Positions 1-64,000 of a stretch of 64,000 nt of DNA are shown here, piece after piece. Within the stretch, counting starts at the first letter, position 1. Every line of letters starts with the position of its first letter. Location: contig NZ_JASHKQ010000008.1 of assembly GCF_030056795.1 (NCBI RefSeq), forward strand, positions 1 through 64,000. The letters are read 5' to 3'. The notes beneath the pieces are model-generated. The model did not search any database, was not told the DNA's origin, and saw nothing but the letters and a program-made list of their open reading frames with translations. Source of the stretch: Rhodococcus sp. IEGM 1381. Lineage in GTDB: Bacteria; Actinomycetota; Actinomycetes; Mycobacteriales; Mycobacteriaceae. The position numbers were made by a program, and so were the translations under genes.

Positions 1-44
1 ATTGCAAACATCCCTAATGATCAGGCACGTTGCAACCACCGCTC

Positions 45-100
45 GAATCCGCCCGTAGCCTGCTACGAATTTCTACTCACATGCGCGTAGCGCTCAATCG
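45..100. repeat. Half copy of a palindromic intergenic element at the DUF2252 stop codon
   Basis: The stretch contains GTAG-CCTG-CTAC followed by GAATTTCTACTCACATGC. The right arm of the long hairpin at 21997-22070 reads very similarly (CTACGAACTTCCGCTCACGTGC). Here the left arm is not complementary, so only half of the element is present. It overlaps the DUF2252 stop codon at 77-79. Probably a degenerate member of a dispersed terminator-like repeat; this is inferred from two copies only. Confidence 0.45.
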
Positions 101-1474
101 CTCCCAATCGGCTTCGGTTTGATCTGCATACAGCCGCGCGAATCGGCCCAATGCGAGGTCGAGTTCATCGGAATCGCCCGTGTATCCCGAGATCATCGAC
201 GCGCCGCTCGTGCGGGCATGTCCCTTGGCCAGGAGGCGTCCAACCACTCGCGCGTAGTCGACGAGAGCAGGCGCGTCGATCGACGAGAGATCGATCGTCC
301 CCTTCATGTTGCGGAACTGCCGCACGTAGTACTGCCGGCCGGCGATGGTGGTCCATCCGAGCAACGGATCGCTGACCGTCTGTAGATCCTGTTGATACTC
401 GACGACACGTTGCCCCTGGTGATCGTGCCAGGCCGATTCTCCGTGCACGTACGGTGCGAGCACCGATCGTCTGGCCTGCTTGAGCTGCAGGAACACCACA
501 TCGTCCTCGCTGGTGCCCTCGAGTAGCGCGACGTACGCCCGAAGCCCGACACTGCCGACTCCGACGACGCGATGCGCGACGTCGATCAGCGTGTATCCCC
601 CCAGCACCCGACGCCAATGCGGGGTGAGGGTGAGCAGGTATTCGTCCAGCCCGACGGCGAGGAGCTCTTCGTCCTTCGCCGAGATACGCGTCGTGATAAG
701 CGGCTCCTCCACGATCCTGCGCTTGCCCTCGTGCTCCTCGGTGAATCGAGGTAACACGCGGTCACTGGTGCGTCGACGCGCTTTCTTGGTGGCGCGCTTG
801 ATCTCTTTGCGCAACGATCCGGCAGTGGCGTCCCGTTGCAATTTCTCCGCCGTCAGACGCTGGAACGAACGTGACATCAGCGGCTCGTCCGCCAGCCTGG
901 CCACCTCGATCCGATACGAGGACACACAGGCGGTGACGGCATCGCGGCACTGATCCTCGCTGCGTCCGTTCTGCCGCCCGGCCACCCAGATGCTGGCGGC
1001 GAGGCGTCGTAGATCCCACTCCCAGGCTCCCGGATGCGCCTCGTCGAAATCGTTGAGGTCGATGACGAGGTCACGTTCCGGTGAGGCGTAGAAGCCGAAG
1101 TTGCCGAGGTGGGCATCGCCGCTGATCACCGGGTTGATCCCGGTCGAGGGCAGCATCGCGACGTCCCGAGCCATGACGATGGCCGTTCCGCGCAGAAATC
1201 CGTAGGGGGATTCGGCCATCCGCTCGAGGCGAGTAGGGATCAACCATTCGATTCGACCCTGGTGCGAGTACTCGATCTGTTTGACCGGGTCGGGGCGATC
1301 GTGTGGCGCTGTCCACTCCCCGAGCGAGGCGATCGGCACCTTCTCGCGCAGGCGTCGACCCAGTTCGTACCGTTCGGCCCGGGGGAGCGGCCGAGCGCGT
1401 AGCGATGCGTACGGTGCGCCGTCGACCCCTACCGAGTCGGTGACGACGGTGTGACCTTTTCCGGAGCCGGACAT
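77..1474 (-). CDS. DUF2252 family protein (kinase-like fold)
   Basis: A 465-residue protein with the hallmarks of the DUF2252 family: GDAHLGNFG at about residues 119-127 and DLNDFDE at 139-145. These resemble the catalytic-loop His and metal-binding Asp of aminoglycoside-phosphotransferase/kinase folds. The substrate is unknown. No signal peptide or membrane segment is seen. It is the last gene of a minus-strand run (flavin reductase, AbrB, siderophore-interacting protein, DUF2252), 22 bp after its neighbour, so probably co-transcribed. Family call is firm; a phosphotransferase activity is only an inference from the fold. Confidence 0.9.
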   Translation of the reverse strand: MSGSGKGHTVVTDSVGVDGAPYASLRARPLPRAERYELGRRLREKVPIASLGEWTAPHDRPDPVKQIEYSHQGRIEWLIPTRLERMAESPYGFLRGTAIVMARDVAMLPSTGINPVISGDAHLGNFGFYASPERDLVIDLNDFDEAHPGAWEWDLRRLAASIWVAGRQNGRSEDQCRDAVTACVSSYRIEVARLADEPLMSRSFQRLTAEKLQRDATAGSLRKEIKRATKKARRRTSDRVLPRFTEEHEGKRRIVEEPLITTRISAKDEELLAVGLDEYLLTLTPHWRRVLGGYTLIDVAHRVVGVGSVGLRAYVALLEGTSEDDVVFLQLKQARRSVLAPYVHGESAWHDHQGQRVVEYQQDLQTVSDPLLGWTTIAGRQYYVRQFRNMKGTIDLSSIDAPALVDYARVVGRLLAKGHARTSGASMISGYTGDSDELDLALGRFARLYADQTEADWERLSATRM

Positions 1475-1496
1475 GTGAGATCACACTAATCGAGCG

Positions 1497-2333
1497 CTAC
1501 GGGGCGGCTTTACCGAACTTCCAGTATCCGGTGAAGCAGATCTGCGACTTGGGCACGGAACGCTCGTTCACCAGGTACCGGCGCAGGCCCGTCGCCAGTC
1601 CCTGTTCACCCGCCACGTAGACGAAGGGATCCACGTCCGGAAGCTCGGCCTTCTGCACCGCAGCCAACGCAGCCTCGCCCGGCTTGGCAAGGTGGTGCGG
1701 GCGCACGATCCACTCGATCTCGACGCCTGCCTGCATGTCCTGCTTCGCAATGTCGGCCTCGGTGGGGACTTCGATGAACGCCTTGGCCAGTACGTCTTCC
1801 GGCAACGACCGCAGAATGCCGAGAATGGCCGGGGCCGCACTCTCGCCGCCGACGAGCAACTGCCAGCTCGATCGTCCGTCCACGGTGTGGATGCGCCCTT
1901 CGTCGAAGATCGCGACGCGATCGCCCGGAGCGGCCTTCTGGGCCCACGCCGACGCGGGGCCACTGCCACCGCCCGTCCCTCCACTCCCGTGCACCACGAA
2001 GTCCACATCCAGCTCCGGGCCGTCGCCGTGCTCGCCCTGTCCCGCAGCCCGGTACCGGCTGATGGTGTAGTTGCGGACCACTGGCCTGGTGTCCTTGGAG
2101 AACGCCAGATACTGCGCGTACCAGAGCATCGAAGTAGCGCTGGGAACGCGCGGCTCGTCCTGGCCCGGCTGCGGCAGAAACAGGCGAAACCAATGGTCGT
2201 AGCCCATGTAACGGAAGTTCGACAACGAATCGCCGCCGAGGGTGACCCGGATGAAGCTGGGGCTGAGTCGGTCGCTTTCGAGCACGGTGAGGCGGTAGAA
2301 AGCGGGCGTGTCCGGCTTGAGGTACTTGCTCAT
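1497..2333 (-). CDS. Siderophore-interacting protein / ferric-siderophore reductase
   Basis: A 278-residue cytoplasmic flavoprotein of the SIP family, which uses NAD(P)H to reduce ferric siderophores and release iron. The FAD-binding RNYTISRY motif (RxYT type) lies at about residues 87-94. The SIP dinucleotide-binding half follows, with VGGESAAPAI near 161-170 and a YVAGEQG motif near the C-terminus. Length is normal for the family. It lies 51 bp downstream of the AbrB-like gene on the same strand. No iron box was identified in the short upstream gap. Confidence 0.9.
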   Translation of the reverse strand: MSKYLKPDTPAFYRLTVLESDRLSPSFIRVTLGGDSLSNFRYMGYDHWFRLFLPQPGQDEPRVPSATSMLWYAQYLAFSKDTRPVVRNYTISRYRAAGQGEHGDGPELDVDFVVHGSGGTGGGSGPASAWAQKAAPGDRVAIFDEGRIHTVDGRSSWQLLVGGESAAPAILGILRSLPEDVLAKAFIEVPTEADIAKQDMQAGVEIEWIVRPHHLAKPGEAALAAVQKAELPDVDPFVYVAGEQGLATGLRRYLVNERSVPKSQICFTGYWKFGKAAP

Positions 2334-2384
2334 TTCGCAGAGGTTAGCCGACCCTAATCAGTGATGGGGTTGCGTCGATTTCTC

Positions 2385-3449
2385 TCAGTCGGTCCTGCCG
2401 CGTCGGTAGCGCTGGACCACCTTGGCTCCGACGGGTACTGCGAACAACATCATGAAGACCCGGATGACCTGTGCCGCGACGACGAACGTCACGTTTGCGC
2501 CGGTCGAGGCAGCGATGGCAAGTACCGCGTAGACCCCGCCTGGAGTGGTCGCGAGGTAGCCCTCGTATCCGCTCGTCCCCGTTGCCGACGCCAACCACAA
2601 TCCGAGCATCGCGCAGCCGACCGTGACGGCGATGATCAACATCAGCGATGCAGGCAGCACCCGTGAGATCGACTTGAGGCTGGCGACGGTGAAGCGCAGT
2701 CCGGCCTGCCATCCGATGACGATGTACGCGGCCCACAGCGACAGCGTCGGGACGGACGCGTCGAAGGAGAAACCCAGGACGTCGGCGCCGGTAGCGATTA
2801 TCAGCGGGCCCAACAACGCCGGGGCCGGGAATCTCAGAGCAGTCGCGAGCAGCACGCCGACCCCGCCGCAGACCAGCACGAAGGCCAGATCCACGTACAG
2901 CGGAGCTCCGGAATCGGCAAGCATCGTCGACTGCCCGGGCTGCGCACGGAACACCAACGTCGACACCAGGGGCAGGGTGGTCGTGACCAGAACGACGCGC
3001 ATGTACTGCACCACCGCGACGACCCGTTCGTCGCCGCCGAGTTCCTGGGTGATCGCCACCAGGCCCGATGCGCCGCCTGCGACCAGTGCCAGCGAGCCGG
3101 TCAGCGAATCGATGTCCTTGCGTAGGCCGAGCAGCGCACCGGCGGCGATGGACAACACGAGCGTGCCCACGCACGCCAGCACCACCGGAATCCAGGCGTC
3201 GCCGAGTGAGGTCAACGTGTCGCGCTGTACGAGTGTCCCGATCTCGACGCCCAATACGGCTTGAGCGATCATGCCGAGTCGGCGCGGCAGCGGTGCGCGT
3301 TCGGTGCCGGTGGTGGGTGCCCAACCGGCAAGCGCGAAGATCACCGCCACCAGCAGAGCAACGAACAGCGCTGCCGACGGAACCCCCAGGGAGTCCGCGC
3401 CGACCGTCAGTCCGACAGTGACGGCAATCAGCAGCAGCCAGCGAATCAA
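2385..3449 (-). CDS. AbrB family (PF05145-type) integral membrane protein
   Basis: A 354-residue very hydrophobic protein with roughly ten membrane segments arranged as two similar halves. This is the pattern of the AbrB duplication family, historically misnamed ammonia monooxygenase. GGASGL near residue 145 is typical of the first repeat. Function is not established; family members are described as regulators or transporters. The start codon overlaps the stop of the upstream flavin reductase by 4 bp (ATGA), which indicates translational coupling. Confidence 0.8.
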   Translation of the reverse strand: MIRWLLLIAVTVGLTVGADSLGVPSAALFVALLVAVIFALAGWAPTTGTERAPLPRRLGMIAQAVLGVEIGTLVQRDTLTSLGDAWIPVVLACVGTLVLSIAAGALLGLRKDIDSLTGSLALVAGGASGLVAITQELGGDERVVAVVQYMRVVLVTTTLPLVSTLVFRAQPGQSTMLADSGAPLYVDLAFVLVCGGVGVLLATALRFPAPALLGPLIIATGADVLGFSFDASVPTLSLWAAYIVIGWQAGLRFTVASLKSISRVLPASLMLIIAVTVGCAMLGLWLASATGTSGYEGYLATTPGGVYAVLAIAASTGANVTFVVAAQVIRVFMMLFAVPVGAKVVQRYRRGRTD

Positions 3450-4033
3450 GAAGGTCGCTCGATCTCACGAACCTCGGGCGGCAAGCCCCACTCGGTGCGG
3501 CCGAGACGACTGAGCGGAGCAATGGCCTCGAACTCGGGCAGGCCGTCGTCGGCGAGGAATTCGGGACGTATCGACAGCGCGACGACGGTGCCCATGACGA
3601 CGAAGCAGTTGCCCACCTCGACGACGCGATGCAGCCTCGCTTCGATGGCGATCGGTGCGGCTGCCACTCGCGGCGGCGTCACGATCGCACTGGGTTCGCT
3701 CTCGATGCCGACAGCCTCGAACTCGCTGACACCGTGATCGAAGCTCGCCGAGCTGTCGTTGACCTGATCCACCAACGGTGCCGTCGCCAGATTGACGACG
3801 AACTCGCCGGTGGCCTCGATGTTGCGCAGACTGTCCTTTCGGCTCACCGACGTGAATTGCACGACCGGCGGCTCCACCGACGAGACCGTGAAGAAGCTGT
3901 AGGGCGCGAGGTTCGCCACACCGTCGGCGGACACGGTGGACACCCACGCGATGGGCCTGGGCACCACCGACGCAGTCAGGAGCTGGTAGAAGCGACGTGG
4001 GGTGACCTCATCGGGTCGGAAGACTGTACGCAC
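3446..4033 (-). CDS. Flavin reductase family protein (FMN-binding split barrel)
   Basis: A 195-residue protein of the flavin-reductase-like family. The N-terminal [14 protein letters not shown] and the following [12 protein letters not shown] segment (about residues 25-50) are the FMN-binding signature of this family. It probably reduces or binds FMN; the partner oxygenase is unknown. It starts at GTG 4033, preceded by GAGGG. It is divergent from menD with about 60 bp between the two starts, so both promoters must lie there. First gene of the minus-strand cluster. Confidence 0.85.
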
Positions 4034-4095
4034 CCCTCAATACTGTCAAAGCCCGGTTGCGGCGGCCGACCGGAGCATCTGACACTCTGGAAACT

Positions 4096-5706
4096 GTGAA
4101 CCCGTCCACCGCTCAGGCCACTGCTGTCGTCGACGAACTGGCGCGCAGCGGGATCGAAGACGTCGTGCTCTGCCCCGGCTCGCGGAACGCCCCGCTGGCG
4201 TTCGCGTTGCAGGAAGCCGATTCGGCCGGACGTCTGCGGTTGCACATGCGTATCGACGAGCGGACCGCCGGATTTCTGGCCATCGGACTGAGCCTGGGCA
4301 GCGGCCAACCCGTACCGGTGGTGATGACGTCGGGAACGGCGGTGGCCAACCTCGGGCCCGCCGTACTCGAAGCGAACTACGCCCGCATCCCGTTGATCGT
4401 CATCAGCGCCAACCGGCCGTACGAGATGCTCGGTACCGGAGCCAATCAGACCATCGAGCAGCTCGGCCTGTTCGGATCCCAGGTTCGCGCGACCATCAGC
4501 CTCGGGCTCGCCGAGGAAGGTCCGAAGCAGAACAGTCAGTGGCGCAGCGCGGTCTCCCGCGTCATCGCGGCAGCCCGCGGCGCGCGGTCCGGCAACGCCG
4601 GGCCGGTGCAATTCGACATCCCCTTGCGTGAGCCCCTCGTGCCTGGAATCGGCGATTCGGCCGGCCGTCCCGAGGGTCGGCCCGGTGGGGTGCCGTGGAC
4701 GTCGACCACCCAGGCGACACTCGACGTGCCGGTCGAGCTGGACCTGACAATCGACACCGTGGTCGTCTCCGGGCACGGCGGCGGCGTCCGTCCGGAGCTC
4801 GCCGGCTTGCCGACAGTCGCCGAGCCGACCGCGCCGCTGCACGGAATTGCGTTGCACCCCTTGGCGCTTGCTCAGTTGAAACCGCGTCAGGCCGTCATCA
4901 CCGGTCGTCCGACACTGCACCGACAGGTCTCGGCGCTCCTGGCCGACCCCGCCGTCGACGTCATCGCGCTCACCACCGGGCCGCGTTGGCCCGACGTCTC
5001 GGGCAACGTATTGGCCACCGGCACTCGAGCGGTCACCACCGGTGCGCCCGACCCCGCCTGGATCGCCCGTTGCGCCACTCTGTCCGATAAGGCCGAACTG
5101 GCTGTGCACGAACAACTTCGAGAGCATGCCAAGCCGACGGGGTTGCACGTGGCCGACGTCGTGATGTCCGCGTTGGAGCCCGGAGACCAGCTGGTGCTCG
5201 GAGCGTCAAACCCCGTGCGCGACGCGGCCCTGGTCTCGACTCCGATCCCGGACGTGAAAGTTTTGTCCAACCGCGGCGTTGCCGGCATCGACGGCACCGT
5301 CTCGACGGCCATCGGTGCCGCGATGGCCGGAAAGCGGCGCACCATAGCGCTTCTCGGGGACCTGACGTTTCTGCACGACGCAGCGGGCATGCTCATCGGA
5401 ACCGGCGAGCCGCGTCCTGACGATCTGACGATCGTGGTCGCCAACGACGACGGCGGTGGCATCTTCGAGCTGCTCGAGCAGGGGGATCCGCAGTATGCGG
5501 GCGTGTTCGAGCGAGTATTCGGTACGCCACACGGAATGGATCTCGGAGCGTTGTGCGCGGCCTACCGCGTGGAGCATCGCTTGGTCGAGTTGTCGGAGCT
5601 GGCAACCGAACTCACCGCGCATGCCGTGGGAATCAGGGTGTTGGAAGTGACCACGGAGCGATCGGGATTGCGGGATCTGCACGCGGCAATCCGCGCCCGG
5701 CTGTAG
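4096..5706 (+). CDS. menD: MenD, SEPHCHC synthase
   Basis: A 536-residue thiamine-diphosphate enzyme that joins 2-oxoglutarate to isochorismate, the first committed step of menaquinone synthesis. SRNAP (29-33) and DERTAGF (54-60, containing the ThDP-activating Glu) are at the N-terminus. GDLTFLHD (about 420) and NDDGGGIF (about 450), the ThDP/Mg site, are in the C-terminal domain. I chose GTG 4096 (VNPSTAQ) over an upstream in-frame start because menD alignments from memory begin here. A methyltransferase gene follows 15 bp downstream. Confidence 0.96.
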
Positions 5707-5721
5707 CAGCGGTCCAAGACC

Positions 5722-6453
5722 GTGCCCGACGACATTTTCGAGCATCCGCGGCTGACGGCCATCTACGATGTGCTCGAGGGTGATCGCTCCGACCTGGACG
5801 TGTACGTGTCGGCGGCCCTGGATACTCAGGCCCGGGATGCACTGGATATCGGCTGCGGCACAGGAAGTTTGGCGCTGCTCCTCGCCTCTCGCGGGATAGT
5901 GGTGACCGCACTCGACCCAGCGGCTGGGTCACTGGACGTGGCCCGACGCAAACCGGGTGCCGAACAGATTCGGTGGGTTCAGGGGTATGCCGAGGACATA
6001 CCGGAGCTCCAGGTCGATCTGGTGACGATAACGGGCAACGTGGCGCAGGCCATCGTCGACGACGACGCGTGGTCGCGCACGCTGGCGCGAATCCACGACG
6101 TACTGCGTCCGGACGGATCTCTGGTGTTCGAGACTCGCATTCCCGCACGCACTGCCTGGACCGAGTGGAACAGGCGAGATTCTTTCTCGGTGCGCGATAT
6201 TCCAGGTGTGGGCCGGGTCGAAAGCTGGGTGGAGACCACCGGGGTCGACGGGCCCCTCGTCAGCTTTCGGTGGACCTACGTCTTTGCCGGCGACGGGGAA
6301 GTTCTGACCTCGGATTCGACGGTGCGTTTCCGCGAGCGTGAGGAGCTCGAAAGCGCGCTCGTCGAGCACGGATTCACGGTCGCCGACATCCGCGATGCTC
6401 CCGACCGGCCTGGCCGCGAAATGATCTTCTACGCGCGACCGGCCATGTCCTGA
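5722..6453 (+). CDS. Class I SAM-dependent methyltransferase
   Basis: A 243-residue protein with SAM-binding motif I DIGCGTGSL at residues 42-50 and a following acidic strand end (ALDPAAGSLDVAR). GNVAQAI sits near residue 110 and a post-I motif follows. It begins at GTG 5722, 15 bp after menD, so the two may be co-transcribed. It is distinct from MenG, encoded elsewhere in the window. Substrate unknown. The last 25 bp overlap the 3' end of the convergent small membrane gene. Confidence 0.85.
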   Translation: MPDDIFEHPRLTAIYDVLEGDRSDLDVYVSAALDTQARDALDIGCGTGSLALLLASRGIVVTALDPAAGSLDVARRKPGAEQIRWVQGYAEDIPELQVDLVTITGNVAQAIVDDDAWSRTLARIHDVLRPDGSLVFETRIPARTAWTEWNRRDSFSVRDIPGVGRVESWVETTGVDGPLVSFRWTYVFAGDGEVLTSDSTVRFREREELESALVEHGFTVADIRDAPDRPGREMIFYARPAMS

Positions 6454-6662
6454 GAAAGTTCCTGATTCAGTCGCTTGTGCGAGAAGTACGCCTGTACGAC
6501 CCAATATGCAAAGCAGCCCATCAGGATCAGCGGTATCCAGAAATCATGACCGTAGTCGCCGTCCACCGCCGACCAGACGGCGTTGACTGCTGAAACGACC
6601 ATGAGCAGCGCCAAGCCGAACAGCCGAACACCGAACGGGATGCGATTCTTCGACGACCACAT
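6429..6662 (-). CDS. Small two-helix membrane protein
   Basis: A 77-residue protein with two predicted membrane helices (about 10-30 and 41-60) and a charged C-terminal tail. The start is fixed by AAGGAG five bases before ATG 6662; a longer in-frame version starting further upstream lacks such a site. No recognised domain. It overlaps the 3' end of the convergent methyltransferase by 25 bp. Confidence 0.7.
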   Translation of the reverse strand: MWSSKNRIPFGVRLFGLALLMVVSAVNAVWSAVDGDYGHDFWIPLILMGCFAYWVVQAYFSHKRLNQELSQDMAGRA

Positions 6663-6793
6663 GGTTACTCCTTTTCCGGTACGGGGTTCGTCCCGACCGT
6701 TGTTGTGTGGGGGCGATGACATCTTCATCGCGGAAAGATCCGGTTTCGAGCGCCGCCGTCCGCAGCGTGAAACCGTTTGCAGCGGAGGGGGTT

Positions 6794-8182
6794 CTATGCC
6801 CGATGTGTCCGGACGACGTGACCGACTCTAAGCACGCCGGCTGGATCGTGGTCCTCGGCGAGTGCCGCCAGTCGTTCGGTCGTGTCTTCGTCGTAGCACC
6901 GCGCCAACCCCTCGGGATCGGCTGCGGGTGAGAAGTTGGGGAGCTCTCGTCCGGTCGACCACGGTGCCATCGCGTCCATGACTGCCGCCGAGTGCACAGG
7001 CACAGCGTCGGCCACCGCCGGGGCGAGGACACCGATCAACAGCAGAGAGTAGGCCGCTGTGCGATGACAGAACGCGCTCGGCCGATCAGACCTCGACAAG
7101 GCTCCGCCCAACAGTCGCACCTCGGTGATGGCCTGGGGTGATCCCGAATCCGGTCCTGCGGCCGCCAGCAGCGTCTCGACACCGTCGACTGTCAGATCCG
7201 ACAGCACGGTGTGCCGCTCGTGGGCGGGCATCGGATCGACCGGATCGGAATGGACACTTCGGATCTCGGAATACGGCGTCGGTCCGATGGTGTCGACTAT
7301 CGGCTCGGCCACCGCCCGTATCGGAGCCAGGGTGCGCTCTGCGCGCTGCTGATCGGTCAGCGTTGCATAGCGGACAGCAACGGTGAATTTCCCGGCCAGC
7401 GGCGGCGGGACGTCCGGGATGTCCGGTAACTGCAAGAACGCGATGGAGGTATTCGCATCGGTCGGGAGGTTCGCGGACCACTGCTGCCACGCGCGCAGTA
7501 CCGACGCTGCATCGGCACCGTCGAAATACAGTGCACCACCGTAGAAGTGCGCGATCGGCAGCAGTTCGATCTCGACCTCGGTCACGATTCCCAGAGTGCC
7601 CTTGCCGCCGCACAGCCCCCAGAACAGGTCGGGATGTTCGACGGGGGTGACGTGCAGTTGTTCACCGGTTCCGATGACCAGATCGAACGACCGGACCCGG
7701 TCCGAGGCCAGTCCGACCGACCGCGCCAAGGGTCCGACACCGCCGCCGGTGAGGAACCCGACAACGCCGACGTCGGGGGCCGATCCGACGATGGGAGCCA
7801 AGCAGTGGGGTGCGGCCAGATCGATGACCTCTTGCCAGCGGACACCCGCGCCGATCCGTGCCGTTCGAGCCTGCGCGTCCACAGTGCACCCGTTCAACGC
7901 AGACGTCAGCACCAGGATCGACGACTCGTCGATCGGCAGCGCGCCGTGGCCGGTCGAGGCAACTGCGACGGTGAACCCGTACGCGGCTGCGACGCGCATC
8001 GTCGCGCTCACATCGGCTGCCGTCGTCGCGACCACCACCGCGCGCGGCGCGACAGGAATATCCAATCGCCATGGGGTCGCCCTGTCGTAGCCCGGCTCTC
8101 CCGGACCGGCAACGATGCCGGTGACGGCGTCGCGCAGGGCAGGTGTCGGATCGGTTCCGGGTGGTGCGTCGAGAATGCTCAC
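6794..8182 (-). CDS. FAD-binding oxidoreductase, berberine-bridge-enzyme type
   Basis: A 462-residue flavoprotein of the PCMH/BBE family. The p-loop ASTGHGALP (about 75-83) contains the His79 that usually carries FAD covalently. GGGVGPLARSVGLASD near 146-161 is the second pyrophosphate-binding segment. The C-terminal YDEDTTERL...DPAGVLRVG segment resembles the BBE C-terminal domain. Substrate unknown; relatives oxidise alcohols, sugars or alkaloids. It is downstream of, and on the same strand as, a LysR regulator after a 115-bp gap, and is a likely target of one of the two LysR proteins. Confidence 0.85.
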   Translation of the reverse strand: MSILDAPPGTDPTPALRDAVTGIVAGPGEPGYDRATPWRLDIPVAPRAVVVATTAADVSATMRVAAAYGFTVAVASTGHGALPIDESSILVLTSALNGCTVDAQARTARIGAGVRWQEVIDLAAPHCLAPIVGSAPDVGVVGFLTGGGVGPLARSVGLASDRVRSFDLVIGTGEQLHVTPVEHPDLFWGLCGGKGTLGIVTEVEIELLPIAHFYGGALYFDGADAASVLRAWQQWSANLPTDANTSIAFLQLPDIPDVPPPLAGKFTVAVRYATLTDQQRAERTLAPIRAVAEPIVDTIGPTPYSEIRSVHSDPVDPMPAHERHTVLSDLTVDGVETLLAAAGPDSGSPQAITEVRLLGGALSRSDRPSAFCHRTAAYSLLLIGVLAPAVADAVPVHSAAVMDAMAPWSTGRELPNFSPAADPEGLARCYDEDTTERLAALAEDHDPAGVLRVGHVVRTHRA

Positions 8183-8232
8183 GATCGTCCTCGGTGTTGG
8201 GGATCAAGGTCGTTCCCGACGCTAAAGGTCCG

Positions 8233-8264
8233 CGTTCGGTCGAGACCACCGACTTAGCCGAACG
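8233..8264. promoter_or_regulatory. Inverted repeat between the LysR gene and the oxidoreductase
   Basis: CGTTCGG at 8233-8239 is the exact inverse complement of CCGAACG at 8258-8264, with an 18-base spacer. It lies 50-80 bp upstream of the oxidoreductase start and just past the LysR stop. It could be an operator or a weak terminator; no T-run follows on the minus strand. Confidence 0.3.
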
Positions 8265-8297
8265 TCCGAGAAGCCATAGCCGAAATGCACGAGCCGA

Positions 8298-9206
8298 TCA
8301 GACAGCGCCGGAAATGTGAACGGCCGCAGCGCCGCCGCCGTGAAGTTGCTCCAGGAAGGAGGCGAGCAGTGGTGGAATGTAGGTCGCCGAATACACGAGT
8401 GTGGCGCGCGCCAGCAGTGGTGGTTCGAGCGATAGTGCCTTTCCGCCTGCGGCGACGACAGGACGGGACATCGGTTCGGTCATGACCGCAGCGCCGACTC
8501 CGCCGGCAACCAGACCTGGAAGTGCGTTCAGGGGAATTCCCGACAACACGATCCTCGGTTCGATCGCGCTGGTCTGAAGAGCCACCAGTGCCTCGTCGCC
8601 GCCGATCGTGCGAGCACTGGTGACCATCCGCAGCGGACCCGTCGAAGCCAACTCGACGAAGTCGGCTATGTGACCCAGATTCGGAGGTAAGGCAAGTACC
8701 AATACCTGATCGGACAGCCACTCTTGTTCGAGGTCGTCGGGGGCGTCGCCGTCCAGGACGATCGCCGTCTCCACCAGGCCCGTGCGGACCGCGTCGATCG
8801 CCTCGGCCGGATCGACGATGGGAACGATGTCGATACGCGCCTCCGGGCGGGATTCGGTGAACGAAAGCACGAGATCCGGCATCACCAACCCGTACGAGAC
8901 ACCCACCGTGACAGCGAGAGTCATCGGTCCGGACCGACCCTCCCGCAAGCCGTCGACAAGCCGCTCGAGAGTGCGATGATCGACGACTGCCTGTCGCGCG
9001 AGGGGAAGGACCGCGGCACCCTCGGGAGTCAGCGCCAGTGCGTTGCCGGTGCGGTGAAACAGGGTGATTCCCAATTCGGTTTCGAGATTCTTCAGCGTTG
9101 TCGACATCGTCGGCTGGCTGACCCCCATCGCGCGTGCCGCATTGCCCAGACCCTGCTCATCGGCGATAGCGACTAGGCACTCGAGCATCGACGTGGTTAC
9201 GTTCAC
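8298..9206 (-). CDS. LysR-type transcriptional regulator
   Basis: A 302-residue regulator with an N-terminal winged helix (about residues 5-62; the recognition region includes NAARAMGVSQPTMSTTLKNLE). A periplasmic-binding-like effector domain follows. GTG 9206 is chosen because it gives the standard family length and because upstream in-frame sequence runs into the divergent LysR gene. It faces another LysR gene across only 45 bp. The oxidoreductase downstream is the probable target. The effector is unknown. Confidence 0.88.
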   Translation of the reverse strand: MNVTTSMLECLVAIADEQGLGNAARAMGVSQPTMSTTLKNLETELGITLFHRTGNALALTPEGAAVLPLARQAVVDHRTLERLVDGLREGRSGPMTLAVTVGVSYGLVMPDLVLSFTESRPEARIDIVPIVDPAEAIDAVRTGLVETAIVLDGDAPDDLEQEWLSDQVLVLALPPNLGHIADFVELASTGPLRMVTSARTIGGDEALVALQTSAIEPRIVLSGIPLNALPGLVAGGVGAAVMTEPMSRPVVAAGGKALSLEPPLLARATLVYSATYIPPLLASFLEQLHGGGAAAVHISGAV

Positions 9207-9208
9207 TG

Positions 9209-9218
9209 CACAATTGTG
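9209..9218. promoter_or_regulatory. Palindromic operator candidate between two divergent LysR genes
   Basis: CACAATTGTG is a perfect 10-bp palindrome, 3 bp from one LysR start (GTG 9206) and 33 bp from the other (ATG 9252). A second TTGTG follows at about 9224-9228. Its position in a 45-bp shared divergent promoter region suggests an autoregulatory site for one or both regulators. Confidence 0.45.
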
Positions 9219-9251
9219 ATCGGTTGTGTACGACGACGACAGGGGGACCCT

Positions 9252-10145
9252 ATGGAGATCTCGTCTCGACTGGTGCGCCAGTGCGTGGCGATCGCCGACT
9301 TCGGAACGATCAGCGCAGCGGCTGAGCAGCTCGGGCTGACCCCGTCGACTCTCTCGCGTGCGCTCGCGCGGTTCGAGGAGCAGACGCAACTGACTGTCTT
9401 CCGGCGCAGCGGCTCACGACTGGAACCCACCGAGGTCGGCCGCGACCTTCTCCGGGCTGCTCGACGCGTAGTCCTCGATCTCGACCTCGTCGCATCCGTG
9501 GCGGCCGACGCAGCAGGGGGCCGGGCGGGCACGATCACGATCGCGGCTCCGCCCGGCGCAGCCGGGTCTCCCCTTGCCGCGCTCGTCGCCGCTGCTGTGC
9601 GGGGACGACCACAGCTCAAGGTCGATATCGAGCGGGCGCAGTCTTCTACCGAGGCAATCGAGTCGCTGCGCAACGGTCACTGCCAGCTGGCCCTCGTTCC
9701 GCGTCTGGCCACTCCGCCCGATCTCGCCGGGGTACACATCGGTCGTCACGAGCTCGCCCTGATCATCCCGTCCGCGTGGGTTCGGAAGGGACTCAACATC
9801 ACCGATGACCACGAGTTGCGGTGGTTGGGGGAGTTCCCCTACGTCGAAGGCAGACCGGGTACGTCGTCGACTCATGCCATGGCACGACTGCGACGCGCGG
9901 GGGCTCGTCCGCGCGCCGTCGTCACCAACGCCCCCCTCGCTTCTCTCAACGGACTCGTCGCGGCCGGGGTCGGGGCAGCAATCATCACCAAGACTTCGGT
10001 GCTGCAATCAGATTCGCGCATTCGCGTGGTCGACCTTCGGCCATCGTTGAACTATCCCCTGACATTGATGCACCGTCCCGGTGAACAGTCGCCCGTAACT
10101 CGAGTAGTTCTCGATCAGGCGGCAGAGTTGGACACGAGTGCCTAA
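9252..10145 (+). CDS. LysR-type transcriptional regulator (divergent)
   Basis: A 297-residue LysR regulator. The winged helix is at about 5-62, with ISAAAEQLGLTPSTLSRALARFE as recognition region, followed by an effector domain with AAPPGAAGSPLAALV near 95-110. ATG 9252 is preceded by AGGGGG with suitable spacing; an earlier in-frame start lacks one. It is only distantly similar to its divergent LysR neighbour, so not a recent duplication. Target genes are not obvious; self-regulation is likely. Confidence 0.88.
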   Translation: MEISSRLVRQCVAIADFGTISAAAEQLGLTPSTLSRALARFEEQTQLTVFRRSGSRLEPTEVGRDLLRAARRVVLDLDLVASVAADAAGGRAGTITIAAPPGAAGSPLAALVAAAVRGRPQLKVDIERAQSSTEAIESLRNGHCQLALVPRLATPPDLAGVHIGRHELALIIPSAWVRKGLNITDDHELRWLGEFPYVEGRPGTSSTHAMARLRRAGARPRAVVTNAPLASLNGLVAAGVGAAIITKTSVLQSDSRIRVVDLRPSLNYPLTLMHRPGEQSPVTRVVLDQAAELDTSA

Positions 10146-10165
10146 TCCGGTATGAGCGAGGCGGG

Positions 10166-10669
10166 TCAACCTTTTTGCGCCGCAACCCATTCGAGAGTTT
10201 CGCCGGTTTCCTGATCGATCATGTCCTTGATCATCTTGTTGATCAGGTCCTCGATCTTGCCGCCGACGAGGGGGATTTTCACGGTCGATTCACCCGTGAT
10301 GAGCAACTTCGCACCGGTGCCGTCGGGCTGCAGTGACAACGTGCCGGTGATCTTGGCCGGTAGGCCGGTGGTACTGCCGGTCAGCGTTCCTTCGGCGTGG
10401 TCGCCCTCGAGCGGTCCCCAGTGATCGGTGCGGGAGACGATCAGCTTGCCTTTGATGACCTTGGTGACGAATCCGGGGAGCTCGTTGGTGCCGACCTCTT
10501 CGGAGATGTCGACCGTCAGGCCGCCGTCGGCGTGCTTGTTCAGCTCGTACCCGTCTGTCTTCTTCGCTTTGGCGAAGCGAGCCATCCACTGGTCCTCACT
10601 GGTCAATGCTGCGTGCACTTCAGCGGGAGGATTGGACGCGCGGAGTGTGTGTTCGAAGCTGCGAGACAT
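10166..10669 (-). CDS. DUF2505 family protein
   Basis: A 167-residue soluble protein beginning MSRSFEHTLRA. The overall pattern, with PAEVHAAL near the start and a C-terminal GGKIEDLINKMI helix, resembles START/polyketide-cyclase-like DUF2505 proteins common in mycolic-acid actinomycetes. Such folds bind hydrophobic ligands, but no ligand is known here. ATG 10669 is chosen because farther upstream in-frame sequence is antisense to the next gene. It converges with the LysR gene, with a 20-bp gap. Confidence 0.75.
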   Translation of the reverse strand: MSRSFEHTLRASNPPAEVHAALTSEDQWMARFAKAKKTDGYELNKHADGGLTVDISEEVGTNELPGFVTKVIKGKLIVSRTDHWGPLEGDHAEGTLTGSTTGLPAKITGTLSLQPDGTGAKLLITGESTVKIPLVGGKIEDLINKMIKDMIDQETGETLEWVAAQKG

Positions 10670-10723
10670 GAGAGCAGACGCTACCCGAGCCGAGCAGAAT
10701 CGGCTGCGAAGTAATCTGTCGAA

Positions 10724-11185
10724 GTGACCGACACAGCCCGAGGCAGCCGAACCCTGCGCAGGACCCGGCTGATCGTGCTCGTGGTGGCCACTGCGATCTC
10801 GGTGCTGGCCGTGTTGCTGGTGGTCGGAGCCTGGCGAAACGACGTCACTATCGATTCCGACAAGGGCACCGCCACCGCCGAAGTACTGTCGGCAGGCAAG
10901 CTGCGGTCGGCCGTCAGCTTCATCACTCCGGACGGCGTGACGCACAACCCGGCGCTCGGCGTCCTGTATCCCACCAACCTCGTCGCGGGCCAACGCATCG
11001 AGGTCGAGTACTACAAGGCCGACCCCGACGACGTCGAACTGCTGGTGCGGGTCGCCGGCCGTGACGCCTCCGTCGCCATCGTTCCGGCCGGATCGGTTAT
11101 CGTCGTCACCTGGTTGATCGCCGGACCCGTGTTGTTCTGGCTGCGTCGCAAGGAGACCCAGCGCAAGGAGGCAAAGTATGCGTAA
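10724..11185 (+). CDS. DUF3592-type membrane protein
   Basis: A 153-residue protein with two membrane helices (about 15-38 and 118-140) flanking an extracytoplasmic small beta-rich domain, as in DUF3592 proteins. In M. tuberculosis a similar membrane gene (Rv0556, from memory) lies between menD and mgtA, matching this position. It starts at GTG 10724. Its last 8 bp overlap the start of the downstream glutaredoxin-like gene, so they are probably translated together. Function unknown. Confidence 0.75.
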   Translation: MTDTARGSRTLRRTRLIVLVVATAISVLAVLLVVGAWRNDVTIDSDKGTATAEVLSAGKLRSAVSFITPDGVTHNPALGVLYPTNLVAGQRIEVEYYKADPDDVELLVRVAGRDASVAIVPAGSVIVVTWLIAGPVLFWLRRKETQRKEAKYA

Positions 11186-11603
11186 CGCCAAGCAGTGGGG
11201 CATCGCCGTGCTCGCCGCGGTGGCCGGGTTCGCGTTGGTGAATTTCGGCAACATCGCGTCGTCGATCGTCGTGATGGTGCTTGCCGTGGTGTTCCTTCTC
11301 GTTCTGACGACTCCGTTGCTGTATCCACGTTCTCTGTCCGACGCCGCCTCGCGGACTCTCGCGGCCGAGAAATCGGTGCCGTTGGTCTACTGGCGGCCTG
11401 GCTGCATCTTCTGCCTGCGGCTGCGGGTGGCGCTGCTGCTACGCGGCAAGAAAGCGGTGTGGACGAGCATCCGCCAGGATCCGGCTGCGGCAGCGCGGGT
11501 TCGGTCGGTCAACGACGGCAACGAGACAGTTCCGACTGTGTTCGCCGCGTCCGAGCACCGCACCAACCCCGATCCGTCGTGGGTGCTCACGCAATTCGTG
11601 TGA
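11178..11603 (+). CDS. Membrane-anchored glutaredoxin-like protein
   Basis: A 141-residue protein with two N-terminal hydrophobic helices (about 8-26 and 28-48) and a C-terminal thioredoxin-fold domain. The dithiol motif CIFC follows VYWRPG (about 70-79). NETVPTVF (the cis-Pro TVP motif) lies near 113-120, as in mycoredoxin/glutaredoxin. It probably reduces mixed disulphides at the cytoplasmic face using mycothiol; this is an inference. It overlaps the preceding membrane gene by 8 bp. Confidence 0.8.
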   Translation: MRNAKQWGIAVLAAVAGFALVNFGNIASSIVVMVLAVVFLLVLTTPLLYPRSLSDAASRTLAAEKSVPLVYWRPGCIFCLRLRVALLLRGKKAVWTSIRQDPAAAARVRSVNDGNETVPTVFAASEHRTNPDPSWVLTQFV

Positions 11604-11605
11604 CG

Positions 11606-11635
11606 TTGGCCCACACGTAACGTTGTCCATACCTT
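11606..11635 (+). promoter_or_regulatory. Promoter candidate for mgtA
   Basis: TTGGCC (11606-11611), an 18-base spacer, then TACCTT (11630-11635). The predicted transcript start near 11642 leaves about 25 bases before GTG 11667, which also argues against a start further upstream. Confidence 0.5.
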
Positions 11636-11666
11636 GTCGACGGCGAGGCCGCCCACACTGAGGATC

Positions 11667-12806
11667 GTGCGAGTAGCCATCGTTGCGGAATCGTTCTTAC
11701 CCAACATGAACGGCGTCACCCACTCGGTGATCCGTGTCCTCGAACACCTCGACAAGACCGGGCATGACGCCATCGTCATCGCCCCGGACAATCCGTCCGG
11801 CCCCAAGGCTGCGACGTGGCACGACAATGTTCCGGTGCATCGGGTGCCGTCCGTGATGGTTCCGAAGGTGAGCTCGTTGCCCGTCGGAGTCCCCGGACTC
11901 GGCATGGTGTCGGCATTGCGCGAGTTCGCCCCCGACGTCGTGCATCTAGCTTCGCCGTTCCTGCTCGGTGCCGGAGGCCTGGCCGCCGCCAACCGGTTGG
12001 ACGTGCCCGCAGTTGCCGTTTACCAGACCGATGTCGCCGGTTTCGCCGCGAGCTACGGACTCGGACTGACCTCGAAAGCGGCGTGGCGCTGGACCAGAAG
12101 ATTGCACCGCGGGGCGGTCCGCACCCTGGCACCCTCCACCTCCGCCGTCGACGCATTGGAGCTGCACGGCATCCCGCGCGTCCATCGGTGGGCCAGGGGA
12201 GTGGACGCCGTCCGGTTTGCGCCCTCGGCGAAGTCGCAAACGCTCAGAAGCCAGTGGGGAGCGGGCGAGAAGCTGATCGTCGGATTCGTCGGCAGGCTCG
12301 CACCGGAGAAGCATGTCGAGCGGCTCGCCGTCCTGGCCGCAGACCCGTCGATCCAGCTGGTGATCGTCGGCGGCGGACCCGACACGGCAGCACTGCAGGC
12401 CCTGATGCCGAACGCCGTTTTCACCGGGCAACTCGGCGGCGACGAACTGGCCCAGGCATACGCCAGTTTCGACGTCTTCGTCCACCCAGGCGAACACGAA
12501 ACCTTCTGCCAGGCAGTTCAGGAAGCACTTGCCAGCGGAGTGCCCGTCATCGGACCCGACGCCGGTGGTCCGCGCGATCTGATTTCGCATTGCCGCAACG
12601 GCTATCTGCTGCCGGTCGAGAGGTTCACCGAACTGCTACCCAGCGCCGTCGGAGCCCTGGCCGAACCCATTGCCCGCGCCCGCTTCGGCGACGCCGCCCG
12701 CAAGTCGGTTCTGCACCGCACCTGGCCGGCCATCTGCGACGAGCTGATCTCCCATTACTACGACGTGCAAGGCATCACAGCGCCGCAAGCAGCGAACGTT
12801 GCTTGA
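11667..12806 (+). CDS. mgtA: GT4 glycosyltransferase, MgtA-like mannosyltransferase
   Basis: A 379-residue GT-B enzyme of family GT4. [12 protein letters not shown]...NGV at the N-terminus and the EX7E region ([17 protein letters not shown], about 270-290) mark donor binding. Its position before menG matches M. tuberculosis mgtA (Rv0557), a GDP-mannose-dependent alpha-mannosyltransferase making a mannosylated glycolipid anchor of lipomannan-like polymers. Start GTG 11667 was chosen because upstream in-frame codons lie inside the predicted promoter. Donor and acceptor here are inferred from synteny. Confidence 0.88.
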
Positions 12807-12820
12807 GTAGTCTGGACCTC

Positions 12821-13516
12821 GTGGCCCAGACATCGCGCGCAACCCTGGCAAAAGAGCCCCACGAGGTGGCGTCGATGTTCGACGGCGTCGCCCGGCGGTA
12901 CGACATCACCAACACGGTTCTCTCGTTCGGGCAGGACCGTAGTTGGCGCAAGTTGACGCGTCGAGCGTTGGCTCTCGAACCCGGCGAGCGGGTACTCGAC
13001 CTCGCCGCAGGCACTGGCGTTTCGACCGTCGAACTCGGCCGTAGCGGAGCCTGGTGTGTGGCCACCGACTTCTCCAAGGGCATGTTGCAGGCCGGCCTGC
13101 AACGCGGAGTTCCGATGGTCGCGGGCGACGCGATGGCACTGCCCTACGCCGACGCCAGCTTCGACGCCGCCACCATCTCGTTCGGCCTCCGCAACGTCTC
13201 GGATTTCGACGCCGGACTGCGCGAGATCGCCCGCGTCACCAAGCCCGGTGGCAGGCTGGTCGTCTCGGAGTTCTCCACCCCGGTCTTCGGCCCGTTCCGC
13301 ACCGTGTACATGGAGTACCTGATGAAGGCGCTGCCCAAAGTTGCGAGCGCCGTGAGCAGTAACCCCGATGCCTACGTCTACCTCGCCGAGTCCATCCGCG
13401 CGTGGCCCACGCAGGAACAGTTGGCCCAGCGCATCGCCGACGCCGGCTGGACCGACGTGCAGTGGCGCAACCTCACCGGTGGAATCGTGGCGCTGCACAA
13501 AGCAGTTCGACCGTAG
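12821..13516 (+). CDS. menG: Demethylmenaquinone methyltransferase MenG (UbiE family)
   Basis: A 231-residue SAM methyltransferase performing the last step of menaquinone synthesis. [12 protein letters not shown] (about 20-31) is the UbiE signature region and [12 protein letters not shown] (58-69) is SAM motif [11 protein letters not shown] and the C-terminal [11 protein letters not shown] are also family-typical. GTG 12821 gives the standard length; the same frame is open far upstream but overlaps mgtA. The stop codon lies in the first unit of a 16-bp tandem repeat. Confidence 0.95.
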
Positions 13517-13560
13517 AGCAGTTCGACCGTAGAGCAATTCGACCGTAGAGCGGTTCACGA
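13501..13560. repeat. 16-bp tandem repeat carrying the menG stop codon
   Basis: The unit AGCAGTTCGACCGTAG occurs at 13501-13516 and 13517-13532, with a third copy differing by one base at 13533-13548 and a partial fourth. The first copy contains the menG TAG stop. The repeat fills almost the whole 38-bp gap to the convergent menJ gene. No conventional terminator is visible there. Confidence 0.85.
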
Positions 13561-14802
13561 AAACGGCGGCCGGGAATCGATTTTCAGTGAACCGGTTCCC
13601 GATGCCCGCCAGGTGCGGGCGACGAGGTCGCTGTCGGCTTCGGTGATCAGGTTGCCCATGCATCGGACGGCAACTTTCATCAGGGCCCGCGAGCGCATTC
13701 CCACCGGTCCCGCTGCGGGCAGGAACCTCGGCACGGTGAGTAGCCCCGCGAGGCGTCGTGCAATGGAGAATGCCTGTCCGTAGTGCTCGCGCAGGAGGTT
13801 GGGCCAGGCGTCGGTGAGGTCGGGGTGATCGAGCAGGCCGACGACCATGCGGCCGCCCTCGAGTCCGTAGTCGATGCCCTCGCCGTTGAGTGGGTTCACA
13901 CACGCTGCGGCATCGCCGATGATGGCCCAGTTGGTACCCGCGACTCCCGAGACTGCGCCGCCCATCGGCAGCAGCGCAGACGCCACCGCACGCAATTCGC
14001 CTGTCAACGCCCATTCCGGACGTCGCTGCTGGGTGTAGAGGTCGAGCAACGGGCGCAACGCGCCCGGTGCCGGTTTCTTGGCGGTGGCCAGTGTGCCGAC
14101 GCCGATGTTGATGTTCCCGTCGTTCAGCGGGAAGACCCAGCCGTAACCGGGCTGCAGAGTGCCTGCGGCGTCGCGCAATTCGAGGTGCGAGCTGATCCAC
14201 TCGTCGTCGCTGCGTCCCGAGGTGATGTATGCGCGAGCCGCGACGCCGAATGCGGTGTCCCGATGCCACTGCCGCCCCAGTTGCTTGCCCAGGGTGGAGC
14301 GGACGCCGTCGGCGACGATCAGCGTGCGGCAGGAGATCTCGTGGGTTCCTGCTGCGGTCTGCAGGGTCACGGACCGGACGGAGTTGCCCTCGCGGGTGAC
14401 GGCAACGGCCTTCGAGCCCTCCGCCATGACCGCCCCGGATTCGACGGCAACCGCGCGAATTCGATCGTCCAATTCGGTTCGGGGTACGGCACTTCCGACG
14501 GTCGGCAGGGATTTGCTCGGCCACTCGAGCTGCAGTTCCTGACCGAATCCACTCAGCCGCAGCCCGCGATTGCGTGCTTTACCGCGCACCCACTCGCCCA
14601 GGCCGAGCTGATCGAGTTCGGCGACGGCGCGAGGCGTCAGGCCATCGCCGCAGGTCTTGTCCCGAGGGAAGACGGCTGCGTCGACGAGGACGACATCGCG
14701 GCCCGATCGTGCTGCCCACGCCGCTGCGGACGATCCTGCGGGGCCCGCGCCCACGACCAGAACGTCGGTCGAGGTGGGTGGGGCCGGGCGGGGAGTGCTC
14801 AC
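13555..14802 (-). CDS. menJ: Geranylgeranyl-reductase family FAD protein, MenJ-like
   Basis: A 415-residue flavoprotein. The N-terminal VVGAGPAGSSAA (16-27) is the FAD Rossmann motif, CGDGLTPRAV (51-60) is the reductase family signature, and IIGDAAACVNPLNGEGI (about 294-310) is the second FAD motif. The M. tuberculosis homologue MenJ (Rv0561c) saturates one double bond of the menaquinone isoprenoid tail. Location beside menG supports the same role. It converges with menG. Upstream lies the divergently transcribed HAD-phosphonate-transporter operon. Confidence 0.9.
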   Translation of the reverse strand: MSTPRPAPPTSTDVLVVGAGPAGSSAAAWAARSGRDVVLVDAAVFPRDKTCGDGLTPRAVAELDQLGLGEWVRGKARNRGLRLSGFGQELQLEWPSKSLPTVGSAVPRTELDDRIRAVAVESGAVMAEGSKAVAVTREGNSVRSVTLQTAAGTHEISCRTLIVADGVRSTLGKQLGRQWHRDTAFGVAARAYITSGRSDDEWISSHLELRDAAGTLQPGYGWVFPLNDGNINIGVGTLATAKKPAPGALRPLLDLYTQQRRPEWALTGELRAVASALLPMGGAVSGVAGTNWAIIGDAAACVNPLNGEGIDYGLEGGRMVVGLLDHPDLTDAWPNLLREHYGQAFSIARRLAGLLTVPRFLPAAGPVGMRSRALMKVAVRCMGNLITEADSDLVARTWRASGTGSLKIDSRPPFS

Positions 14803-14850
14803 GTACTCCAGTATCCCGATTTCTGCGAACGGTGCGTCGAGGGCCTCCGG

Positions 14851-14879
14851 TTAACGCCGTGTGAACGCTTGTTTCATAG
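14851..14879 (+). promoter_or_regulatory. Promoter candidate for the HAD-ABC transporter operon
   Basis: TTAACG (14851-14856), 17-base spacer, TCATAG (14874-14879). The -10 hexamer lies inside the palindrome at 14875-14893, the arrangement expected for repression by a bound regulator. Hexamers are imperfect, so this is tentative. Confidence 0.35.
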
Positions 14880-14893
14880 ATTCAGAATCTATG
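14875..14893. promoter_or_regulatory. 19-bp perfect palindrome, operator candidate
   Basis: CATAGATTCAGAATCTATG is a perfect palindrome (nine-base arms around one central A), AT-rich in a GC-rich background. It is 36 bp upstream of the HAD hydrolase start. The operon ends with an RpiR-family regulator gene, the obvious candidate binder. Confidence 0.65.
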
Positions 14894-14928
14894 GACGGAT
14901 CGTTCATGACGGGTCTAGCGTCTCTCAC

Positions 14929-15615
14929 GTGCACCGACCGATCCTCCTACTCGACTTCGACGGCACCGTTTGCCTCGGCGACGACCCCGTGCGGGCTTAC
15001 GCCGACGCTGTCGCCGACGACCTCGACACGGCCTCTGCCGAAACACTGCGCGCCGGGTTGACGGCTTTCCTGGCGACCGGTGCGGGGGAGTACCTCGACG
15101 GCTACTCCGCCGTCCAGCACCTGTCGATGGGCGTCGATGCGGCCACCCTTGCCGCTGCGTACGCGCACTCCCGCGAACGACTGGCGACGGGGGAGCTCGA
15201 GGTGTGGGCTCCGGCCGGGCTCGCGGAATTCCTCGGCCGTGTGTCCGCCGAGGTCGTGCTGGCCACCAATGCCCCACAGCACGGCGTGATGGAAACCCTC
15301 GAGCGTCTCGGTCTGACGGGGCACATGGACCGTGTGTTCACCGATGCAGGTAAGCCCGAGAAAATGCCCGAGCTGGTGGACTCGTTACTCAACACGCGGC
15401 CACCGCACCTACTGGCCAGCGTCGGCGACATCTGGCGCAACGATCTCGACGCGCCGCATCGACGCGGCGCCGTCACCGCCTACATCGACCGTCACGGTCA
15501 TCCTCGGCCCGAGGCGACGTTCTCCGCCTCGACGTTTCCGGCCATGTACGACGAACTCCTCGAATGGTCCACCGATCCAGCAGCATTCGCACTCACCCAC
15601 GAAGGACAGTCATGA
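14929..15615 (+). CDS. HAD-superfamily hydrolase
   Basis: A 228-residue HAD hydrolase. The nucleophile motif LLDFDGTVC has Asp9 and Asp11. LATNAPQ near 105 is motif II (Thr), Lys near 140 (DAGKPEKMP) is motif III, and SVGDIWRNDLDAP near 165 is motif IV. It probably removes phosphate from a small molecule. Start GTG 14929 follows a palindromic operator. The stop overlaps the substrate-binding-protein start by 4 bp, so it belongs to the transporter operon and may process the imported compound. Confidence 0.85.
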   Translation: MHRPILLLDFDGTVCLGDDPVRAYADAVADDLDTASAETLRAGLTAFLATGAGEYLDGYSAVQHLSMGVDAATLAAAYAHSRERLATGELEVWAPAGLAEFLGRVSAEVVLATNAPQHGVMETLERLGLTGHMDRVFTDAGKPEKMPELVDSLLNTRPPHLLASVGDIWRNDLDAPHRRGAVTAYIDRHGHPRPEATFSASTFPAMYDELLEWSTDPAAFALTHEGQS

Positions 15616-16625
15616 GAATTCGTACGCCCTTGCTCGCGGTGGTTGCCACCGGACTGCTCACCGCCTCGTTGGCCGGATGCGGTGCCCGCGACGAGTCCAC
15701 CACCGAGTCCTCGGCTGCGTCGCCCTGCACCGGGTTCAGTGCTACAGATGCAGCCGACCCGTCCGAGCTGACGCTCGCTCTCGTCCCCTCGGGGGATGCC
15801 AACAAGCTCGTCGAAACCGTCAAGCCGCTGCAGGACGCACTGACCGAGCGCCTCGGCATCCCCGTCCGCGGCGTCATCACCCAGGACTACCAGGCGGCGG
15901 TGGAGGCCATCGGTGCGAACCAGGCCCAGATCGGCATGCTGCCACCGCTGCAGATGGTGCAGGCCTGCAACAAGTACGGAGCCGAGCCGGCACTGCAGAC
16001 CGTGCGCAAGGGCAAGACCACGTATGCGGCGCAGTTCTACACCAACAATCCCGACAAGTACTGCGACGACGCACCCGTCACCGGTGCCAACGGCCTGCTG
16101 TACTGCAACGGCACCGAAGGTGGCACGGGCCCAGCAGGACTCGACTCGCTGAGCAAGATGAAAGATGCCAAGACCGTCATGCTGCAGTCCGCTTCCTCGG
16201 CCGGATTCGTCTTCCCCTCCGCCGCGCTGAAGGCGGTGGGCATCGACTCGACCACCGACCTCGACCTGACGCAGGTCACCTCGCACCCGGCAGCGGTGCT
16301 GTCGGTCAACAACGGCGACGACGAGGTGGGCGTGTCGTTCTGGGACGCCCGCGAAACCGTCGTGCAGGACACCCCCGATGTGGCGAAGAATCTGGTTGTC
16401 TTCGCGCTGACCAACGAGATTCCCAACGACGGTGTCTCGATCAGTAGTTCGCTGAGTCCAGCACTGCAGCAACGTATCTCGGACGCGATGGAGGATTACG
16501 CGTCCACCTCCGAAGGCGTCGAGGCTCTGACGGCGATCTACCAGATCACCGGGCTCGACAAGGCCGATCCCGCCGCGTTGCAGCAGGCGCAGACCGAGGC
16601 GGACTCCATCGGCCTGGGGAACTGA
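15612..16625 (+). CDS. phnD: Phosphate/phosphonate-type ABC transporter substrate-binding lipoprotein
   Basis: A 337-residue secreted lipoprotein. The signal peptide ends in lipobox SLAGC with the acylated Cys at residue 23. The mature part fits the PhnD family (LALVPSGDANKL, then QDYQAAVEAIGANQAQIGMLPP). PhnD relatives bind phosphonates, phosphite or phosphate esters. The ligand is unknown because binding residues cannot be matched by eye. Start ATG 15612 overlaps the HAD stop. First gene of a phnD-phnC-phnE-phnE set. Confidence 0.88.
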   Translation: MRIRTPLLAVVATGLLTASLAGCGARDESTTESSAASPCTGFSATDAADPSELTLALVPSGDANKLVETVKPLQDALTERLGIPVRGVITQDYQAAVEAIGANQAQIGMLPPLQMVQACNKYGAEPALQTVRKGKTTYAAQFYTNNPDKYCDDAPVTGANGLLYCNGTEGGTGPAGLDSLSKMKDAKTVMLQSASSAGFVFPSAALKAVGIDSTTDLDLTQVTSHPAAVLSVNNGDDEVGVSFWDARETVVQDTPDVAKNLVVFALTNEIPNDGVSISSSLSPALQQRISDAMEDYASTSEGVEALTAIYQITGLDKADPAALQQAQTEADSIGLGN

Positions 16626-16630
16626 TTCAG

Positions 16631-17419
16631 ATGAGCGGCGACAGCATCGCATTCGACAACGTCTCGGTCACCTATGCGGGCGGCCACACTGCGCTCGACG
16701 GCGTGACGCTGGAGATTTCGGCGGGCCAGATGGTTGCCGTCGTCGGATTGTCGGGCGCAGGAAAGTCCACGCTGATTCGCACCATCAACGGCCTCGTTCC
16801 GGTCACCTCCGGCACCGTGACGGTCGGTGATCGCGCCGTGAACAACCTGAGCAGCAAAGGGTTACGGGATCTGCGCGGCGACATCGGAATGATCTTCCAG
16901 GGCTTCAATCTCGCCAAGCGCACCAGCGTGTTGAACAACGTGATGATGGGCCGACTGCACAGCTCGCCGATGTGGCGAACGCTGCTCGGTGCGTGGTCGG
17001 CCGAGGACACCGAATTGGGAATGCAGGCTCTCGAACGCGTCGAGATCGTCGGCAAGGCCTACGAGAAAGCGTCGTCGCTGTCCGGTGGGCAACAGCAACG
17101 TGTTGCCATCGCACGGGCATTGGCGCAGCAGCCGCGGGTGATCCTCGCGGACGAACCGGTGGCCTCGCTCGATCCGCCGACCTCGCACGTCGTCATGCGG
17201 GATCTGCAGCGCATCAACGCAGATCTAGGCATCACCGTCGTCGTCAACCTGCACTTCCTCGATTTGGCCAGGCGCTACGGCGACCGGTTGATCGGACTGC
17301 GCGATGGCAAGGTCGTGTTCGACGGCCATGGCCGCGACGCCGACGAATCGGTGTTCGAGAGCATCTACGGCCGCTCGCTGACCGCCGAGGACGTGCTAGA
17401 GGCCAAGGCCGAACTGTGA
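16631..17419 (+). CDS. phnC: Phosphonate-type ABC transporter ATPase PhnC
   Basis: A 262-residue ABC ATPase. Walker A GLSGAGKST (39-47), Q-loop FQGFNL, signature LSGGQQQRVAIARAL (about 149-163) and Walker B VILADEP (about 170-176) are all intact. Length and sequence fit PhnC. It energises import of the PhnD-bound ligand. It lies 5 bp after phnD, and its stop overlaps the first permease start by 4 bp. Confidence 0.92.
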   Translation: MSGDSIAFDNVSVTYAGGHTALDGVTLEISAGQMVAVVGLSGAGKSTLIRTINGLVPVTSGTVTVGDRAVNNLSSKGLRDLRGDIGMIFQGFNLAKRTSVLNNVMMGRLHSSPMWRTLLGAWSAEDTELGMQALERVEIVGKAYEKASSLSGGQQQRVAIARALAQQPRVILADEPVASLDPPTSHVVMRDLQRINADLGITVVVNLHFLDLARRYGDRLIGLRDGKVVFDGHGRDADESVFESIYGRSLTAEDVLEAKAEL

Positions 17420-18210
17420 CGAGTTCGGTATCGGAGAGGCCGCAGAAACCTCGATACGCATGGAAAACTGTTGTGGCCCTTGCTGTTATCGCGATCATCA
17501 CAGTCTGGGCCGGAATCGGTGTCGGTGCCGACCTGGGCGACATCATCGACAACTGGGGCAACGCGACCGGCAAGCTCGTTCAGCTGATGCAGCCCGACTA
17601 CTGGTTCTTCCCCGAGACCGTCGACGCGATCCTCGAGACGCTGCAGATGGCCGTCATTGCGACGGCGATCGGAGCCGCGATCTCCTTTCCACTCAGTTTT
17701 GCGGCCTCCCATGTCACCAACCCGAATCGACCGTTGCTGACGGTCGTGCGAGGAATCATGAATGTCGTACGCGCCGTGCCGGATCTGCTGTACGCGGCGG
17801 TGTTGGTCGCGGTGGTCGGCACCGGAGCGTTGTCGGGGATTCTGGCGCTGATCGTGTTCAACGTCGGCATCATCGTCAAGCTCGTCTCCGAGGCACTCGA
17901 CTCCGTCGATCGTGGTCCGCAGGAAGCGGCCCTCGCTGCCGGGGGCACCTGGATCGCGGCCGATCGCAGCGCTGTTGCGCCGCAGATCTTTCCGGCGTTC
18001 GTCTCGCAGAGTCTCTACACGTTGGAGCTGAACGTCCGCGCCTCGGCGGTCATCGGACTCGTCGGCGCAGGAGGCCTCGGCATGCTGATCGACAACGTCC
18101 GCACCTTCTACAAGTATCACCAACTCAGCCTCATCATCCTCGAGATTCTCGTCATCGTCCTGGCGCTGGAACTGATCTCGTCCTGGGCCCGTCGAAAGTT
18201 GGTCGGATGA
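17416..18210 (+). CDS. phnE: Phosphonate-type ABC transporter permease PhnE (first)
   Basis: A 264-residue inner-membrane permease of the MetI/PhnE type with about six helices. The EAA-loop region is EALDSVDRGPQEAALAAGG (about 159-177). GTG 17416 overlaps the phnC stop (GTGA). The C-terminal ASAVIGLVGAGGLGMLI is typical of the family. It works with the second permease as a heterodimeric channel. Confidence 0.9.
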   Translation: MTSSVSERPQKPRYAWKTVVALAVIAIITVWAGIGVGADLGDIIDNWGNATGKLVQLMQPDYWFFPETVDAILETLQMAVIATAIGAAISFPLSFAASHVTNPNRPLLTVVRGIMNVVRAVPDLLYAAVLVAVVGTGALSGILALIVFNVGIIVKLVSEALDSVDRGPQEAALAAGGTWIAADRSAVAPQIFPAFVSQSLYTLELNVRASAVIGLVGAGGLGMLIDNVRTFYKYHQLSLIILEILVIVLALELISSWARRKLVG

Positions 18211-19043
18211 GCGTCATCGACCGCACCACCCGCGTCACCCCGCCTCGGCCGCGGAAGCCGCGGAGCATCCTGCGCAATGTCGTGTGGGTCGGAATCGTCG
18301 CACTGCTCGCACTGTCGTTGTACGGCATCGAGATTCGCTGGGACAGGTTGCTGGATCTCCCGCAGAACCTGGTGCGTTACGCAGGACTGATGTTCGTGCC
18401 GCCGGACGTATCCGCGCTGGGCAAGGCCGTGTCGGCCACCATCGAATCGGTCCAGATGGCATGGTTCGGAACGGTGCTCGGCATCGTCGTGTCGTTTCCG
18501 TTGAGCTTCCTCGCGGCCGCGAACATCGGGCCGCTCTGGCTGCGATGGCCGCTGCGTGTGGTGTTCGCCGTCATCAGGGCGGTGCCCGAGGTCGTCATCG
18601 CGATTCTCATCCTGTCGGTCACCGGGCTCACCGCGTTCACCGGAGCGCTCGCCATTGCCATCGGCTCGGTGGGCACCCTCGGCAAATGGGGATACGAGGC
18701 CATCGAAGGTGCCGAGAAGGGTCCGATCGAAGCGGCCCGGGCTGCAGGAGGTTCGACGGCGCAGATCGTGCGGTGGGGACTGTGGACCGACGTCGCCCCC
18801 GAGGTGTTCGCGTTCTGGCTCTATCGCTTCGAGATCAATGTTCGTGCGTCGGCCATCCTGGGTTTGATCGGTGCAGGCGGTATCGGCAGCATGTTGGTCG
18901 ACAACGTGCAATACCGGCAGTGGGGTGCTGTGGGCATGCTGCTGATCGTCGTTGTGGTCATTACCGTGATCATCGATCAGATCTCCGGGCGGGTGCGTCG
19001 TCGCATCATCGACGGACGCTGGGGCCGGCAGAGAAAAGTATGA
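18207..19043 (+). CDS. phnE: Phosphonate-type ABC transporter permease PhnE (second)
   Basis: A 278-residue permease paralogous to the preceding gene. About six helices; EAA-loop EAIEGAEKGPIEAARAAGG (about 173-191) and C-terminal ASAILGLIGAGGIGSML. ATG 18207 overlaps the stop of the first permease by 4 bp. The RpiR gene starts 7 bp downstream. Two separate permeases are common in phosphite/phosphonate importers. Confidence 0.9.
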   Translation: MSVIDRTTRVTPPRPRKPRSILRNVVWVGIVALLALSLYGIEIRWDRLLDLPQNLVRYAGLMFVPPDVSALGKAVSATIESVQMAWFGTVLGIVVSFPLSFLAAANIGPLWLRWPLRVVFAVIRAVPEVVIAILILSVTGLTAFTGALAIAIGSVGTLGKWGYEAIEGAEKGPIEAARAAGGSTAQIVRWGLWTDVAPEVFAFWLYRFEINVRASAILGLIGAGGIGSMLVDNVQYRQWGAVGMLLIVVVVITVIIDQISGRVRRRIIDGRWGRQRKV

Positions 19044-19050
19044 GCAAGAT

Positions 19051-19908
19051 ATGAGCATGGATCTCGCGCCGGGTGGAGTCGTCCCGCACATCAGATCGGT
19101 CATTCCGTCGATGCTGCCGGCCGAGCGGGCCGTTGCCGAGGTCTTTCTCTCTCGTCCCGCCGATATCGTCGAGATGTCCTCGCAGCAGGTCGCCGACGCG
19201 GCAGGCGCATCGCGAGCCTCGGTCGTGCGTACCTGCCAGAGTCTCGGTTTCGGCGGGTATCAGCAGTTGCGGGTGTTGCTCGCGCGTGACGCGGCACGCG
19301 CGCTACCCACCCAGGAGCGCTCGGCAGACGGCCCGTTCGCGATCGTGACCGAGACGTTCGCCCACGTCGGTGACTCCATAGCGGCGATGACGGCTCTGCT
19401 CACCACCGAGGACGTCACGCGCGCCGTCGACGCGCTCGCCGGTGCAGAGTCCATCGTGGTCATCGGGAACGGACTTTCGGCTGCCTTGGCTGCCGATACC
19501 GATGCCCGGATGCGCTCGCTGGGTCTGCGCTCGCACGCGCCCACCGACTCGATCGCCCAACAGGTAGCCGTTCGGCTTCTCACCGACCATGACGTCGCCC
19601 TCATCATCAGCGGGTCAGGCGCGACGAGTGCATCGACCAAGGCCGCTCAGGCCGCGCGGGAGCGAGGGGCCACCGTGGTGTCGGTGACCTCGTTCGCTCG
19701 CTCGACTCTGGCGGCCGCGTCGGACATAGCCTTGGTGGTGGGCATGCGAGATCTCAGTTTCCAGCGTGAACTCGCTGTCACCAGCCGCATTCCGCACGTG
19801 ATCCTGCTCGAGGGACTGATGGCGGCGCTGACCGACGCGTTGGGGGACAGGGCGTCGGCAGCGATGGCCGCGACCCTCGAAGTCATTTCCGGCAACCTGG
19901 GTGAGTGA
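19051..19908 (+). CDS. RpiR/MurR-family transcriptional regulator with SIS domain
   Basis: A 285-residue regulator. The N-terminal RpiR helix-turn-helix (about 10-80) contains VADAAGASRASVVRTCQSLG. The SIS sugar-phosphate-binding domain (about 125-260) contains GNGLSAALAAD and ISGSGATSAS. RpiR proteins sense phosphorylated sugars or related metabolites. This suggests the operon's ligand or its product is a phosphorylated compound handled with the HAD enzyme. Last gene of the operon, 7 bp after the permease. It probably binds the palindrome at 14875-14893. Confidence 0.88.
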   Translation: MSMDLAPGGVVPHIRSVIPSMLPAERAVAEVFLSRPADIVEMSSQQVADAAGASRASVVRTCQSLGFGGYQQLRVLLARDAARALPTQERSADGPFAIVTETFAHVGDSIAAMTALLTTEDVTRAVDALAGAESIVVIGNGLSAALAADTDARMRSLGLRSHAPTDSIAQQVAVRLLTDHDVALIISGSGATSASTKAAQAARERGATVVSVTSFARSTLAAASDIALVVGMRDLSFQRELAVTSRIPHVILLEGLMAALTDALGDRASAAMAATLEVISGNLGE

Positions 19909-20034
19909 AGCGTCACCTGTGGTCGGTGACACCGTCGCACCGGTGTGCACGCTAGGTTCACTACGGTAGAAGGCGAGCAGCGGCGCTGAAGCTGCTCCCG
20001 CGGGCACGTCGACGACAGGACAGGGACCAACATC

Positions 20035-21054
20035 GTGAGTACAGACGACGCTGCCATAGCAACGGTCGTTGCCGGAGTCGACCTGGGTGACCCGGAACTC
20101 GCGCGATCCGTCGCCGACGGCCTCGCACGCGTCGAAGAGCTGATGATCAGCGAACTCTCCGATGGAGAAGACTTCCTGACCGAGGCCGCGCTGCACCTGG
20201 CCAAGGCCGGCGGAAAGCGATTCCGGCCTCTGTTCACGGTGCTCACCGGCCAGCTGGGACCGTCACCGACCGATCCGGCGATCGTCACCGCCGCCACGGT
20301 CGTCGAACTGGTTCATCTCGCGACGCTCTATCACGACGACGTCATGGACGAGGCCTCGATGCGCCGAGGTGCGGAGAGCGCGAACTCACGCTGGGGCAAC
20401 AGTGTGGCGATTCTCGCGGGCGACTACCTGTTCGCGCACGCGTCGCGGCTGGTGTCCACCCTCGGTCCCGACGCCGTGCGCATCATTGCCGAGACGTTCG
20501 CCGAGCTGGTCACGGGGCAGATGCGCGAGACGATCGGAGCCAAGGGCACCGAGGATCCCGTCGCGCACTACCTGAAGGTCGTGTGGGAGAAGACCGGTTC
20601 GTTGATTGCGTCGTGCGGACGGTTCGGCGGAACGTTCAGTGGCGGCGACGCCGAGCACGTGGGACGCCTCGAGCGCCTCGGTGACGCCGTCGGAACCGCT
20701 TTTCAGATCTCCGACGACATCATCGACATCTCCTCGGCCACCGAGCAGTCCGGCAAGACCCCCGGCACCGACCTGAGGGAGGGCGTACACACTCTCCCGG
20801 TGCTCTTCGCGCTGCGCGAGGAAGGTGCCGACGGCGACCGGCTGCGCGAGATCCTGGCCGGCCCGGTCACCGAGGACGCCCTGGTCACAGAGGCCCTCGA
20901 GCTGTTGCAGCGCTCGCCAGGAATGGTCTCGGCCAAGAAGACGCTCGGGGAGTACGCAGCTCGGGCCCATGCAGAGCTCGCGCAGCTGCCGCAGGGACCG
21001 GCCAACGATGCACTCGGACGGTTGGTGGACTACACCGTCGAACGCGTGGGCTGA
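20035..21054 (+). CDS. grcC1: Long-chain polyprenyl diphosphate synthase (menaquinone side chain)
   Basis: A 339-residue trans-prenyltransferase. First Asp-rich motif DDVMD (101-105) follows HLATLYH; the second, DDIID, is at about 228-232; GGKRFRP (59-65) binds IPP. It makes the isoprenoid chain attached to the menaquinone ring. Gene order menJ / grcC1 / htpX matches M. tuberculosis once the inserted transporter operon is removed. Start GTG 20035. Confidence 0.9.
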   Translation: MSTDDAAIATVVAGVDLGDPELARSVADGLARVEELMISELSDGEDFLTEAALHLAKAGGKRFRPLFTVLTGQLGPSPTDPAIVTAATVVELVHLATLYHDDVMDEASMRRGAESANSRWGNSVAILAGDYLFAHASRLVSTLGPDAVRIIAETFAELVTGQMRETIGAKGTEDPVAHYLKVVWEKTGSLIASCGRFGGTFSGGDAEHVGRLERLGDAVGTAFQISDDIIDISSATEQSGKTPGTDLREGVHTLPVLFALREEGADGDRLREILAGPVTEDALVTEALELLQRSPGMVSAKKTLGEYAARAHAELAQLPQGPANDALGRLVDYTVERVG

Positions 21055-21091
21055 CGACCGGGGAACTGCTGCTCGGGGTGTGTTCGTTGAT

Positions 21092-21107
21092 CGGGTAGCG
21101 ATACCCG
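21092..21107 (+). promoter_or_regulatory. GNRA-loop hairpin in the htpX leader
   Basis: CGGGTA-GCGA-TACCCG forms a six-pair stem with a GCGA tetraloop. It ends four bases before the GAGGAGG ribosome-binding site (21112-21118) of htpX. It may stabilise the leader or modulate translation. Confidence 0.4.
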
Positions 21108-21128
21108 GTACGAGGAGGCACCCCAAAG

Positions 21129-21998
21129 ATGAACGGTTACGCGAACGGCGCGAAGACTTTCGGCCTGCTGGTCGGAATGTCCGCACTCATCGTCTTCATC
21201 GGCTCGCTGTTCGGTAACGCGACCATCCTGATCGGCTCCGTCGTCTTGGCCGTCGGCGTGAACGGCTATGCGTATTTCAACAGCGCGAAGATGGCCTTGC
21301 GGTCGATGCACGCGGTGCCGGTGACCGAGCTGGAGCAGCCGGCGATGTATCGGATCGTCCACGAGTTGGCTACGGCCGCTCATCAACCGATGCCCGCGTT
21401 GTACGTGAGCCCCACCAACAATCCCAACGCTTTCGCCACCGGGCGAAACCCGCGTAACGCGGCCGTGTGCTGCACCGAAGGCATCCTGCGGATCCTCGAC
21501 GAGCGGGAACTGCGCGCCGTGCTCGGCCACGAGCTGTCGCACGTCTACAACCGCGACATACTGATCTCGTCGGTTGCCGGTGCGATGGCTTCGGTCATCT
21601 CGGGTCTGGCGAACCTGGCCTTCTTCGCCAACGTGTTCGGCGGACGCGGCAACGGGGGAGCGAACCCGCTCGCGCTGCTGCTGGTGTCGATGCTGGGGCC
21701 CATTGCGGCCAGCCTGGTTCGCCTCGCGGTCTCTCGCTCGCGTGAGTACCAGGCCGACCAGTCGGGAGCCGAATTGACCGGTGATCCGCTGGCGCTCGCG
21801 TCGGCGCTCCGCAAGCTCGAGCAAGGTGTGCAGCTGGCACCGCTGCCGCCCGAGCCGCGGCTGGCGGCGGAGTCACATCTGATGATCGCCAATCCGTTCC
21901 GAATCGGCGACAAGGCCGGCGCGCTCTTTGCCACCCACCCGCCGATGGCCGACCGCATCGAGCGACTCGAACGGATGGCCGGCCACCGGCCCTATTGA
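21129..21998 (+). CDS. htpX: Zinc metalloprotease HtpX
   Basis: A 289-residue M48 membrane protease involved in membrane-protein quality control. Two N-terminal helices (about 12-52), the zinc site HELSH (about 134-138), and further hydrophobic helices follow; the third zinc ligand Glu is in [10 protein letters not shown]. Length is typical. It has a strong GAGGAGG ribosome-binding site. It converges with yajQ across a long hairpin. Confidence 0.95.
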
Positions 21999-22070
21999 GC
22001 GGCTGCGCCGCATGTGAACGGAACTTCGTAGCCCACTACGAACTTCCGCTCACGTGCAGCGCAGCTGCTC
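21997..22070. terminator. Long bidirectional hairpin between htpX and yajQ
   Basis: Left arm GTGAACGGAACTTCGTAG (22014-22031) pairs with CTACGAACTTCCGCTCAC (22036-22053) around a CCCA loop with two mismatches. The outer stem GAGCGGCTGCGC / GCGCAGCTGCTC extends the pairing to 21997-22070. It spans the stop codons of both convergent genes, so it is probably a shared terminator. A half copy is at 45-100. Confidence 0.75.
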
Positions 22071-22570
22071 TACCGGTAGTTGACGAACTGCAGTGCGATG
22101 CCGAAATCCTCGTTCTTGAGCAACTGCTGGATGGCCTGGAGGTCGTCGCGCTTCTTGCTGCTCACGCGCAGCTCGTCGCCCTGGATCTGCGCTTTGACAC
22201 CCTTGGGTCCGTCGTCGCGGATCTTCTTCGAGATCTTCTTGGCGTTCTCGGTGCTGATGCCCTGCACGAGCTTGCCGGTCACCTTGTAGACCTTGCCGGA
22301 TGCGGCCGGGTCGTTGGCCTCGAAGGACTTGAGCGAGACGTCGCGTCGAATCAGTTTTTCCTTGAACACGTCCAGGGCGGCTTTGACCTTCTCCTCGGAT
22401 TCGGACGTGATGACGATGGTCTCGGCCTCGCCGCTGCCGGACCATTCGATGCTGGTGTCGGATCCACGGAAGTCGAAGCGGGTCGCCAGCTCCTTCGCGG
22501 CTTGTCCCAGAGCGTTGTCCACTTCCTGGCGGTCGACTTTGCTCACTACGTCGAAGGACGAATCAGCCAC
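22070..22570 (-). CDS. yajQ: YajQ family nucleotide-binding protein
   Basis: A 166-residue protein with the N-terminal [20 protein letters not shown] and central [14 protein letters not shown] typical of YajQ/UPF0234. Some homologues bind cyclic di-GMP or nucleic acid; the role in actinomycetes is not settled. M. tuberculosis carries a homologue (Rv0566c) just past htpX, matching this order. It converges with htpX; upstream lies the tRNA-Tyr promoter on the other strand. Confidence 0.92.
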
Positions 22571-22672
22571 TTCTCACACTCTCCAGTCGAATCGAAATAT
22601 TTGATGTGGCGATGGTGTGGCCCACATCCTGCAGGGACTTTATCGGCCCGCTACCGACCGTATCCACCCGGT

Positions 22673-22701
22673 TTGCGTTCCGGGGGGACGTTCGTTGTAT
22701 T
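22673..22701 (+). promoter_or_regulatory. tRNA-Tyr promoter
   Basis: TTGCGT (22673-22678), 17-base spacer, TGTATT (22696-22701), about 45 bases before the mature tRNA 5' end. Confidence 0.5.
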
Positions 22702-22745
22702 CTTCTCACCGCGCCGAAGAGCAGGACGAGCTTCGATCGCAGCAC

Positions 22746-22828
22746 GGCAGATTGCCCGAGCGGCCAATGGGAGCGGACTGTAAATCCGTCGGCTTATGCC
22801 TACGTAGGTTCGAATCCTACATCTGCCA
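22746..22828 (+). tRNA. tRNA-Tyr (GTA)
   Basis: Acceptor GGCAGAT pairs with ATCTGCC. The anticodon loop CTGTAAA carries GTA. A long variable arm and the T-loop GGTTCGAATCC are present, with discriminator A. CCA is not encoded. The type II (long variable arm) shape is normal for bacterial tRNA-Tyr. Confidence 0.96.
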
Positions 22829-22836
22829 CACCTGGA

Positions 22837-22868
22837 ACCCCGGCGAGTGTTTCTCTCGCTGGGGTTTC
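22837..22868 (+). terminator. Terminator after tRNA-Tyr
   Basis: ACCCCGGCGAG pairs with CTCGCTGGGGT (one G-T pair) around a seven-base loop, followed by a short TTCC. It ends the tRNA-Tyr transcript. Confidence 0.65.
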
Positions 22869-22907
22869 CATGTGAAGAGGACATGGAAGGGTCGCTGACC
22901 ACGTAAT

Positions 22908-22937
22908 TTGGTACTGGGCGCTCCGAATGTGTAACCT
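22908..22937 (+). promoter_or_regulatory. Promoter for tRNA-Thr (and possibly tRNA-Met, rpmG)
   Basis: TTGGTA (22908-22913), 18-base spacer, TAACCT (22932-22937). The same -10 hexamer and spacing are found upstream of rplJ. Confidence 0.5.
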
Positions 22938-22975
22938 CTTGAAGGCTTCAGCGCACGGCAACGTGAACTGATCCC

Positions 22976-23048
22976 GCCCCCTTAGCTCAGTCGGTAGAGC
23001 GTTTCCATGGTAAGGAAAAGGTCAACGGTTCGATTCCGTTAGGGGGCT
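22976..23048 (+). tRNA. tRNA-Thr (GGT)
   Basis: Acceptor GCCCCCT pairs with AGGGGGC. The anticodon stem TTTCC/GGAAA encloses ATGGTAA (anticodon GGT). T-arm ACGGTTCGATTCCGT. CCA not encoded. Confidence 0.96.
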
Positions 23049-23110
23049 CGCTGGATTGGATTGCTCGACGTCGCGTTCCTTACGTGGGATGGTAGACGAT
23101 GAGCACCTGA

Positions 23111-23183
23111 GGCGGTGTAGCTCAGTTGGTAGAGCAAACGACTCATAATCGTTGCGTCGCCGGTTCAAGTCCGGTCACCGCTA
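23111..23183 (+). tRNA. tRNA-Met (CAT), elongator type
   Basis: Acceptor GGCGGTG pairs with CACCGCT (terminal G-T). The anticodon stem AACGA/TCGTT encloses CTCATAA. The D-arm GCTCAGTTGGTAGAGC and a first base paired to the 3' side point to the elongator, not initiator, form. Confidence 0.94.
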
Positions 23184-23264
23184 CACAGTAAGCAAGCACG
23201 ACCAGTAGCACCCATGAACAGTCCTGATTGACCCAGATCAGATTTACCCGAAAGTAGGCGTCCA

Positions 23265-23432
23265 GTGGCCTCCTCCACCGATGTGCGGCCCAAGATCACC
23301 TTGGCCTGCGAGGTTTGCAAGCACCGCAACTACATCACCAAGAAGAACCGTCGGAACGATCCCGACCGTATCGAGCTGAAGAAGTTCTGCTCCAACTGCG
23401 GAACACACCGGGCTCACCGCGAATCTCGCTAG
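23265..23432 (+). CDS. rpmG: 50S ribosomal protein L33 (zinc-binding form)
   Basis: A 55-residue protein starting at GTG 23265 ([18 protein letters not shown]). Two CxxC pairs (CEVC and CSNC) form the zinc ribbon of the C+ type of L33. [20 protein letters not shown] is the family core. It lies 82 bp after tRNA-Met and just upstream of hadA, as for rpmG2 in M. tuberculosis. Confidence 0.95.
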
Positions 23433-23541
23433 ATTGCACGGCTCGCTGGTTCGCAGTTCCGATCTCTAATCGGCGCCCGGCGTTAGGTCGCATTTTCTTT
23501 CCCTAACGGCTCTTGCGTCCAGGGTAGAAAAGGTCTCCACC

Positions 23542-24084
23542 GTGTCACAAGCTCCACATGACGTCCCGGCCATGGATGCATCCGCACACGCGGCGTCCAT
23601 GGTCGGTTCTCATTTTCGCGTCGACGACTTCTACGAGGTCGGCCGCGAGAAGATTCGTGAGTATGCGCGTGCCGTCCAAGATTCTCATCCCGCGCACCAC
23701 GACGAGGACGCAGCGAAGGGCCTCGGTTACGATGGTCTCCTCGCGCCCTTGACCTTCATTTCGCTGCTCGGCATCATGTCGCAGACCCGGATGTTGCAAG
23801 AGTTCATCACCGGTTACGACCCCAGCCAGATCCTGCAGACCGATCAGCGGCTGGAATTCCATCGCCCGATCCAGGTCGGCGACCGGATCTTCTGCGACGT
23901 CTATCTCGAGTCGTTCCGGCAGATGAGCGGCAGCGACATCATGACCACCAAGAACATCATCACCGATCAGAATGGTGACCTCGTGCAAACCACGTGGACG
24001 ACCATTGTGGCTCGTACCGGTGGCGAGATCGACGAGAACATCGCGCACGCGGTCAAGGAAGTGATCAGGCATGGCGCTTCGTAA
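23542..24084 (+). CDS. hadA: (3R)-hydroxyacyl-ACP dehydratase subunit HadA
   Basis: A 180-residue MaoC-like hot-dog protein. HadA is the non-catalytic, substrate-binding partner of HadB in the FAS-II dehydratase that elongates mycolic-acid precursors. FRVDDFYEVGREKIREYARAV near the N-terminus and YDPSQILQTDQRLEFHRPI in the middle are family-typical. It starts at GTG 23542. hadB begins 14 bp before its stop codon, in another frame, so translation is probably coupled. Confidence 0.93.
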   Translation: MSQAPHDVPAMDASAHAASMVGSHFRVDDFYEVGREKIREYARAVQDSHPAHHDEDAAKGLGYDGLLAPLTFISLLGIMSQTRMLQEFITGYDPSQILQTDQRLEFHRPIQVGDRIFCDVYLESFRQMSGSDIMTTKNIITDQNGDLVQTTWTTIVARTGGEIDENIAHAVKEVIRHGAS

Positions 24085-24496
24085 CTTCGACGACGTGTCC
24101 GTCGGCGAAGAGCTACCCGAGCGCATCGTGTCTCTGACCCGTGGCGACCTGGTGAATTATGCGGGCGTATCCGGCGATCCCAACCCGATCCACTGGAGCG
24201 ACGAGGTAGTCGAACTGGCCGGACTGGACAACGTGATCGCGCACGGCATGCTCACGATGGGTCTCGGCGCAGGCGTCGTCACTTCGTGGCTCGGCGATCC
24301 GGGTGCGGTCACCGAATACAACGTGCGCTTCTCCAACCCGGTGTATGTCTCGGCAGATTCCGCAGCGCAGGTCGAGTTCACCGGCAAGATCAAATCGATG
24401 GACGCCGAAGCGCGAACTGCGACCGTTGCCATCGTCGCGAAGTCCGCGGGCAAGAAGATTTTCGGGCGAGCGACCGCAACGGTACGTTTGGCCTGA
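24071..24496 (+). CDS. hadB: (3R)-hydroxyacyl-ACP dehydratase subunit HadB
   Basis: A 141-residue MaoC-type hydratase. The catalytic pattern is visible: YAGVSGDPNPIHWSDE with catalytic Asp and His (about 32-47), followed by the hydrophobic helix IAHGMLTMGLG. It is the catalytic subunit of the FAS-II dehydratase with HadA. No hadC follows; after about 190 bp comes tRNA-Trp. Overlaps hadA by 14 bp. Confidence 0.94.
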   Translation: MALRNFDDVSVGEELPERIVSLTRGDLVNYAGVSGDPNPIHWSDEVVELAGLDNVIAHGMLTMGLGAGVVTSWLGDPGAVTEYNVRFSNPVYVSADSAAQVEFTGKIKSMDAEARTATVAIVAKSAGKKIFGRATATVRLA

Positions 24497-24541
24497 GCAT
24501 GTCGATCCGGCCGCGGAGGTTCGTGGGCGTGACGACGGGAT

Positions 24542-24571
24542 TTATCTGTTCCGAAGGGTGTGCAGTACACT
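24542..24571 (+). promoter_or_regulatory. Weak promoter candidate for tRNA-Trp-secE-nusG
   Basis: TACACT (24566-24571) is a good -10 element. The -35 position 18 bases upstream reads TTATCT (24542-24547), a poor match. The 190-bp gap between hadB and tRNA-Trp holds no other feature I can recognise. Confidence 0.35.
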
Positions 24572-24685
24572 GAGATTTCTGGGGTAATCCGGCGCTCTGC
24601 GCTGCCCGCGTCCTCTTCCTGAGGTTGTGTGGGTGGCTCGCAGGAGTCGGATGGACACCAGAGCGGCCGAGAAGATTCGGCCGAA

Positions 24686-24758
<73 letters not shown>

Positions 24759-24787
24759 CCAAGGTGTCAGCAACTGAGAGGAACGAC

Positions 24788-25255
24788 GTGAGCGAGGAGC
24801 GCGGTAAGCGCGACGGTCGATCGGGGGAGTTCGAGGACTCTTCGGCCCCAGACGACGTCGTACCTGGCTCCGAGGGCCGTCTCTCCGACACTGACACGTC
24901 CGCCGGTGAATCTGCTGCGGAGGCAGTTGTGCCCACCGGTAAACGATCGTCGAGCAGGTCACGCAGCGGTGCCGCGGGTGTGTCTATGACGAAGGCCCCG
25001 ACCCCGCCGGCGAATGCCAAGTCCGGCAAAGCACGTTCGGGCAAGACCAAGGCAGACAAACGGCCCAACGTTTTTCTGCGGCTGCTCCAGTTCTTCCGCG
25101 AAGTCGTTGCCGAACTGCGCAAGGTCATCTGGCCGAACAAGAAGCAGATGGTCACCTACACCACCGTCGTGCTCGTCTTCCTGGCGTTCATGGTCGCGTA
25201 CATCAGCGGTCTCGACGTGTTGTTCCTCAAGGGCGTCGGCTGGCTGTTCGGCTGA
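24788..25255 (+). CDS. secE: Preprotein translocase subunit SecE
   Basis: A 155-residue protein. The last 60 residues are the conserved SecE core: FLRLLQFFREVVAELRKVIWPNK (amphipathic helix) and one membrane helix (about 118-140). The first 90 residues are a low-complexity charged and Ser-rich extension common in mycolic-acid actinomycetes. GTG 24788 was chosen because earlier in-frame codons fall within tRNA-Trp. It is 60 bp upstream of nusG. Confidence 0.93.
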   Translation: MSEERGKRDGRSGEFEDSSAPDDVVPGSEGRLSDTDTSAGESAAEAVVPTGKRSSSRSRSGAAGVSMTKAPTPPANAKSGKARSGKTKADKRPNVFLRLLQFFREVVAELRKVIWPNKKQMVTYTTVVLVFLAFMVAYISGLDVLFLKGVGWLFG

Positions 25256-25300
25256 CCGACACGGCTGACATTTCGACGATCGAACCGAGCAGGAAACTAG

Positions 25301-26152
<852 letters not shown>

Positions 26153-26217
26153 AAGCCGCGCGCACAGACTTGCAGTAGCAACCGCAAGAAAACCCGAGCG
26201 AATACAAGGAAAAAGAA

Positions 26218-26652
26218 ATGCCCCCGAAGAAGAAGAAGCTAGCCGGGATCATCAAGCTTCAGATCCAGGCCGGTGCCGCCAACCCGGCACCGCCCGTCGG
26301 CCCCGCATTGGGCCAGCACGGCGTCAACATCATGGAGTTCTGCAAGGCGTACAACGCCGCGACCGAGTCGCAGCGCGGCAACGTCGTGCCGGTCGAGATC
26401 TCGGTCTACGAAGACCGCACGTTCGACTTCAAGCTCAAGACTCCTCCCGCTGCCAAGCTGCTGCTCAAGGCTGCAGGCGTGGCAAAGGGCTCCGGCGAGC
26501 CGCACAAGACCAAGGTCGCCAAGGTGACCATGGATCAGGTGCGCGAGATCGCCAAGACCAAGGCCGAGGACCTCAACGCCAACGACATCGATCAGGCCGC
26601 GAAGATCATCGCCGGCACTGCTCGCTCGATGGGCATCACCGTCGAAGGCTGA
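26218..26652 (+). CDS. rplK: 50S ribosomal protein L11
   Basis: A 144-residue protein starting [40 protein letters not shown] is the canonical N-terminal L11 block. It forms part of the GTPase-associated centre. It is 65 bp after nusG and 75 bp before rplA; both gaps are without obvious hairpins. Confidence 0.97.
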
Positions 26653-26727
26653 TTTACCCAGAAATACACGTGGGAGAGCCGGCCAGGCTCGTCAACCACA
26701 CTGAACTCGAACGAAGGACAGCAAGAC

Positions 26728-27447
26728 ATGGCAAAGCGCAGCAAGGCATATCTCGAACACGCCGCCAAGATCGACCAGGACAACCTCTACTCGCCTCTCG
26801 AAGCCGCAAAGCTGGCCAAGGAGACCGCGTCGAGCAAGTTCGACCCCACCGTCGAGGTTGCAGTGCGACTCGGCGTCGATCCCCGCAAGGCCGATCAGAT
26901 GGTGCGCGGCACCGTCAACCTTCCCCACGGCACCGGCAAGACCGCTCGGGTTATTGTTTTCGCCGCTGGTGAGAAGGCCGCAGAGGCCGAGGCAGCAGGA
27001 GCCGACGTCGTCGGCGCAGAAGATCTGATCGAGCGCATCCAGGGCGGATTCCTGGACTTCGACGCGGCGATCGCCACCCCGGATCAGATGGCCAAGGTCG
27101 GCCGTATCGCCCGTGTCCTCGGACCGCGTGGCCTGATGCCGAACCCGAAGACGGGCACGGTCACCAACGACGTGACCAAGGCTGTCAACGACATCAAGGG
27201 CGGCAAGATCAACTTTCGCGTCGACAAGCAGGCCAACCTGCACTTCGTCATCGGTAAGGCCTCGTTCGACGAGACCAAGCTGGTGGAGAACTACGGCGCA
27301 GCGCTGGACGAGATCCTGCGTGCAAAGCCGTCGTCGGCCAAGGGTCGTTACGTCAAGAAGGTCACCGTCTCGACCACCACTGGACCCGGCGTCCAGGTCG
27401 ATCCGAACCGTACGCGCAACCTCCTCGAGGACGACGCGAACGCGTAA
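26728..27447 (+). CDS. rplA: 50S ribosomal protein L1
   Basis: A 239-residue L1 protein (L1 stalk). [21 protein letters not shown] and [15 protein letters not shown] are family signatures. ATG 26728 is preceded by GAAGGA. A strong terminator follows 15 bp after the stop. Confidence 0.97.
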
Positions 27448-27462
27448 TTCGACAGCTCCGAA

Positions 27463-27498
27463 CGAAGGCCGGTCTCCCTGCGGGAGGCCGGCCTTCGT
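27463..27498 (+). terminator. Terminator after rplA
   Basis: CGAAGGCCGG-TCTCC pairs with GGGA-GGCCGGCCTTCG in a long GC-rich stem with a small loop. It separates the ribosomal operon from the convergent lipG-like gene. Confidence 0.75.
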
Positions 27499-27518
27499 CG
27501 TGTGGTCCTGGCGAAAAT

Positions 27519-28430
27519 CTAGGCCGCGTTCGCGCGAGCGAAGTTGGCCAGGATGATGCCGCTGATGCGGTCGAGCAACGCTGCGGGTAAGTCGTGTGCC
27601 ATGCCGTCGATCAGCGTGAGCTCGGCACCCGGGACGGCGCGGGCGATGGCCTTGCCACAGGACGGTCGGACCAGTCTGTCGGCGGTGCCGTGAATGACCG
27701 TGGTCGGTGCGGTGATCTTCTTCGCGTAGGGCCGCAAGTTTCCGGTGCCGGTGATCGCAGCCATCTGACGCACGACGCCGGACGGGTTGTAGTTCCGCTC
27801 GTACATCACCTGCGCGATTTCGAGTTGCTCCTCGAGTGGAGTGCGGAAGCCGGGGGAGCCGATGGTTGACAGCGTCTTCGCCGAATGCGCGATGATCTCC
27901 TCTCTCGTGGCGTCCTTCCCGACGCCACCGAGCAGGGGCAGCAGGGCGCGTGGGTCCGGCGGAGGCAGGAACGGCTCGTTGGTGCTCGAGAAGAGAATGC
28001 CCACCGATTCGGTTCGTTCGGGGTAGCTACCGGCGAAGACCTGAGTGATCATCCCGCCCATCGACGCACCGACGACGTGCACGGTATCGATGCCGAGGTG
28101 ATCGAGTACTCCGACGGCGTCGGAGGCCATGTCGACGATCGTGTACGGAACGTCCGAGGACATCCCGAGCTCGTGTCGGATCATTCGAAGGATCGTCGAT
28201 CCCCGCACCTTCTGCCCGGTCATCTTCGTGGACAGTCCGATGTCGCGGTTGTCGATCCGGATCACTCGGTATCCCGCATCGACGAGGCGGGTACAGAAAT
28301 CCATGGGCCACAACGTCAATTGCGCGGACAGGCCCATGATCAGCAGGACCGCGGGATCATCGACCGAACCCATGTCTTCGTACGCGATCTCGACGGAGTT
28401 CGCCGGCGCGATGCCTTGTTCGATTCTCAT
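27519..28430 (-). CDS. lipG: Alpha/beta hydrolase, LipG-like
   Basis: A 303-residue alpha/beta hydrolase. Nucleophile elbow GASMGG has Ser123; the acid is in HGTADRL (about 251) and the base in DGMAHDLP (about 279). The oxyanion region is LLIMGLSAQ. Remembered M. tuberculosis LipG (Rv0646c), also just past rplKA, is very similar in length and in its DNRDxGLS and VVGASMGGM segments. The mycolate methyltransferase genes that lie between in M. tuberculosis are absent. It is 10 bp downstream of the CocE-type gene, so probably one transcript. Confidence 0.85.
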   Translation of the reverse strand: MRIEQGIAPANSVEIAYEDMGSVDDPAVLLIMGLSAQLTLWPMDFCTRLVDAGYRVIRIDNRDIGLSTKMTGQKVRGSTILRMIRHELGMSSDVPYTIVDMASDAVGVLDHLGIDTVHVVGASMGGMITQVFAGSYPERTESVGILFSSTNEPFLPPPDPRALLPLLGGVGKDATREEIIAHSAKTLSTIGSPGFRTPLEEQLEIAQVMYERNYNPSGVVRQMAAITGTGNLRPYAKKITAPTTVIHGTADRLVRPSCGKAIARAVPGAELTLIDGMAHDLPAALLDRISGIILANFARANAA

Positions 28431-28440
28431 GATGTCGTTC

Positions 28441-30387
28441 CTACCAGCCCGGCTCGCCGAGTATCGGCACCACCAGGTAGCTCGGGCTCTCCGGGTCGAT
28501 GCTGATGTCCTGTTTGCGCAGCCGAGTACGCAGTAGATCCGGCAAGATCGGGATGAACCGTGGTGTGTCGGTAGCGAATACGTCGACTCGGAGTCGGTGG
28601 CCAGTCGCGATGACGGCCTCGGTGGTGAGGATGTCTATGTCGAGAACCATGGGTTTGCCGACGGGCACCGGGAGCAGCGCCGCTTCGGTGAGCGGGTGGT
28701 ACGGCCGGGTGTAGTCGCCGTTCGGGGCGAACAACGAACGCTCGTCGTCCACGGCTCGGCGCGAGGCGAGAAGTGCGCCGTTGCTGAGCACCGTCGAAGT
28801 CCCGTCCGGAGCGACGTCGCAGATCATGATGGCCCACAGCGCTTCCCGCGCGTGGCAGACCACGCGCAGGTGCAGATTCATCGGACCGGACAGAACGGCG
28901 TCCGACTCGGCCGGACCGGTGGTGAAGGTAACTGCGGCACCTTCGGCGAATCGGTTGTCGTAGGTGAATCCACCGCCCAACACGGCCGTCACGCCGGCGA
29001 GCACCTGGGTGGTGTCACGCGAGACGACGGCCCGCAACGAGGGCCGCACCGTCAGGACATCGCGGTCTGTGGCGGGTGCGGTGGTGAGGCTGCCGTCGGC
29101 GACGGCATGGGCTGCGGTGCCCGAGGGCGCAGCCGACAGGTAGAGTCTCCGGGGCTGCGCCATGGGAGCTGGAAAGCGCCCGTGCGCAGTCCAATTGCCA
29201 CCCTGCTGACGCAGGGTGACGGGACCGTAGTTCTCGATTCCGTTGTCCACGTCGCGCAGCCACTTGTCGAACCAGGCCCGTTCGAGCACGTCCAGGCGAG
29301 GCGGGAAGCCCGGTTCGCCGAAGCCGATTCCCGGGTTTCCGTGGTATCCGTCGCCGACGAGCAGCTGCTTGAATCCGCGTTCGAGAGCGAGCCGATTGTA
29401 GATGTCCGGTGCGGAGCCGCCGAAGATGTCGTGCCAGCAGCCGTACAGAAATGTCGGTGCCGAGATGTCTTCGATGACGGCATCGATGGTTTCGTAGTAC
29501 TCGTTGTCGTAGATTCGCGGATCTCTACCTGTGACAAAGCCTTTGGCCAGATCGAGCAGATTTGTCGCCGGGGATCGAGCGCGATCGCGGAGCCAGTCGA
29601 GCGTGTCGATTCCGCCGACCGCAGGCGCCCATTTGAGCCCGTTGACGGCCGCGAGCCACAGCGGAATGAACGCCGAGGTGGCACCTCCGGTGGCGAAGAT
29701 CTCGCGCACGATGTCCACCGACCCTTCGACCGCGAACACCGCGTCGAGGCCGGCAGGCTGCTTGGCTGCGGCCTGCAGGGCGTTGATGGCGGAGTACGAG
29801 ATTCCGGCCATCCCGATCCTGCCGTTGCACCACTGCCTGCGTCGGGCCCACTCGATCACCTCGAGCGAGTCGAGCTGTTCTCGGGGGCCCAGCACGTCCC
29901 AGGTGCCCGAGGAGCTGCCGGTGCCGCGGACGTCGACGATCATCTGCACGTACCCGCTGCGCACGAGATGACGGTTGACCGAGAGCAGGTCGGCCGCCCC
30001 GCCCGCCACCACTCGGGTGATCTCGGTGATGCCGTCGAATCTGGTTCCGGTCAGGTCGAATGCGGACGAGAACGCTCTGATCGCACGGCCGAGGACCGGG
30101 GTCTCGAGGACGGTGTCGATGCCCTTGATCAGCAGCTTGTTGTACGGCGTGAGGTTCAGGACGGTGGGAAACGTGCCCTCCACCGCCCGTCCCGACGCGT
30201 CCGCGGGGCGAAAGACATAAGCGCGCAATGCCGTTCCGTCGCTCATCGGAATGCGCACGTTCGCCGTGACGGACACCCGCGGGTAGCGCGGTTGCTCGCG
30301 CACGATGGCCGCCCATGCCGCCGCTGCGTCGCCGCCGCTCGGATCGCGTACGGGTTGCAGGAGGGGGTGTGGCTGTACTGCCGTCAT
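28441..30387 (-). CDS. CocE/NonD family serine hydrolase
   Basis: A 648-residue hydrolase of the X-Pro dipeptidyl-peptidase/CocE class. The nucleophile is in GMAGISYSA (Ser197), the acid in YGCWHDIF (about 316-323), and the base in GDGYHGNPG (about 348). The C-terminal jelly-roll domain (from about 420) is present. N-terminal VRIPMSDGTALRAYVFRP is the usual opening strand. No signal peptide is clear, so cytoplasmic. Substrate unknown; relatives cleave esters or amides. Upstream partner of lipG. Confidence 0.88.
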   Translation of the reverse strand: MTAVQPHPLLQPVRDPSGGDAAAAWAAIVREQPRYPRVSVTANVRIPMSDGTALRAYVFRPADASGRAVEGTFPTVLNLTPYNKLLIKGIDTVLETPVLGRAIRAFSSAFDLTGTRFDGITEITRVVAGGAADLLSVNRHLVRSGYVQMIVDVRGTGSSSGTWDVLGPREQLDSLEVIEWARRRQWCNGRIGMAGISYSAINALQAAAKQPAGLDAVFAVEGSVDIVREIFATGGATSAFIPLWLAAVNGLKWAPAVGGIDTLDWLRDRARSPATNLLDLAKGFVTGRDPRIYDNEYYETIDAVIEDISAPTFLYGCWHDIFGGSAPDIYNRLALERGFKQLLVGDGYHGNPGIGFGEPGFPPRLDVLERAWFDKWLRDVDNGIENYGPVTLRQQGGNWTAHGRFPAPMAQPRRLYLSAAPSGTAAHAVADGSLTTAPATDRDVLTVRPSLRAVVSRDTTQVLAGVTAVLGGGFTYDNRFAEGAAVTFTTGPAESDAVLSGPMNLHLRVVCHAREALWAIMICDVAPDGTSTVLSNGALLASRRAVDDERSLFAPNGDYTRPYHPLTEAALLPVPVGKPMVLDIDILTTEAVIATGHRLRVDVFATDTPRFIPILPDLLRTRLRKQDISIDPESPSYLVVPILGEPGW

Positions 30388-30626
30388 GGGAAACGATTAG
30401 ACCGTCGAAGGGCCCCGTTTGTCATGCGGAATGGAAATCACCCGTGATCCCGCCGGGTCGGTCGGTCGATCGGACTACATCTATTGGGAGTGTTCTCAAC
30501 GGCGGTTGAGTGTCGCTGTGGGTCCTACCAGAGATTCTCGAAACCACGTATTTCGCCACCGACCCCGTTGCTAGCGTCTTCCTCGACGTCAGGTTGATTC
30601 GAGCTATTTGCTGCAGGGGAGCACAC

Positions 30627-31865
30627 ATGAATTTAGAGGCACTGTTCGGGGACGGATCGCTTCGACCGCTATGGCCGCATGCGGATGCGCTGATCACCAA
30701 CGAATGCCCGGGGCTCCGCTTCGCCGGGAAGTACGCCGACGTCGTCGCTGTGAGCAACGGTGATCCGACCGCGCTGCGTCCGTTCATCGACGAGGACACT
30801 CGTCGGCGCGTGGCCGAAATGGCGCCACCACGCACCGACACCGCGCTCGTGCTGGGAGCCAACGGCTTTCTCGGTGCGCACCTGATCGGCCGTCTCACTC
30901 GTGATGCCGCTGTCGAGGTCGTCTATGCAATGGTGCGTCCCACCGAAGAGGAATCGGCACTCGAGCGTCTGCAGCGCACGTTCGATCTGTACGAGATCAC
31001 CGTGGATGCCGACAAGATCCGCATCGTCGAGGGCACTCCGACGAAGTTCCGTTTCGGTCTCGACAAGGCGGCCTACTACGAGCTGGCTGCCGGAGCGGGG
31101 CAGATTTTCAACTGCGCCAGCTCGACCGATTACACGGAGAGCTACGCCGATCTGCGCGACGACTGGTTCGTGAGCGTGCTGCGCATCCTCGAATTCAGCA
31201 TCACTTCCACCCGCAAGCACCTGACCTATGTCGGCAGCATCGGCGCTCACCTCTACCAGAAGCCGGAGGACTTCCGCCGCGCCGATTCGTGGTGGTACTC
31301 CGGGTACGCGCAGATGAAGTGGGTCAACGCGACGCTGCTCGGATGGCTGTCGATGTCGGACACCTACTCGGTCACCCTGTGCGAGGCTCCCTACATCCTC
31401 GGCAGCACCGAACTGGGGCGTGATCCGGGTCGGGTCTACAGCTTCTGGCGCATCATCGAACTGGCGATCGCCGCCGGTGCCATCTGGGACGGGCCGGGAA
31501 TGAACTACGTTCCGGTCGACGTGATGTGCGACGTCATGGCGAGCAATGCGCTGCGGAGTCATCCTCTGACGCGGATGTTGCCGAGCAATCCGACCGGCTA
31601 CGGCCATGACCTCTACGCCGAGCTCCTCGGCCTCGACCTGGTGAGCTGGGAGGAATTCAAGGAGCGTGTCAGTGTGCGCATCTCGCCTCGTTTCGCCGAG
31701 ACGATGCTGGCCGACAACATCGACAAGCTGATGCGACTGGTGCACAAGCCCGAGGCGATTCTGCCTGTCGACCACGACATCTCCTGGTGCGATCACCGCC
31801 GGCTGTTCGAGCTCTACTTCGACAAGGCTCAGCTCAAGACGCTCACGCCCACTGCCGCCAACTGA
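30627..31865 (+). CDS. SDR-type NAD(P)-dependent reductase, thioester-reductase-like
   Basis: A 412-residue protein. A unique 70-residue N-terminal segment precedes an extended SDR domain. The nucleotide motif is LVLGANGFLGAHL (about 74-86) and VVYAMVRPTEEESALERL resembles the reductase domains of carboxylic acid reductases and NRPS terminal reductases. The catalytic pair YAQMK is near 226-230. ATG 30627 follows AGGGGAG. First gene of a five-gene operon; the next begins 1 bp after its stop. The substrate could be an acyl thioester or a keto-lipid; not determinable here. Confidence 0.75.
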   Translation: MNLEALFGDGSLRPLWPHADALITNECPGLRFAGKYADVVAVSNGDPTALRPFIDEDTRRRVAEMAPPRTDTALVLGANGFLGAHLIGRLTRDAAVEVVYAMVRPTEEESALERLQRTFDLYEITVDADKIRIVEGTPTKFRFGLDKAAYYELAAGAGQIFNCASSTDYTESYADLRDDWFVSVLRILEFSITSTRKHLTYVGSIGAHLYQKPEDFRRADSWWYSGYAQMKWVNATLLGWLSMSDTYSVTLCEAPYILGSTELGRDPGRVYSFWRIIELAIAAGAIWDGPGMNYVPVDVMCDVMASNALRSHPLTRMLPSNPTGYGHDLYAELLGLDLVSWEEFKERVSVRISPRFAETMLADNIDKLMRLVHKPEAILPVDHDISWCDHRRLFELYFDKAQLKTLTPTAAN

Positions 31866-31866
31866 C

Positions 31867-32064
31867 GTGGCGGACGGATTCGAGCCAACGTCGGTACGCC
31901 TGCGAGACGTACCCATCGGCCGCGAGGTGACCAACGGCGTTCTCTCGCTGGGCTTCTACGTGGTGTGCGGGCTGATCGGGCTGCTGCCCGGCTCGCTGCG
32001 GAATCGGGCAGCCGATGCCTTCGTGACGTGGTCGGAGAGCGTCGACGAACAGCGGCACAGCTGA
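31867..32064 (+). CDS. Small protein with one membrane segment
   Basis: A 65-residue protein starting at GTG 31867. One hydrophobic stretch (about 24-43, including SLGFYVVCGLIGLLPG) and a charged C-terminus. It is squeezed between the SDR gene (1 bp gap) and the decarboxylase-like gene (1-bp TGATG overlap), which argues that it is a real, coupled gene. No family recognised. It might be a membrane anchor for the neighbouring enzymes. Confidence 0.6.
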   Translation: MADGFEPTSVRLRDVPIGREVTNGVLSLGFYVVCGLIGLLPGSLRNRAADAFVTWSESVDEQRHS

Positions 32065-32789
32065 TGTCGTGGGTTCGGTGGGCAGTCGGCCTCGGTGCGG
32101 TGCTGGCAGCTCCGTTCGCGTTGTTCGTGTACTGGCGGACTCGGTTCTTCTTCCGCGATCCGCACCGAGTACCGCCTGCCGATCCGCGGGCGGTACTAGC
32201 CCCGGCCGACGGGTTCGTCACGTACGTCAAACGCGTGGAGGCGGGCAGTACCGCGTTCGCCGTCAAGAAGGGGCGGACGATCGTCCTCGACGAGATCGCG
32301 GGAGTCAGCTCGACCGACAGCGGTTACCTGATCGGCATCTACATGTCCGAATACTCGGTGCACCGCAATCGAATTCCGGTGTCGGGCACCGTCGGCATGC
32401 GTCGCCACCGGTCCGCCGCACCGTTCAACAAGTCGATGGCCAGGGTCGGCGCGAACCTGTTGACCCGACGCACTCCCTACGACGAGGGCTGCGACTATCT
32501 GCTCACCAACGAGCGGCTCACCATCTCGATCGAGCACGAGTCCGGTGCCGTTGTCACGGTGACGCAGATTGCGGATCTGTGGGTCGACCGCATCGTCGCG
32601 CACGTCGCCGTCGGTGACAGCGTCGAACGCGGCGAGCAGTACGGGATGATCCGGTTCGGGTCGCAGTGCGACGTGTTCGTGCCGGACTCACTCGTCGATG
32701 AGATCAGCGTTCGGCCAGGGAAATACGTGTTCGCCGGGGAGACGACAGTGGCCCGTTCGCCGATCCCAGTCAACGGCAGTCAACGATAA
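32064..32789 (+). CDS. Phosphatidylserine-decarboxylase-like pyruvoyl enzyme
   Basis: A 241-residue protein of the short PSD type. An N-terminal membrane segment (about 5-22) is followed by LAPADGFVTYV, YSVHRNRIPVSG (His100) and IRFGSQCDVFVP. In this family self-cleavage between Gly and Ser (here Gly199-Ser200) makes the pyruvoyl group. It may decarboxylate phosphatidylserine or another seryl/amino-acid lipid; the operon context, not a phosphatidylserine pathway, suggests the latter. ATG 32064 overlaps the preceding stop by 1 bp. Confidence 0.8.
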   Translation: MSWVRWAVGLGAVLAAPFALFVYWRTRFFFRDPHRVPPADPRAVLAPADGFVTYVKRVEAGSTAFAVKKGRTIVLDEIAGVSSTDSGYLIGIYMSEYSVHRNRIPVSGTVGMRRHRSAAPFNKSMARVGANLLTRRTPYDEGCDYLLTNERLTISIEHESGAVVTVTQIADLWVDRIVAHVAVGDSVERGEQYGMIRFGSQCDVFVPDSLVDEISVRPGKYVFAGETTVARSPIPVNGSQR

Positions 32790-32801
32790 CGAAGAGGGAC
32801 A

Positions 32802-33977
32802 ATGATCACGATCGAAGAGGTCGCCGGTAAGGCTGGCTGGCGCGAGTTCGAGGCCGTCGCGGACCTGGTCTACCACGGTGATCCGTATCGTCTCCCCGAC
32901 GAGTCCATGGATCTGCGTCGAGTACTGATCGCACCGCCGCCCTCAGTCGCCGCCACCCGCATCACGCAGGCATTTCTGGCGCGCGAGAACGGAATCGTCG
33001 TCGGTCGCGTCGTGGCAATCCACGATCTGTCGTTCACCGAGTACACGGGGGAGTCGATCGGCTTCTTCGGCTTCTACGAGGCCGTCGACGACCACGAGGT
33101 CGCGACAGGTCTGCTCGACGCCGCTGCGGCATGGGTCTCCGGCCGCGGCCTGGCCACGATGTCCGGACCTTTCGGACCGTCGATGTTCTACAGCGCAGGC
33201 ATCGTCGTGGACGACGCACCGGCACTTCCTCTGGTGGGTATGCCGCACAATCCGCTGTACTACGCGGCCCACTTCGAGAAGTGGGGCCTCGTCGGAATCA
33301 AGGATTTCTACAGTTATCTGTTCGATGATCCGTGCGTGATCTTCAACCGTCCCGAATATGCCCGTCACATCCAGATATTCGAGAAGGTCAAGGCCCGGTC
33401 GGAGGTGACGATCCGGTCGATGAAGTATCGGACGCTGCGTCGCGACGCACGTGTCGTCCGGGACCTGTACAACAAGACGTTCGTGAATTTCTGGGGCTTC
33501 TCGCCTCTGTCGTTCGTCGAACTGTACGAGTTGCTGAAAATGATGCTCCCCGTTCTCGATCGCCGGCTGACCCTGATGGCGGAGTTGGACGGAAAGCCGG
33601 TCGGCTTCCTCATGGGAATTCCGGACGTCAACCAGGCGGCGGCGAAGGCTGCGCATCTGAAGTCTCGGTTGCTCCGTGATCTCGTGACCCTGTGGCATGT
33701 CAAGCGCTCCGGCCGAACCGACGTCATCGACGGCGTACGGGTCGACATGCTGTTCGTCGACCCCGACTGCCCGGACAAGGCGGTGTCGTCGTTGCTCATC
33801 CTGGAAATGTCCGTGCGGATGCGCGATCTCGGCTTCACCCGAGTCGAAGCTGCACCGGTACTGGACGACAGCCCTTGGATGAAGGGGTCGATTCTGACGC
33901 GGATGGATCAATCACCGCATCGGACGTATCGCATCTTCAACCGGGAACTCTCCGACTTCGGGTCACAGCCGGCATGA
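32802..33977 (+). CDS. YghO-type GNAT acyltransferase-like protein
   Basis: A 391-residue protein with two GNAT-like halves. The opening VADLVYHGDPYRLPDE...LIAPP, the central ATMSGPFGPSMFYSAG and the NPLYYAAHFEKWGLVGIKDFYSY segment follow the YghO family plan. The second half has LTLMAELDGKPVGFLMGIPD and a conserved VDMLFVDPDC acetyl-CoA-like site. Bacterial ceramide synthase described in Caulobacter belongs to a related GNAT group (from memory), so an N-acyltransferase acting on a lipid amine is a reasonable guess. Its stop overlaps the MMPL start by 4 bp. Confidence 0.65.
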   Translation: MITIEEVAGKAGWREFEAVADLVYHGDPYRLPDESMDLRRVLIAPPPSVAATRITQAFLARENGIVVGRVVAIHDLSFTEYTGESIGFFGFYEAVDDHEVATGLLDAAAAWVSGRGLATMSGPFGPSMFYSAGIVVDDAPALPLVGMPHNPLYYAAHFEKWGLVGIKDFYSYLFDDPCVIFNRPEYARHIQIFEKVKARSEVTIRSMKYRTLRRDARVVRDLYNKTFVNFWGFSPLSFVELYELLKMMLPVLDRRLTLMAELDGKPVGFLMGIPDVNQAAAKAAHLKSRLLRDLVTLWHVKRSGRTDVIDGVRVDMLFVDPDCPDKAVSSLLILEMSVRMRDLGFTRVEAAPVLDDSPWMKGSILTRMDQSPHRTYRIFNRELSDFGSQPA

Positions 33978-36241
33978 CCGCGGACACGGCAGTTCGCGAA
34001 CCCGACTTGGCTTCCCGCAGCGTCGGCTACCGCTGGGGCCGGGTGATCGCTCGGCATCGTTGGGTCGTGCTCGCGGTGTGGGTCATCCTTGCCGCGGGCT
34101 CGGCGTTCCTCTACCCAGGTCTACAGCACTCCCTCGTCGGTGCGAACTTCTCGGTTCCCGGTACCGAATCGAGCCGGGTCGACGAATTGATCGAAGAGAA
34201 CTTCGACTCGTTCGGGTCCGAGCAGATGGTCGTGACGTTCACGTCGGAGACATCGACGGTTCAGAGCCCAGCGTTCCGAGATCGGGTATCGGAGGTCATC
34301 GCGTCTCTCCGGCAATCACCTGATGTGCTGCGCGTGGTGGCTCCCTACGAGACCGCAGGTCTGGTGCCACAGCTTTCCGAGGACGGCACTTCGGCACTGG
34401 CACTGATCGGAGTGGGAGGGGATGCACGCGATCGAATCGGTGTTGCCGAGCGCATTCAGGAGTTGATCGCTGGAGCATCGAGCGACGGCGTCGAGGTGTC
34501 GGTCACCGGCTACTCTCCCATGACCGTCGACTTGACCAGGGTTCAATCGGACGACGCGGCGCGCGCAGAGAGCATCGGTCTTCCGGTGGCGTTGGTGCTC
34601 CTGACTCTCGCACTCGGATCTGTTGTCGCGGGAATTGTTCCGCTGGTCACGATCGGGATCGGCGTGCTGACCGCGTTCGGTGTATTCGCGTTGCTGTCCA
34701 ATGTTCTGACGTTCGACGTGCTCGTGACCACGGTCGCGGCCATGTTCGGGCTCGGACTCGGTATCGACTACGCACTGTTCATCGTGAGCCGGTTTCGGGA
34801 GGAGATGGACCGCACGGCGGGAGTGCCGCGAACGGGCAGCGAACGAGAGCGAACCGACGAGGCCGTCGGTACCGCGCTGGGGACAGCCGGCCACACGATC
34901 GTCATTTCGGGGTTGGTCATTCTCATCGCGCTGGGTGCGCTGACCATCGTCGACGTTCCCGCAGTGCGCAGCATCTCGTTGGTCGTGGCACTGACGGTCA
35001 CTTGTGTGGTCGTTGTGGCGTGGACGTTGTTGCCCGCGATACTCGCCGTCCTCGGCACCCGGATCGGAAAATGGTCGCTGCCGAAGCGGTTCCAGCCGTC
35101 GTCGGTCGGCGAGCACGCAGCGGCCATCCCCACGTGGTGGTCGCGCTGGGCCCGGCACGTCATCGAGCGACCCTGGCGCTATACCGCCCTGCCTGCGGCA
35201 CTGTTCTTCGTCTGCCTGATTCCGATCGGCTCGATTCAGTACGGAGTCGATCTGGGAGCCGACGCGCTGAGCGCCGAGCCCAGCGGACGTGCCAACGCCG
35301 TTCTCATGGACAAATTTGCACCAGGAACAATTTCTCCCATCAACGTTGTGTTCACCGGGGAGAACGATCAACCGCTCGATTCTGTGCAGGCGGAGACCGT
35401 CACGTCCGTCGCCGACGATATTCGAGCCGACGATCGCGTCGCGTATGCAATTGCCCAGCAGGAGGGCGGCCGCGCGCTGCTGATTGTGGTGCCGTCGGTA
35501 CCGATCGACTCGACCGAGGCCACCGATCTGGTTGGTTCCATTCGAGATCAGGCGGTTCTCGCGGGCTTGCGTGACGGAACGATCGCTTCGGTCGGCGGCA
35601 CAACAGCGTTGGTCGTCGACGCCTCGCACGAGATATCGAGCAAGTTCCTGTGGGTGGTCCTGGCAGTACTTGCGTTCTCCCTGGTGTATCTCGGGGTCGT
35701 CTTCCGCAGCGTGGTGATCCCGATCAAGGCGGTGGCAATGAACGTCTTGGTCACCGGTGCCGCGCTGGGAGCTACGGTCGCGGTGTTCCAATGGGGTTGG
35801 GGCTCTGCATTACTGGGCTTCGAGAGCCCCGGATACATCCAGGTCTACCTGCCGGTGACAGTGTTTGCCGTGGTGTTCGGCCTCTCGATGGACTACGAGG
35901 TGTTCCTGATCGGCCGCATGCGTGAGGTGTTCGTACGCCTGTCGAGCAGGTCCGACAGTCCCGACACCGACACCGACACCGCGAACGACACCGCCGTCGT
36001 CGACGGGCTGGAGCACACAGCGAGACCGATCACGGCTGCGGCAGCGATCATGATCGCGGTGTTCGCGAGTTTCCTCACCGCCGATGTCCTCGAACTGCAA
36101 CAGTTCGGCTTTGCCCTGGCAGTAGCCGTTCTGTTCGACGCCGTACTGGTCCGCATGATGTTGGTGCCCGCGATGATGAAACTGTTCGGTGCCCGCAATT
36201 GGTGGCCCGGAGTGCGTCGGACTCAGTCGGTCGGCAACTGA
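33974..36241 (+). CDS. MMPL family RND transporter
   Basis: A 755-residue inner-membrane transporter with two RND repeats. One helix (about 27-47) is followed by an extracytoplasmic domain (about 50-190), a helix bundle with GLGIDYALFIVSRFREE (about 258-274), a second extracytoplasmic domain, and a second bundle with GLSMDYEVFLIGRMRE. Actinomycete MMPL proteins export lipids. Last gene of the operon with the SDR, PSD-like and YghO-like genes, hence the likely exporter of their product. Its 3' end overlaps the convergent anti-sigma gene by 19 bp. Confidence 0.9.
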   Translation: MTADTAVREPDLASRSVGYRWGRVIARHRWVVLAVWVILAAGSAFLYPGLQHSLVGANFSVPGTESSRVDELIEENFDSFGSEQMVVTFTSETSTVQSPAFRDRVSEVIASLRQSPDVLRVVAPYETAGLVPQLSEDGTSALALIGVGGDARDRIGVAERIQELIAGASSDGVEVSVTGYSPMTVDLTRVQSDDAARAESIGLPVALVLLTLALGSVVAGIVPLVTIGIGVLTAFGVFALLSNVLTFDVLVTTVAAMFGLGLGIDYALFIVSRFREEMDRTAGVPRTGSERERTDEAVGTALGTAGHTIVISGLVILIALGALTIVDVPAVRSISLVVALTVTCVVVVAWTLLPAILAVLGTRIGKWSLPKRFQPSSVGEHAAAIPTWWSRWARHVIERPWRYTALPAALFFVCLIPIGSIQYGVDLGADALSAEPSGRANAVLMDKFAPGTISPINVVFTGENDQPLDSVQAETVTSVADDIRADDRVAYAIAQQEGGRALLIVVPSVPIDSTEATDLVGSIRDQAVLAGLRDGTIASVGGTTALVVDASHEISSKFLWVVLAVLAFSLVYLGVVFRSVVIPIKAVAMNVLVTGAALGATVAVFQWGWGSALLGFESPGYIQVYLPVTVFAVVFGLSMDYEVFLIGRMREVFVRLSSRSDSPDTDTDTANDTAVVDGLEHTARPITAAAAIMIAVFASFLTADVLELQQFGFALAVAVLFDAVLVRMMLVPAMMKLFGARNWWPGVRRTQSVGN

Positions 36242-36948
36242 GCCGACGCCAGCACGGAGCCGTCGGAACCGCGGATCTCGATCTCGGTCACGTCCTGGCG
36301 CAGCACCGCGGCGTTCATTCGGCATTCGATGGTGACGTCGCTACCGAGAAAGGTGCCGGATGGGCGCTCGACACCCGACCGGTCGACGAGAACCACCTCG
36401 TACGGGCCGCGGTCGGAGACACCGTCCATCTCCAGGACGGTCTCGGTGCCCCACGTGTGGGCCACCAGGCCTCCTTCGATGTCGACGCTCGGCGTGCTCG
36501 TCGTGAAGGCGATTTCTTCGTAGGCACCGAGGGTTCCCGGCGGTCCGGTGATCGCGGCCGGTGGATTCTCGGGCTGCTGGTGGTAGGCGTCGACTCCGAG
36601 TACGGCCCCGCTGCCGACCACCAAGCCCACGATCGCGGCCGCAGCGGCCACACCAGCTGATCGGCGCTGCATTCCGAATCGTTGTGTTCCGAATCGCTGC
36701 CGCTCGGTGTTGACCGTCGCCGCGAGGATGCGCTCGCGTAGTTCGGGTGCCGTCGGTGGTTCGAGCCAGGGCTCGGTCGGTCCACGCCGGCCCAGGATGT
36801 CCGTCATCGCGCGCAATTCGGCGATCTCGGTGTCGATCGTGAGGTCCGCCGCAGCGAGCTCGCGCAGTTCGGAGGTTTCGGCGTCGTCGAGATCGTCGCC
36901 GACTGCAGCGGCGATCAACTCGGCTCGGCGATCGTGTGATGCGCTCAT
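36223..36948 (-). CDS. Membrane anti-sigma factor
   Basis: A 241-residue protein. A cytoplasmic N-terminal helical part (1-95; no zinc HxxxCxxC motif) is followed by one membrane helix (about 98-118) and a beta-rich external domain, as in RskA-like anti-sigma factors. ATG 36948 overlaps the sigma-factor stop (ATGA), giving translational coupling and the usual 1:1 arrangement. It probably holds the ECF sigma factor inactive until an envelope signal. Confidence 0.82.
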   Translation of the reverse strand: MSASHDRRAELIAAAVGDDLDDAETSELRELAAADLTIDTEIAELRAMTDILGRRGPTEPWLEPPTAPELRERILAATVNTERQRFGTQRFGMQRRSAGVAAAAAIVGLVVGSGAVLGVDAYHQQPENPPAAITGPPGTLGAYEEIAFTTSTPSVDIEGGLVAHTWGTETVLEMDGVSDRGPYEVVLVDRSGVERPSGTFLGSDVTIECRMNAAVLRQDVTEIEIRGSDGSVLASAQLPTD

Positions 36949-37514
36949 GTTTCCTCCTTTCCGTCGAGGTGGTCTCGTAGGGCTCGCATTGCGTAGAAGG
37001 TGCGGGTGCGCAGTGTTCGTACGGCAACCCCGGTCGCTTCGGACAGCTCCGCGTAGGTGCTGCCGCTCAGGTGCACTGCGACGACGACCTGCCGATGCTC
37101 GGGGGAGAGCAGGGCCAGCGCGGCGATGATGCGGAGCCGTTCGTCGACATCGGGGCTGGTGTCGCGCGTGACCCCGCCCGACCCCCGATCGATGTCCTCG
37201 ATCCGGTCCGAGGCCGGCATCGGCATCCTCGTCAGCGATCGCTGAACATCGACGATCACGTTGCGTTCGATGGCGAACAGCCACGTTCGCAGCGACCCGC
37301 GCCGCGGCTCGAATCGGGACCGCGCTCGCCATGCCCGAAAGAAGGTCTCCTGAACGCAATCCTCGGCCAGAGTTCTGTCGCGGAGAGCGTTGACGGCGAA
37401 CCCGAGCATGGCCGACGCGTGCTCGTCGTACGCGGCAGCGACGTCGAAGTCCAGTTCGATCACGCTCCCGATGCTCATGACAGTGGATACGTCGGTGGGC
37501 CCCCGGACGTTCAT
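36945..37514 (-). CDS. ECF-family RNA polymerase sigma factor
   Basis: A 189-residue sigma factor. Region 2 (AMLGFAVNALRDRTLAEDCVQETFFRAWR...LRTWLFAIERNVIVD) is at about 34-92 and region 4 (LALLSPEHRQVVVAVHLSGSTYAELSEATGVAVRTLRTRTFYAMRALR) at about 133-180. The start could instead be Met13. Divergent from the CHRD-sortase pair across 107 bp, where a GAAC-N17-CGTA element lies. Confidence 0.9.
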   Translation of the reverse strand: MNVRGPTDVSTVMSIGSVIELDFDVAAAYDEHASAMLGFAVNALRDRTLAEDCVQETFFRAWRARSRFEPRRGSLRTWLFAIERNVIVDVQRSLTRMPMPASDRIEDIDRGSGGVTRDTSPDVDERLRIIAALALLSPEHRQVVVAVHLSGSTYAELSEATGVAVRTLRTRTFYAMRALRDHLDGKEET

Positions 37515-37547
37515 ATCCAGGACTGAAATATTTGTTTACCGAGCTTT

Positions 37548-37572
37548 GAACATTCTGGCATCGGCGCTCGTA
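37548..37572 (+). promoter_or_regulatory. ECF-type promoter candidate for the CHRD-sortase operon
   Basis: GAAC (37548-37551), 17-base spacer, CGTA (37569-37572) matches the general GAAC/CGT layout of ECF-sigma promoters. It reads towards the CHRD gene, 50 bp upstream of its ATG, and lies next to an ECF sigma gene. Confidence 0.45.
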
Positions 37573-37621
37573 CACCTTCCACGGGCTCGCCTGCCCGATA
37601 CTCCCACGGAAGGCACACGAG

Positions 37622-38371
37622 ATGACCAGACGCTCGATCCCACGCCCGGCAATGTCGATCCGATCCACCGCCACAGCGCTCGTCGGTGGTACCGCGGCCC
37701 TGATGCTGTTCGCCGTTGCCCCGGCCGGTGCCGATACGCCTGTCGCCGAACCGGACTCCTTCACCAGCGCATTCACGGCCATGGCCACTCCCGAACAGGT
37801 GCTCAACGGTGAGGGCGTCGCCACTCCGGGGCAGCCCGGCGCGATGGGTACCTTCACGCTGCGCATCAACTCCGACCTCGACATCGTCTGCTACGACATC
37901 ACTCTCGAAGGCGTGACCGGCGACTACATGAGCCCGGCCAAGACCGCCACGCACATCCACCAGGCGGCGGCAGGCGCAGCAGGACCTCCGCGTCTGGCAT
38001 TCCCGAACCCGACCCCCATCGGCGACGGCCCGCGTACCAGCAGCGGCTGCATGCAGGGACCGTTCACCACCGGCCTCACTCCGGCCGGTGCCACCGCCGA
38101 CAGTGGTACCGGATTCACCCTCGATCAGATCGAAGCCGATCCCGCGGCCTTCGCCGCCGACACCCACACCGTCGACTTCGCGGCGGGAGCGGTGCGCGGC
38201 CAGCTCACCCAGATTCCGGTCGGGTCCGTTGCGACCGGTGGCGGTGGGTCGGCGCTGGCGGCGTCCGACTCGGCGTCGAGCTCGGTGCTGCCCGTCGTCG
38301 GCGCGGTGGCTCTGGGTGCGATGGTCGTCGCGGGCGTGACGTTCGCGGCTCGACGCGAGGTGCGGAGCTGA
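37622..38371 (+). CDS. CHRD-domain surface protein with LPxxG-like sorting tail
   Basis: A 249-residue exported protein. A signal peptide (about 1-35) is followed by a CHRD domain (about 45-195; repeated features such as GTFTLRINSDLDIVCYDITLEG and ATHIHQAAAG). A Ser/Ala linker and a C-terminal tail follow: LPVVG (223-227), a hydrophobic helix, then RREVRS. This is the layout of a sortase substrate, although position four is Val rather than Thr. A class F sortase is the next gene, with overlapping stop and start. Confidence 0.82.
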   Translation: MTRRSIPRPAMSIRSTATALVGGTAALMLFAVAPAGADTPVAEPDSFTSAFTAMATPEQVLNGEGVATPGQPGAMGTFTLRINSDLDIVCYDITLEGVTGDYMSPAKTATHIHQAAAGAAGPPRLAFPNPTPIGDGPRTSSGCMQGPFTTGLTPAGATADSGTGFTLDQIEADPAAFAADTHTVDFAAGAVRGQLTQIPVGSVATGGGGSALAASDSASSSVLPVVGAVALGAMVVAGVTFAARREVRS

Positions 38372-38964
38372 GATATTCGGTCCTGATCGCGGCCGCGGCC
38401 GCGGCTTTGGTGGTGGTGGGCTGTTCCCCGCCACCACCAACGCCACCGGTGCCGGCCGCCCCCGTGTCCTCGCAGCCGTCGTCGGGCGCTGCCCCGACTG
38501 CGCCTGCCGTGGACTCGGTCAGACCGGCCCCGACGCGGGTGAGCGCCGTGGACATCGGTCTCGACGAGCCGTTGATCGGCCTGGGTCTCACCGAATCGGG
38601 GGAGATGCAGGTGCCCACCGACTACGACGACGTCGGATGGTTCACCGGAGGTGGCAGACCCGGCGCGATCGGAAGTCCGACGGTGATAGCCGGGCACGTC
38701 GACTCGACGACCGGTCCCGCGGTGTTCGATCGTCTGTCGGAACTCGGAACCGGCGATGTCGTCGCGGTCGAGGACGAGGCGGGTGGTCGAGCCGAGTACC
38801 GCATCGACGAGATCGGTGACTACGGCAAAGTCGAGTTCCCGACGGCGCTGGTCTTCGGGGCGGTGCCTGCCGACGAGATCCGGCTCATCACCTGTTCGGG
38901 TGACTTCGATGCAGCCGTGGGCAGCTACGAGCGCAACCTGGTTCTCTACGGGGTGCGCATATGA
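38368..38964 (+). CDS. Class F sortase, probable lipoprotein, possible CTG start
   Basis: A sortase with the full catalytic triad: His in IAGHVDS (His110), Cys in LITCSG (Cys176) and Arg in YERN (Arg189), counted from CTG 38368. The family core LGLTESGEMQVPTDYDDVGWFTGGG is class F. CTG 38368 overlaps the CHRD stop (CTGA), has GAGG seven bases upstream, and gives a lipoprotein signal ending VVVGC (Cys19). The alternative TTG 38407 would leave no signal peptide. It probably attaches the CHRD protein to the envelope. Confidence 0.82.
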   Translation: MRYSVLIAAAAAALVVVGCSPPPPTPPVPAAPVSSQPSSGAAPTAPAVDSVRPAPTRVSAVDIGLDEPLIGLGLTESGEMQVPTDYDDVGWFTGGGRPGAIGSPTVIAGHVDSTTGPAVFDRLSELGTGDVVAVEDEAGGRAEYRIDEIGDYGKVEFPTALVFGAVPADEIRLITCSGDFDAAVGSYERNLVLYGVRI

Positions 38965-38984
38965 CAGTGCGAACGGCGAACGTT

Positions 38985-39014
38985 TTGGAGTTGACGCCGA
39001 ACGTGTTGTAACCT
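38985..39014 (+). promoter_or_regulatory. rplJ-rplL promoter
   Basis: TTGGAG (38985-38990), 18-base spacer, TAACCT (39009-39014). It lies about 290 bases upstream of the rplJ ATG, leaving a long transcribed leader. Confidence 0.5.
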
Positions 39015-39049
39015 GGTCGACGGTTCGGATCACGAGTGCTTGCACTGGT

Positions 39050-39300
39050 GCCCTGACCGCCCAATCAAGTTCTACCCAAGACCGTTGGTCACCGCCTTCT
39101 CGAAGGATTCACTTCCGGGAGTTGCGCGGTTGAAGGTCCGAGATCGCTTCGGACGGCCCACGCAGGAGAACGAGGTAGGGAACCTGTATGCAGTCCTCGC
39201 GGCTGCCCGCTCGTTCACGCCCCGTGTGCTTCTTGCGCCGGGGCGTTCGTCGTTTTCCGGCCCTCTCGCGATCGACACAACTTCCCACGAGAGGAGGCGA
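39050..39300 (+). ncRNA. Ribosomal protein L10 leader (autoregulatory)
   Basis: The 290-base leader of rplJ contains AAGACCGTTGGTCACCG, then AAGGTCCGAGATCGCTTCGGACGGCC and GGAGAACGAGGTAGG. This layout resembles the actinobacterial L10 leader that binds the L10-L12 complex to repress translation. No ORF fits this stretch. Boundaries are approximate; recognition is by eye. Confidence 0.6.
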
Positions 39301-39303
39301 AGT

Positions 39304-39885
39304 ATGGCAAAGCCCGAAAAGGTCTCAGCAGTATCGGAGATCACCGAACAGTTCAAGGGTTCGACGGCTGCCGTCGTCACGGAATACCGTGGCCTGTCGG
39401 TGTCCGGTCTGACTCAGCTCCGGCGTGCGCTCGGCGAAGGTGCCACGTACTCCGTCGCCAAGAACACCCTGGTCAAGCGCGCAGCAGCCGAGGCCGGCAT
39501 CACCGGCCTCGACGACTTGTTCGTCGGACCGACCGCCATTGCATTCATCAAGGGCGAGCCGGTCGACGCAGCGAAGGCCATCAAGGCCTTCGCGAAGGAC
39601 AACAAGGCCTTGATCGTCAAGGGCGGCTACATGGACGGCGCAACGCTGTCCGTGGACGAGATCAACAAGATCGCAGACCTCGAGTCGCGCGAAATCCTGT
39701 TGGCCAAGCTCGCCGGCGCCATGAAGGGCAACTTGTCGAAGGCTGCAGGCCTGTTCAACGCTCCCGCATCGCAGTTCGCGCGTTTGGCGTTCGCGTTGCA
39801 GGAGAAGAAGGCTGCCGGCGCACCCGCCGCAGCCGAGGCACCTGCAGAAGCAGAAGCACCGGCGGAAGCTCCCGCCGAAAGCTGA
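39304..39885 (+). CDS. rplJ: 50S ribosomal protein L10
   Basis: A 193-residue stalk-base protein starting [34 protein letters not shown] and [12 protein letters not shown] are canonical. The C-terminus is a long Ala/Glu/Pro tail. ATG 39304 is preceded by GAGAGGAGG. rplL follows 93 bp downstream. Confidence 0.97.
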
Positions 39886-39978
39886 TCCGCTGGTATCGGC
39901 GAACAGCTCAGCTCCACACCATCACCGAACACCAGTCGCGGATCAGCGACCAGGTACTTACAGGAAGGACCCGCCACC

Positions 39979-40365
39979 ATGGCGAAGCTCAGCACCGAAG
40001 AATTGCTCGACCAGTTCAAGGAGCTCACCCTCCTCGAGCTCAGCGAGTTCGTGAAGGCATTCGAGGAGACCTTCGAGGTCACCGCAGCCGCTCCCGTCGC
40101 AGTTGCAGCAGCAGGCGCAGCCGGTGCTCCGGCTGAGGCTGCCGAGGAGCAGGACGAGTTCGACGTCGTCCTCGAGTCGGCCGGCGACAAGAAGATCCAG
40201 GTCATCAAGGTCGTCCGTGAGGTCGTCTCCGGCCTCGGCCTGAAGGAAGCCAAGGACCTCGTCGAGAGCGCTCCGAAGGCAATCCTGGAGAAGGTCGCCA
40301 AGGATGCAGCCGAGGCTGCCAAGGAGAAGCTGGAAGCTGCCGGCGCAAAGATCTCCGTCAAGTAA
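39979..40365 (+). CDS. rplL: 50S ribosomal protein L7/L12
   Basis: A 128-residue stalk protein. The N-terminal dimerisation part is [27 protein letters not shown], followed by an Ala-rich hinge and the C-terminal factor-binding domain ([26 protein letters not shown]). ATG 39979 is preceded by AGGAAGGA. A terminator follows. Confidence 0.97.
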
Positions 40366-40414
40366 GACCGCTTCGTTGCAGTCGTACTTCACGCTCTGAA
40401 ATCGAGCGAGTCGA

Positions 40415-40450
40415 GGGGTCGTTCCCACTTCGGTGGGGACGGCCCCTTTT
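40415..40450 (+). terminator. Terminator after rplL
   Basis: GGGGTCGTTCCCAC pairs with GTGGGGACGGCCCC around TTCG, followed by TTTT. A clear intrinsic terminator. Confidence 0.88.
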
Positions 40451-40599
40451 CGGTGTTTTCGGTGGCACCGGATGACTCGTCGTTGTGATCGGTCACGGAC
40501 TCCGCCGGATCGCGTGACACTCGCTCTGCGCCACTGTTTACTCGACCTCGCCGAAGTCCGAAGCGTTCCGAAGGGTTTCGGCCGTCATTGCTTGTGGCG

Positions 40600-40633
40600 T
40601 GTCACAGCTTTGTCGCGCAGGGACTTGTCACAG
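40600..40633. promoter_or_regulatory. Direct repeat TGTCACAG upstream of the mce operon
   Basis: TGTCACAG occurs at 40600-40607 and 40626-40633, 26 bases start to start, about 180-200 bp before mceG. A further weak inverted pair TGGGTT/AACCCA is at 40752-40773. The rest of the 365-bp gap after the rplL terminator has no gene. Possible activator or repressor sites. Confidence 0.35.
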
Positions 40634-40809
40634 TTCCGGCGAGTCGGCGACCGTGTCGCGTGAGATGAGCCACACTGATGCGAGCTCTACAGCCTGACTC
40701 GGGGAAGTTCTTACTGGGCGGTAAGCTCCTGTGTCGGAGCGGACACGTGCATGGGTTACAGTGACGCAACCCACATCTGGGTCGATGTGTACGAATTGTG
40801 GAGGTCAGC

Positions 40810-41985
40810 GTGGGAGTCGAGGTTTCGGTCGAAGGATTGACCAAGTCTTTCGGTGTACAGAAGATTTGGCAGGACGTGACATTGACGCTGCCGAAGGGTG
40901 AAGTCAGTGCTCTCCTCGGTCCGTCCGGTACCGGTAAGTCGGTCTTCCTGAAGTCGCTGATCGGTCTGCTGCGTCCCGAACAGGGCAAGATCTTCATCGA
41001 CGGAACCGACATCCTGCAGTGCTCCTCGCGTGAGCTCTACGAGATCCGCAAGCTCTTCGGGGTGCTGTTCCAGGACGGTGCCCTCTTCGGGTCGATGAAC
41101 CTCTACGACAATGTCGCGTTCCCGCTCCGCGAGCACACGAAGAAGTCCGAGTCCGACATCCGCAAGATCGTCATGGAGAAGTTGGAACTGACGGGTCTGC
41201 TCGGTGCCGAGGACAAGCTGCCCGGCGAGATTTCCGGCGGTATGCGCAAGCGCGCCGGACTCGCCCGCGCTCTGGTTCTCGATCCCGAGATCATCCTGGT
41301 CGACGAGCCGGACTCCGGCCTCGATCCCGTTCGTACCACCTACATTTCGCAGACCCTGATCGACATCAACGCCGAGATCGACGCCACGATCCTGATCGTG
41401 TCGCACAATATCAACCTCGCTCGGACGGTGCCCGACAACATCGGCATGCTCTTCCGTCGCCAGCTGGTCATGTTCGGCCCGCGTGAGGTGCTGCTGACGA
41501 GCGACGAGCCGGTGGTCAAGCAGTTCCTCAACGGAACGATGATCGGTCCGATCGGCATGTCGGAGGAGAAGGACGAGGCGCAGATGGCGCAGGAGCAGGC
41601 CATGGTCGACGCCGGGCACCACGCCGGTGGCGTCGACGACGTCGAAGGGATCGTCCCGCAGATGAAAGCCACCCCGGGTACTCCGGTGCGCCAAGCCGTC
41701 GGACGCAGGCAGGAACGCGTCCGCCAGATCATGCACACGCTGCCGCACAGTGCGCAGGTCGCGATCCAGGAAAGTCTCGACACCACCGACCCCGGTCAGC
41801 GGTACCCCGCGTACGCGGACCAGCAGCAGGGCTACGACCAGCAGGGCTACGACCAGCAGGGCTACGACCAGCAAGGTTACGACCAGCAGGGCTATGGCCA
41901 GCAAGGTTACGACCAGCAGGGTTACCGCGGGCAAAGTCATGACCAGCCGGGCTATCAAGCTCCGACACAGGGTCGGGGTCAATAG
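40810..41985 (+). CDS. mceG: MceG (Mkl) ATPase of the Mce transport system
   Basis: A 391-residue ABC ATPase. Walker A GPSGTGKS (37-44), signature [16 protein letters not shown] and Walker [13 protein letters not shown] are intact. GTG 40810 is preceded by GGAGG five bases upstream and matches the M. tuberculosis Mkl start (remembered); GTG 40798 is an alternative. The last 60 residues are a Gln/Gly/Tyr repeat tail. It powers import of sterols or other lipids by the YrbE/Mce complex encoded directly downstream. Confidence 0.93.
41820..41955 (+). repeat. 15-bp tandem repeats encoding the MceG GYDQQ tail
   Basis: About seven to eight units of the form GGCTACGACCAGCAG, with synonymous and a few replacing changes, encode repeated Gly-Tyr-Asp-Gln-Gln. 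Synonymous differences show that the repeat is not a very recent expansion. Confidence 0.85.
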
Positions 41986-41990
41986 CAGAC

Positions 41991-42785
41991 ATGGGGGGAT
42001 CGAAGAAGTCCGCGTTCGCTCCGGCGAATGCCGCGCTGGCTCAAGCCGGCAATATCGTCGAACTGTTCGTCGAGGTGGTTCGGAACACCTTCCGTAGGCC
42101 GTTCCAGTTCCGTGAATTCATCGAGCAGGCCTGGTTCATCGCCAGCGTCACGATTCTGCCGACGGCGCTCGTAGCGATTCCGTTCGGCGCGGTCGTGTCG
42201 CTGCAGACCGGATCGCTCATCAAGCAGCTCGGCGCCGAGTCGTTCACCGGCGCGGCCAGCGTGCTCGCGGTCATTCAGCAGGGCAGTCCGATCGTGACCG
42301 CGCTGCTGGTGGCCGGTGCCGCCGGTTCTGCTGTCACGGCCGACCTCGGCTCGCGCACCATTCGCGAGGAGATCGACGCCATGCGGGTGCTGGGCATCGA
42401 CCCGGTGCATCGTCTCGTCGTTCCGCGAGTGCTCGCGATGATCCTCGTCGCGCTGTTGCTCAACGGTCTGGTCTCGGTCGTCGGCATCGCCGGCGGTTAC
42501 TTCTTCAACGTGATCCTCCAGGGCGGTACCCCCGGTGCGTACCTGGCATCCTTCGGGGCGCTGGCGCAGCTCCCGGATCTTTATGTCGCAGAAGCCAAAG
42601 CGGCGATCTTCGGACTCATCGCGGGCATCATCGCCTCCTACAAGGGGCTCAATCCCAATCCCGGACCGAAGGGCGTCGGCGAGGCAGTGAACCAGACGGT
42701 TGTCATCACGTTCCTGCTGCTCTTCTTCGCCAACCTCATCCTGACCCTGGTGTATCTCCAGGTCGTCCCAGCGAAGGGAGCGTAA
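41991..42785 (+). CDS. yrbEA: YrbE/MlaE-type Mce permease, first subunit
   Basis: A 264-residue integral membrane permease of the MlaE family with about five to six helices. The cytoplasmic coupling segment is GSRTIREEIDAMRVLGIDPVHRLVVPR (about 119-145). It is the channel partner of MceG. It starts at ATG 41991, 5 bp after mceG. Confidence 0.93.
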   Translation: MGGSKKSAFAPANAALAQAGNIVELFVEVVRNTFRRPFQFREFIEQAWFIASVTILPTALVAIPFGAVVSLQTGSLIKQLGAESFTGAASVLAVIQQGSPIVTALLVAGAAGSAVTADLGSRTIREEIDAMRVLGIDPVHRLVVPRVLAMILVALLLNGLVSVVGIAGGYFFNVILQGGTPGAYLASFGALAQLPDLYVAEAKAAIFGLIAGIIASYKGLNPNPGPKGVGEAVNQTVVITFLLLFFANLILTLVYLQVVPAKGA

Positions 42786-42790
42786 CCGCG

Positions 42791-43651
42791 ATGACGATCG
42801 CAAGAGGTCGCGGTGACCGCACGCTGATGCGCGTCAAGCGCGTCGGCAATGCCCCGCTCAACGTGCTCGACCGTGCAGGCGAGCAGATGTCGTTCTACCT
42901 GCGGGCCATCGGGTGGATTCCCAAGACCGCGGTGCACTACAAGAAGGAGGTGCTCCGCCTGCTGGCGGAGGTCACCTTCGGCAGCGGTGCGCTCGCCGTC
43001 ATCGGCGGAACCATCGGAGTGATCGTGATGATGTCCGGCTTCACCGGCATCGTCGTCGGTCTGCAGGGCTACGCCGCACTCGAGCAGCTCGGTAGCTCTG
43101 TGCTCACCGGCTTCCTGTCCGCGTACGTCAACACCCGTGAAATCGCGCCGATCGTCGCAGGACTGGCACTGTCGGCCACCGTCGGCTGTGGCTTCACGGC
43201 CCAGCTCGGTGCCATGCGGATCTCGGAGGAGATCGATGCCCTCGAGGTGATGGCAGTACCCAGCGTGCCGTTCCTGGTGACCACCCGCATGATCGCCGGC
43301 TTCGTGGCCGTCATTCCGCTCTACATCGTCGGACTGCTGGCGTCGTACGTCGCGTCCCGAGGGATCAGCACCATCTTCAACGGGCAGTCCACGGGGTCCT
43401 ACGACCACTACTTCAACCTCTTCCTACCTCCGGAAGACGTGCTGTATTCGTTCCTGAAGGTGCTGATATTCGCCTTCGTTCTGATCATGATCCACTGCTA
43501 TTACGGCTACCACGCCTCCGGCGGACCTGCCGGCGTCGGTGTGGCCGTAGGCCGTGCCGTTCGTACCGCGATCGTCACGATCGCGGTGCTGGACTTCTTC
43601 TTGAGCCTCGCCATCTGGGGCACGACCACCACAGTGAGGGTTGCGGGATGA
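42791..43651 (+). CDS. yrbEB: YrbE/MlaE-type Mce permease, second subunit
   Basis: A 286-residue MlaE-family permease. The coupling segment is GAMRISEEIDALEVMAVPSVPFLVTTR. It pairs with the preceding permease. It begins 5 bp after it and its stop overlaps the mceA start (ATGA). Confidence 0.93.
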   Translation: MTIARGRGDRTLMRVKRVGNAPLNVLDRAGEQMSFYLRAIGWIPKTAVHYKKEVLRLLAEVTFGSGALAVIGGTIGVIVMMSGFTGIVVGLQGYAALEQLGSSVLTGFLSAYVNTREIAPIVAGLALSATVGCGFTAQLGAMRISEEIDALEVMAVPSVPFLVTTRMIAGFVAVIPLYIVGLLASYVASRGISTIFNGQSTGSYDHYFNLFLPPEDVLYSFLKVLIFAFVLIMIHCYYGYHASGGPAGVGVAVGRAVRTAIVTIAVLDFFLSLAIWGTTTTVRVAG

Positions 43652-45003
43652 TCGACTCGCCGTCGCGACTGAAGCGAGTACTGCTCGGTTTGGCGTTCTT
43701 CCTGGTGCTCATCCTGTTCTTGGGATGGAGCATCACGTCCTACAACAAGACGTTCAAGTCGGTGGTGAACGTCAGCCTCGAAACCGACTCGGTCGGAAAC
43801 GCTCTGCCGATGAACGCGGATGTCAAGGTGCGCGGAATGATCGTCGGTGAGGTGCGCTCGGCGTCCACCGTCGACGGTGTGGTCACCTCTCGGCTCGCCA
43901 TCGACCCGGACAAGGCTCCATTGATTCCGTCCAACGTGACGGCGCGGTTGCTTCCCAAGACACTGTTCGGTGAGCGCTACGTCGCGCTGATCGTGCCCGA
44001 GACCGACTCTGCGTCGCCGATCACCGAGGGCACGGTCCTTCAGCAGGACACCAGTGGGAACGCCATCGAGGTCGGGCAATTGCTCGACGGCTTGCTTCCA
44101 CTGCTGCAGGCGATTCCGCCGCAGGATCTGGCGAACACCCTCGGATCTTTGGCGCAGGGCCTCAGCGGGCGCGGCGAGCAGCTCGGGACGACGATCGACA
44201 ATCTGACCAACATCGTGTCGGGTCTGAACACGGAGTTGCCGAACATCCAGCAGACCCTGGTCGGGCTCGCCGACTTCTCGCAGACCTACGCTGACGCTGC
44301 GCCCGAGTTGATCTCGGCGCTGGACAACCTGCGGACGACGGGCAACACCGTGGTCGAGCGGCAGTCCAGCCTCGAAACGCTGTACGGCTCGCTGACCTCG
44401 GCGTCCTACACAACCGCGGACTTCCTACAGACCAACTCCGAGAACCTGATCGGATTGGCCGCGAACTCTCGTGAAGCGCTCGAGCTGCTTGCCGAGTTCT
44501 CCCCGACGTTCGGCTGCACGTTCAGCCAGTTCGCCGAAGGTGCCAGGCGCGGCGCGGTCGTTCTCGGCGAGGGCGACGAGTACCCCGGCATCAACGTGTC
44601 TGCATCGTTCGTCAACCCGAAGGGCCGTTACTTGCCGAACCAGGACGAGCCGCGCTTGTTCGACGACCGCGGAGCCACGTGCTTCGAGCCTGCAGCACCG
44701 GGCGAGTTCTTTCCGCAGTATCCGGGCGGTTCGATCAACGACGGTTCCTACCAGGTGCCGACCCGCAACCCGGGCCCGCAGGTGATCGAAGGACAGGGAC
44801 CACCGAAGTCGGCTCAGAGCTCCATCGTTCCCGCCGTCTCCGCATCCGCGCAGCCGGCGAGCTACGAGGGCTCGGACTTCGAGCGTGACACTCTCGCCGT
44901 GATCTACGGACAGGCGAGTGGTGTTGCACCAGAAAGTATTCCGTCGTGGGCAGCCGCTATCGGCGCACCGGCACTGAGAGGAGTGGAGGTGACCGTGCCA
45001 TGA
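43648..45003 (+). CDS. mceA: Mce protein MceA
   Basis: A 451-residue exported protein. An N-terminal membrane anchor (about 10-30) precedes the MCE domain (about 35-125; VSLETDSVGNALPMNADVKVRGMIVGEV). A helical region and a Pro/Ser-rich tail follow. Mce subunits form a hollow needle that carries lipids across the cell envelope. The stop overlaps the next start. Confidence 0.92.
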   Translation: MIDSPSRLKRVLLGLAFFLVLILFLGWSITSYNKTFKSVVNVSLETDSVGNALPMNADVKVRGMIVGEVRSASTVDGVVTSRLAIDPDKAPLIPSNVTARLLPKTLFGERYVALIVPETDSASPITEGTVLQQDTSGNAIEVGQLLDGLLPLLQAIPPQDLANTLGSLAQGLSGRGEQLGTTIDNLTNIVSGLNTELPNIQQTLVGLADFSQTYADAAPELISALDNLRTTGNTVVERQSSLETLYGSLTSASYTTADFLQTNSENLIGLAANSREALELLAEFSPTFGCTFSQFAEGARRGAVVLGEGDEYPGINVSASFVNPKGRYLPNQDEPRLFDDRGATCFEPAAPGEFFPQYPGGSINDGSYQVPTRNPGPQVIEGQGPPKSAQSSIVPAVSASAQPASYEGSDFERDTLAVIYGQASGVAPESIPSWAAAIGAPALRGVEVTVP

Positions 45004-46067
45004 GAGGCCTTCTCGCGCCGATCATCAAGTTGGTCGTGTTCGCCGTGATCACGATCATTGCTACGGCCACCCTTGCCTTCACCATCGCCAATTCCAGTGG
45101 CGGCGGGGGCACCAAGTTCTCCGCGGTGTTCACCGACGTCACCTCACTCAACGAGGGCGACGAGATTCGGATCGCGGGCGTTCGCGTCGGCCAGGTCGAC
45201 AAAATCGAAATCGCCAACGAGCGCGAAGCGAAAGTGGACTTCACACTGAGCAGTCGCGAGTGGCTCCCGGCCAGCTCGACGGCGACCATCCGGTTCCGGA
45301 ACCTGGTGGGCCAGCGCTACATCGCCATCGAGCAGGGCTCGGGGGACCAGGGCCAGAAGATCAACGAAGGTGCCACCATTCCGTTGGAGCGGACCAAGCC
45401 TGCGGTGAATCTGACCACGCTGTTCGACGGCTTCCGGCCGCTGTTCACCACGCTCAGCGCCGACGACGTCAACAAGCTGTCCTACCAGATCATTCAGGTG
45501 TTCCAGGGGGAGTCGGGCACCATCAACGAACTGGTCACCAACACGGCGACCCTGACGAACACCGTCGCCGACAAGGATCAGGTCATCGGCCAGGTCATCA
45601 CCAACCTCAACAACGTGCTGGCGACGGTCAACCAGAACGACGGTCAGCTCGACAGCTTGATCGTCAACACGCAGCAGCTCGTCTCGGGCCTGTCGGCCGA
45701 CCGCGACGTGGTCGGCTCCGCCGTCACCTCGCTAGCCGGTCTGACGAACGCCACCGCAGACCTGCTCGAGCCGACTCGGCCGTCGATCCAGGGATCGGTG
45801 ACCGCGTTGAACACGCTGACCGAGACCATCAACCGCCGAAGCGACGACGTGGACAAGGTCCTCGGCATTCTGCCCGTCAAACTCGACAAGCTCATTCGCA
45901 CGGCCCAGCAGGGATCTTGGTTCACGTTCTACCTCTGCGGCATCGACATCGTTGCCGGACCGGGGTATTCGCCGAACCTGAACTTGCCGACCGGGCTTCC
46001 GACCGTAAACCAGCCGCTGTACACGAACTCGGCAGAGCGTTGCAAAGCTGGGGGGATCAAACAATGA
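45000..46067 (+). CDS. mceB: Mce protein MceB
   Basis: A 355-residue Mce protein. N-terminal helix (about 5-25), MCE domain (FSAVFTDVTSLNEGDEIRIAGVRVGQV), long helical middle and a C-terminal Cys-containing segment. ATG 45000 overlaps the mceA stop and is preceded by GGAGG. Confidence 0.92.
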   Translation: MRGLLAPIIKLVVFAVITIIATATLAFTIANSSGGGGTKFSAVFTDVTSLNEGDEIRIAGVRVGQVDKIEIANEREAKVDFTLSSREWLPASSTATIRFRNLVGQRYIAIEQGSGDQGQKINEGATIPLERTKPAVNLTTLFDGFRPLFTTLSADDVNKLSYQIIQVFQGESGTINELVTNTATLTNTVADKDQVIGQVITNLNNVLATVNQNDGQLDSLIVNTQQLVSGLSADRDVVGSAVTSLAGLTNATADLLEPTRPSIQGSVTALNTLTETINRRSDDVDKVLGILPVKLDKLIRTAQQGSWFTFYLCGIDIVAGPGYSPNLNLPTGLPTVNQPLYTNSAERCKAGGIKQ

Positions 46068-47062
46068 AATCTCGTCGTAGTCCGGCCACCATCGGTGCAC
46101 TGGGCATTGCGATCATCCTGCTGGCCACGATGTCGGTCTTCTTTCTCGACCGGCTCCCGATCATCGGTGCTGGTTCGGTGTACACCGCCGAGTTCAGCGA
46201 GGCCGCAGGCCTCAAGCCCTCCAACGAGGTTCGCATCGCCGGCGTCAAGGTGGGCAAGGTGACCGACGTTCGTCTCGAAGGCGACCGGGTGCTCGTGGAC
46301 TTCACGGTGAAGGACGCCTGGGTCGGCAACGAGTCACGGGCCGCCATCGCGATCAAGACCCTGCTGGGGCAGAAGTATCTGGCGCTCGACCCGAGCGGAC
46401 CGGAGACACTGAGCCCCAAGGACCCGATCCCGCTCGAGCGCACCACGTCTCCGTACGACGTCATCGACGCGTTTTCCGATGCGGCGTCGACCATCAACGA
46501 CATCGACACCGATCAGCTCGCAACCAGTATGCGGACCTTGTCCGAGGCGTTTTCCGAGACACCTGCGAACATCCGTGCCTCGCTCGACGGCGTCACCCGG
46601 TTGTCACAGACCGTGGCCAGCCGCGACGAGGAGCTCAAGAAACTGTTCGAGGCCACCGGTGAGACGTCGAAGGTGCTTGCCGACCGCAACGAGGAGTTCA
46701 ACAAGCTGATCACCGACGCCGGCCCGCTGCTCGAAGAGCTCAACAATCGACAGCAGGCCATTGCACAGCTGCTCACCGGCACTCAGCGAGTGTCTCAGGA
46801 GCTGACCGGTCTGGTTCGCGACAACGAGGCGACCATCAACCCGATGTTGCAGCAGCTCAACGGCGTCATCGACATCCTGCAGCGCAACAACGACAACCTC
46901 GACCGTGCGCTGAAGCTGTACGAACCGTTCATTCGGCTGTACACGAACGTGACCGGCAACGGTCGATGGCTCGATATCGTGCTGGCCAACATCACACCTC
47001 CCGGAGTTCCGTTGATACCTGGCTACCGCCAGCCCTCGCTCGACACGTTGGCGGGGAACTGA
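46064..47062 (+). CDS. mceC: Mce protein MceC
   Basis: A 332-residue Mce protein. Membrane anchor at about 8-28, MCE domain from about 38 (YTAEFSEAAGLKPSNEVRIAGVKVGKV) and helical coil to about 300. Start overlaps mceB by 4 bp; its stop overlaps the mceD ATG by 1 bp. Confidence 0.92.
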   Translation: MKSRRSPATIGALGIAIILLATMSVFFLDRLPIIGAGSVYTAEFSEAAGLKPSNEVRIAGVKVGKVTDVRLEGDRVLVDFTVKDAWVGNESRAAIAIKTLLGQKYLALDPSGPETLSPKDPIPLERTTSPYDVIDAFSDAASTINDIDTDQLATSMRTLSEAFSETPANIRASLDGVTRLSQTVASRDEELKKLFEATGETSKVLADRNEEFNKLITDAGPLLEELNNRQQAIAQLLTGTQRVSQELTGLVRDNEATINPMLQQLNGVIDILQRNNDNLDRALKLYEPFIRLYTNVTGNGRWLDIVLANITPPGVPLIPGYRQPSLDTLAGN

Positions 47063-48342
47063 TGACTGACACGCAGGCAGCACCGAAAAACAAGAACAAG
47101 CTCGCTCTGATCGCCGTCGTCGTGATCGTGGCGCTGGTCCTGGCCGTCGCCGGCTGGTGGTTGTTCACCAGGGCCGGCACGACCAAGATCACCGCGTACT
47201 TCGACAAGTCGATCGGCATCTACTCCGGCTCCGAGGTACGGGTGCTGGGCGTCAAGGTCGGTACGGTCGAGTCCGTCACGCCACTCGGTGACGACGTCGA
47301 GGTCGTCCTTCGCGTCGACCGCGGGGTGGACATCCCGACGGACGCCAAGGCCGTGCAGGTCAGCCCGTCGCTCGTCGCCGATCGCTACGTCCAGCTCTCG
47401 CCCGTCTACACCGGCGGCGACACCATGGCCGACGGCACGACGATCGGTCGCGATCGCACCGCCACACCCGTCGAGGTCGACGAGCTGTACAAGTCCATCA
47501 ACGACCTGTCGACCGCCCTCGGTCCAGACGGTGCGAACAAGGACGGCGCACTCACCGACCTCGTCAACACCGGTGCGGCGAATCTCGACGGCAATGGTGA
47601 AGCATTGGGCGACAGCATCACTGCGCTTTCGGCCGCCGGCCGCACGTTGAGCGACTCGCGCACCGACGTCTTCGACACGATCAAGAACCTGCAGACCTTC
47701 GTCAGTGCCTTGGCCGTCAACGATCAGCAGGTACGCAACTTCAACACTCAGTTGGCCGACCTGACCGGTTTCCTGTCGGGCCAGCGGGAGGATCTGGGAG
47801 CGGCGCTTCAACAGCTCTCTGTCTCGCTCGGCGACGTTGCGACGTTCGTCGCGGACAACCGGACCGAACTGACCGATGCCGCAAACGGTCTCGTGGTTCC
47901 GACTCAGACGCTCGCCGACAATCGCGAGCAGCTGGTGCAAACGCTCACGTTGTTGCCGTTGGCCATCAGCAACCTGGTGAACGCCTACGACGCCGAGTCC
48001 GGCACGCTCGCCTCGCGCGCCAATCTCCAGGATGAGACCCAGGATCCGCTCGGCACCGTCTGCCGGCTCCTCGATCTCGGCAAGCTGGTTCCCGGTGATC
48101 CGCGCTTCGAGGCCCTCGGTGCGCAGATTCAGCCGATCATCGATCAGTGCGCCAACATCACCACCATGATCCAGGCACCGATCGCCGACCAGAACCGGAT
48201 CGTGCTGCCGTTCGGTGTTCTCACCAACGACATCGAGCAGAACGTATCCGTGCCGGGCACCGTGCCGGGCGTGCCGTCGGAGAGACTGGGATCCACCGAC
48301 CAACCCGGTTTCGATCGGTCGATAGTCGGAGGCGGTCAGTGA
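47062..48342 (+). CDS. mceD: Mce protein MceD
   Basis: A 426-residue Mce protein. Anchor helix about 13-33, MCE domain from about 40 (ITAYFDKSIGIYSGSEVRVLGVKVGTV), helical region and a conserved QDPLGTVCRLLDLGKL segment near the C-terminus. Overlaps both neighbours by a single base (TGATG). Confidence 0.92.
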   Translation: MTDTQAAPKNKNKLALIAVVVIVALVLAVAGWWLFTRAGTTKITAYFDKSIGIYSGSEVRVLGVKVGTVESVTPLGDDVEVVLRVDRGVDIPTDAKAVQVSPSLVADRYVQLSPVYTGGDTMADGTTIGRDRTATPVEVDELYKSINDLSTALGPDGANKDGALTDLVNTGAANLDGNGEALGDSITALSAAGRTLSDSRTDVFDTIKNLQTFVSALAVNDQQVRNFNTQLADLTGFLSGQREDLGAALQQLSVSLGDVATFVADNRTELTDAANGLVVPTQTLADNREQLVQTLTLLPLAISNLVNAYDAESGTLASRANLQDETQDPLGTVCRLLDLGKLVPGDPRFEALGAQIQPIIDQCANITTMIQAPIADQNRIVLPFGVLTNDIEQNVSVPGTVPGVPSERLGSTDQPGFDRSIVGGGQ

Positions 48343-49646
48343 TGTTCTCTGCCAACAGGAATCGAGCTCGCGTGAAGCGTACGTTGGTCGTCGGAGCCGG
48401 AGCGTGTGTGGTCGCGCTGTCGGCCGGAGCGTGCTCGTCGGCCGGCATCTACGCCGTACCGCTTCCCGGCGGTGCCGATGTCGGTGACAACCCGTTCAAC
48501 CTGACGGTGCAGTTCGACGACGTGCTCGACCTTGTCCCGCAGTCGACCGTCAAGGTCGACGGTGTGGCAGTAGGGCGAGTCGCGTCGATCTCCGTCCCGA
48601 ACGAGGGGTGGACGGCCGATGTCGACGTCATCCTCAACTCGGAGGTGGACCTGCCTGCCAATGCGATCGCATCGGTGCAGCAGACGAACCTGCTCGGTGA
48701 GAAGTTCGTGCAGCTTTCGGCACCTCCCGGTGACGAGGCAGCAGCGCGGCTGCAGGACGGCGCCACCATCCCGCTCGATCGCACCCGCCACGCGACCGAC
48801 ATCGAGCAGGTACTCGGTGCGCTGTCGCTGCTGCTCAACGGTGGCGGCGTCGGGCAGCTCTCGCCGATCATCAAGGAACTGAGCACGGCGTTCGACGGTC
48901 GCGAAGGCAAGACCAAAGAGCTTCTGCAGCAGGCGAACACGTTGATCGACGGCCTCAACCAGCAGCGTGACGACATCACCCGCGCCATCGATGGTCTCGA
49001 CACTCTCAGCGGCCGCGTCAACACGCAGACCGACAAGATCGACGCAGTGCTGAAGGACCTGCCGATCGCCACCGAGGTTCTCGAGCAGCAGCGTCCGCAG
49101 CTGACCGAGATGCTCGGAGCGCTCGACCGCCTCGGAGCCGTCGGCACCGACGTCATCGACCGTTCCAAGGACGATCTGATCGCGGACCTGCGGGCCCTAC
49201 GCCCGACGCTCCAGGCCTTGGCAGATTCTGCGGACGACGTGGTGACTTCGCTATCGGTTATTCCCACGCTGCCCTTCGCCGACGGCACCGAGAAGGTCAT
49301 CGAGGGCAACTCCGCCAACCTGTTCCTTTCACTCGACCTGTCGATCGGAACTGCCCTGCGCAACTTCGGCGTCGGTGAAGGCGATCCGGTCTACGTCCAG
49401 CCCAAGTACGGCAACACGCTGCCGGTGGTCGACCCGTCGAATCCGTACTACAACGGAAACGGACCTCGGCCGGGTTGGCCGACGATCTCACTGCTGCCGT
49501 TGCCGCCGATCATCCCGTCACCGGTTCCCGGCCCGGGTGCACCTGCGAACGAGCAGGCAGCCGCAGCCGCAGCCGCCGCGCCCGCGCCGTTCGATCCGTT
49601 GGCACCGTTGAACGATCTGCTCGAGCGATTCGGAGTTGGACAGTGA
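48342..49646 (+). CDS. mceE: Mce lipoprotein MceE
   Basis: A 434-residue Mce lipoprotein (LprK type). Signal peptide with lipobox SAGAC, Cys31 modified. MCE domain (LTVQFDDVLDLVPQSTVKVDGVAVGRV), helical part and a C-terminal Pro/Ala-rich tail. ATG 48342 is chosen; a GTG 30 bp downstream is an alternative. Confidence 0.92.
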   Translation: MFSANRNRARVKRTLVVGAGACVVALSAGACSSAGIYAVPLPGGADVGDNPFNLTVQFDDVLDLVPQSTVKVDGVAVGRVASISVPNEGWTADVDVILNSEVDLPANAIASVQQTNLLGEKFVQLSAPPGDEAAARLQDGATIPLDRTRHATDIEQVLGALSLLLNGGGVGQLSPIIKELSTAFDGREGKTKELLQQANTLIDGLNQQRDDITRAIDGLDTLSGRVNTQTDKIDAVLKDLPIATEVLEQQRPQLTEMLGALDRLGAVGTDVIDRSKDDLIADLRALRPTLQALADSADDVVTSLSVIPTLPFADGTEKVIEGNSANLFLSLDLSIGTALRNFGVGEGDPVYVQPKYGNTLPVVDPSNPYYNGNGPRPGWPTISLLPLPPIIPSPVPGPGAPANEQAAAAAAAAPAPFDPLAPLNDLLERFGVGQ

Positions 49647-50890
49647 GATCGAAACTTGTTCGCTTTCAGTTGGTCGCGTTCGTCGTGGTCGCCGTCCTGG
49701 GGTTGATCTATGTCGGCGGTAAGTACGTGCGGCTGGACAACATGCTCGGCTTCGGGCAGTACCAGGTCGATCTGAACCTCGCCGATTCCGGTGGCATCTT
49801 CTCCAACGCCGAGGTCACCTACCGAGGTGTTCCGGTGGGAACCGTCGGAAATCTGGAACTGACACAGGACGGCGTCCGGGTCGCGCTCATGCTCGACAAC
49901 GGTGGGCCCGACATCCCGGCCGGCACCAAGGCCGTCGTGGCCAACCGGTCTGCGATCGGTGAGCAGTACGTCGACTTGCAGCCCGAGACCGATCAGGGCC
50001 CGTTCCTGGTCGACGGTTCGCAGATCGCGCAGGCCGACACCACCACGCCCGTGCCGGTGGAGGATGTCCTCGCCAACACGAACACGCTGGTCCGGTCGGT
50101 GCCTCTCGACACGCTCACGCGGGTCGTCAACGAGCTCGGTGTTGCATTCGACGGTAAGGGCACAGATCTTGCGTCTCTCGTCGATTCGCTCGGGAACATC
50201 TCCGAGGCAGGCAACGAGGCGCTGCCGCAGACGCTTGCGCTGGTACGCGACGCGGTGCCGGTGCTCAACACGCAGTCCGAGCAATCGGATCTGATTCGTG
50301 AGTTCAGCACCAGCTTGGATGAGGTGACGGCTCAGTTGAAGTCCAGCGATCCCGACATCCGCCGCCTGATCGATACCGGTACCGCGGCGGGCGATCAGCT
50401 CGGTGGGCTCATCACCGATGCCGGTCCGGCGCTGACCACCGATATCAACAACCTTGCGCTGGTTGCGGCTCAGGCCCAACCGCGGTACGTCGCGCTTCGT
50501 CCGTTCCTGACGTTCCTGCCTGCCCTCGGTGCGGGCATCTCCACTATCGTTCCGGGCGACGGCACGATCCATCAGGGTCTGCTGCTCGAGGTCAACAACC
50601 CGCCGCCCTGCACGGTGGGCTACGAGGGCAGTCAGGCGATCCTCGACGAGGAGAAGCGGAAGAACCCGAACTTCGATCCGACTCGGGAGAACTACCCCCT
50701 GAACCTCGACGCGAACTGCGCTACACCGCAGGGCAGCGTGACGGGTGTACGTAGCGCGAACCGCATCGTGTTCGCCGATCCGGACGTGCCGCAGCCGTGG
50801 GACCTCAAGCCCAAGGTCGATCCGGAGAAGCTCAACCTCAACCCCATCGCCACCCAGTTGGCACCGCTGATCGGCGTCACGCCGAAGTAG
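49643..50890 (+). CDS. mceF: Mce protein MceF
   Basis: A 415-residue Mce protein. Anchor helix about 5-26, MCE domain (VDLNLADSGGIFSNAEVTYRGVPVGTV), helical section and a C-terminal conserved VNNPPPCTVGYEG segment. GTG 49643 overlaps the mceE stop by 4 bp (GTGA). The Mce-associated genes follow after 75 bp. Confidence 0.92.
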   Translation: MRSKLVRFQLVAFVVVAVLGLIYVGGKYVRLDNMLGFGQYQVDLNLADSGGIFSNAEVTYRGVPVGTVGNLELTQDGVRVALMLDNGGPDIPAGTKAVVANRSAIGEQYVDLQPETDQGPFLVDGSQIAQADTTTPVPVEDVLANTNTLVRSVPLDTLTRVVNELGVAFDGKGTDLASLVDSLGNISEAGNEALPQTLALVRDAVPVLNTQSEQSDLIREFSTSLDEVTAQLKSSDPDIRRLIDTGTAAGDQLGGLITDAGPALTTDINNLALVAAQAQPRYVALRPFLTFLPALGAGISTIVPGDGTIHQGLLLEVNNPPPCTVGYEGSQAILDEEKRKNPNFDPTRENYPLNLDANCATPQGSVTGVRSANRIVFADPDVPQPWDLKPKVDPEKLNLNPIATQLAPLIGVTPK

Positions 50891-50965
50891 TGGAATCGGT
50901 GGAACTGCTGCTCAGCACTATCGTCGGTCCGAGAGTGGTTCGGCCGGATATTACCGAGTAGTAGG

Positions 50966-51652
50966 GTGGAAAGTGTGAACTCGAGCACCGAAGCCCTGGA
51001 GTCCCCAGCGACTCCAGGGCGCAACAAGACCGCGAAAATCCTGTTGGCCGTCGTCACGGTGATAGCCGTTGCCGCTCTCGCAGCGGCAGTGTTCTTCGGG
51101 TACGGCTGGGGCAGCGCGCTACTGAGCCAGAAGCCCACTGCGGACACCAGGGACGCGGCGCTCACCGGAGCTCAGCAGGCCGCCGTCAACCTCAACACGG
51201 TCGACGCGGCAGCTATCGATCAGTCGTTCGACAACATGAAGTCGTCCATCACCGGCGACCTGATGCTCAACGACCTCGAGCAGACGCGCTCGGGCATCAC
51301 CGATCAGGTTCGTCAGTCCGGTGCCAAGAGCGAGGCCGAGGTGTTGCACGGCACGCTGACGGAGCTGAGCACGGACGAGAACACTGCCACCGCTCTGGTG
51401 GTCATCGCGACAACCACCACCTGGCCCGATCGCGTCGAGCGAAGCAAGCTGACGATGCGTCTGGCCATGGAGGAGGTCGACGGGGTGTGGAGGACCAACA
51501 AGGTCGACCCCATCGGTTCACGGATCTCGCTCGACAATCCCGCCACCAACCCCGTCATCCCGACCGAACCGGGCGGCCCCGCCGACCCGAATGCGGCCGA
51601 CCCCAGTGCGGAAGCGACGCCGGCTCCCCAGCCGGACACCGGCGGCAACTGA
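50966..51652 (+). CDS. Mce-associated membrane protein
   Basis: A 228-residue protein. A cytoplasmic N-terminus is followed by one membrane helix (about 25-48), an extracytoplasmic domain of NTF2-like character (about 60-185) and an Asp/Pro/Ala tail. Such Mas proteins commonly follow mce genes and stabilise the complex. Start GTG 50966 or 50975. No strong hairpin separates it from mceF. Confidence 0.78.
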   Translation: MESVNSSTEALESPATPGRNKTAKILLAVVTVIAVAALAAAVFFGYGWGSALLSQKPTADTRDAALTGAQQAAVNLNTVDAAAIDQSFDNMKSSITGDLMLNDLEQTRSGITDQVRQSGAKSEAEVLHGTLTELSTDENTATALVVIATTTTWPDRVERSKLTMRLAMEEVDGVWRTNKVDPIGSRISLDNPATNPVIPTEPGGPADPNAADPSAEATPAPQPDTGGN

Positions 51653-51710
51653 GATACCCGGCAGTGGTGCTTTCCGTCTGTACCGAAGTGAGTTTCGAAG
51701 GAGTTCTGTA

Positions 51711-52523
51711 GTGCCTCCCCAGCGTCGCAAGATCGTTCCACCCACCACCACCAGCAAAGTTCGCCGCAAGGTGGCCGGCACCGGGAAGCCGACTGCTGCC
51801 AGCTCCGACACGGATTCGACGGGTGCCGAGGGGTCCGCTGCGACCGAGACGCCGGCGATCACCACGACGCCGCCCACCGAGCCTGTGGCCGACAAGCCTG
51901 CGCTCGACAAGCCTGCTGTCGGCAAGCCTGTGATCGGCAAGCCTGTGCTCGACAAGCCTGCTGTCGGCAAGCCTGTGCTCGACAAGCCCGCTCCCGATTC
52001 CGCGTCGACCGACTCGTCCGCCGCGTCGGCGTCGGGGATCGGCTACAAGCACGTGATCGTCGTTGCGGTCATTGCAGTCGTGCTCGGCGCGTTTGCTGCC
52101 ATTGCCGCGTTCAAGCCGTTCGCCACGATCGACAATGCGGCCTGGGTGGATTCCGCGGCGACTCAGGAAGTCACCTCGGCCGCGACCGATGCGCTGCAGA
52201 CGCTGTACACGTACAAGGCCGCCACGATCGATGCCGATTTCGATGCCGCACGTGCGGTGCTCAATCAGTCGATGCTCGACGAGTTCAACTCCACCGCCGA
52301 CACCACCAAATCTGCTGTGGTGCAGACGGATACGGGAACCGAAGCCATGGTCACCGATATCGGAGTCTCGCGGCTGGAGGACGGCATGGCGGAACTGATC
52401 GCCAACGTGAACATCAGCGCCACGCAGAACGGTGTCGCCTCGGGCAGTGCCGAGGGCCCGTTGACGGTGAACATGGAGAAGGTCGACGGCACCTGGAAGC
52501 TGTCGGCCATCGACGATCAGTAG
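51711..52523 (+). CDS. Mce-associated membrane protein with Lys-Pro repeats
   Basis: A 270-residue protein. A long disordered N-terminus contains about seven degenerate DKPAV/GKPVL pentapeptide repeats (about 60-95). One membrane helix (about 112-134) and an extracytoplasmic domain similar in plan to the previous gene's follow. GTG 51711 is preceded by GGAG with seven bases between. The Lys/Pro repeat faces the cytoplasm. Confidence 0.78.
   Translation: MPPQRRKIVPPTTTSKVRRKVAGTGKPTAASSDTDSTGAEGSAATETPAITTTPPTEPVADKPALDKPAVGKPVIGKPVLDKPAVGKPVLDKPAPDSASTDSSAASASGIGYKHVIVVAVIAVVLGAFAAIAAFKPFATIDNAAWVDSAATQEVTSAATDALQTLYTYKAATIDADFDAARAVLNQSMLDEFNSTADTTKSAVVQTDTGTEAMVTDIGVSRLEDGMAELIANVNISATQNGVASGSAEGPLTVNMEKVDGTWKLSAIDDQ
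51888..51992 (+). repeat. 15-bp tandem repeats encoding DKPAV/GKPVL units
   Basis: About seven near-identical 15-base units of the form GACAAGCCTGCTGTC / GGCAAGCCTGTGCTC, alternating. They encode the Lys-Pro repeat of the Mce-associated protein. Near-identity suggests recent expansion or slippage. Confidence 0.8.
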
Positions 52524-52546
52524 TAGCCCAGCCAGCACTCGATCCG

Positions 52547-52587
52547 GCCCCGTTCGACGCAGACGCCCTGCTCGGACGGGGCTTTTT
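52547..52587 (+). terminator. Terminator of the mce operon
   Basis: GCCCCGTTCGA pairs with TCGGACGGGGC (one G-T pair), 14-base loop, then TTTTT. A clear intrinsic terminator. The remaining 150 bp to the next gene show no further feature I can name. Confidence 0.85.
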
Positions 52588-52735
52588 CGTGTGCTTTTCG
52601 GACATCTGTGACCCGCCTGCCACCGAGTTACCATCGCGATTGCGTCCTGGCTTGGGACGAGCCCTGGTTGTTCGGGACAACCATTCTCAGCTCGACAGCC
52701 AGGGGTGGATCCGATGAAAACGGAGCGTGCTGGTC

Positions 52736-55312
52736 ATGACTGACACAACTATCGAATATTCCGTGCTGGAATCCAGGTCCGGTCGATCGGGCTTTGCCGA
52801 GCACGTCAACCCCGAGCTGTATCGGCTGTTGTCTGCGCTGAATCTGGATCGAGAGTACGTCCGGGGCGACGGGACCGTCTTGTTCGACTCGTCGGGCCGA
52901 CGTTATCTCGACTTCGCGGGGGCGTACGGTGCCCTTCCGTTCGGGCACGGTCCGACGCCGATTTGGCAGGCGGTCAACGACGTTCGCTGCAGCGGGGAGG
53001 CGATTTTCGTGCAGCCGTCGGTGCTGAGCGCGGCCGGTGAACTGGCAGATCGGTTGGGGCGCATCGCACCCGACGGATTGACGCGAGCGACGTTCGTCAA
53101 CAGTGGTACCGAGGCGACCGAGGTGGCGCTCAAGATCGCGCGAGCACACACCGGCCGGCTGGGTGTGTTGACCACCGGTAACAGTTTCCACGGCAAGACT
53201 CTCGGCGCTCTGTCTGCGACGGGAAACATCAAGTACCAGAGCGGTTTCGGTGCGCCGGTCGAGGGATTCGATCACATCGAGTTCGGTGATTCGGACGCGC
53301 TCGACGCGGCCCTGGCGGCGGCACCCGGGCACTACGCGGTATTTCTGGTGGAGCCGATTCAGGGTGAGGGCGGAGTGGTGTGTCCCCCCGATGGGTACCT
53401 GCGCCGCGTGCGGGAGATCTGTGATCGGCACGGGGTGCTGATGGCTCTCGACGAGGTGCAGACCGGGCTCGGCCGGACCGGCAGGATGTTCGCGGCGGAG
53501 CACGAGGGTGTGGTGCCGGACATTCTGACCGTCGCCAAGGCGCTCGGTGGCGGCATCGTGCCGGTGGGTGCGGTGTTGTGTGCGCCGAGGCTCGTGAACG
53601 AGAGTTTCGCGCTGCGCCACACGTCGACCTTCGCGGGGAACGCGTTGGCTGCACGGGTGGGTGTCGCGGTTCTCGACGAGTTGACTCGGGACGATTGCGC
53701 GGTGGTGGAGAATGCTGCCGTTCTCGGTCGGCAGTTGAAGAACGATCTGAGCGCGCTGGCCGAGAAGTATCCGTCGGTGGTCACCGAGGTGCGCGGTCGC
53801 GGACTGTTGCTGGGCATGGAACTCACCGCGGACGTGAACTTCGTCGGGCGCCAGTCGTTGCTGGGATCGATTGCCGATCAACACAATCTGGCGGTGGTGA
53901 TCTGCTCGTACCTGCTCAACGTCGAGGGGATTCGAGTGGCTCCGACTCTGTTCGGTAACAGGGTGATTCGGATCGAGCCGCCGCTGACGGTCTCGGCGGT
54001 GCAGTGCTCGCGTCTGGTCGCAGCAATGGATCGGGCCTTGGGTTGTGCGGCGGTGGGGGACATGGACGGATTGTTCGGGCATCTGTTGGGCCGTCCCACC
54101 GTCGCCACTCCGCCCGCACTCGCGGCGTTGCGCCCGGGTCGGACGCCCGATATCGCTGTGCGGCCGACCGATCGACGCTTCGCGTTCATCGCGCATCCTC
54201 TCGATCTCGGGTTCTTCGCGGCGTTCGATCCGGCACTCGAGGTGTTCGACCACGGCGAGCGGCAGGATCTGCTCGAGCGGTTCGCGGCGTCGACGTCCGA
54301 GCTCGAACCCGCGTCGTTCGTCATCGGCAGTGGCCGGGTCGTCGGGGGAGGGGGCGCGACGGCACACGGTGACCTGATCGGGCTGCCCTACACCTCGGAG
54401 CAGTTGCTGCATCTGCCGACCGAGCAGGCGCTGCGGGTGGTGGGCGGTGCCGTCGAACTCGCGATCTCGCGCGGTGCGACGGTAATCGGGTTGGGCGGCT
54501 ATTCCTCGGTGATCACCGGGAACGGGTTGGGTCTCGGTGCAACGTCTCGGCCGATCACCACCGGCAACACGTTCACCGCCGCGGCGAGTCTGCGAGCTGT
54601 TCGACGCGTGTGCCGCGAACGCGGAATCGACGTCGCGCAGGCCAGGGTGACGATTCTCGGTGCTGCCGGGGCCATCGGGCGGACGATCGGCAAGCAGTTG
54701 GCCGGCGAGGTCGGCAGTATCGCTCTGGTCGGTCGGCAGGGTGAGAGCTCGGTCATCGCGCCGAAGTTGTGGGCGGCGGCGCAGGAGATGGTGGCGTGTG
54801 CGACGGCCGGATGCGGCTCGGGGTATCTCGCCGGTGCTGCGCTCGAGGTGCATGGTGACGTGGATGATCTGATCAGGTCACGCCACCTCGAGTTCTTCAC
54901 CGATCCCGTTGCTGCGGTGAAGGATTCGTTGATCGTGATTGCGGCCACGTCGGCACCGCACGCACTGATCGACCCGACCGATCTGATGGACGGCGCCATC
55001 GTCTGCGATGTTGCGCAGCCGCCGAATATCGGCCGCGATGTGCGGGGTGAGCGGCCGGACGTGACGGTGTTCGACGGCGGCATCGTGCGGGTGCCATCGG
55101 GTTCGGATTTCGGTTTGACCTACGGGTTGGCTCCGGGCCTGACGTATGCCTGCATGGCCGAGACGATGCTGATCGCGTTGTCGGGTGAGTTCGATCTCCG
55201 CAGCATCGGCACCACTCTGGACGGAGACAGCGTCGAACGGTTGGGAGAGCTGGCCGACGTCCACGGTTTCGCGCTCGCCGAGGCCACCCGATGGCGCGAG
55301 GGCAGTCAGTAG
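52736..55312 (+). CDS. Class III aminotransferase fused to acyl-ACP-reductase-like dehydrogenase
   Basis: An 858-residue two-domain enzyme. Residues 1-440 are a class III PLP aminotransferase (FVNSGTEATEVALKIAR; LDEVQTGLGRTG; PLP Lys268 in TVAKALGGG). Residues 475-858 resemble the acyl-ACP reductase/predicted amino-acid dehydrogenase family (FIAHPLDLGFF; GLGGYSSVITGNG; TTGNTFTA; nucleotide motif ILGAAGAIG near 640; ACMAETMLIAL with Cys805). The plausible reaction is reduction of an acyl thioester to aldehyde followed by transamination to an amine. ATG 52736 has GGAG ten bases upstream; GTG 52727 is an alternative. Confidence 0.82.
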   Translation: MTDTTIEYSVLESRSGRSGFAEHVNPELYRLLSALNLDREYVRGDGTVLFDSSGRRYLDFAGAYGALPFGHGPTPIWQAVNDVRCSGEAIFVQPSVLSAAGELADRLGRIAPDGLTRATFVNSGTEATEVALKIARAHTGRLGVLTTGNSFHGKTLGALSATGNIKYQSGFGAPVEGFDHIEFGDSDALDAALAAAPGHYAVFLVEPIQGEGGVVCPPDGYLRRVREICDRHGVLMALDEVQTGLGRTGRMFAAEHEGVVPDILTVAKALGGGIVPVGAVLCAPRLVNESFALRHTSTFAGNALAARVGVAVLDELTRDDCAVVENAAVLGRQLKNDLSALAEKYPSVVTEVRGRGLLLGMELTADVNFVGRQSLLGSIADQHNLAVVICSYLLNVEGIRVAPTLFGNRVIRIEPPLTVSAVQCSRLVAAMDRALGCAAVGDMDGLFGHLLGRPTVATPPALAALRPGRTPDIAVRPTDRRFAFIAHPLDLGFFAAFDPALEVFDHGERQDLLERFAASTSELEPASFVIGSGRVVGGGGATAHGDLIGLPYTSEQLLHLPTEQALRVVGGAVELAISRGATVIGLGGYSSVITGNGLGLGATSRPITTGNTFTAAASLRAVRRVCRERGIDVAQARVTILGAAGAIGRTIGKQLAGEVGSIALVGRQGESSVIAPKLWAAAQEMVACATAGCGSGYLAGAALEVHGDVDDLIRSRHLEFFTDPVAAVKDSLIVIAATSAPHALIDPTDLMDGAIVCDVAQPPNIGRDVRGERPDVTVFDGGIVRVPSGSDFGLTYGLAPGLTYACMAETMLIALSGEFDLRSIGTTLDGDSVERLGELADVHGFALAEATRWREGSQ

Positions 55313-55398
55313 TCGGCTCGGTCAGTAGTCGGCTGGGGCCGGAGTTCCCGGAAGTTCGTGGACTCCGGCCCCGTCCTGCCCGGCCCCGTCCTGCCCGG
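55305..55398. repeat. Two tandem duplications after the aminotransferase gene
   Basis: GTCAGTAGTCGGCTCG (55305-55320), containing the aminotransferase stop TAG, is repeated with one change at 55321-55336. CCCCGTCCTGCCCGG is repeated exactly at 55369-55383 and 55384-55398. Both lie at or beyond the converging 3' ends. Confidence 0.85.
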
Positions 55399-57191
55399 TG
55401 GACGTCGATAGGGGAGGGGTGGGATGCCACCACCAGTTCGCGTTTCCCATCAGCGTGACGAGAGCGGGCACGAGCATCATCCGCACGATGGTGGCGTCGA
55501 TGACGAGGCCGACGATGATGCGCCAGGCTTACCATCGCCATGGCAATTGCCTTGAGGCTGAGCACGATCGAACGAAATGCCAGTGTCGTCATCGTGAAAG
55601 TGGCCAGCACCATGATGGCCAACATCCACGGAATGGTGGAGTAGATCGCGTCGATGCCGTCCTCGCTCTGCGCGGTGCTGCCACCCACTCTCAGTGTGGT
55701 ACCGGCGGGAGCGGGGATCGATCGAATCGCATCCAGTGTCGCGAGTGCGGCCGGGGTGCGATCGGCCGAGGTCATGATGGCATCGACCACGGTCAGATCG
55801 TCGGCGCTGCCACTGGGAAACGCTGCCGCGACTCCGTCCGCGCGGCCGACGGCGTCGGCGACTTCTGCGACCGCGGCAGGGCTCGGCGGTGCATCGGTGA
55901 CCGATTCGACGACGACGGTGACTCCGCTGTTGGCGAGCGTGAATTCGCTGATCAGCTTCTGCGTGGCGATCCGAGCGGGCGAGTCCGGGGGCAGACCGGT
56001 GTGGTCGAGGTCGCCCAGAGCTACGCCGGAAATGGGCGCGCTGAGCACGGCCAGCACGCCGATGATGGCACCGGCGACGAGGATGGGCCTGCGCATCACG
56101 CGGTCTGCCACTGTGCCCCAGAACTTCTGCGCCCGTGCCTCGCCGCGGTCGATCGCACTCGTGCGCCAGCTCAGCGAATCGATGCGTGGGCCGAGCAGTA
56201 CGAGTGCGGCGGGAAGTGCGGTCAGCGAGATCACGGCGGCAACGGCCACTGCTGCCATGCCGCCGAAGCCCAGTGAGCGGATCATCGCCTGCGGGAAGAT
56301 GAGCATGCCGATGAACCCGCAGATCAACAACAGTGCCGAGAACGCCACGGTTCGGCCGGCGGTGGACATCGTGCGGCGTACCGCGTCCGCCGTTCCGCAC
56401 CCGTTGCGCAACTCCTCGCGGAACCGCGTGATCACGAACAGGCTGTAGCCGACGGCCATTCCGAGTCCGACCAGGGACGCGATATTGGTAGCGAACACCG
56501 ACACCTCGGAGACAGTGTTCAATGCTCGCAGCACGGCCAGCGACGCCAGCACGCTCAGTCCGCCGATCACCAACGGAGTTCCTGCGGCGACGAGTCCGCC
56601 GAAGACGATCAGGAGCAGGACCAGCAGAATCGGGAAGGTGATGGTCTCGGCTCGCACCAGATCTGCTCGCGCTTGCTCGTTGTACGCGTCGACGACGGCC
56701 GAGAATCCACCGAACTGCACGCTCACGCCATCGATCGTCAACTTCTCGCGCAGATCCTGGTAGGACTTGACGCGCCGATCCTCGTCGCCCGTCAGGGTCA
56801 GCACCGCGAGGGCAGACTTCCCGTCCGACGATCGCAGGCCCGGAGCAAAGTCGTCGGGCACCGTCCAATAGGTGACGGGATCGCGGGCCAGCACGCCCGC
56901 GTCGATACCGGCCAGGCTCGTGCCGACGGCATCGGCGATCTCGTCGACCGTTCGTCCGTCCGTCGGGGTGTAGACCACTGCGATGTCCGGAACGTCGCGG
57001 CCGAACCGGGATTCGACGAGAGCGTCGACCTGCGCCGACTCTCTGTCGGGGTCGCTGTAGCCACCGAGACTGAGTTCTTCGACGACGCCCAGGCCCCAGG
57101 TTCCGGCGATCAGAACGGTCGCAACCACGACGACCAGGACCCAGCGTGCACGGGCAATGACGAAGTCGACCACGGGCGAACCCCTGCTCAC
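55322..57191 (-). pseudogene. MMPL family transporter broken by internal deletion
   Basis: From ATG 57191 the reading frame gives a normal MMPL N-terminal repeat (GLGMAVGYSLFVITRFREE) and most of the second half. After KAIAMAMVSL (about 55530) the frame changes. The expected C-terminal end continues in another frame (IIVGLVIDATIVRMMLVPALVTLMGNANWW) to a stop at 55322-55324. Against the intact MMPL gene at 33974-36241 about 100-118 residues are missing at the junction, including helices and the second DYEVFL-type motif. The original frame runs on into antisense of the next gene. Probably non-functional. Confidence 0.82.
55335..55372. terminator. Hairpin between aminotransferase and broken MMPL gene
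   Basis: GGGGCCGGAGT pairs with ACTCCGGCCCC, 16-base loop. There is no T-run on either side, so strength is uncertain; it may serve both convergent genes. Confidence 0.5.
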
Positions 57192-57629
57192 GCAGCACTA
57201 CCCAAGGGTCGACACCTGCATGCAGCGTCGACCACCACCACCGTAACCATGTTGTCCCCCCGCGAGACGTGATGTGAGCGCTCCGTGAATGTGCCTGCGG
57301 CACAGAGGAGATCTGTCTCGCGGCGAACCCGATCACCTGACGACGCCACCCCCCGGTTGCGACAGAAGAAATACAAGCAGAAGCCGCGCTCGATTGCCAG
57401 AGTCGCGGCGGATTCCCTCGGACCTCTTGACGAAGGAAGACGCAGGGTTCACTCTTGTCGTGAAGGAGCACCCCCGCGGTGACCGACCGTCGCCGGTCGT
57501 TCGCCACAGCTTTCTGACGCCACAGCTTTCTGACGCCGCTGTTGATTTGCGTCCGCGGCGCGGAAGGTCGACACGCTGCTGCCGACTCGGCGCGCGAACG
57601 GACCTCGGGTGCTACTTTTGATGCCCCCG
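57192..57629. other. Gene-free region upstream of rpoB
   Basis: About 440 bp with no convincing gene. It must hold the promoter of the broken MMPL gene and the start of the rpoB control region. A perfect 16-bp tandem duplication CCACAGCTTTCTGACG lies at 57504-57519 and 57520-57535. Short open frames here lack ribosome-binding sites. Confidence 0.55.
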
Positions 57630-57658
57630 TTGCGCTGTGCGCACATTTGGGGTACCTT
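57630..57658 (+). promoter_or_regulatory. rpoBC promoter
   Basis: TTGCGC (57630-57635), 17-base spacer, TACCTT (57653-57658). It gives a leader of about 215 bases before the rpoB start. Confidence 0.55.
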
Positions 57659-57811
57659 TGGACGTTGCGCTGGCTGCCTCCTGTCCACCTCTCGATTGCT
57701 GTTGCTCGAAGACTCGTCTTCGGGCCTCTGTAATGGGGATTCGGTCTGGTTGCGACCAGCCGAAATTCGCCCCACATATAGCAAACAGATACAGCGGCGG
57801 TCGCCATGTCG

Positions 57812-57834
57812 TGTCAGCTGACAGGTCCTGTCAG
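57812..57834 (+). promoter_or_regulatory. Overlapping palindromes in the rpoB leader
   Basis: TGTCAGCTGACA (57812-57823) and CTGACAGGTCCTGTCAG (57818-57834) are both perfect palindromes and share CTGACA. In RNA they would form mutually exclusive hairpins about 45 bases before the rpoB start. Possible attenuator or protein-binding site. Confidence 0.5.
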
Positions 57835-57879
57835 TCGACGGAACGGCGCGACCCGCGTGAGGTGCTGGAAGGACGCATC

Positions 57880-60800
57880 TTGGCAGTCTCTAGCCAGACC
57901 AAGGCAGTTGTCGGAACACCGGGAGCCCCGAGGAGGGTTTCGTTCGCGAACATTCGCGAGCCGTTGGAGGTACCCGGTCTCCTCGATGTACAGACGGATT
58001 CGTTCGAATGGCTGGTAGGTGCGCAGAGTTGGCGCGACCGTGCCGCCGCCCGCGGAGACAGCGGTGTCTCCGGCGGACTCGAGGACATCCTGACCGAGCT
58101 CTCTCCGATCGAGGACTTCTCGGGCTCGATGTCGCTTTCCTTCTCCGACCCACGATTCGACGAGGTCAAGGCCTCGACCGATGAGTGCAAGGACAAGGAC
58201 ATGACGTACGCAGCCCCGCTGTTCGTCACCGCCGAGTTCATCAACAACAACACCGGCGAGATCAAGAGCCAGACGGTCTTCATGGGTGATTTCCCGATGA
58301 TGACCGACAAGGGCACCTTCATCATCAACGGCACCGAGCGTGTCGTCGTCTCGCAGCTGGTGCGTTCTCCGGGCGTCTACTTCGACCATTCGATCGACAA
58401 GACCACCGAGAAGGACCTGCACAGCGTCAAGGTCATTCCCGGCCGTGGTGCTTGGCTCGAGTTCGACGTCGACAAGCGCGACACCGTCGGTGTCCGCATC
58501 GACCGCAAGCGTCGCCAGCCCGTCACGGTGCTGCTGAAGGCTCTCGGCTGGTCCACCGAGCAGATCACGGAGCGCTTCGGCTTCTCCGAGATCCTCATGG
58601 CCACGCTGGAGAAGGACAACACCGCCGGTACCGACGAGGCTCTCCTCGACATCTACCGCAAGCTGCGTCCGGGCGAGCCGCCGACCAAGGAGTCGGCGCA
58701 GACCCTGCTGGAGAACCTGTTCTTCAAGGACAAGCGTTACGACCTCGCTCGCGTGGGTCGCTACAAGATCAACAAGAAGCTCGGCCTCAACTCGGGTCAG
58801 CCCATCGTGGCGTCGACCCTCACCGAGGAAGACATCGTCGCGACCATCGAGTACCTGGTGCGTCTGCACGCGGGTGAGACCTCGATGACCGCACCCGAGG
58901 GCGTCGAGGTTCCGGTCGAGGTCGACGACATCGACCACTTCGGCAACCGTCGTCTGCGTACCGTGGGCGAGCTCATCCAGAACCAGATCCGCGTGGGCCT
59001 GTCCCGCATGGAGCGCGTCGTGCGCGAACGTATGACGACTCAGGACGTCGAGGCGATCACGCCGCAGACCCTGATCAACATCCGTCCCGTCGTCGCTGCG
59101 ATCAAGGAGTTCTTCGGAACCTCCCAGCTCTCGCAGTTCATGGACCAGAACAACCCGCTGTCGGGTCTGACGCACAAGCGTCGCCTGTCGGCACTGGGAC
59201 CCGGCGGTCTCTCTCGTGAGCGCGCCGGCCTCGAGGTCCGCGACGTGCACCCCTCGCACTACGGCCGCATGTGCCCCATCGAGACCCCGGAAGGCCCGAA
59301 CATCGGCCTGATCGGATCGCTCTCGGTCTACGCACGCGTCAACCCGTTCGGCTTCATCGAGACCCCGTACCGCAAGGTCGTGGACGGCAAGGTGACCGAC
59401 GATGTCGATTACCTGACCGCCGACGAGGAGGATCGCCACACGCTCGCGCAGGCGAACTCTCCGGTCGACGATTCTGGTCACTTCATCGAGGAGAAGATTC
59501 TCGTCCGTCGTAAGGGTGGAGAGGTCGAGTTCGTCTCGTCCGACGACATCGACTACATGGACGTCTCACCTCGTCAGATGGTGTCCGTCGCCACCGCGAT
59601 GATTCCGTTCCTCGAGCACGACGATGCCAACCGTGCCCTGATGGGCGCGAACATGCAGCGTCAGGCCGTCCCGCTGGTGCGTAGCGAAGCGCCGCTCGTC
59701 GGAACCGGTATGGAGCTCCGTGCTGCCGTCGACGCCGGTGATGTCGTCATCACCGAGAAGACCGGTGTCGTCGAAGAGGTCTCCGCCGATTACGTCACGG
59801 TCATGGCCGACGACGGATCACGCAAGACCTACCGGATGCGTAAGTTCGCGCGTTCCAACCAGGGCACGTGTGCCAACCAGCGTCCGATCGTGGACGAGGG
59901 ACAGCGCGTCGAGTCCGGCCAGGTCCTCGCCGACGGCCCCTGCACCGAGAACGGTGAGATGGCACTCGGCAAGAACCTGCTGCTGGCGATCATGCCGTGG
60001 GAGGGCCACAACTACGAGGACGCGATCATCCTGTCGCAGCGCCTCGTGGAAGAGGACGTTCTCACCTCGATCCACATCGAGGAGCACGAGATCGATGCTC
60101 GCGACACCAAGCTCGGTGCCGAGGAGATCACTCGCGACATCCCGAACGTCTCCGACGAGGTTCTCGCGGACCTCGACGAGCGCGGCATCATCCGTATCGG
60201 TGCCGAGGTTCGTGACGGCGACGTGCTGGTCGGAAAGGTCACGCCGAAGGGCGAGACCGAGCTGACCCCGGAGGAGCGCCTGCTGCGCGCCATCTTCGGT
60301 GAGAAGGCTCGCGAAGTTCGCGACACCTCGCTCAAGGTTCCGCACGGCGAGAACGGAAAGGTCATCGGCATCCGCGTCTTCTCGCGTGATGACGACGACG
60401 ATCTGCCTCCCGGCGTCAACGAGCTGGTCCGCGTCTACGTGGCTCAGAAGCGCAAGATCCAGGACGGCGACAAGCTCGCCGGTCGTCACGGCAACAAGGG
60501 CGTCATCGGCAAGATCCTCCCGCAGGAGGACATGCCGTTCATGTCCGACGGCACGCCGATCGACATCATCCTCAACACCCACGGTGTGCCGCGTCGTATG
60601 AACATCGGTCAGGTCCTCGAAACCCATTTGGGTTGGATCGGCAAGACCGGTTGGAACGTACAGATCGCCGCGGACGGCACGAAGCCCGATTGGGCCGAGC
60701 GTCTGCCCGAGGAGATGTTGGCGGCTCCGGCCGACAGCAACATCGCCACCCCGGTGTTCGACGGTGCCAAGGAGAATCAGCTCGCCGGCCTGCTGGAGAG

Positions 60801-61368
60801 CACGATTCCCAACCGCGACGGCGAGCAGATGGTCGGATCCGACGGAAAGGCCACGTTGTTCGACGGCCGCTCCGGCGAGCCGTTCCCGTACCCGGTGTCG
60901 GTGGGCTACATGTACATCATCAAGCTTCACCACTTGGTCGACGACAAGATCCACGCTCGTTCGACCGGGCCGTACTCGATGATCACGCAGCAGCCCCTCG
61001 GTGGTAAGGCTCAGTTCGGTGGACAGCGCTTCGGTGAGATGGAGTGCTGGGCCATGCAGGCCTACGGTGCCGCATACACGCTGCAGGAGCTTCTCACCAT
61101 CAAGTCGGACGACGTTGTCGGCCGCGTGAAGGTGTACGAGGCGATCGTCAAGGGCGAGAACATTCCCGAGCCCGGTATTCCCGAGTCCTTCAAGGTGCTT
61201 CTCAAGGAGCTCCAGTCGCTGTGCCTCAACGTGGAGGTGCTGTCCTCGGACGGCGCTGCCATCACGATGGCCGACGGTGACGACGAAGACCTCGAGCGTG
61301 CCGCAGCCAACCTGGGAATCAACCTCTCCCGCAACGAAGCTGCCACGGTCGACGACCTCGCTCAGTAG
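57880..61368 (+). CDS. rpoB: RNA polymerase beta subunit
   Basis: A 1162-residue beta subunit. The rifampicin-binding segment near residue 415-445 reads as wild type ([16 protein letters not shown], then [20 protein letters not shown]). Other landmarks are [14 protein letters not shown] and the C-terminal [20 protein letters not shown] 57880 (MAVSSQTK) is preferred because GGAAGGA lies seven bases upstream; GTG 57862 would add six residues (MLEGRI). M. tuberculosis rpoB has the same start ambiguity (from memory). Confidence 0.96.
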
Positions 61369-61377
61369 TTCTGTGGT

Positions 61378-61408
61378 CTGCCGGATCCGCCCAGTGTGGG
61401 TCCGGCAG
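61378..61408 (+). terminator. Hairpin between rpoB and rpoC
   Basis: CTGCCGGATCC pairs with GGGTCCGGCAG (one G-T pair), nine-base loop, with no long T-run after it. Probably an attenuator or processing site within the rpoBC transcript, not a full stop, since rpoC begins 57 bases later. Confidence 0.55.
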
Positions 61409-61464
61409 GCGTTCTTCTCATTTGCTCTTCCAGCACAACACCCATAACGGGGAAAGGAAGTTAC

Positions 61465-64000
<2,536 letters not shown>

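Follow-up and report, generated by a model that had tools for sequence, protein, structure and literature searches.

We analyzed a 64,000-nucleotide window of Rhodococcus sp. IEGM 1381 (contig NZ_JASHKQ010000008.1) and found a five-gene operon that may constitute a self-contained lipid-tailoring and export module, one that would make an N-acylated aminolipid without serine palmitoyltransferase (SPT); we put the probability of this reading at roughly 0.45. The operon is a compact, conserved set of genes and a real unit, in which a paralogue of phosphatidylserine decarboxylase (PSD) adjoins a YghO-family acyltransferase. Both proteins have diverged, the former from housekeeping-type PSDs and the latter from acyltransferases encoded next to SPT genes.

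The five genes form a conserved unit

All five genes lie on the + strand, and the intergenic gaps of +1, −1, +12, and −4 bp, from which the sequence-only reading had deduced a single unit, were reproduced exactly. Since the pN/pS values of the five genes (compared with three loci) were 0.09 to 0.63 and gene order was conserved, the operon genes are more than chance, and purifying selection in all five together with the kept order rules out chance ORFs. A search of positions 30300 to 36500 for consensus promoters and terminators, which is uninformative for this genus, returned 0 versus 0.9/3.1 expected in shuffles, and an Rfam search of positions 26000 to 41000 gave no match.

The acyltransferase and the operon-type PSD occurred together in 24 of 37 Rhodococcoides genomes, being adjacent by coordinates in 24/24, and were both absent from 13; the operon was also present in 6 of 8 Williamsia genomes. 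Profile searches of genomes scored at most 4 or 8 candidates per genome, so that absences are not exhaustive; with at most 4 scored, the operon-type acyltransferase was found in 30 of 401 family genomes and the reductase subfamily in 2 of 394 class-level genomes, both of them operon carriers. Thus, the expectation that the genes co-occur elsewhere was borne out in Rhodococcoides and Williamsia and not in Actinobacteria at large.

The second gene (31867–32064, + strand, GTG start) encodes a 65-aa protein with one predicted membrane helix, whose hydrophobic stretch has a 19-residue mean of 1.88. It had no match in Pfam or NCBIfam. The ORF is readable at the same position in divergent four-gene loci and was aligned in 9 rows, with pN/pS values of 0.20 to 0.63. 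Judging from these reading frames, the predicted membrane protein belongs to the conserved operon core.

The operon PSD is distinct from the housekeeping enzyme

The third gene (32064–32789, + strand) encodes a PSD-like protein that matched PF02666 with an E value of 4.9e-39 (134.5 bits versus a curated cut-off of 22). The pyruvoyl FGS site and the VHRNR motif noted earlier from the letters were confirmed, as S200, H100 (SVHRNR), and D49 were invariant in 13 rows; D49 is presumably the Asp of the PSD catalytic set. When the protein was aligned with E. coli PSD, H100 corresponded to H144, which recognizes the carboxylate, and Y93 to Y137, which contacts the phosphate. Both residues were kept in all 12 operon PSD rows, and this retention favors a phosphoserine lipid as the substrate; the other PSD of this genome carries F where the operon enzyme has Y93. 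In addition, the protein has a hydrophobic N-terminal segment seen in the sequence, and all 13 matching NCBIfam decarboxylase models scored it below their cut-offs. It is a PSD paralogue with predicted activity on a phosphoserine lipid.

In phylogenetic terms, the operon PSDs form a deep clade apart from 18 housekeeping-type PSDs of the family. A housekeeping-type PSD was present in 37 of 37 Rhodococcoides genomes and was the sole PSD in the 13 noncarriers; in this genome, its gene lies on contig C20 and adjoins a CDP-alcohol phosphatidyltransferase gene (pssA-like). A check set beforehand was whether the operon PSD would be the genome's only copy and cluster with the housekeeping enzymes, and it does neither; the universal housekeeping-type PSD rules out an only copy. 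Because that enzyme is universal and the operon PSDs form a clade of their own, the operon PSD is not the cell's basic supply of phosphatidylethanolamine (PE). Thus, while it shares PF02666, the pyruvoyl Ser, and the His144/Tyr137 equivalents with the Psd of PE synthesis, it differs from it as a paralogue beside a housekeeping-type copy, in its separate clade, in two stretches of 17 and 12 residues absent from the genome's other PSD, and in its fixed partners.

The acyltransferase belongs to a divergent YghO subfamily

The fourth gene (32802–33977, + strand) encodes a GNAT-like N-acyltransferase of 391 aa from a divergent subfamily of the YghO family. Its only Pfam match was PF00583, at 19.2 bits and under the cut-off of 20.7, and a PDB profile search gave nothing usable (best E value, 0.041). 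The earlier description as YghO-type was upheld by a match to an E. coli gene that a plasmid record annotates as yghO (27% identity over 98%, E=1e-35); the neighbors of this gene encode an SPT-type PLP enzyme, an acyl carrier protein, an NAD epimerase, and an acyl-AMP ligase. We take the bacterial ceramide synthase bCerS to be a member of the same family.

Among other Actinomycetota, an SPT-like gene was found near 17 of the 28 best acyltransferase loci and was absent from the fetched flank of 11, and a PSD gene was near 0/28. Neither an AOS/SPT-like gene nor a PSD gene was present in the fetched flanks of 24 weaker loci (L006–L029) or of six further loci (L073 and L143–L147, where L147 is locus L109 again). 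The link of the wider family to SPT is therefore partial. Where YghO relatives do lie beside SPT-like genes, they probably N-acylate a lipid amine.

The operon acyltransferases (21 rows) form a deep clade with a support of 100/100 and a stem of 1.27. As a residue test for ceramide-synthase function, we used 77 columns conserved in 20 SPT-adjacent relatives; the operon clade kept 33, partly kept 10, replaced 31, and deleted 3, and so lacks much of this signature. It retains P-D-x-N and W-G and has not kept the C-terminal W-x-L-E-x-N. So many changes at positions that the SPT-adjacent relatives share would fit a new acceptor.

Reductase and exporter

The first gene (30627–31865, + strand) encodes a stand-alone, thioester-reductase-like extended SDR of 412 aa that matched NAD_binding_4 (PF07993) with an E value of 4.3e-26 and scored 118.3 bits with TIGR01746 (thioester reductase domain), under the cut-off of 213.35. 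The SDR motifs recognized earlier proved invariant across 12 aligned rows (GxxGxxG at 77–83, S204, Y227, and K231), giving the NAD(P)H motif plus S/T-Y-K of an extended SDR. The closest solved chains were a peptide synthetase (Nrp), a type I PKS, MxaA, and a carboxylic acid reductase (CAR), all of which we take to be R domains. The operon enzyme shares NAD_binding_4, the Rossmann motif, and S-Y-K with the R domains of NRPS and CAR proteins, and it differs from them in standing alone without adenylation or carrier domains and in scoring below the TIGR01746 cut-off. In the sampled genomes, this reductase subfamily was seen only with the operon, and the gene is present in both the five-gene and the four-gene forms.

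The last gene (33974–36241, + strand) encodes a 755-aa protein that bears out the earlier assignment to RND/MMPL transporters, with PF03176 matched in two stretches at 9.7e-83. The protein is closest to MmpL3 (structure 7nvh, 1.8e-58 over residues 21–745), and both D-Y pairs, which relay protons in MmpL3, were aligned. Despite this full-length similarity to the trehalose monomycolate exporter, it scored 258.7 bits with the NCBIfam MmpL3 equivalog versus a cut-off of 1400, and it is one of several MMPL proteins in the genome, which has six other matches at E≤1e-20. A Williamsia genome (G800) carries a 64% orthologue, and further MMPL matches in six genomes were at 28 to 37%, with the exception of a 53% stretch (503–750) in an MMPL of the noncarrier G160. 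Seven Rhodococcoides loci consist of the four-gene core with no MMPL gene within the 19 kb fetched; thus, export by the operon MMPL is not universal.

A proposed route to an N-acylated aminolipid

Based on these data, we propose a route in which the PSD paralogue would cleave itself at FG/S200 to generate the pyruvoyl group and then decarboxylate a phospholipid that bears serine, with phosphatidylserine or a near relative as the most likely substrate, so that a free primary amine remains; it could also act on another amino acid. The YghO-type acyltransferase, working at the inner face of the membrane, would add an acyl chain to give an N-acyl-ethanolamine phospholipid of the N-acyl-PE type. 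Such a location would match that of bCerS, which is described as cytoplasmic and peripheral to the membrane, with a long-chain base as its acyl acceptor (PMC11087976). PSD forms a Schiff base with the substrate amine (PMC7952604); since this step calls for an amine that is still free, the PSD should act before the acyltransferase. With low confidence, the small protein may anchor the PSD or the whole complex at the membrane. The reductase step has no firm place in the pathway, given the sub-cut-off TIGR01746 score and the lack of an encoded carrier protein; perhaps, again with low confidence, the enzyme converts an acyl thioester to a long-chain aldehyde or alcohol for incorporation into the lipid or its precursor. 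Finally, the MMPL would move the lipid outward. We hold this mechanistic reading overall with moderate confidence.

Alternative readings

The sequence-only reading had stated that no SPT or phosphatidylserine synthase gene lies nearby. This stands for the proteins scanned near the operon (part of the window's ORFs); elsewhere, the genome has the pssA-like gene on C20 and, on contig C12, an SPT-like alpha-oxoamine synthase (AOS) gene (best NCBIfam match SerpalmtaseCFB, 379 bits, cut-off 640) adjoining an epimerase-type SDR gene. In one rival reading, the operon would be the scattered tail of an ordinary ceramide pathway, with the C12 AOS making the long-chain base, the YghO-family enzyme N-acylating it, and the PSD making a ceramide phosphoethanolamine headgroup, which we judge quite unlikely. 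Although a close AOS was present in 20 of 30 carriers (18/24 Rhodococcoides among them), 10 carriers (6/24 Rhodococcoides and 4/6 Williamsia) had none above 34–40% identity, the range of the BioF copy, and a more divergent SPT is conceivable in those 10; moreover, 9 of the 13 Rhodococcoides noncarriers have a close AOS. The AOS-less carriers lower the likelihood of the canonical pathway, which could still apply to the other 20, and suggest that the operon is probably not the end of an ordinary one; to that extent the earlier claim of no standard sphingolipid pathway holds, for a genome that itself has an SPT-like gene. The operon also lacks the partners expected of a ceramide synthase, as it encodes no SPT and its reductase shows no resemblance to the CerR-like epimerase encoded in the E. 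coli cluster (E=0.027), leaving a CerR identity unsupported. Compared with bacterial ceramide synthesis (Spt, bCerS, and CerR; E. coli yghO cluster), the operon likewise combines a YghO-family acyltransferase with a reductase, but it has a PSD in place of SPT, and its acyltransferases keep only 33/77 signature columns. PfSgaAB, which yields PKS-derived bacterial sphingolipids, is another noncanonical amino-lipid route; SgaAB still uses an SPT-like AOS (PMC12134224), whereas the operon encodes no PKS and no AOS.

Amino-acid decarboxylases have also been drawn from enzymes of the PSD fold, as with PsiD of Psilocybe. By analogy, the operon might serve a small-molecule pathway in which the PSD acts on an amino acid, either free or attached to a carrier. 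The reductase would then reduce a thioester or release the chain from it, the acyltransferase would N-acylate the amine, and the MMPL would export a lipoamide. The reductase's likeness to NRPS and CAR regions and a CAR gene divergently placed beside the Williamsia maris operon fit this picture, which nevertheless appears unlikely: the five proteins contain no adenylation or carrier domain, the PSD keeps the phosphate-contacting Tyr and a hydrophobic N-terminal segment, and a CAR-like neighbor was seen at just 2 of 6 Williamsia operons (confirmed with Pfam at L064/L142, and judged from reductase similarity alone at L139). It is improbable that the module provides plain PE by a second, regulated pathway, with neighbors that remodel ordinary phospholipids. 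The operon PSD does keep all catalytic residues, and the psd–pssA-like pair elsewhere can supply phosphatidylserine, but the deep separate clade, the acyltransferase beside the PSD in every one of the 24 Rhodococcoides carriers, the neighboring reductase (where inspected) of a subfamily not seen elsewhere, and the 13 of 37 genomes that live without an operon PSD all speak against mere duplication of the housekeeping enzyme. Similarly slim is the chance of aldehyde-based chemistry, in which a fatty aldehyde from the reductase is coupled to the amine that the PSD generates and the acyltransferase caps the resulting secondary amine; although the reductase resembles regions acting on acyl thioesters and accompanies both operon forms, no imine reductase or aldehyde-condensing enzyme is encoded in the operon, and this scheme is purely inferred.

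Significance and possible transfer of the module

N-acyl-PE has rarely been reported in bacteria, and a 2018 paper states that there was no earlier report of it as a metabolite of bacteria (PMC5945596). Literature searches covering few subscription journals and preprints were directed at the gene combination, at PSD within gene clusters, at genes for N-acyl-PE, at thioester reductases of these genera, and at Rhodococcus fascians lipids; among the papers listed, there was no description of the operon. If the N-acylated aminolipid reading is true, these are candidate genes for a lipid class for which no bacterial enzyme was found in the literature searched, and the YghO family would reach beyond sphingolipids, so that a YghO-type gene alone would be no proof of sphingolipid production. 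A stronger form of this reading is doubtful: that, in an undescribed pathway, a dedicated PSD paralogue replaces SPT as the amine source for a repurposed ceramide-synthase-type N-acylating enzyme, that bacteria would thereby have their first genetically defined route to an N-acyl-ethanolamine phospholipid or a mimic of ceramide, and that the five-gene form with its own MMPL passed as a module between actinobacterial genera.

With regard to transfer, spread on plasmids found no support, with no nucleotide match of 30627–33977 in 72,556 plasmid records. In the fascians group, the operon proteins are closer to those of Williamsia than to those of other Rhodococcoides; the housekeeping PSD differs in this respect, as for a module transferred whole. 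Close relatives with (24) and without (13) the module in one genus would provide a clean comparison system. The host bacterium is soil and plant associated.

Gene content and conservation of the operon

The genome, of the Rhodococcus fascians group (Rhodococcoides) by its named relatives, comprises 5.5 Mb; the window, from contig C2, has a GC content of 62 to 67% in 4-kb steps. Among the five plus-strand operon genes, family scans identified a thioester-reductase-like short-chain-dehydrogenase-type reductase (SDR; 30627-31865), a phosphatidylserine decarboxylase (PSD; 32064-32789) and an MMPL exporter (33974-36241), gave no family for the 65-aa small protein (31867-32064), and yielded only a sub-threshold GNAT match for the acyltransferase (32802-33977). 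The coordinates reproduced the intergenic gaps reported in the sequence-only reading, and its name for the fourth protein, YghO-type, was right, since E. coli YghO, in a tblastn search against plasmid records, matched it over 98% of its length (27% identity, E = 1e-35). We take bCerS, the characterised ceramide synthase, to be a member of this YghO family.

pN/pS was measured against three loci of rising distance (L060, L062 and the Williamsia maris locus L064), and ranged from 0.09 to 0.38 for the reductase, 0.20 to 0.63 for the small protein, 0.17 to 0.33 for the PSD, 0.17 to 0.42 for the GNAT and 0.20 to 0.40 for the MMPL. The small protein has a single hydrophobic stretch and invariant P, Y, G and D residues across 9 aligned rows, and its ORF was recoverable at the equivalent position in four-gene loci, whose reductase, PSD and GNAT are only 43 to 66% identical. 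The five are real genes.

Co-occurrence of the operon genes elsewhere, which the same reading had proposed to tabulate, was found in 24 of 37 Rhodococcoides and 6 of 8 Williamsia genomes. The GNAT and the operon-type PSD were present in the same 24 Rhodococcoides genomes, and in every one of these the coordinates put the PSD immediately ahead of the GNAT in the same orientation. The complete five-gene order was seen in L052-L063, L072 and the Williamsia maris locus L064; with the window included and handles matched by coordinates, these loci account for 14 of the 24 Rhodococcoides carriers. In seven Rhodococcoides loci (L065-L071) the first four genes, reductase to GNAT, are present and the 19 kb fetched gave no match to the MMPL, and three carriers (G309, G310 and G319) were examined for PSD-GNAT adjacency only. 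The six Williamsia carriers all have reductase, PSD, GNAT and MMPL in order, these being the four genes searched. Operon-type GNATs (E <= 1e-189) occurred in 30 of 401 family genomes, all Rhodococcoides or Williamsia; four more genomes gave weaker GNAT matches, with no PSD or reductase beside them in the 19-kb stretches fetched. At the class level, the reductase subfamily was found in 2 of 394 genomes, both operon carriers (four or fewer candidates scored per genome). The operon is real, conserved and of a lipid type.

A PSD distinct from the housekeeping enzyme

A housekeeping-type PSD is present in 37 of 37 Rhodococcoides and 8 of 8 Williamsia genomes, and that of the source genome adjoins a CDP-alcohol phosphatidyltransferase gene (contig C20). 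In a tree of 51 PSDs, whose long branches leave deeper placement unsure, 18 operon rows formed one group (100/99), separate from 18 family housekeeping-type rows, themselves one group (100/99). Operon PSDs carry 17- and 12-residue stretches absent from the source genome's other PSD. E. coli PSD residues H144 and Y137, described as functionally important (PMC7952604), align with H100 and Y93; the tyrosine at position 93 is present in 12 of 12 operon rows, whereas the source genome's other PSD has F there. The operon enzyme is not the housekeeping PSD, being neither the sole copy nor clustered with the housekeeping PSDs; the two together had been named as an outcome that would refute the proposal of an unusual lipid system.

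A partner change of the YghO-type acyltransferase

In the operon, the acyltransferase of the YghO family (ACYLTRANSFERASE) has swapped partners. For comparison, we used the best 28 non-operon Actinomycetota loci (L082-L109); matches had been obtained in 50 of 396 genomes. An alpha-oxoamine synthase (AOS) resembling serine palmitoyltransferase (SPT) lay in the fetched flank (up to 1.5 kb) of 17 of them, and a PSD or operon-type reductase in the same flank of none (0/28). The E. coli yghO locus encodes an SPT-type PLP enzyme, an acyl carrier protein, a NAD epimerase and an acyl-AMP ligase, and Streptomyces and Rubrobacter plasmids show an AOS-GNAT-epimerase arrangement. AOS adjacency is not a property of the whole GNAT family: it was seen in the flanks of 0 of 24 weaker loci (L006-L029) and 0 of 6 others (L073 and L143-L147, L147 being L109 again), five of which have an epimerase-type SDR.

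In a 59-row GNAT tree, the 21 operon rows formed one clade (100/100) whose stem measures 1.27 changes per site, and none of the 20 AOS-adjacent rows fell within it. Conservation in 18 or more of those 20 rows defined 77 columns, of which 33 are kept in operon GNATs, 10 are kept in part, 31 are replaced and 3 are lacking. This pattern suggests that the operon GNAT likely kept its chemistry and changed its acceptor.

A Streptomyces sp. NBC_01001 linear plasmid (L193:7763-12289) carries in a row AOS, YghO-type acyltransferase, NAD epimerase and condensation-domain genes, resembling a compact actinobacterial ceramide cluster. On a Rubrobacter radiotolerans plasmid (L194:7707-13299), AOS, YghO-type acyltransferase, oxidoreductase and LTA synthase family genes lie downstream of CRISPR-associated genes. 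The YghO-type gene of a Roseomonas mucosa plasmid (L192:8204-10910) lies between sterol desaturase family and NTP transferase genes, near LptF/LptG permeases, diacylglycerol kinase and CDP-alcohol phosphatidyltransferase. A further partner variant is L144:5443-11047 (same-family genome G972), where the YghO-type GNAT has epimerase, fatty acid desaturase and class III aminotransferase genes as neighbours and the 19 kb fetched contained no AOS.

Proposed mechanism

In catalysis, a pyruvoyl enzyme joins the amine of its substrate as a Schiff base (PMC7952604), and decarboxylation must therefore precede N-acylation: a serine lipid would become a free-amine lipid and then an N-acyl lipid. A phosphatidylserine-like PSD substrate is favoured because the predicted phosphate and carboxylate contacts are retained. 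The reductase resembles thioester-reductase regions rather than the CerR-like epimerase, and the step assigned to it is where the model is weakest. The closest relative of the MMPL is MmpL3, and the two D-Y pairs align between them. Our confidence in this mechanism is limited, at about 0.45. N-acyl-PE was detected in Acinetobacter radioresistens by authors who were aware of no previous report from bacteria (PMC5945596). No description of the operon was found in open-licence literature among the matches listed.

In Williamsia maris, a carboxylic-acid-reductase-type gene with AMP-binding, carrier and reductase domains (L064:3843-7370) is divergent from the operon, and locus L139 has a long ORF with reductase similarity at the equivalent place. 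One Rhodococcoides genome without the operon encodes an MMPL (G160:C38:101588-103795) that is closer to the operon MMPL than other paralogues are (37% identity over 19-487, 53% over 503-750).

Relation to serine palmitoyltransferase

The earlier statement that no SPT gene is nearby was borne out for the proteins scanned near the operon, but the genome does carry, beyond the stretch available to that reading, an SPT-like AOS on contig C12, adjoining a 522-aa epimerase-type SDR (L212:3294-6079; about 71.3-74.1 kb of C12). Its best NCBIfam match is SerpalmtaseCFB, at 379 bits, under the 640 cut-off. Among Rhodococcoides, close relatives (at least 445 bits) occurred in 18 of the 24 genomes with the operon and in 9 of the 13 without it; among Williamsia, the corresponding counts were 2 of 6 and 0 of 2. 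The only AOS matches in 10 of 30 carriers were at 34 to 40% identity, the BioF range. Since these 10 lack a close AOS, the operon does not depend on a C12-type SPT. They may have a more divergent SPT, and the other 20 may link SPT and operon. The C12 pair possibly represents a sphingolipid-like pathway in Rhodococcoides.

In genomes G330 and G067 (L214 and L216), the AOS and its SDR are close to ribosomal-protein-like genes, presumably rplJ/rplL; in the window, the PSD operon sits between genes similar to these (26218-27447 and 39979-40365).

Probable lateral transfer

The window's operon proteins are 72 to 73% (reductase), 60 to 61% (GNAT) and 69 to 73% (PSD) identical to those of four Williamsia genomes, versus 50 to 51%, 43 to 46% and 63 to 68%, respectively, to those of three four-gene Rhodococcoides. 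The housekeeping PSD reverses this order, at 67 to 68% to Williamsia and 77 to 82% to the same three Rhodococcoides. A GNAT tree with outgroups joined Williamsia and fascians-type rows (100/99), and the housekeeping PSD tree set Williamsia apart (100/99), its remaining rows being poorly resolved. These patterns are most simply explained if the five-gene form was transferred laterally between Rhodococcoides and Williamsia, and the operon probably passed between genera; it is also possible that two old forms were lost differentially or that the four-gene lineage evolved faster. The plasmid collection gave no nucleotide match to the first four operon genes.

Elsewhere in the window, an ORF of 861 aa (52727-55312) contains a class III aminotransferase domain; PigE was its best NCBIfam match, at a score below the cut-off. 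It shares about 400 bp with the 3′ end of an MMPL-type ORF on the opposite strand (54897-57191), and a Mce-type gene (48147-49646) lies a few kilobases ahead of the pair.
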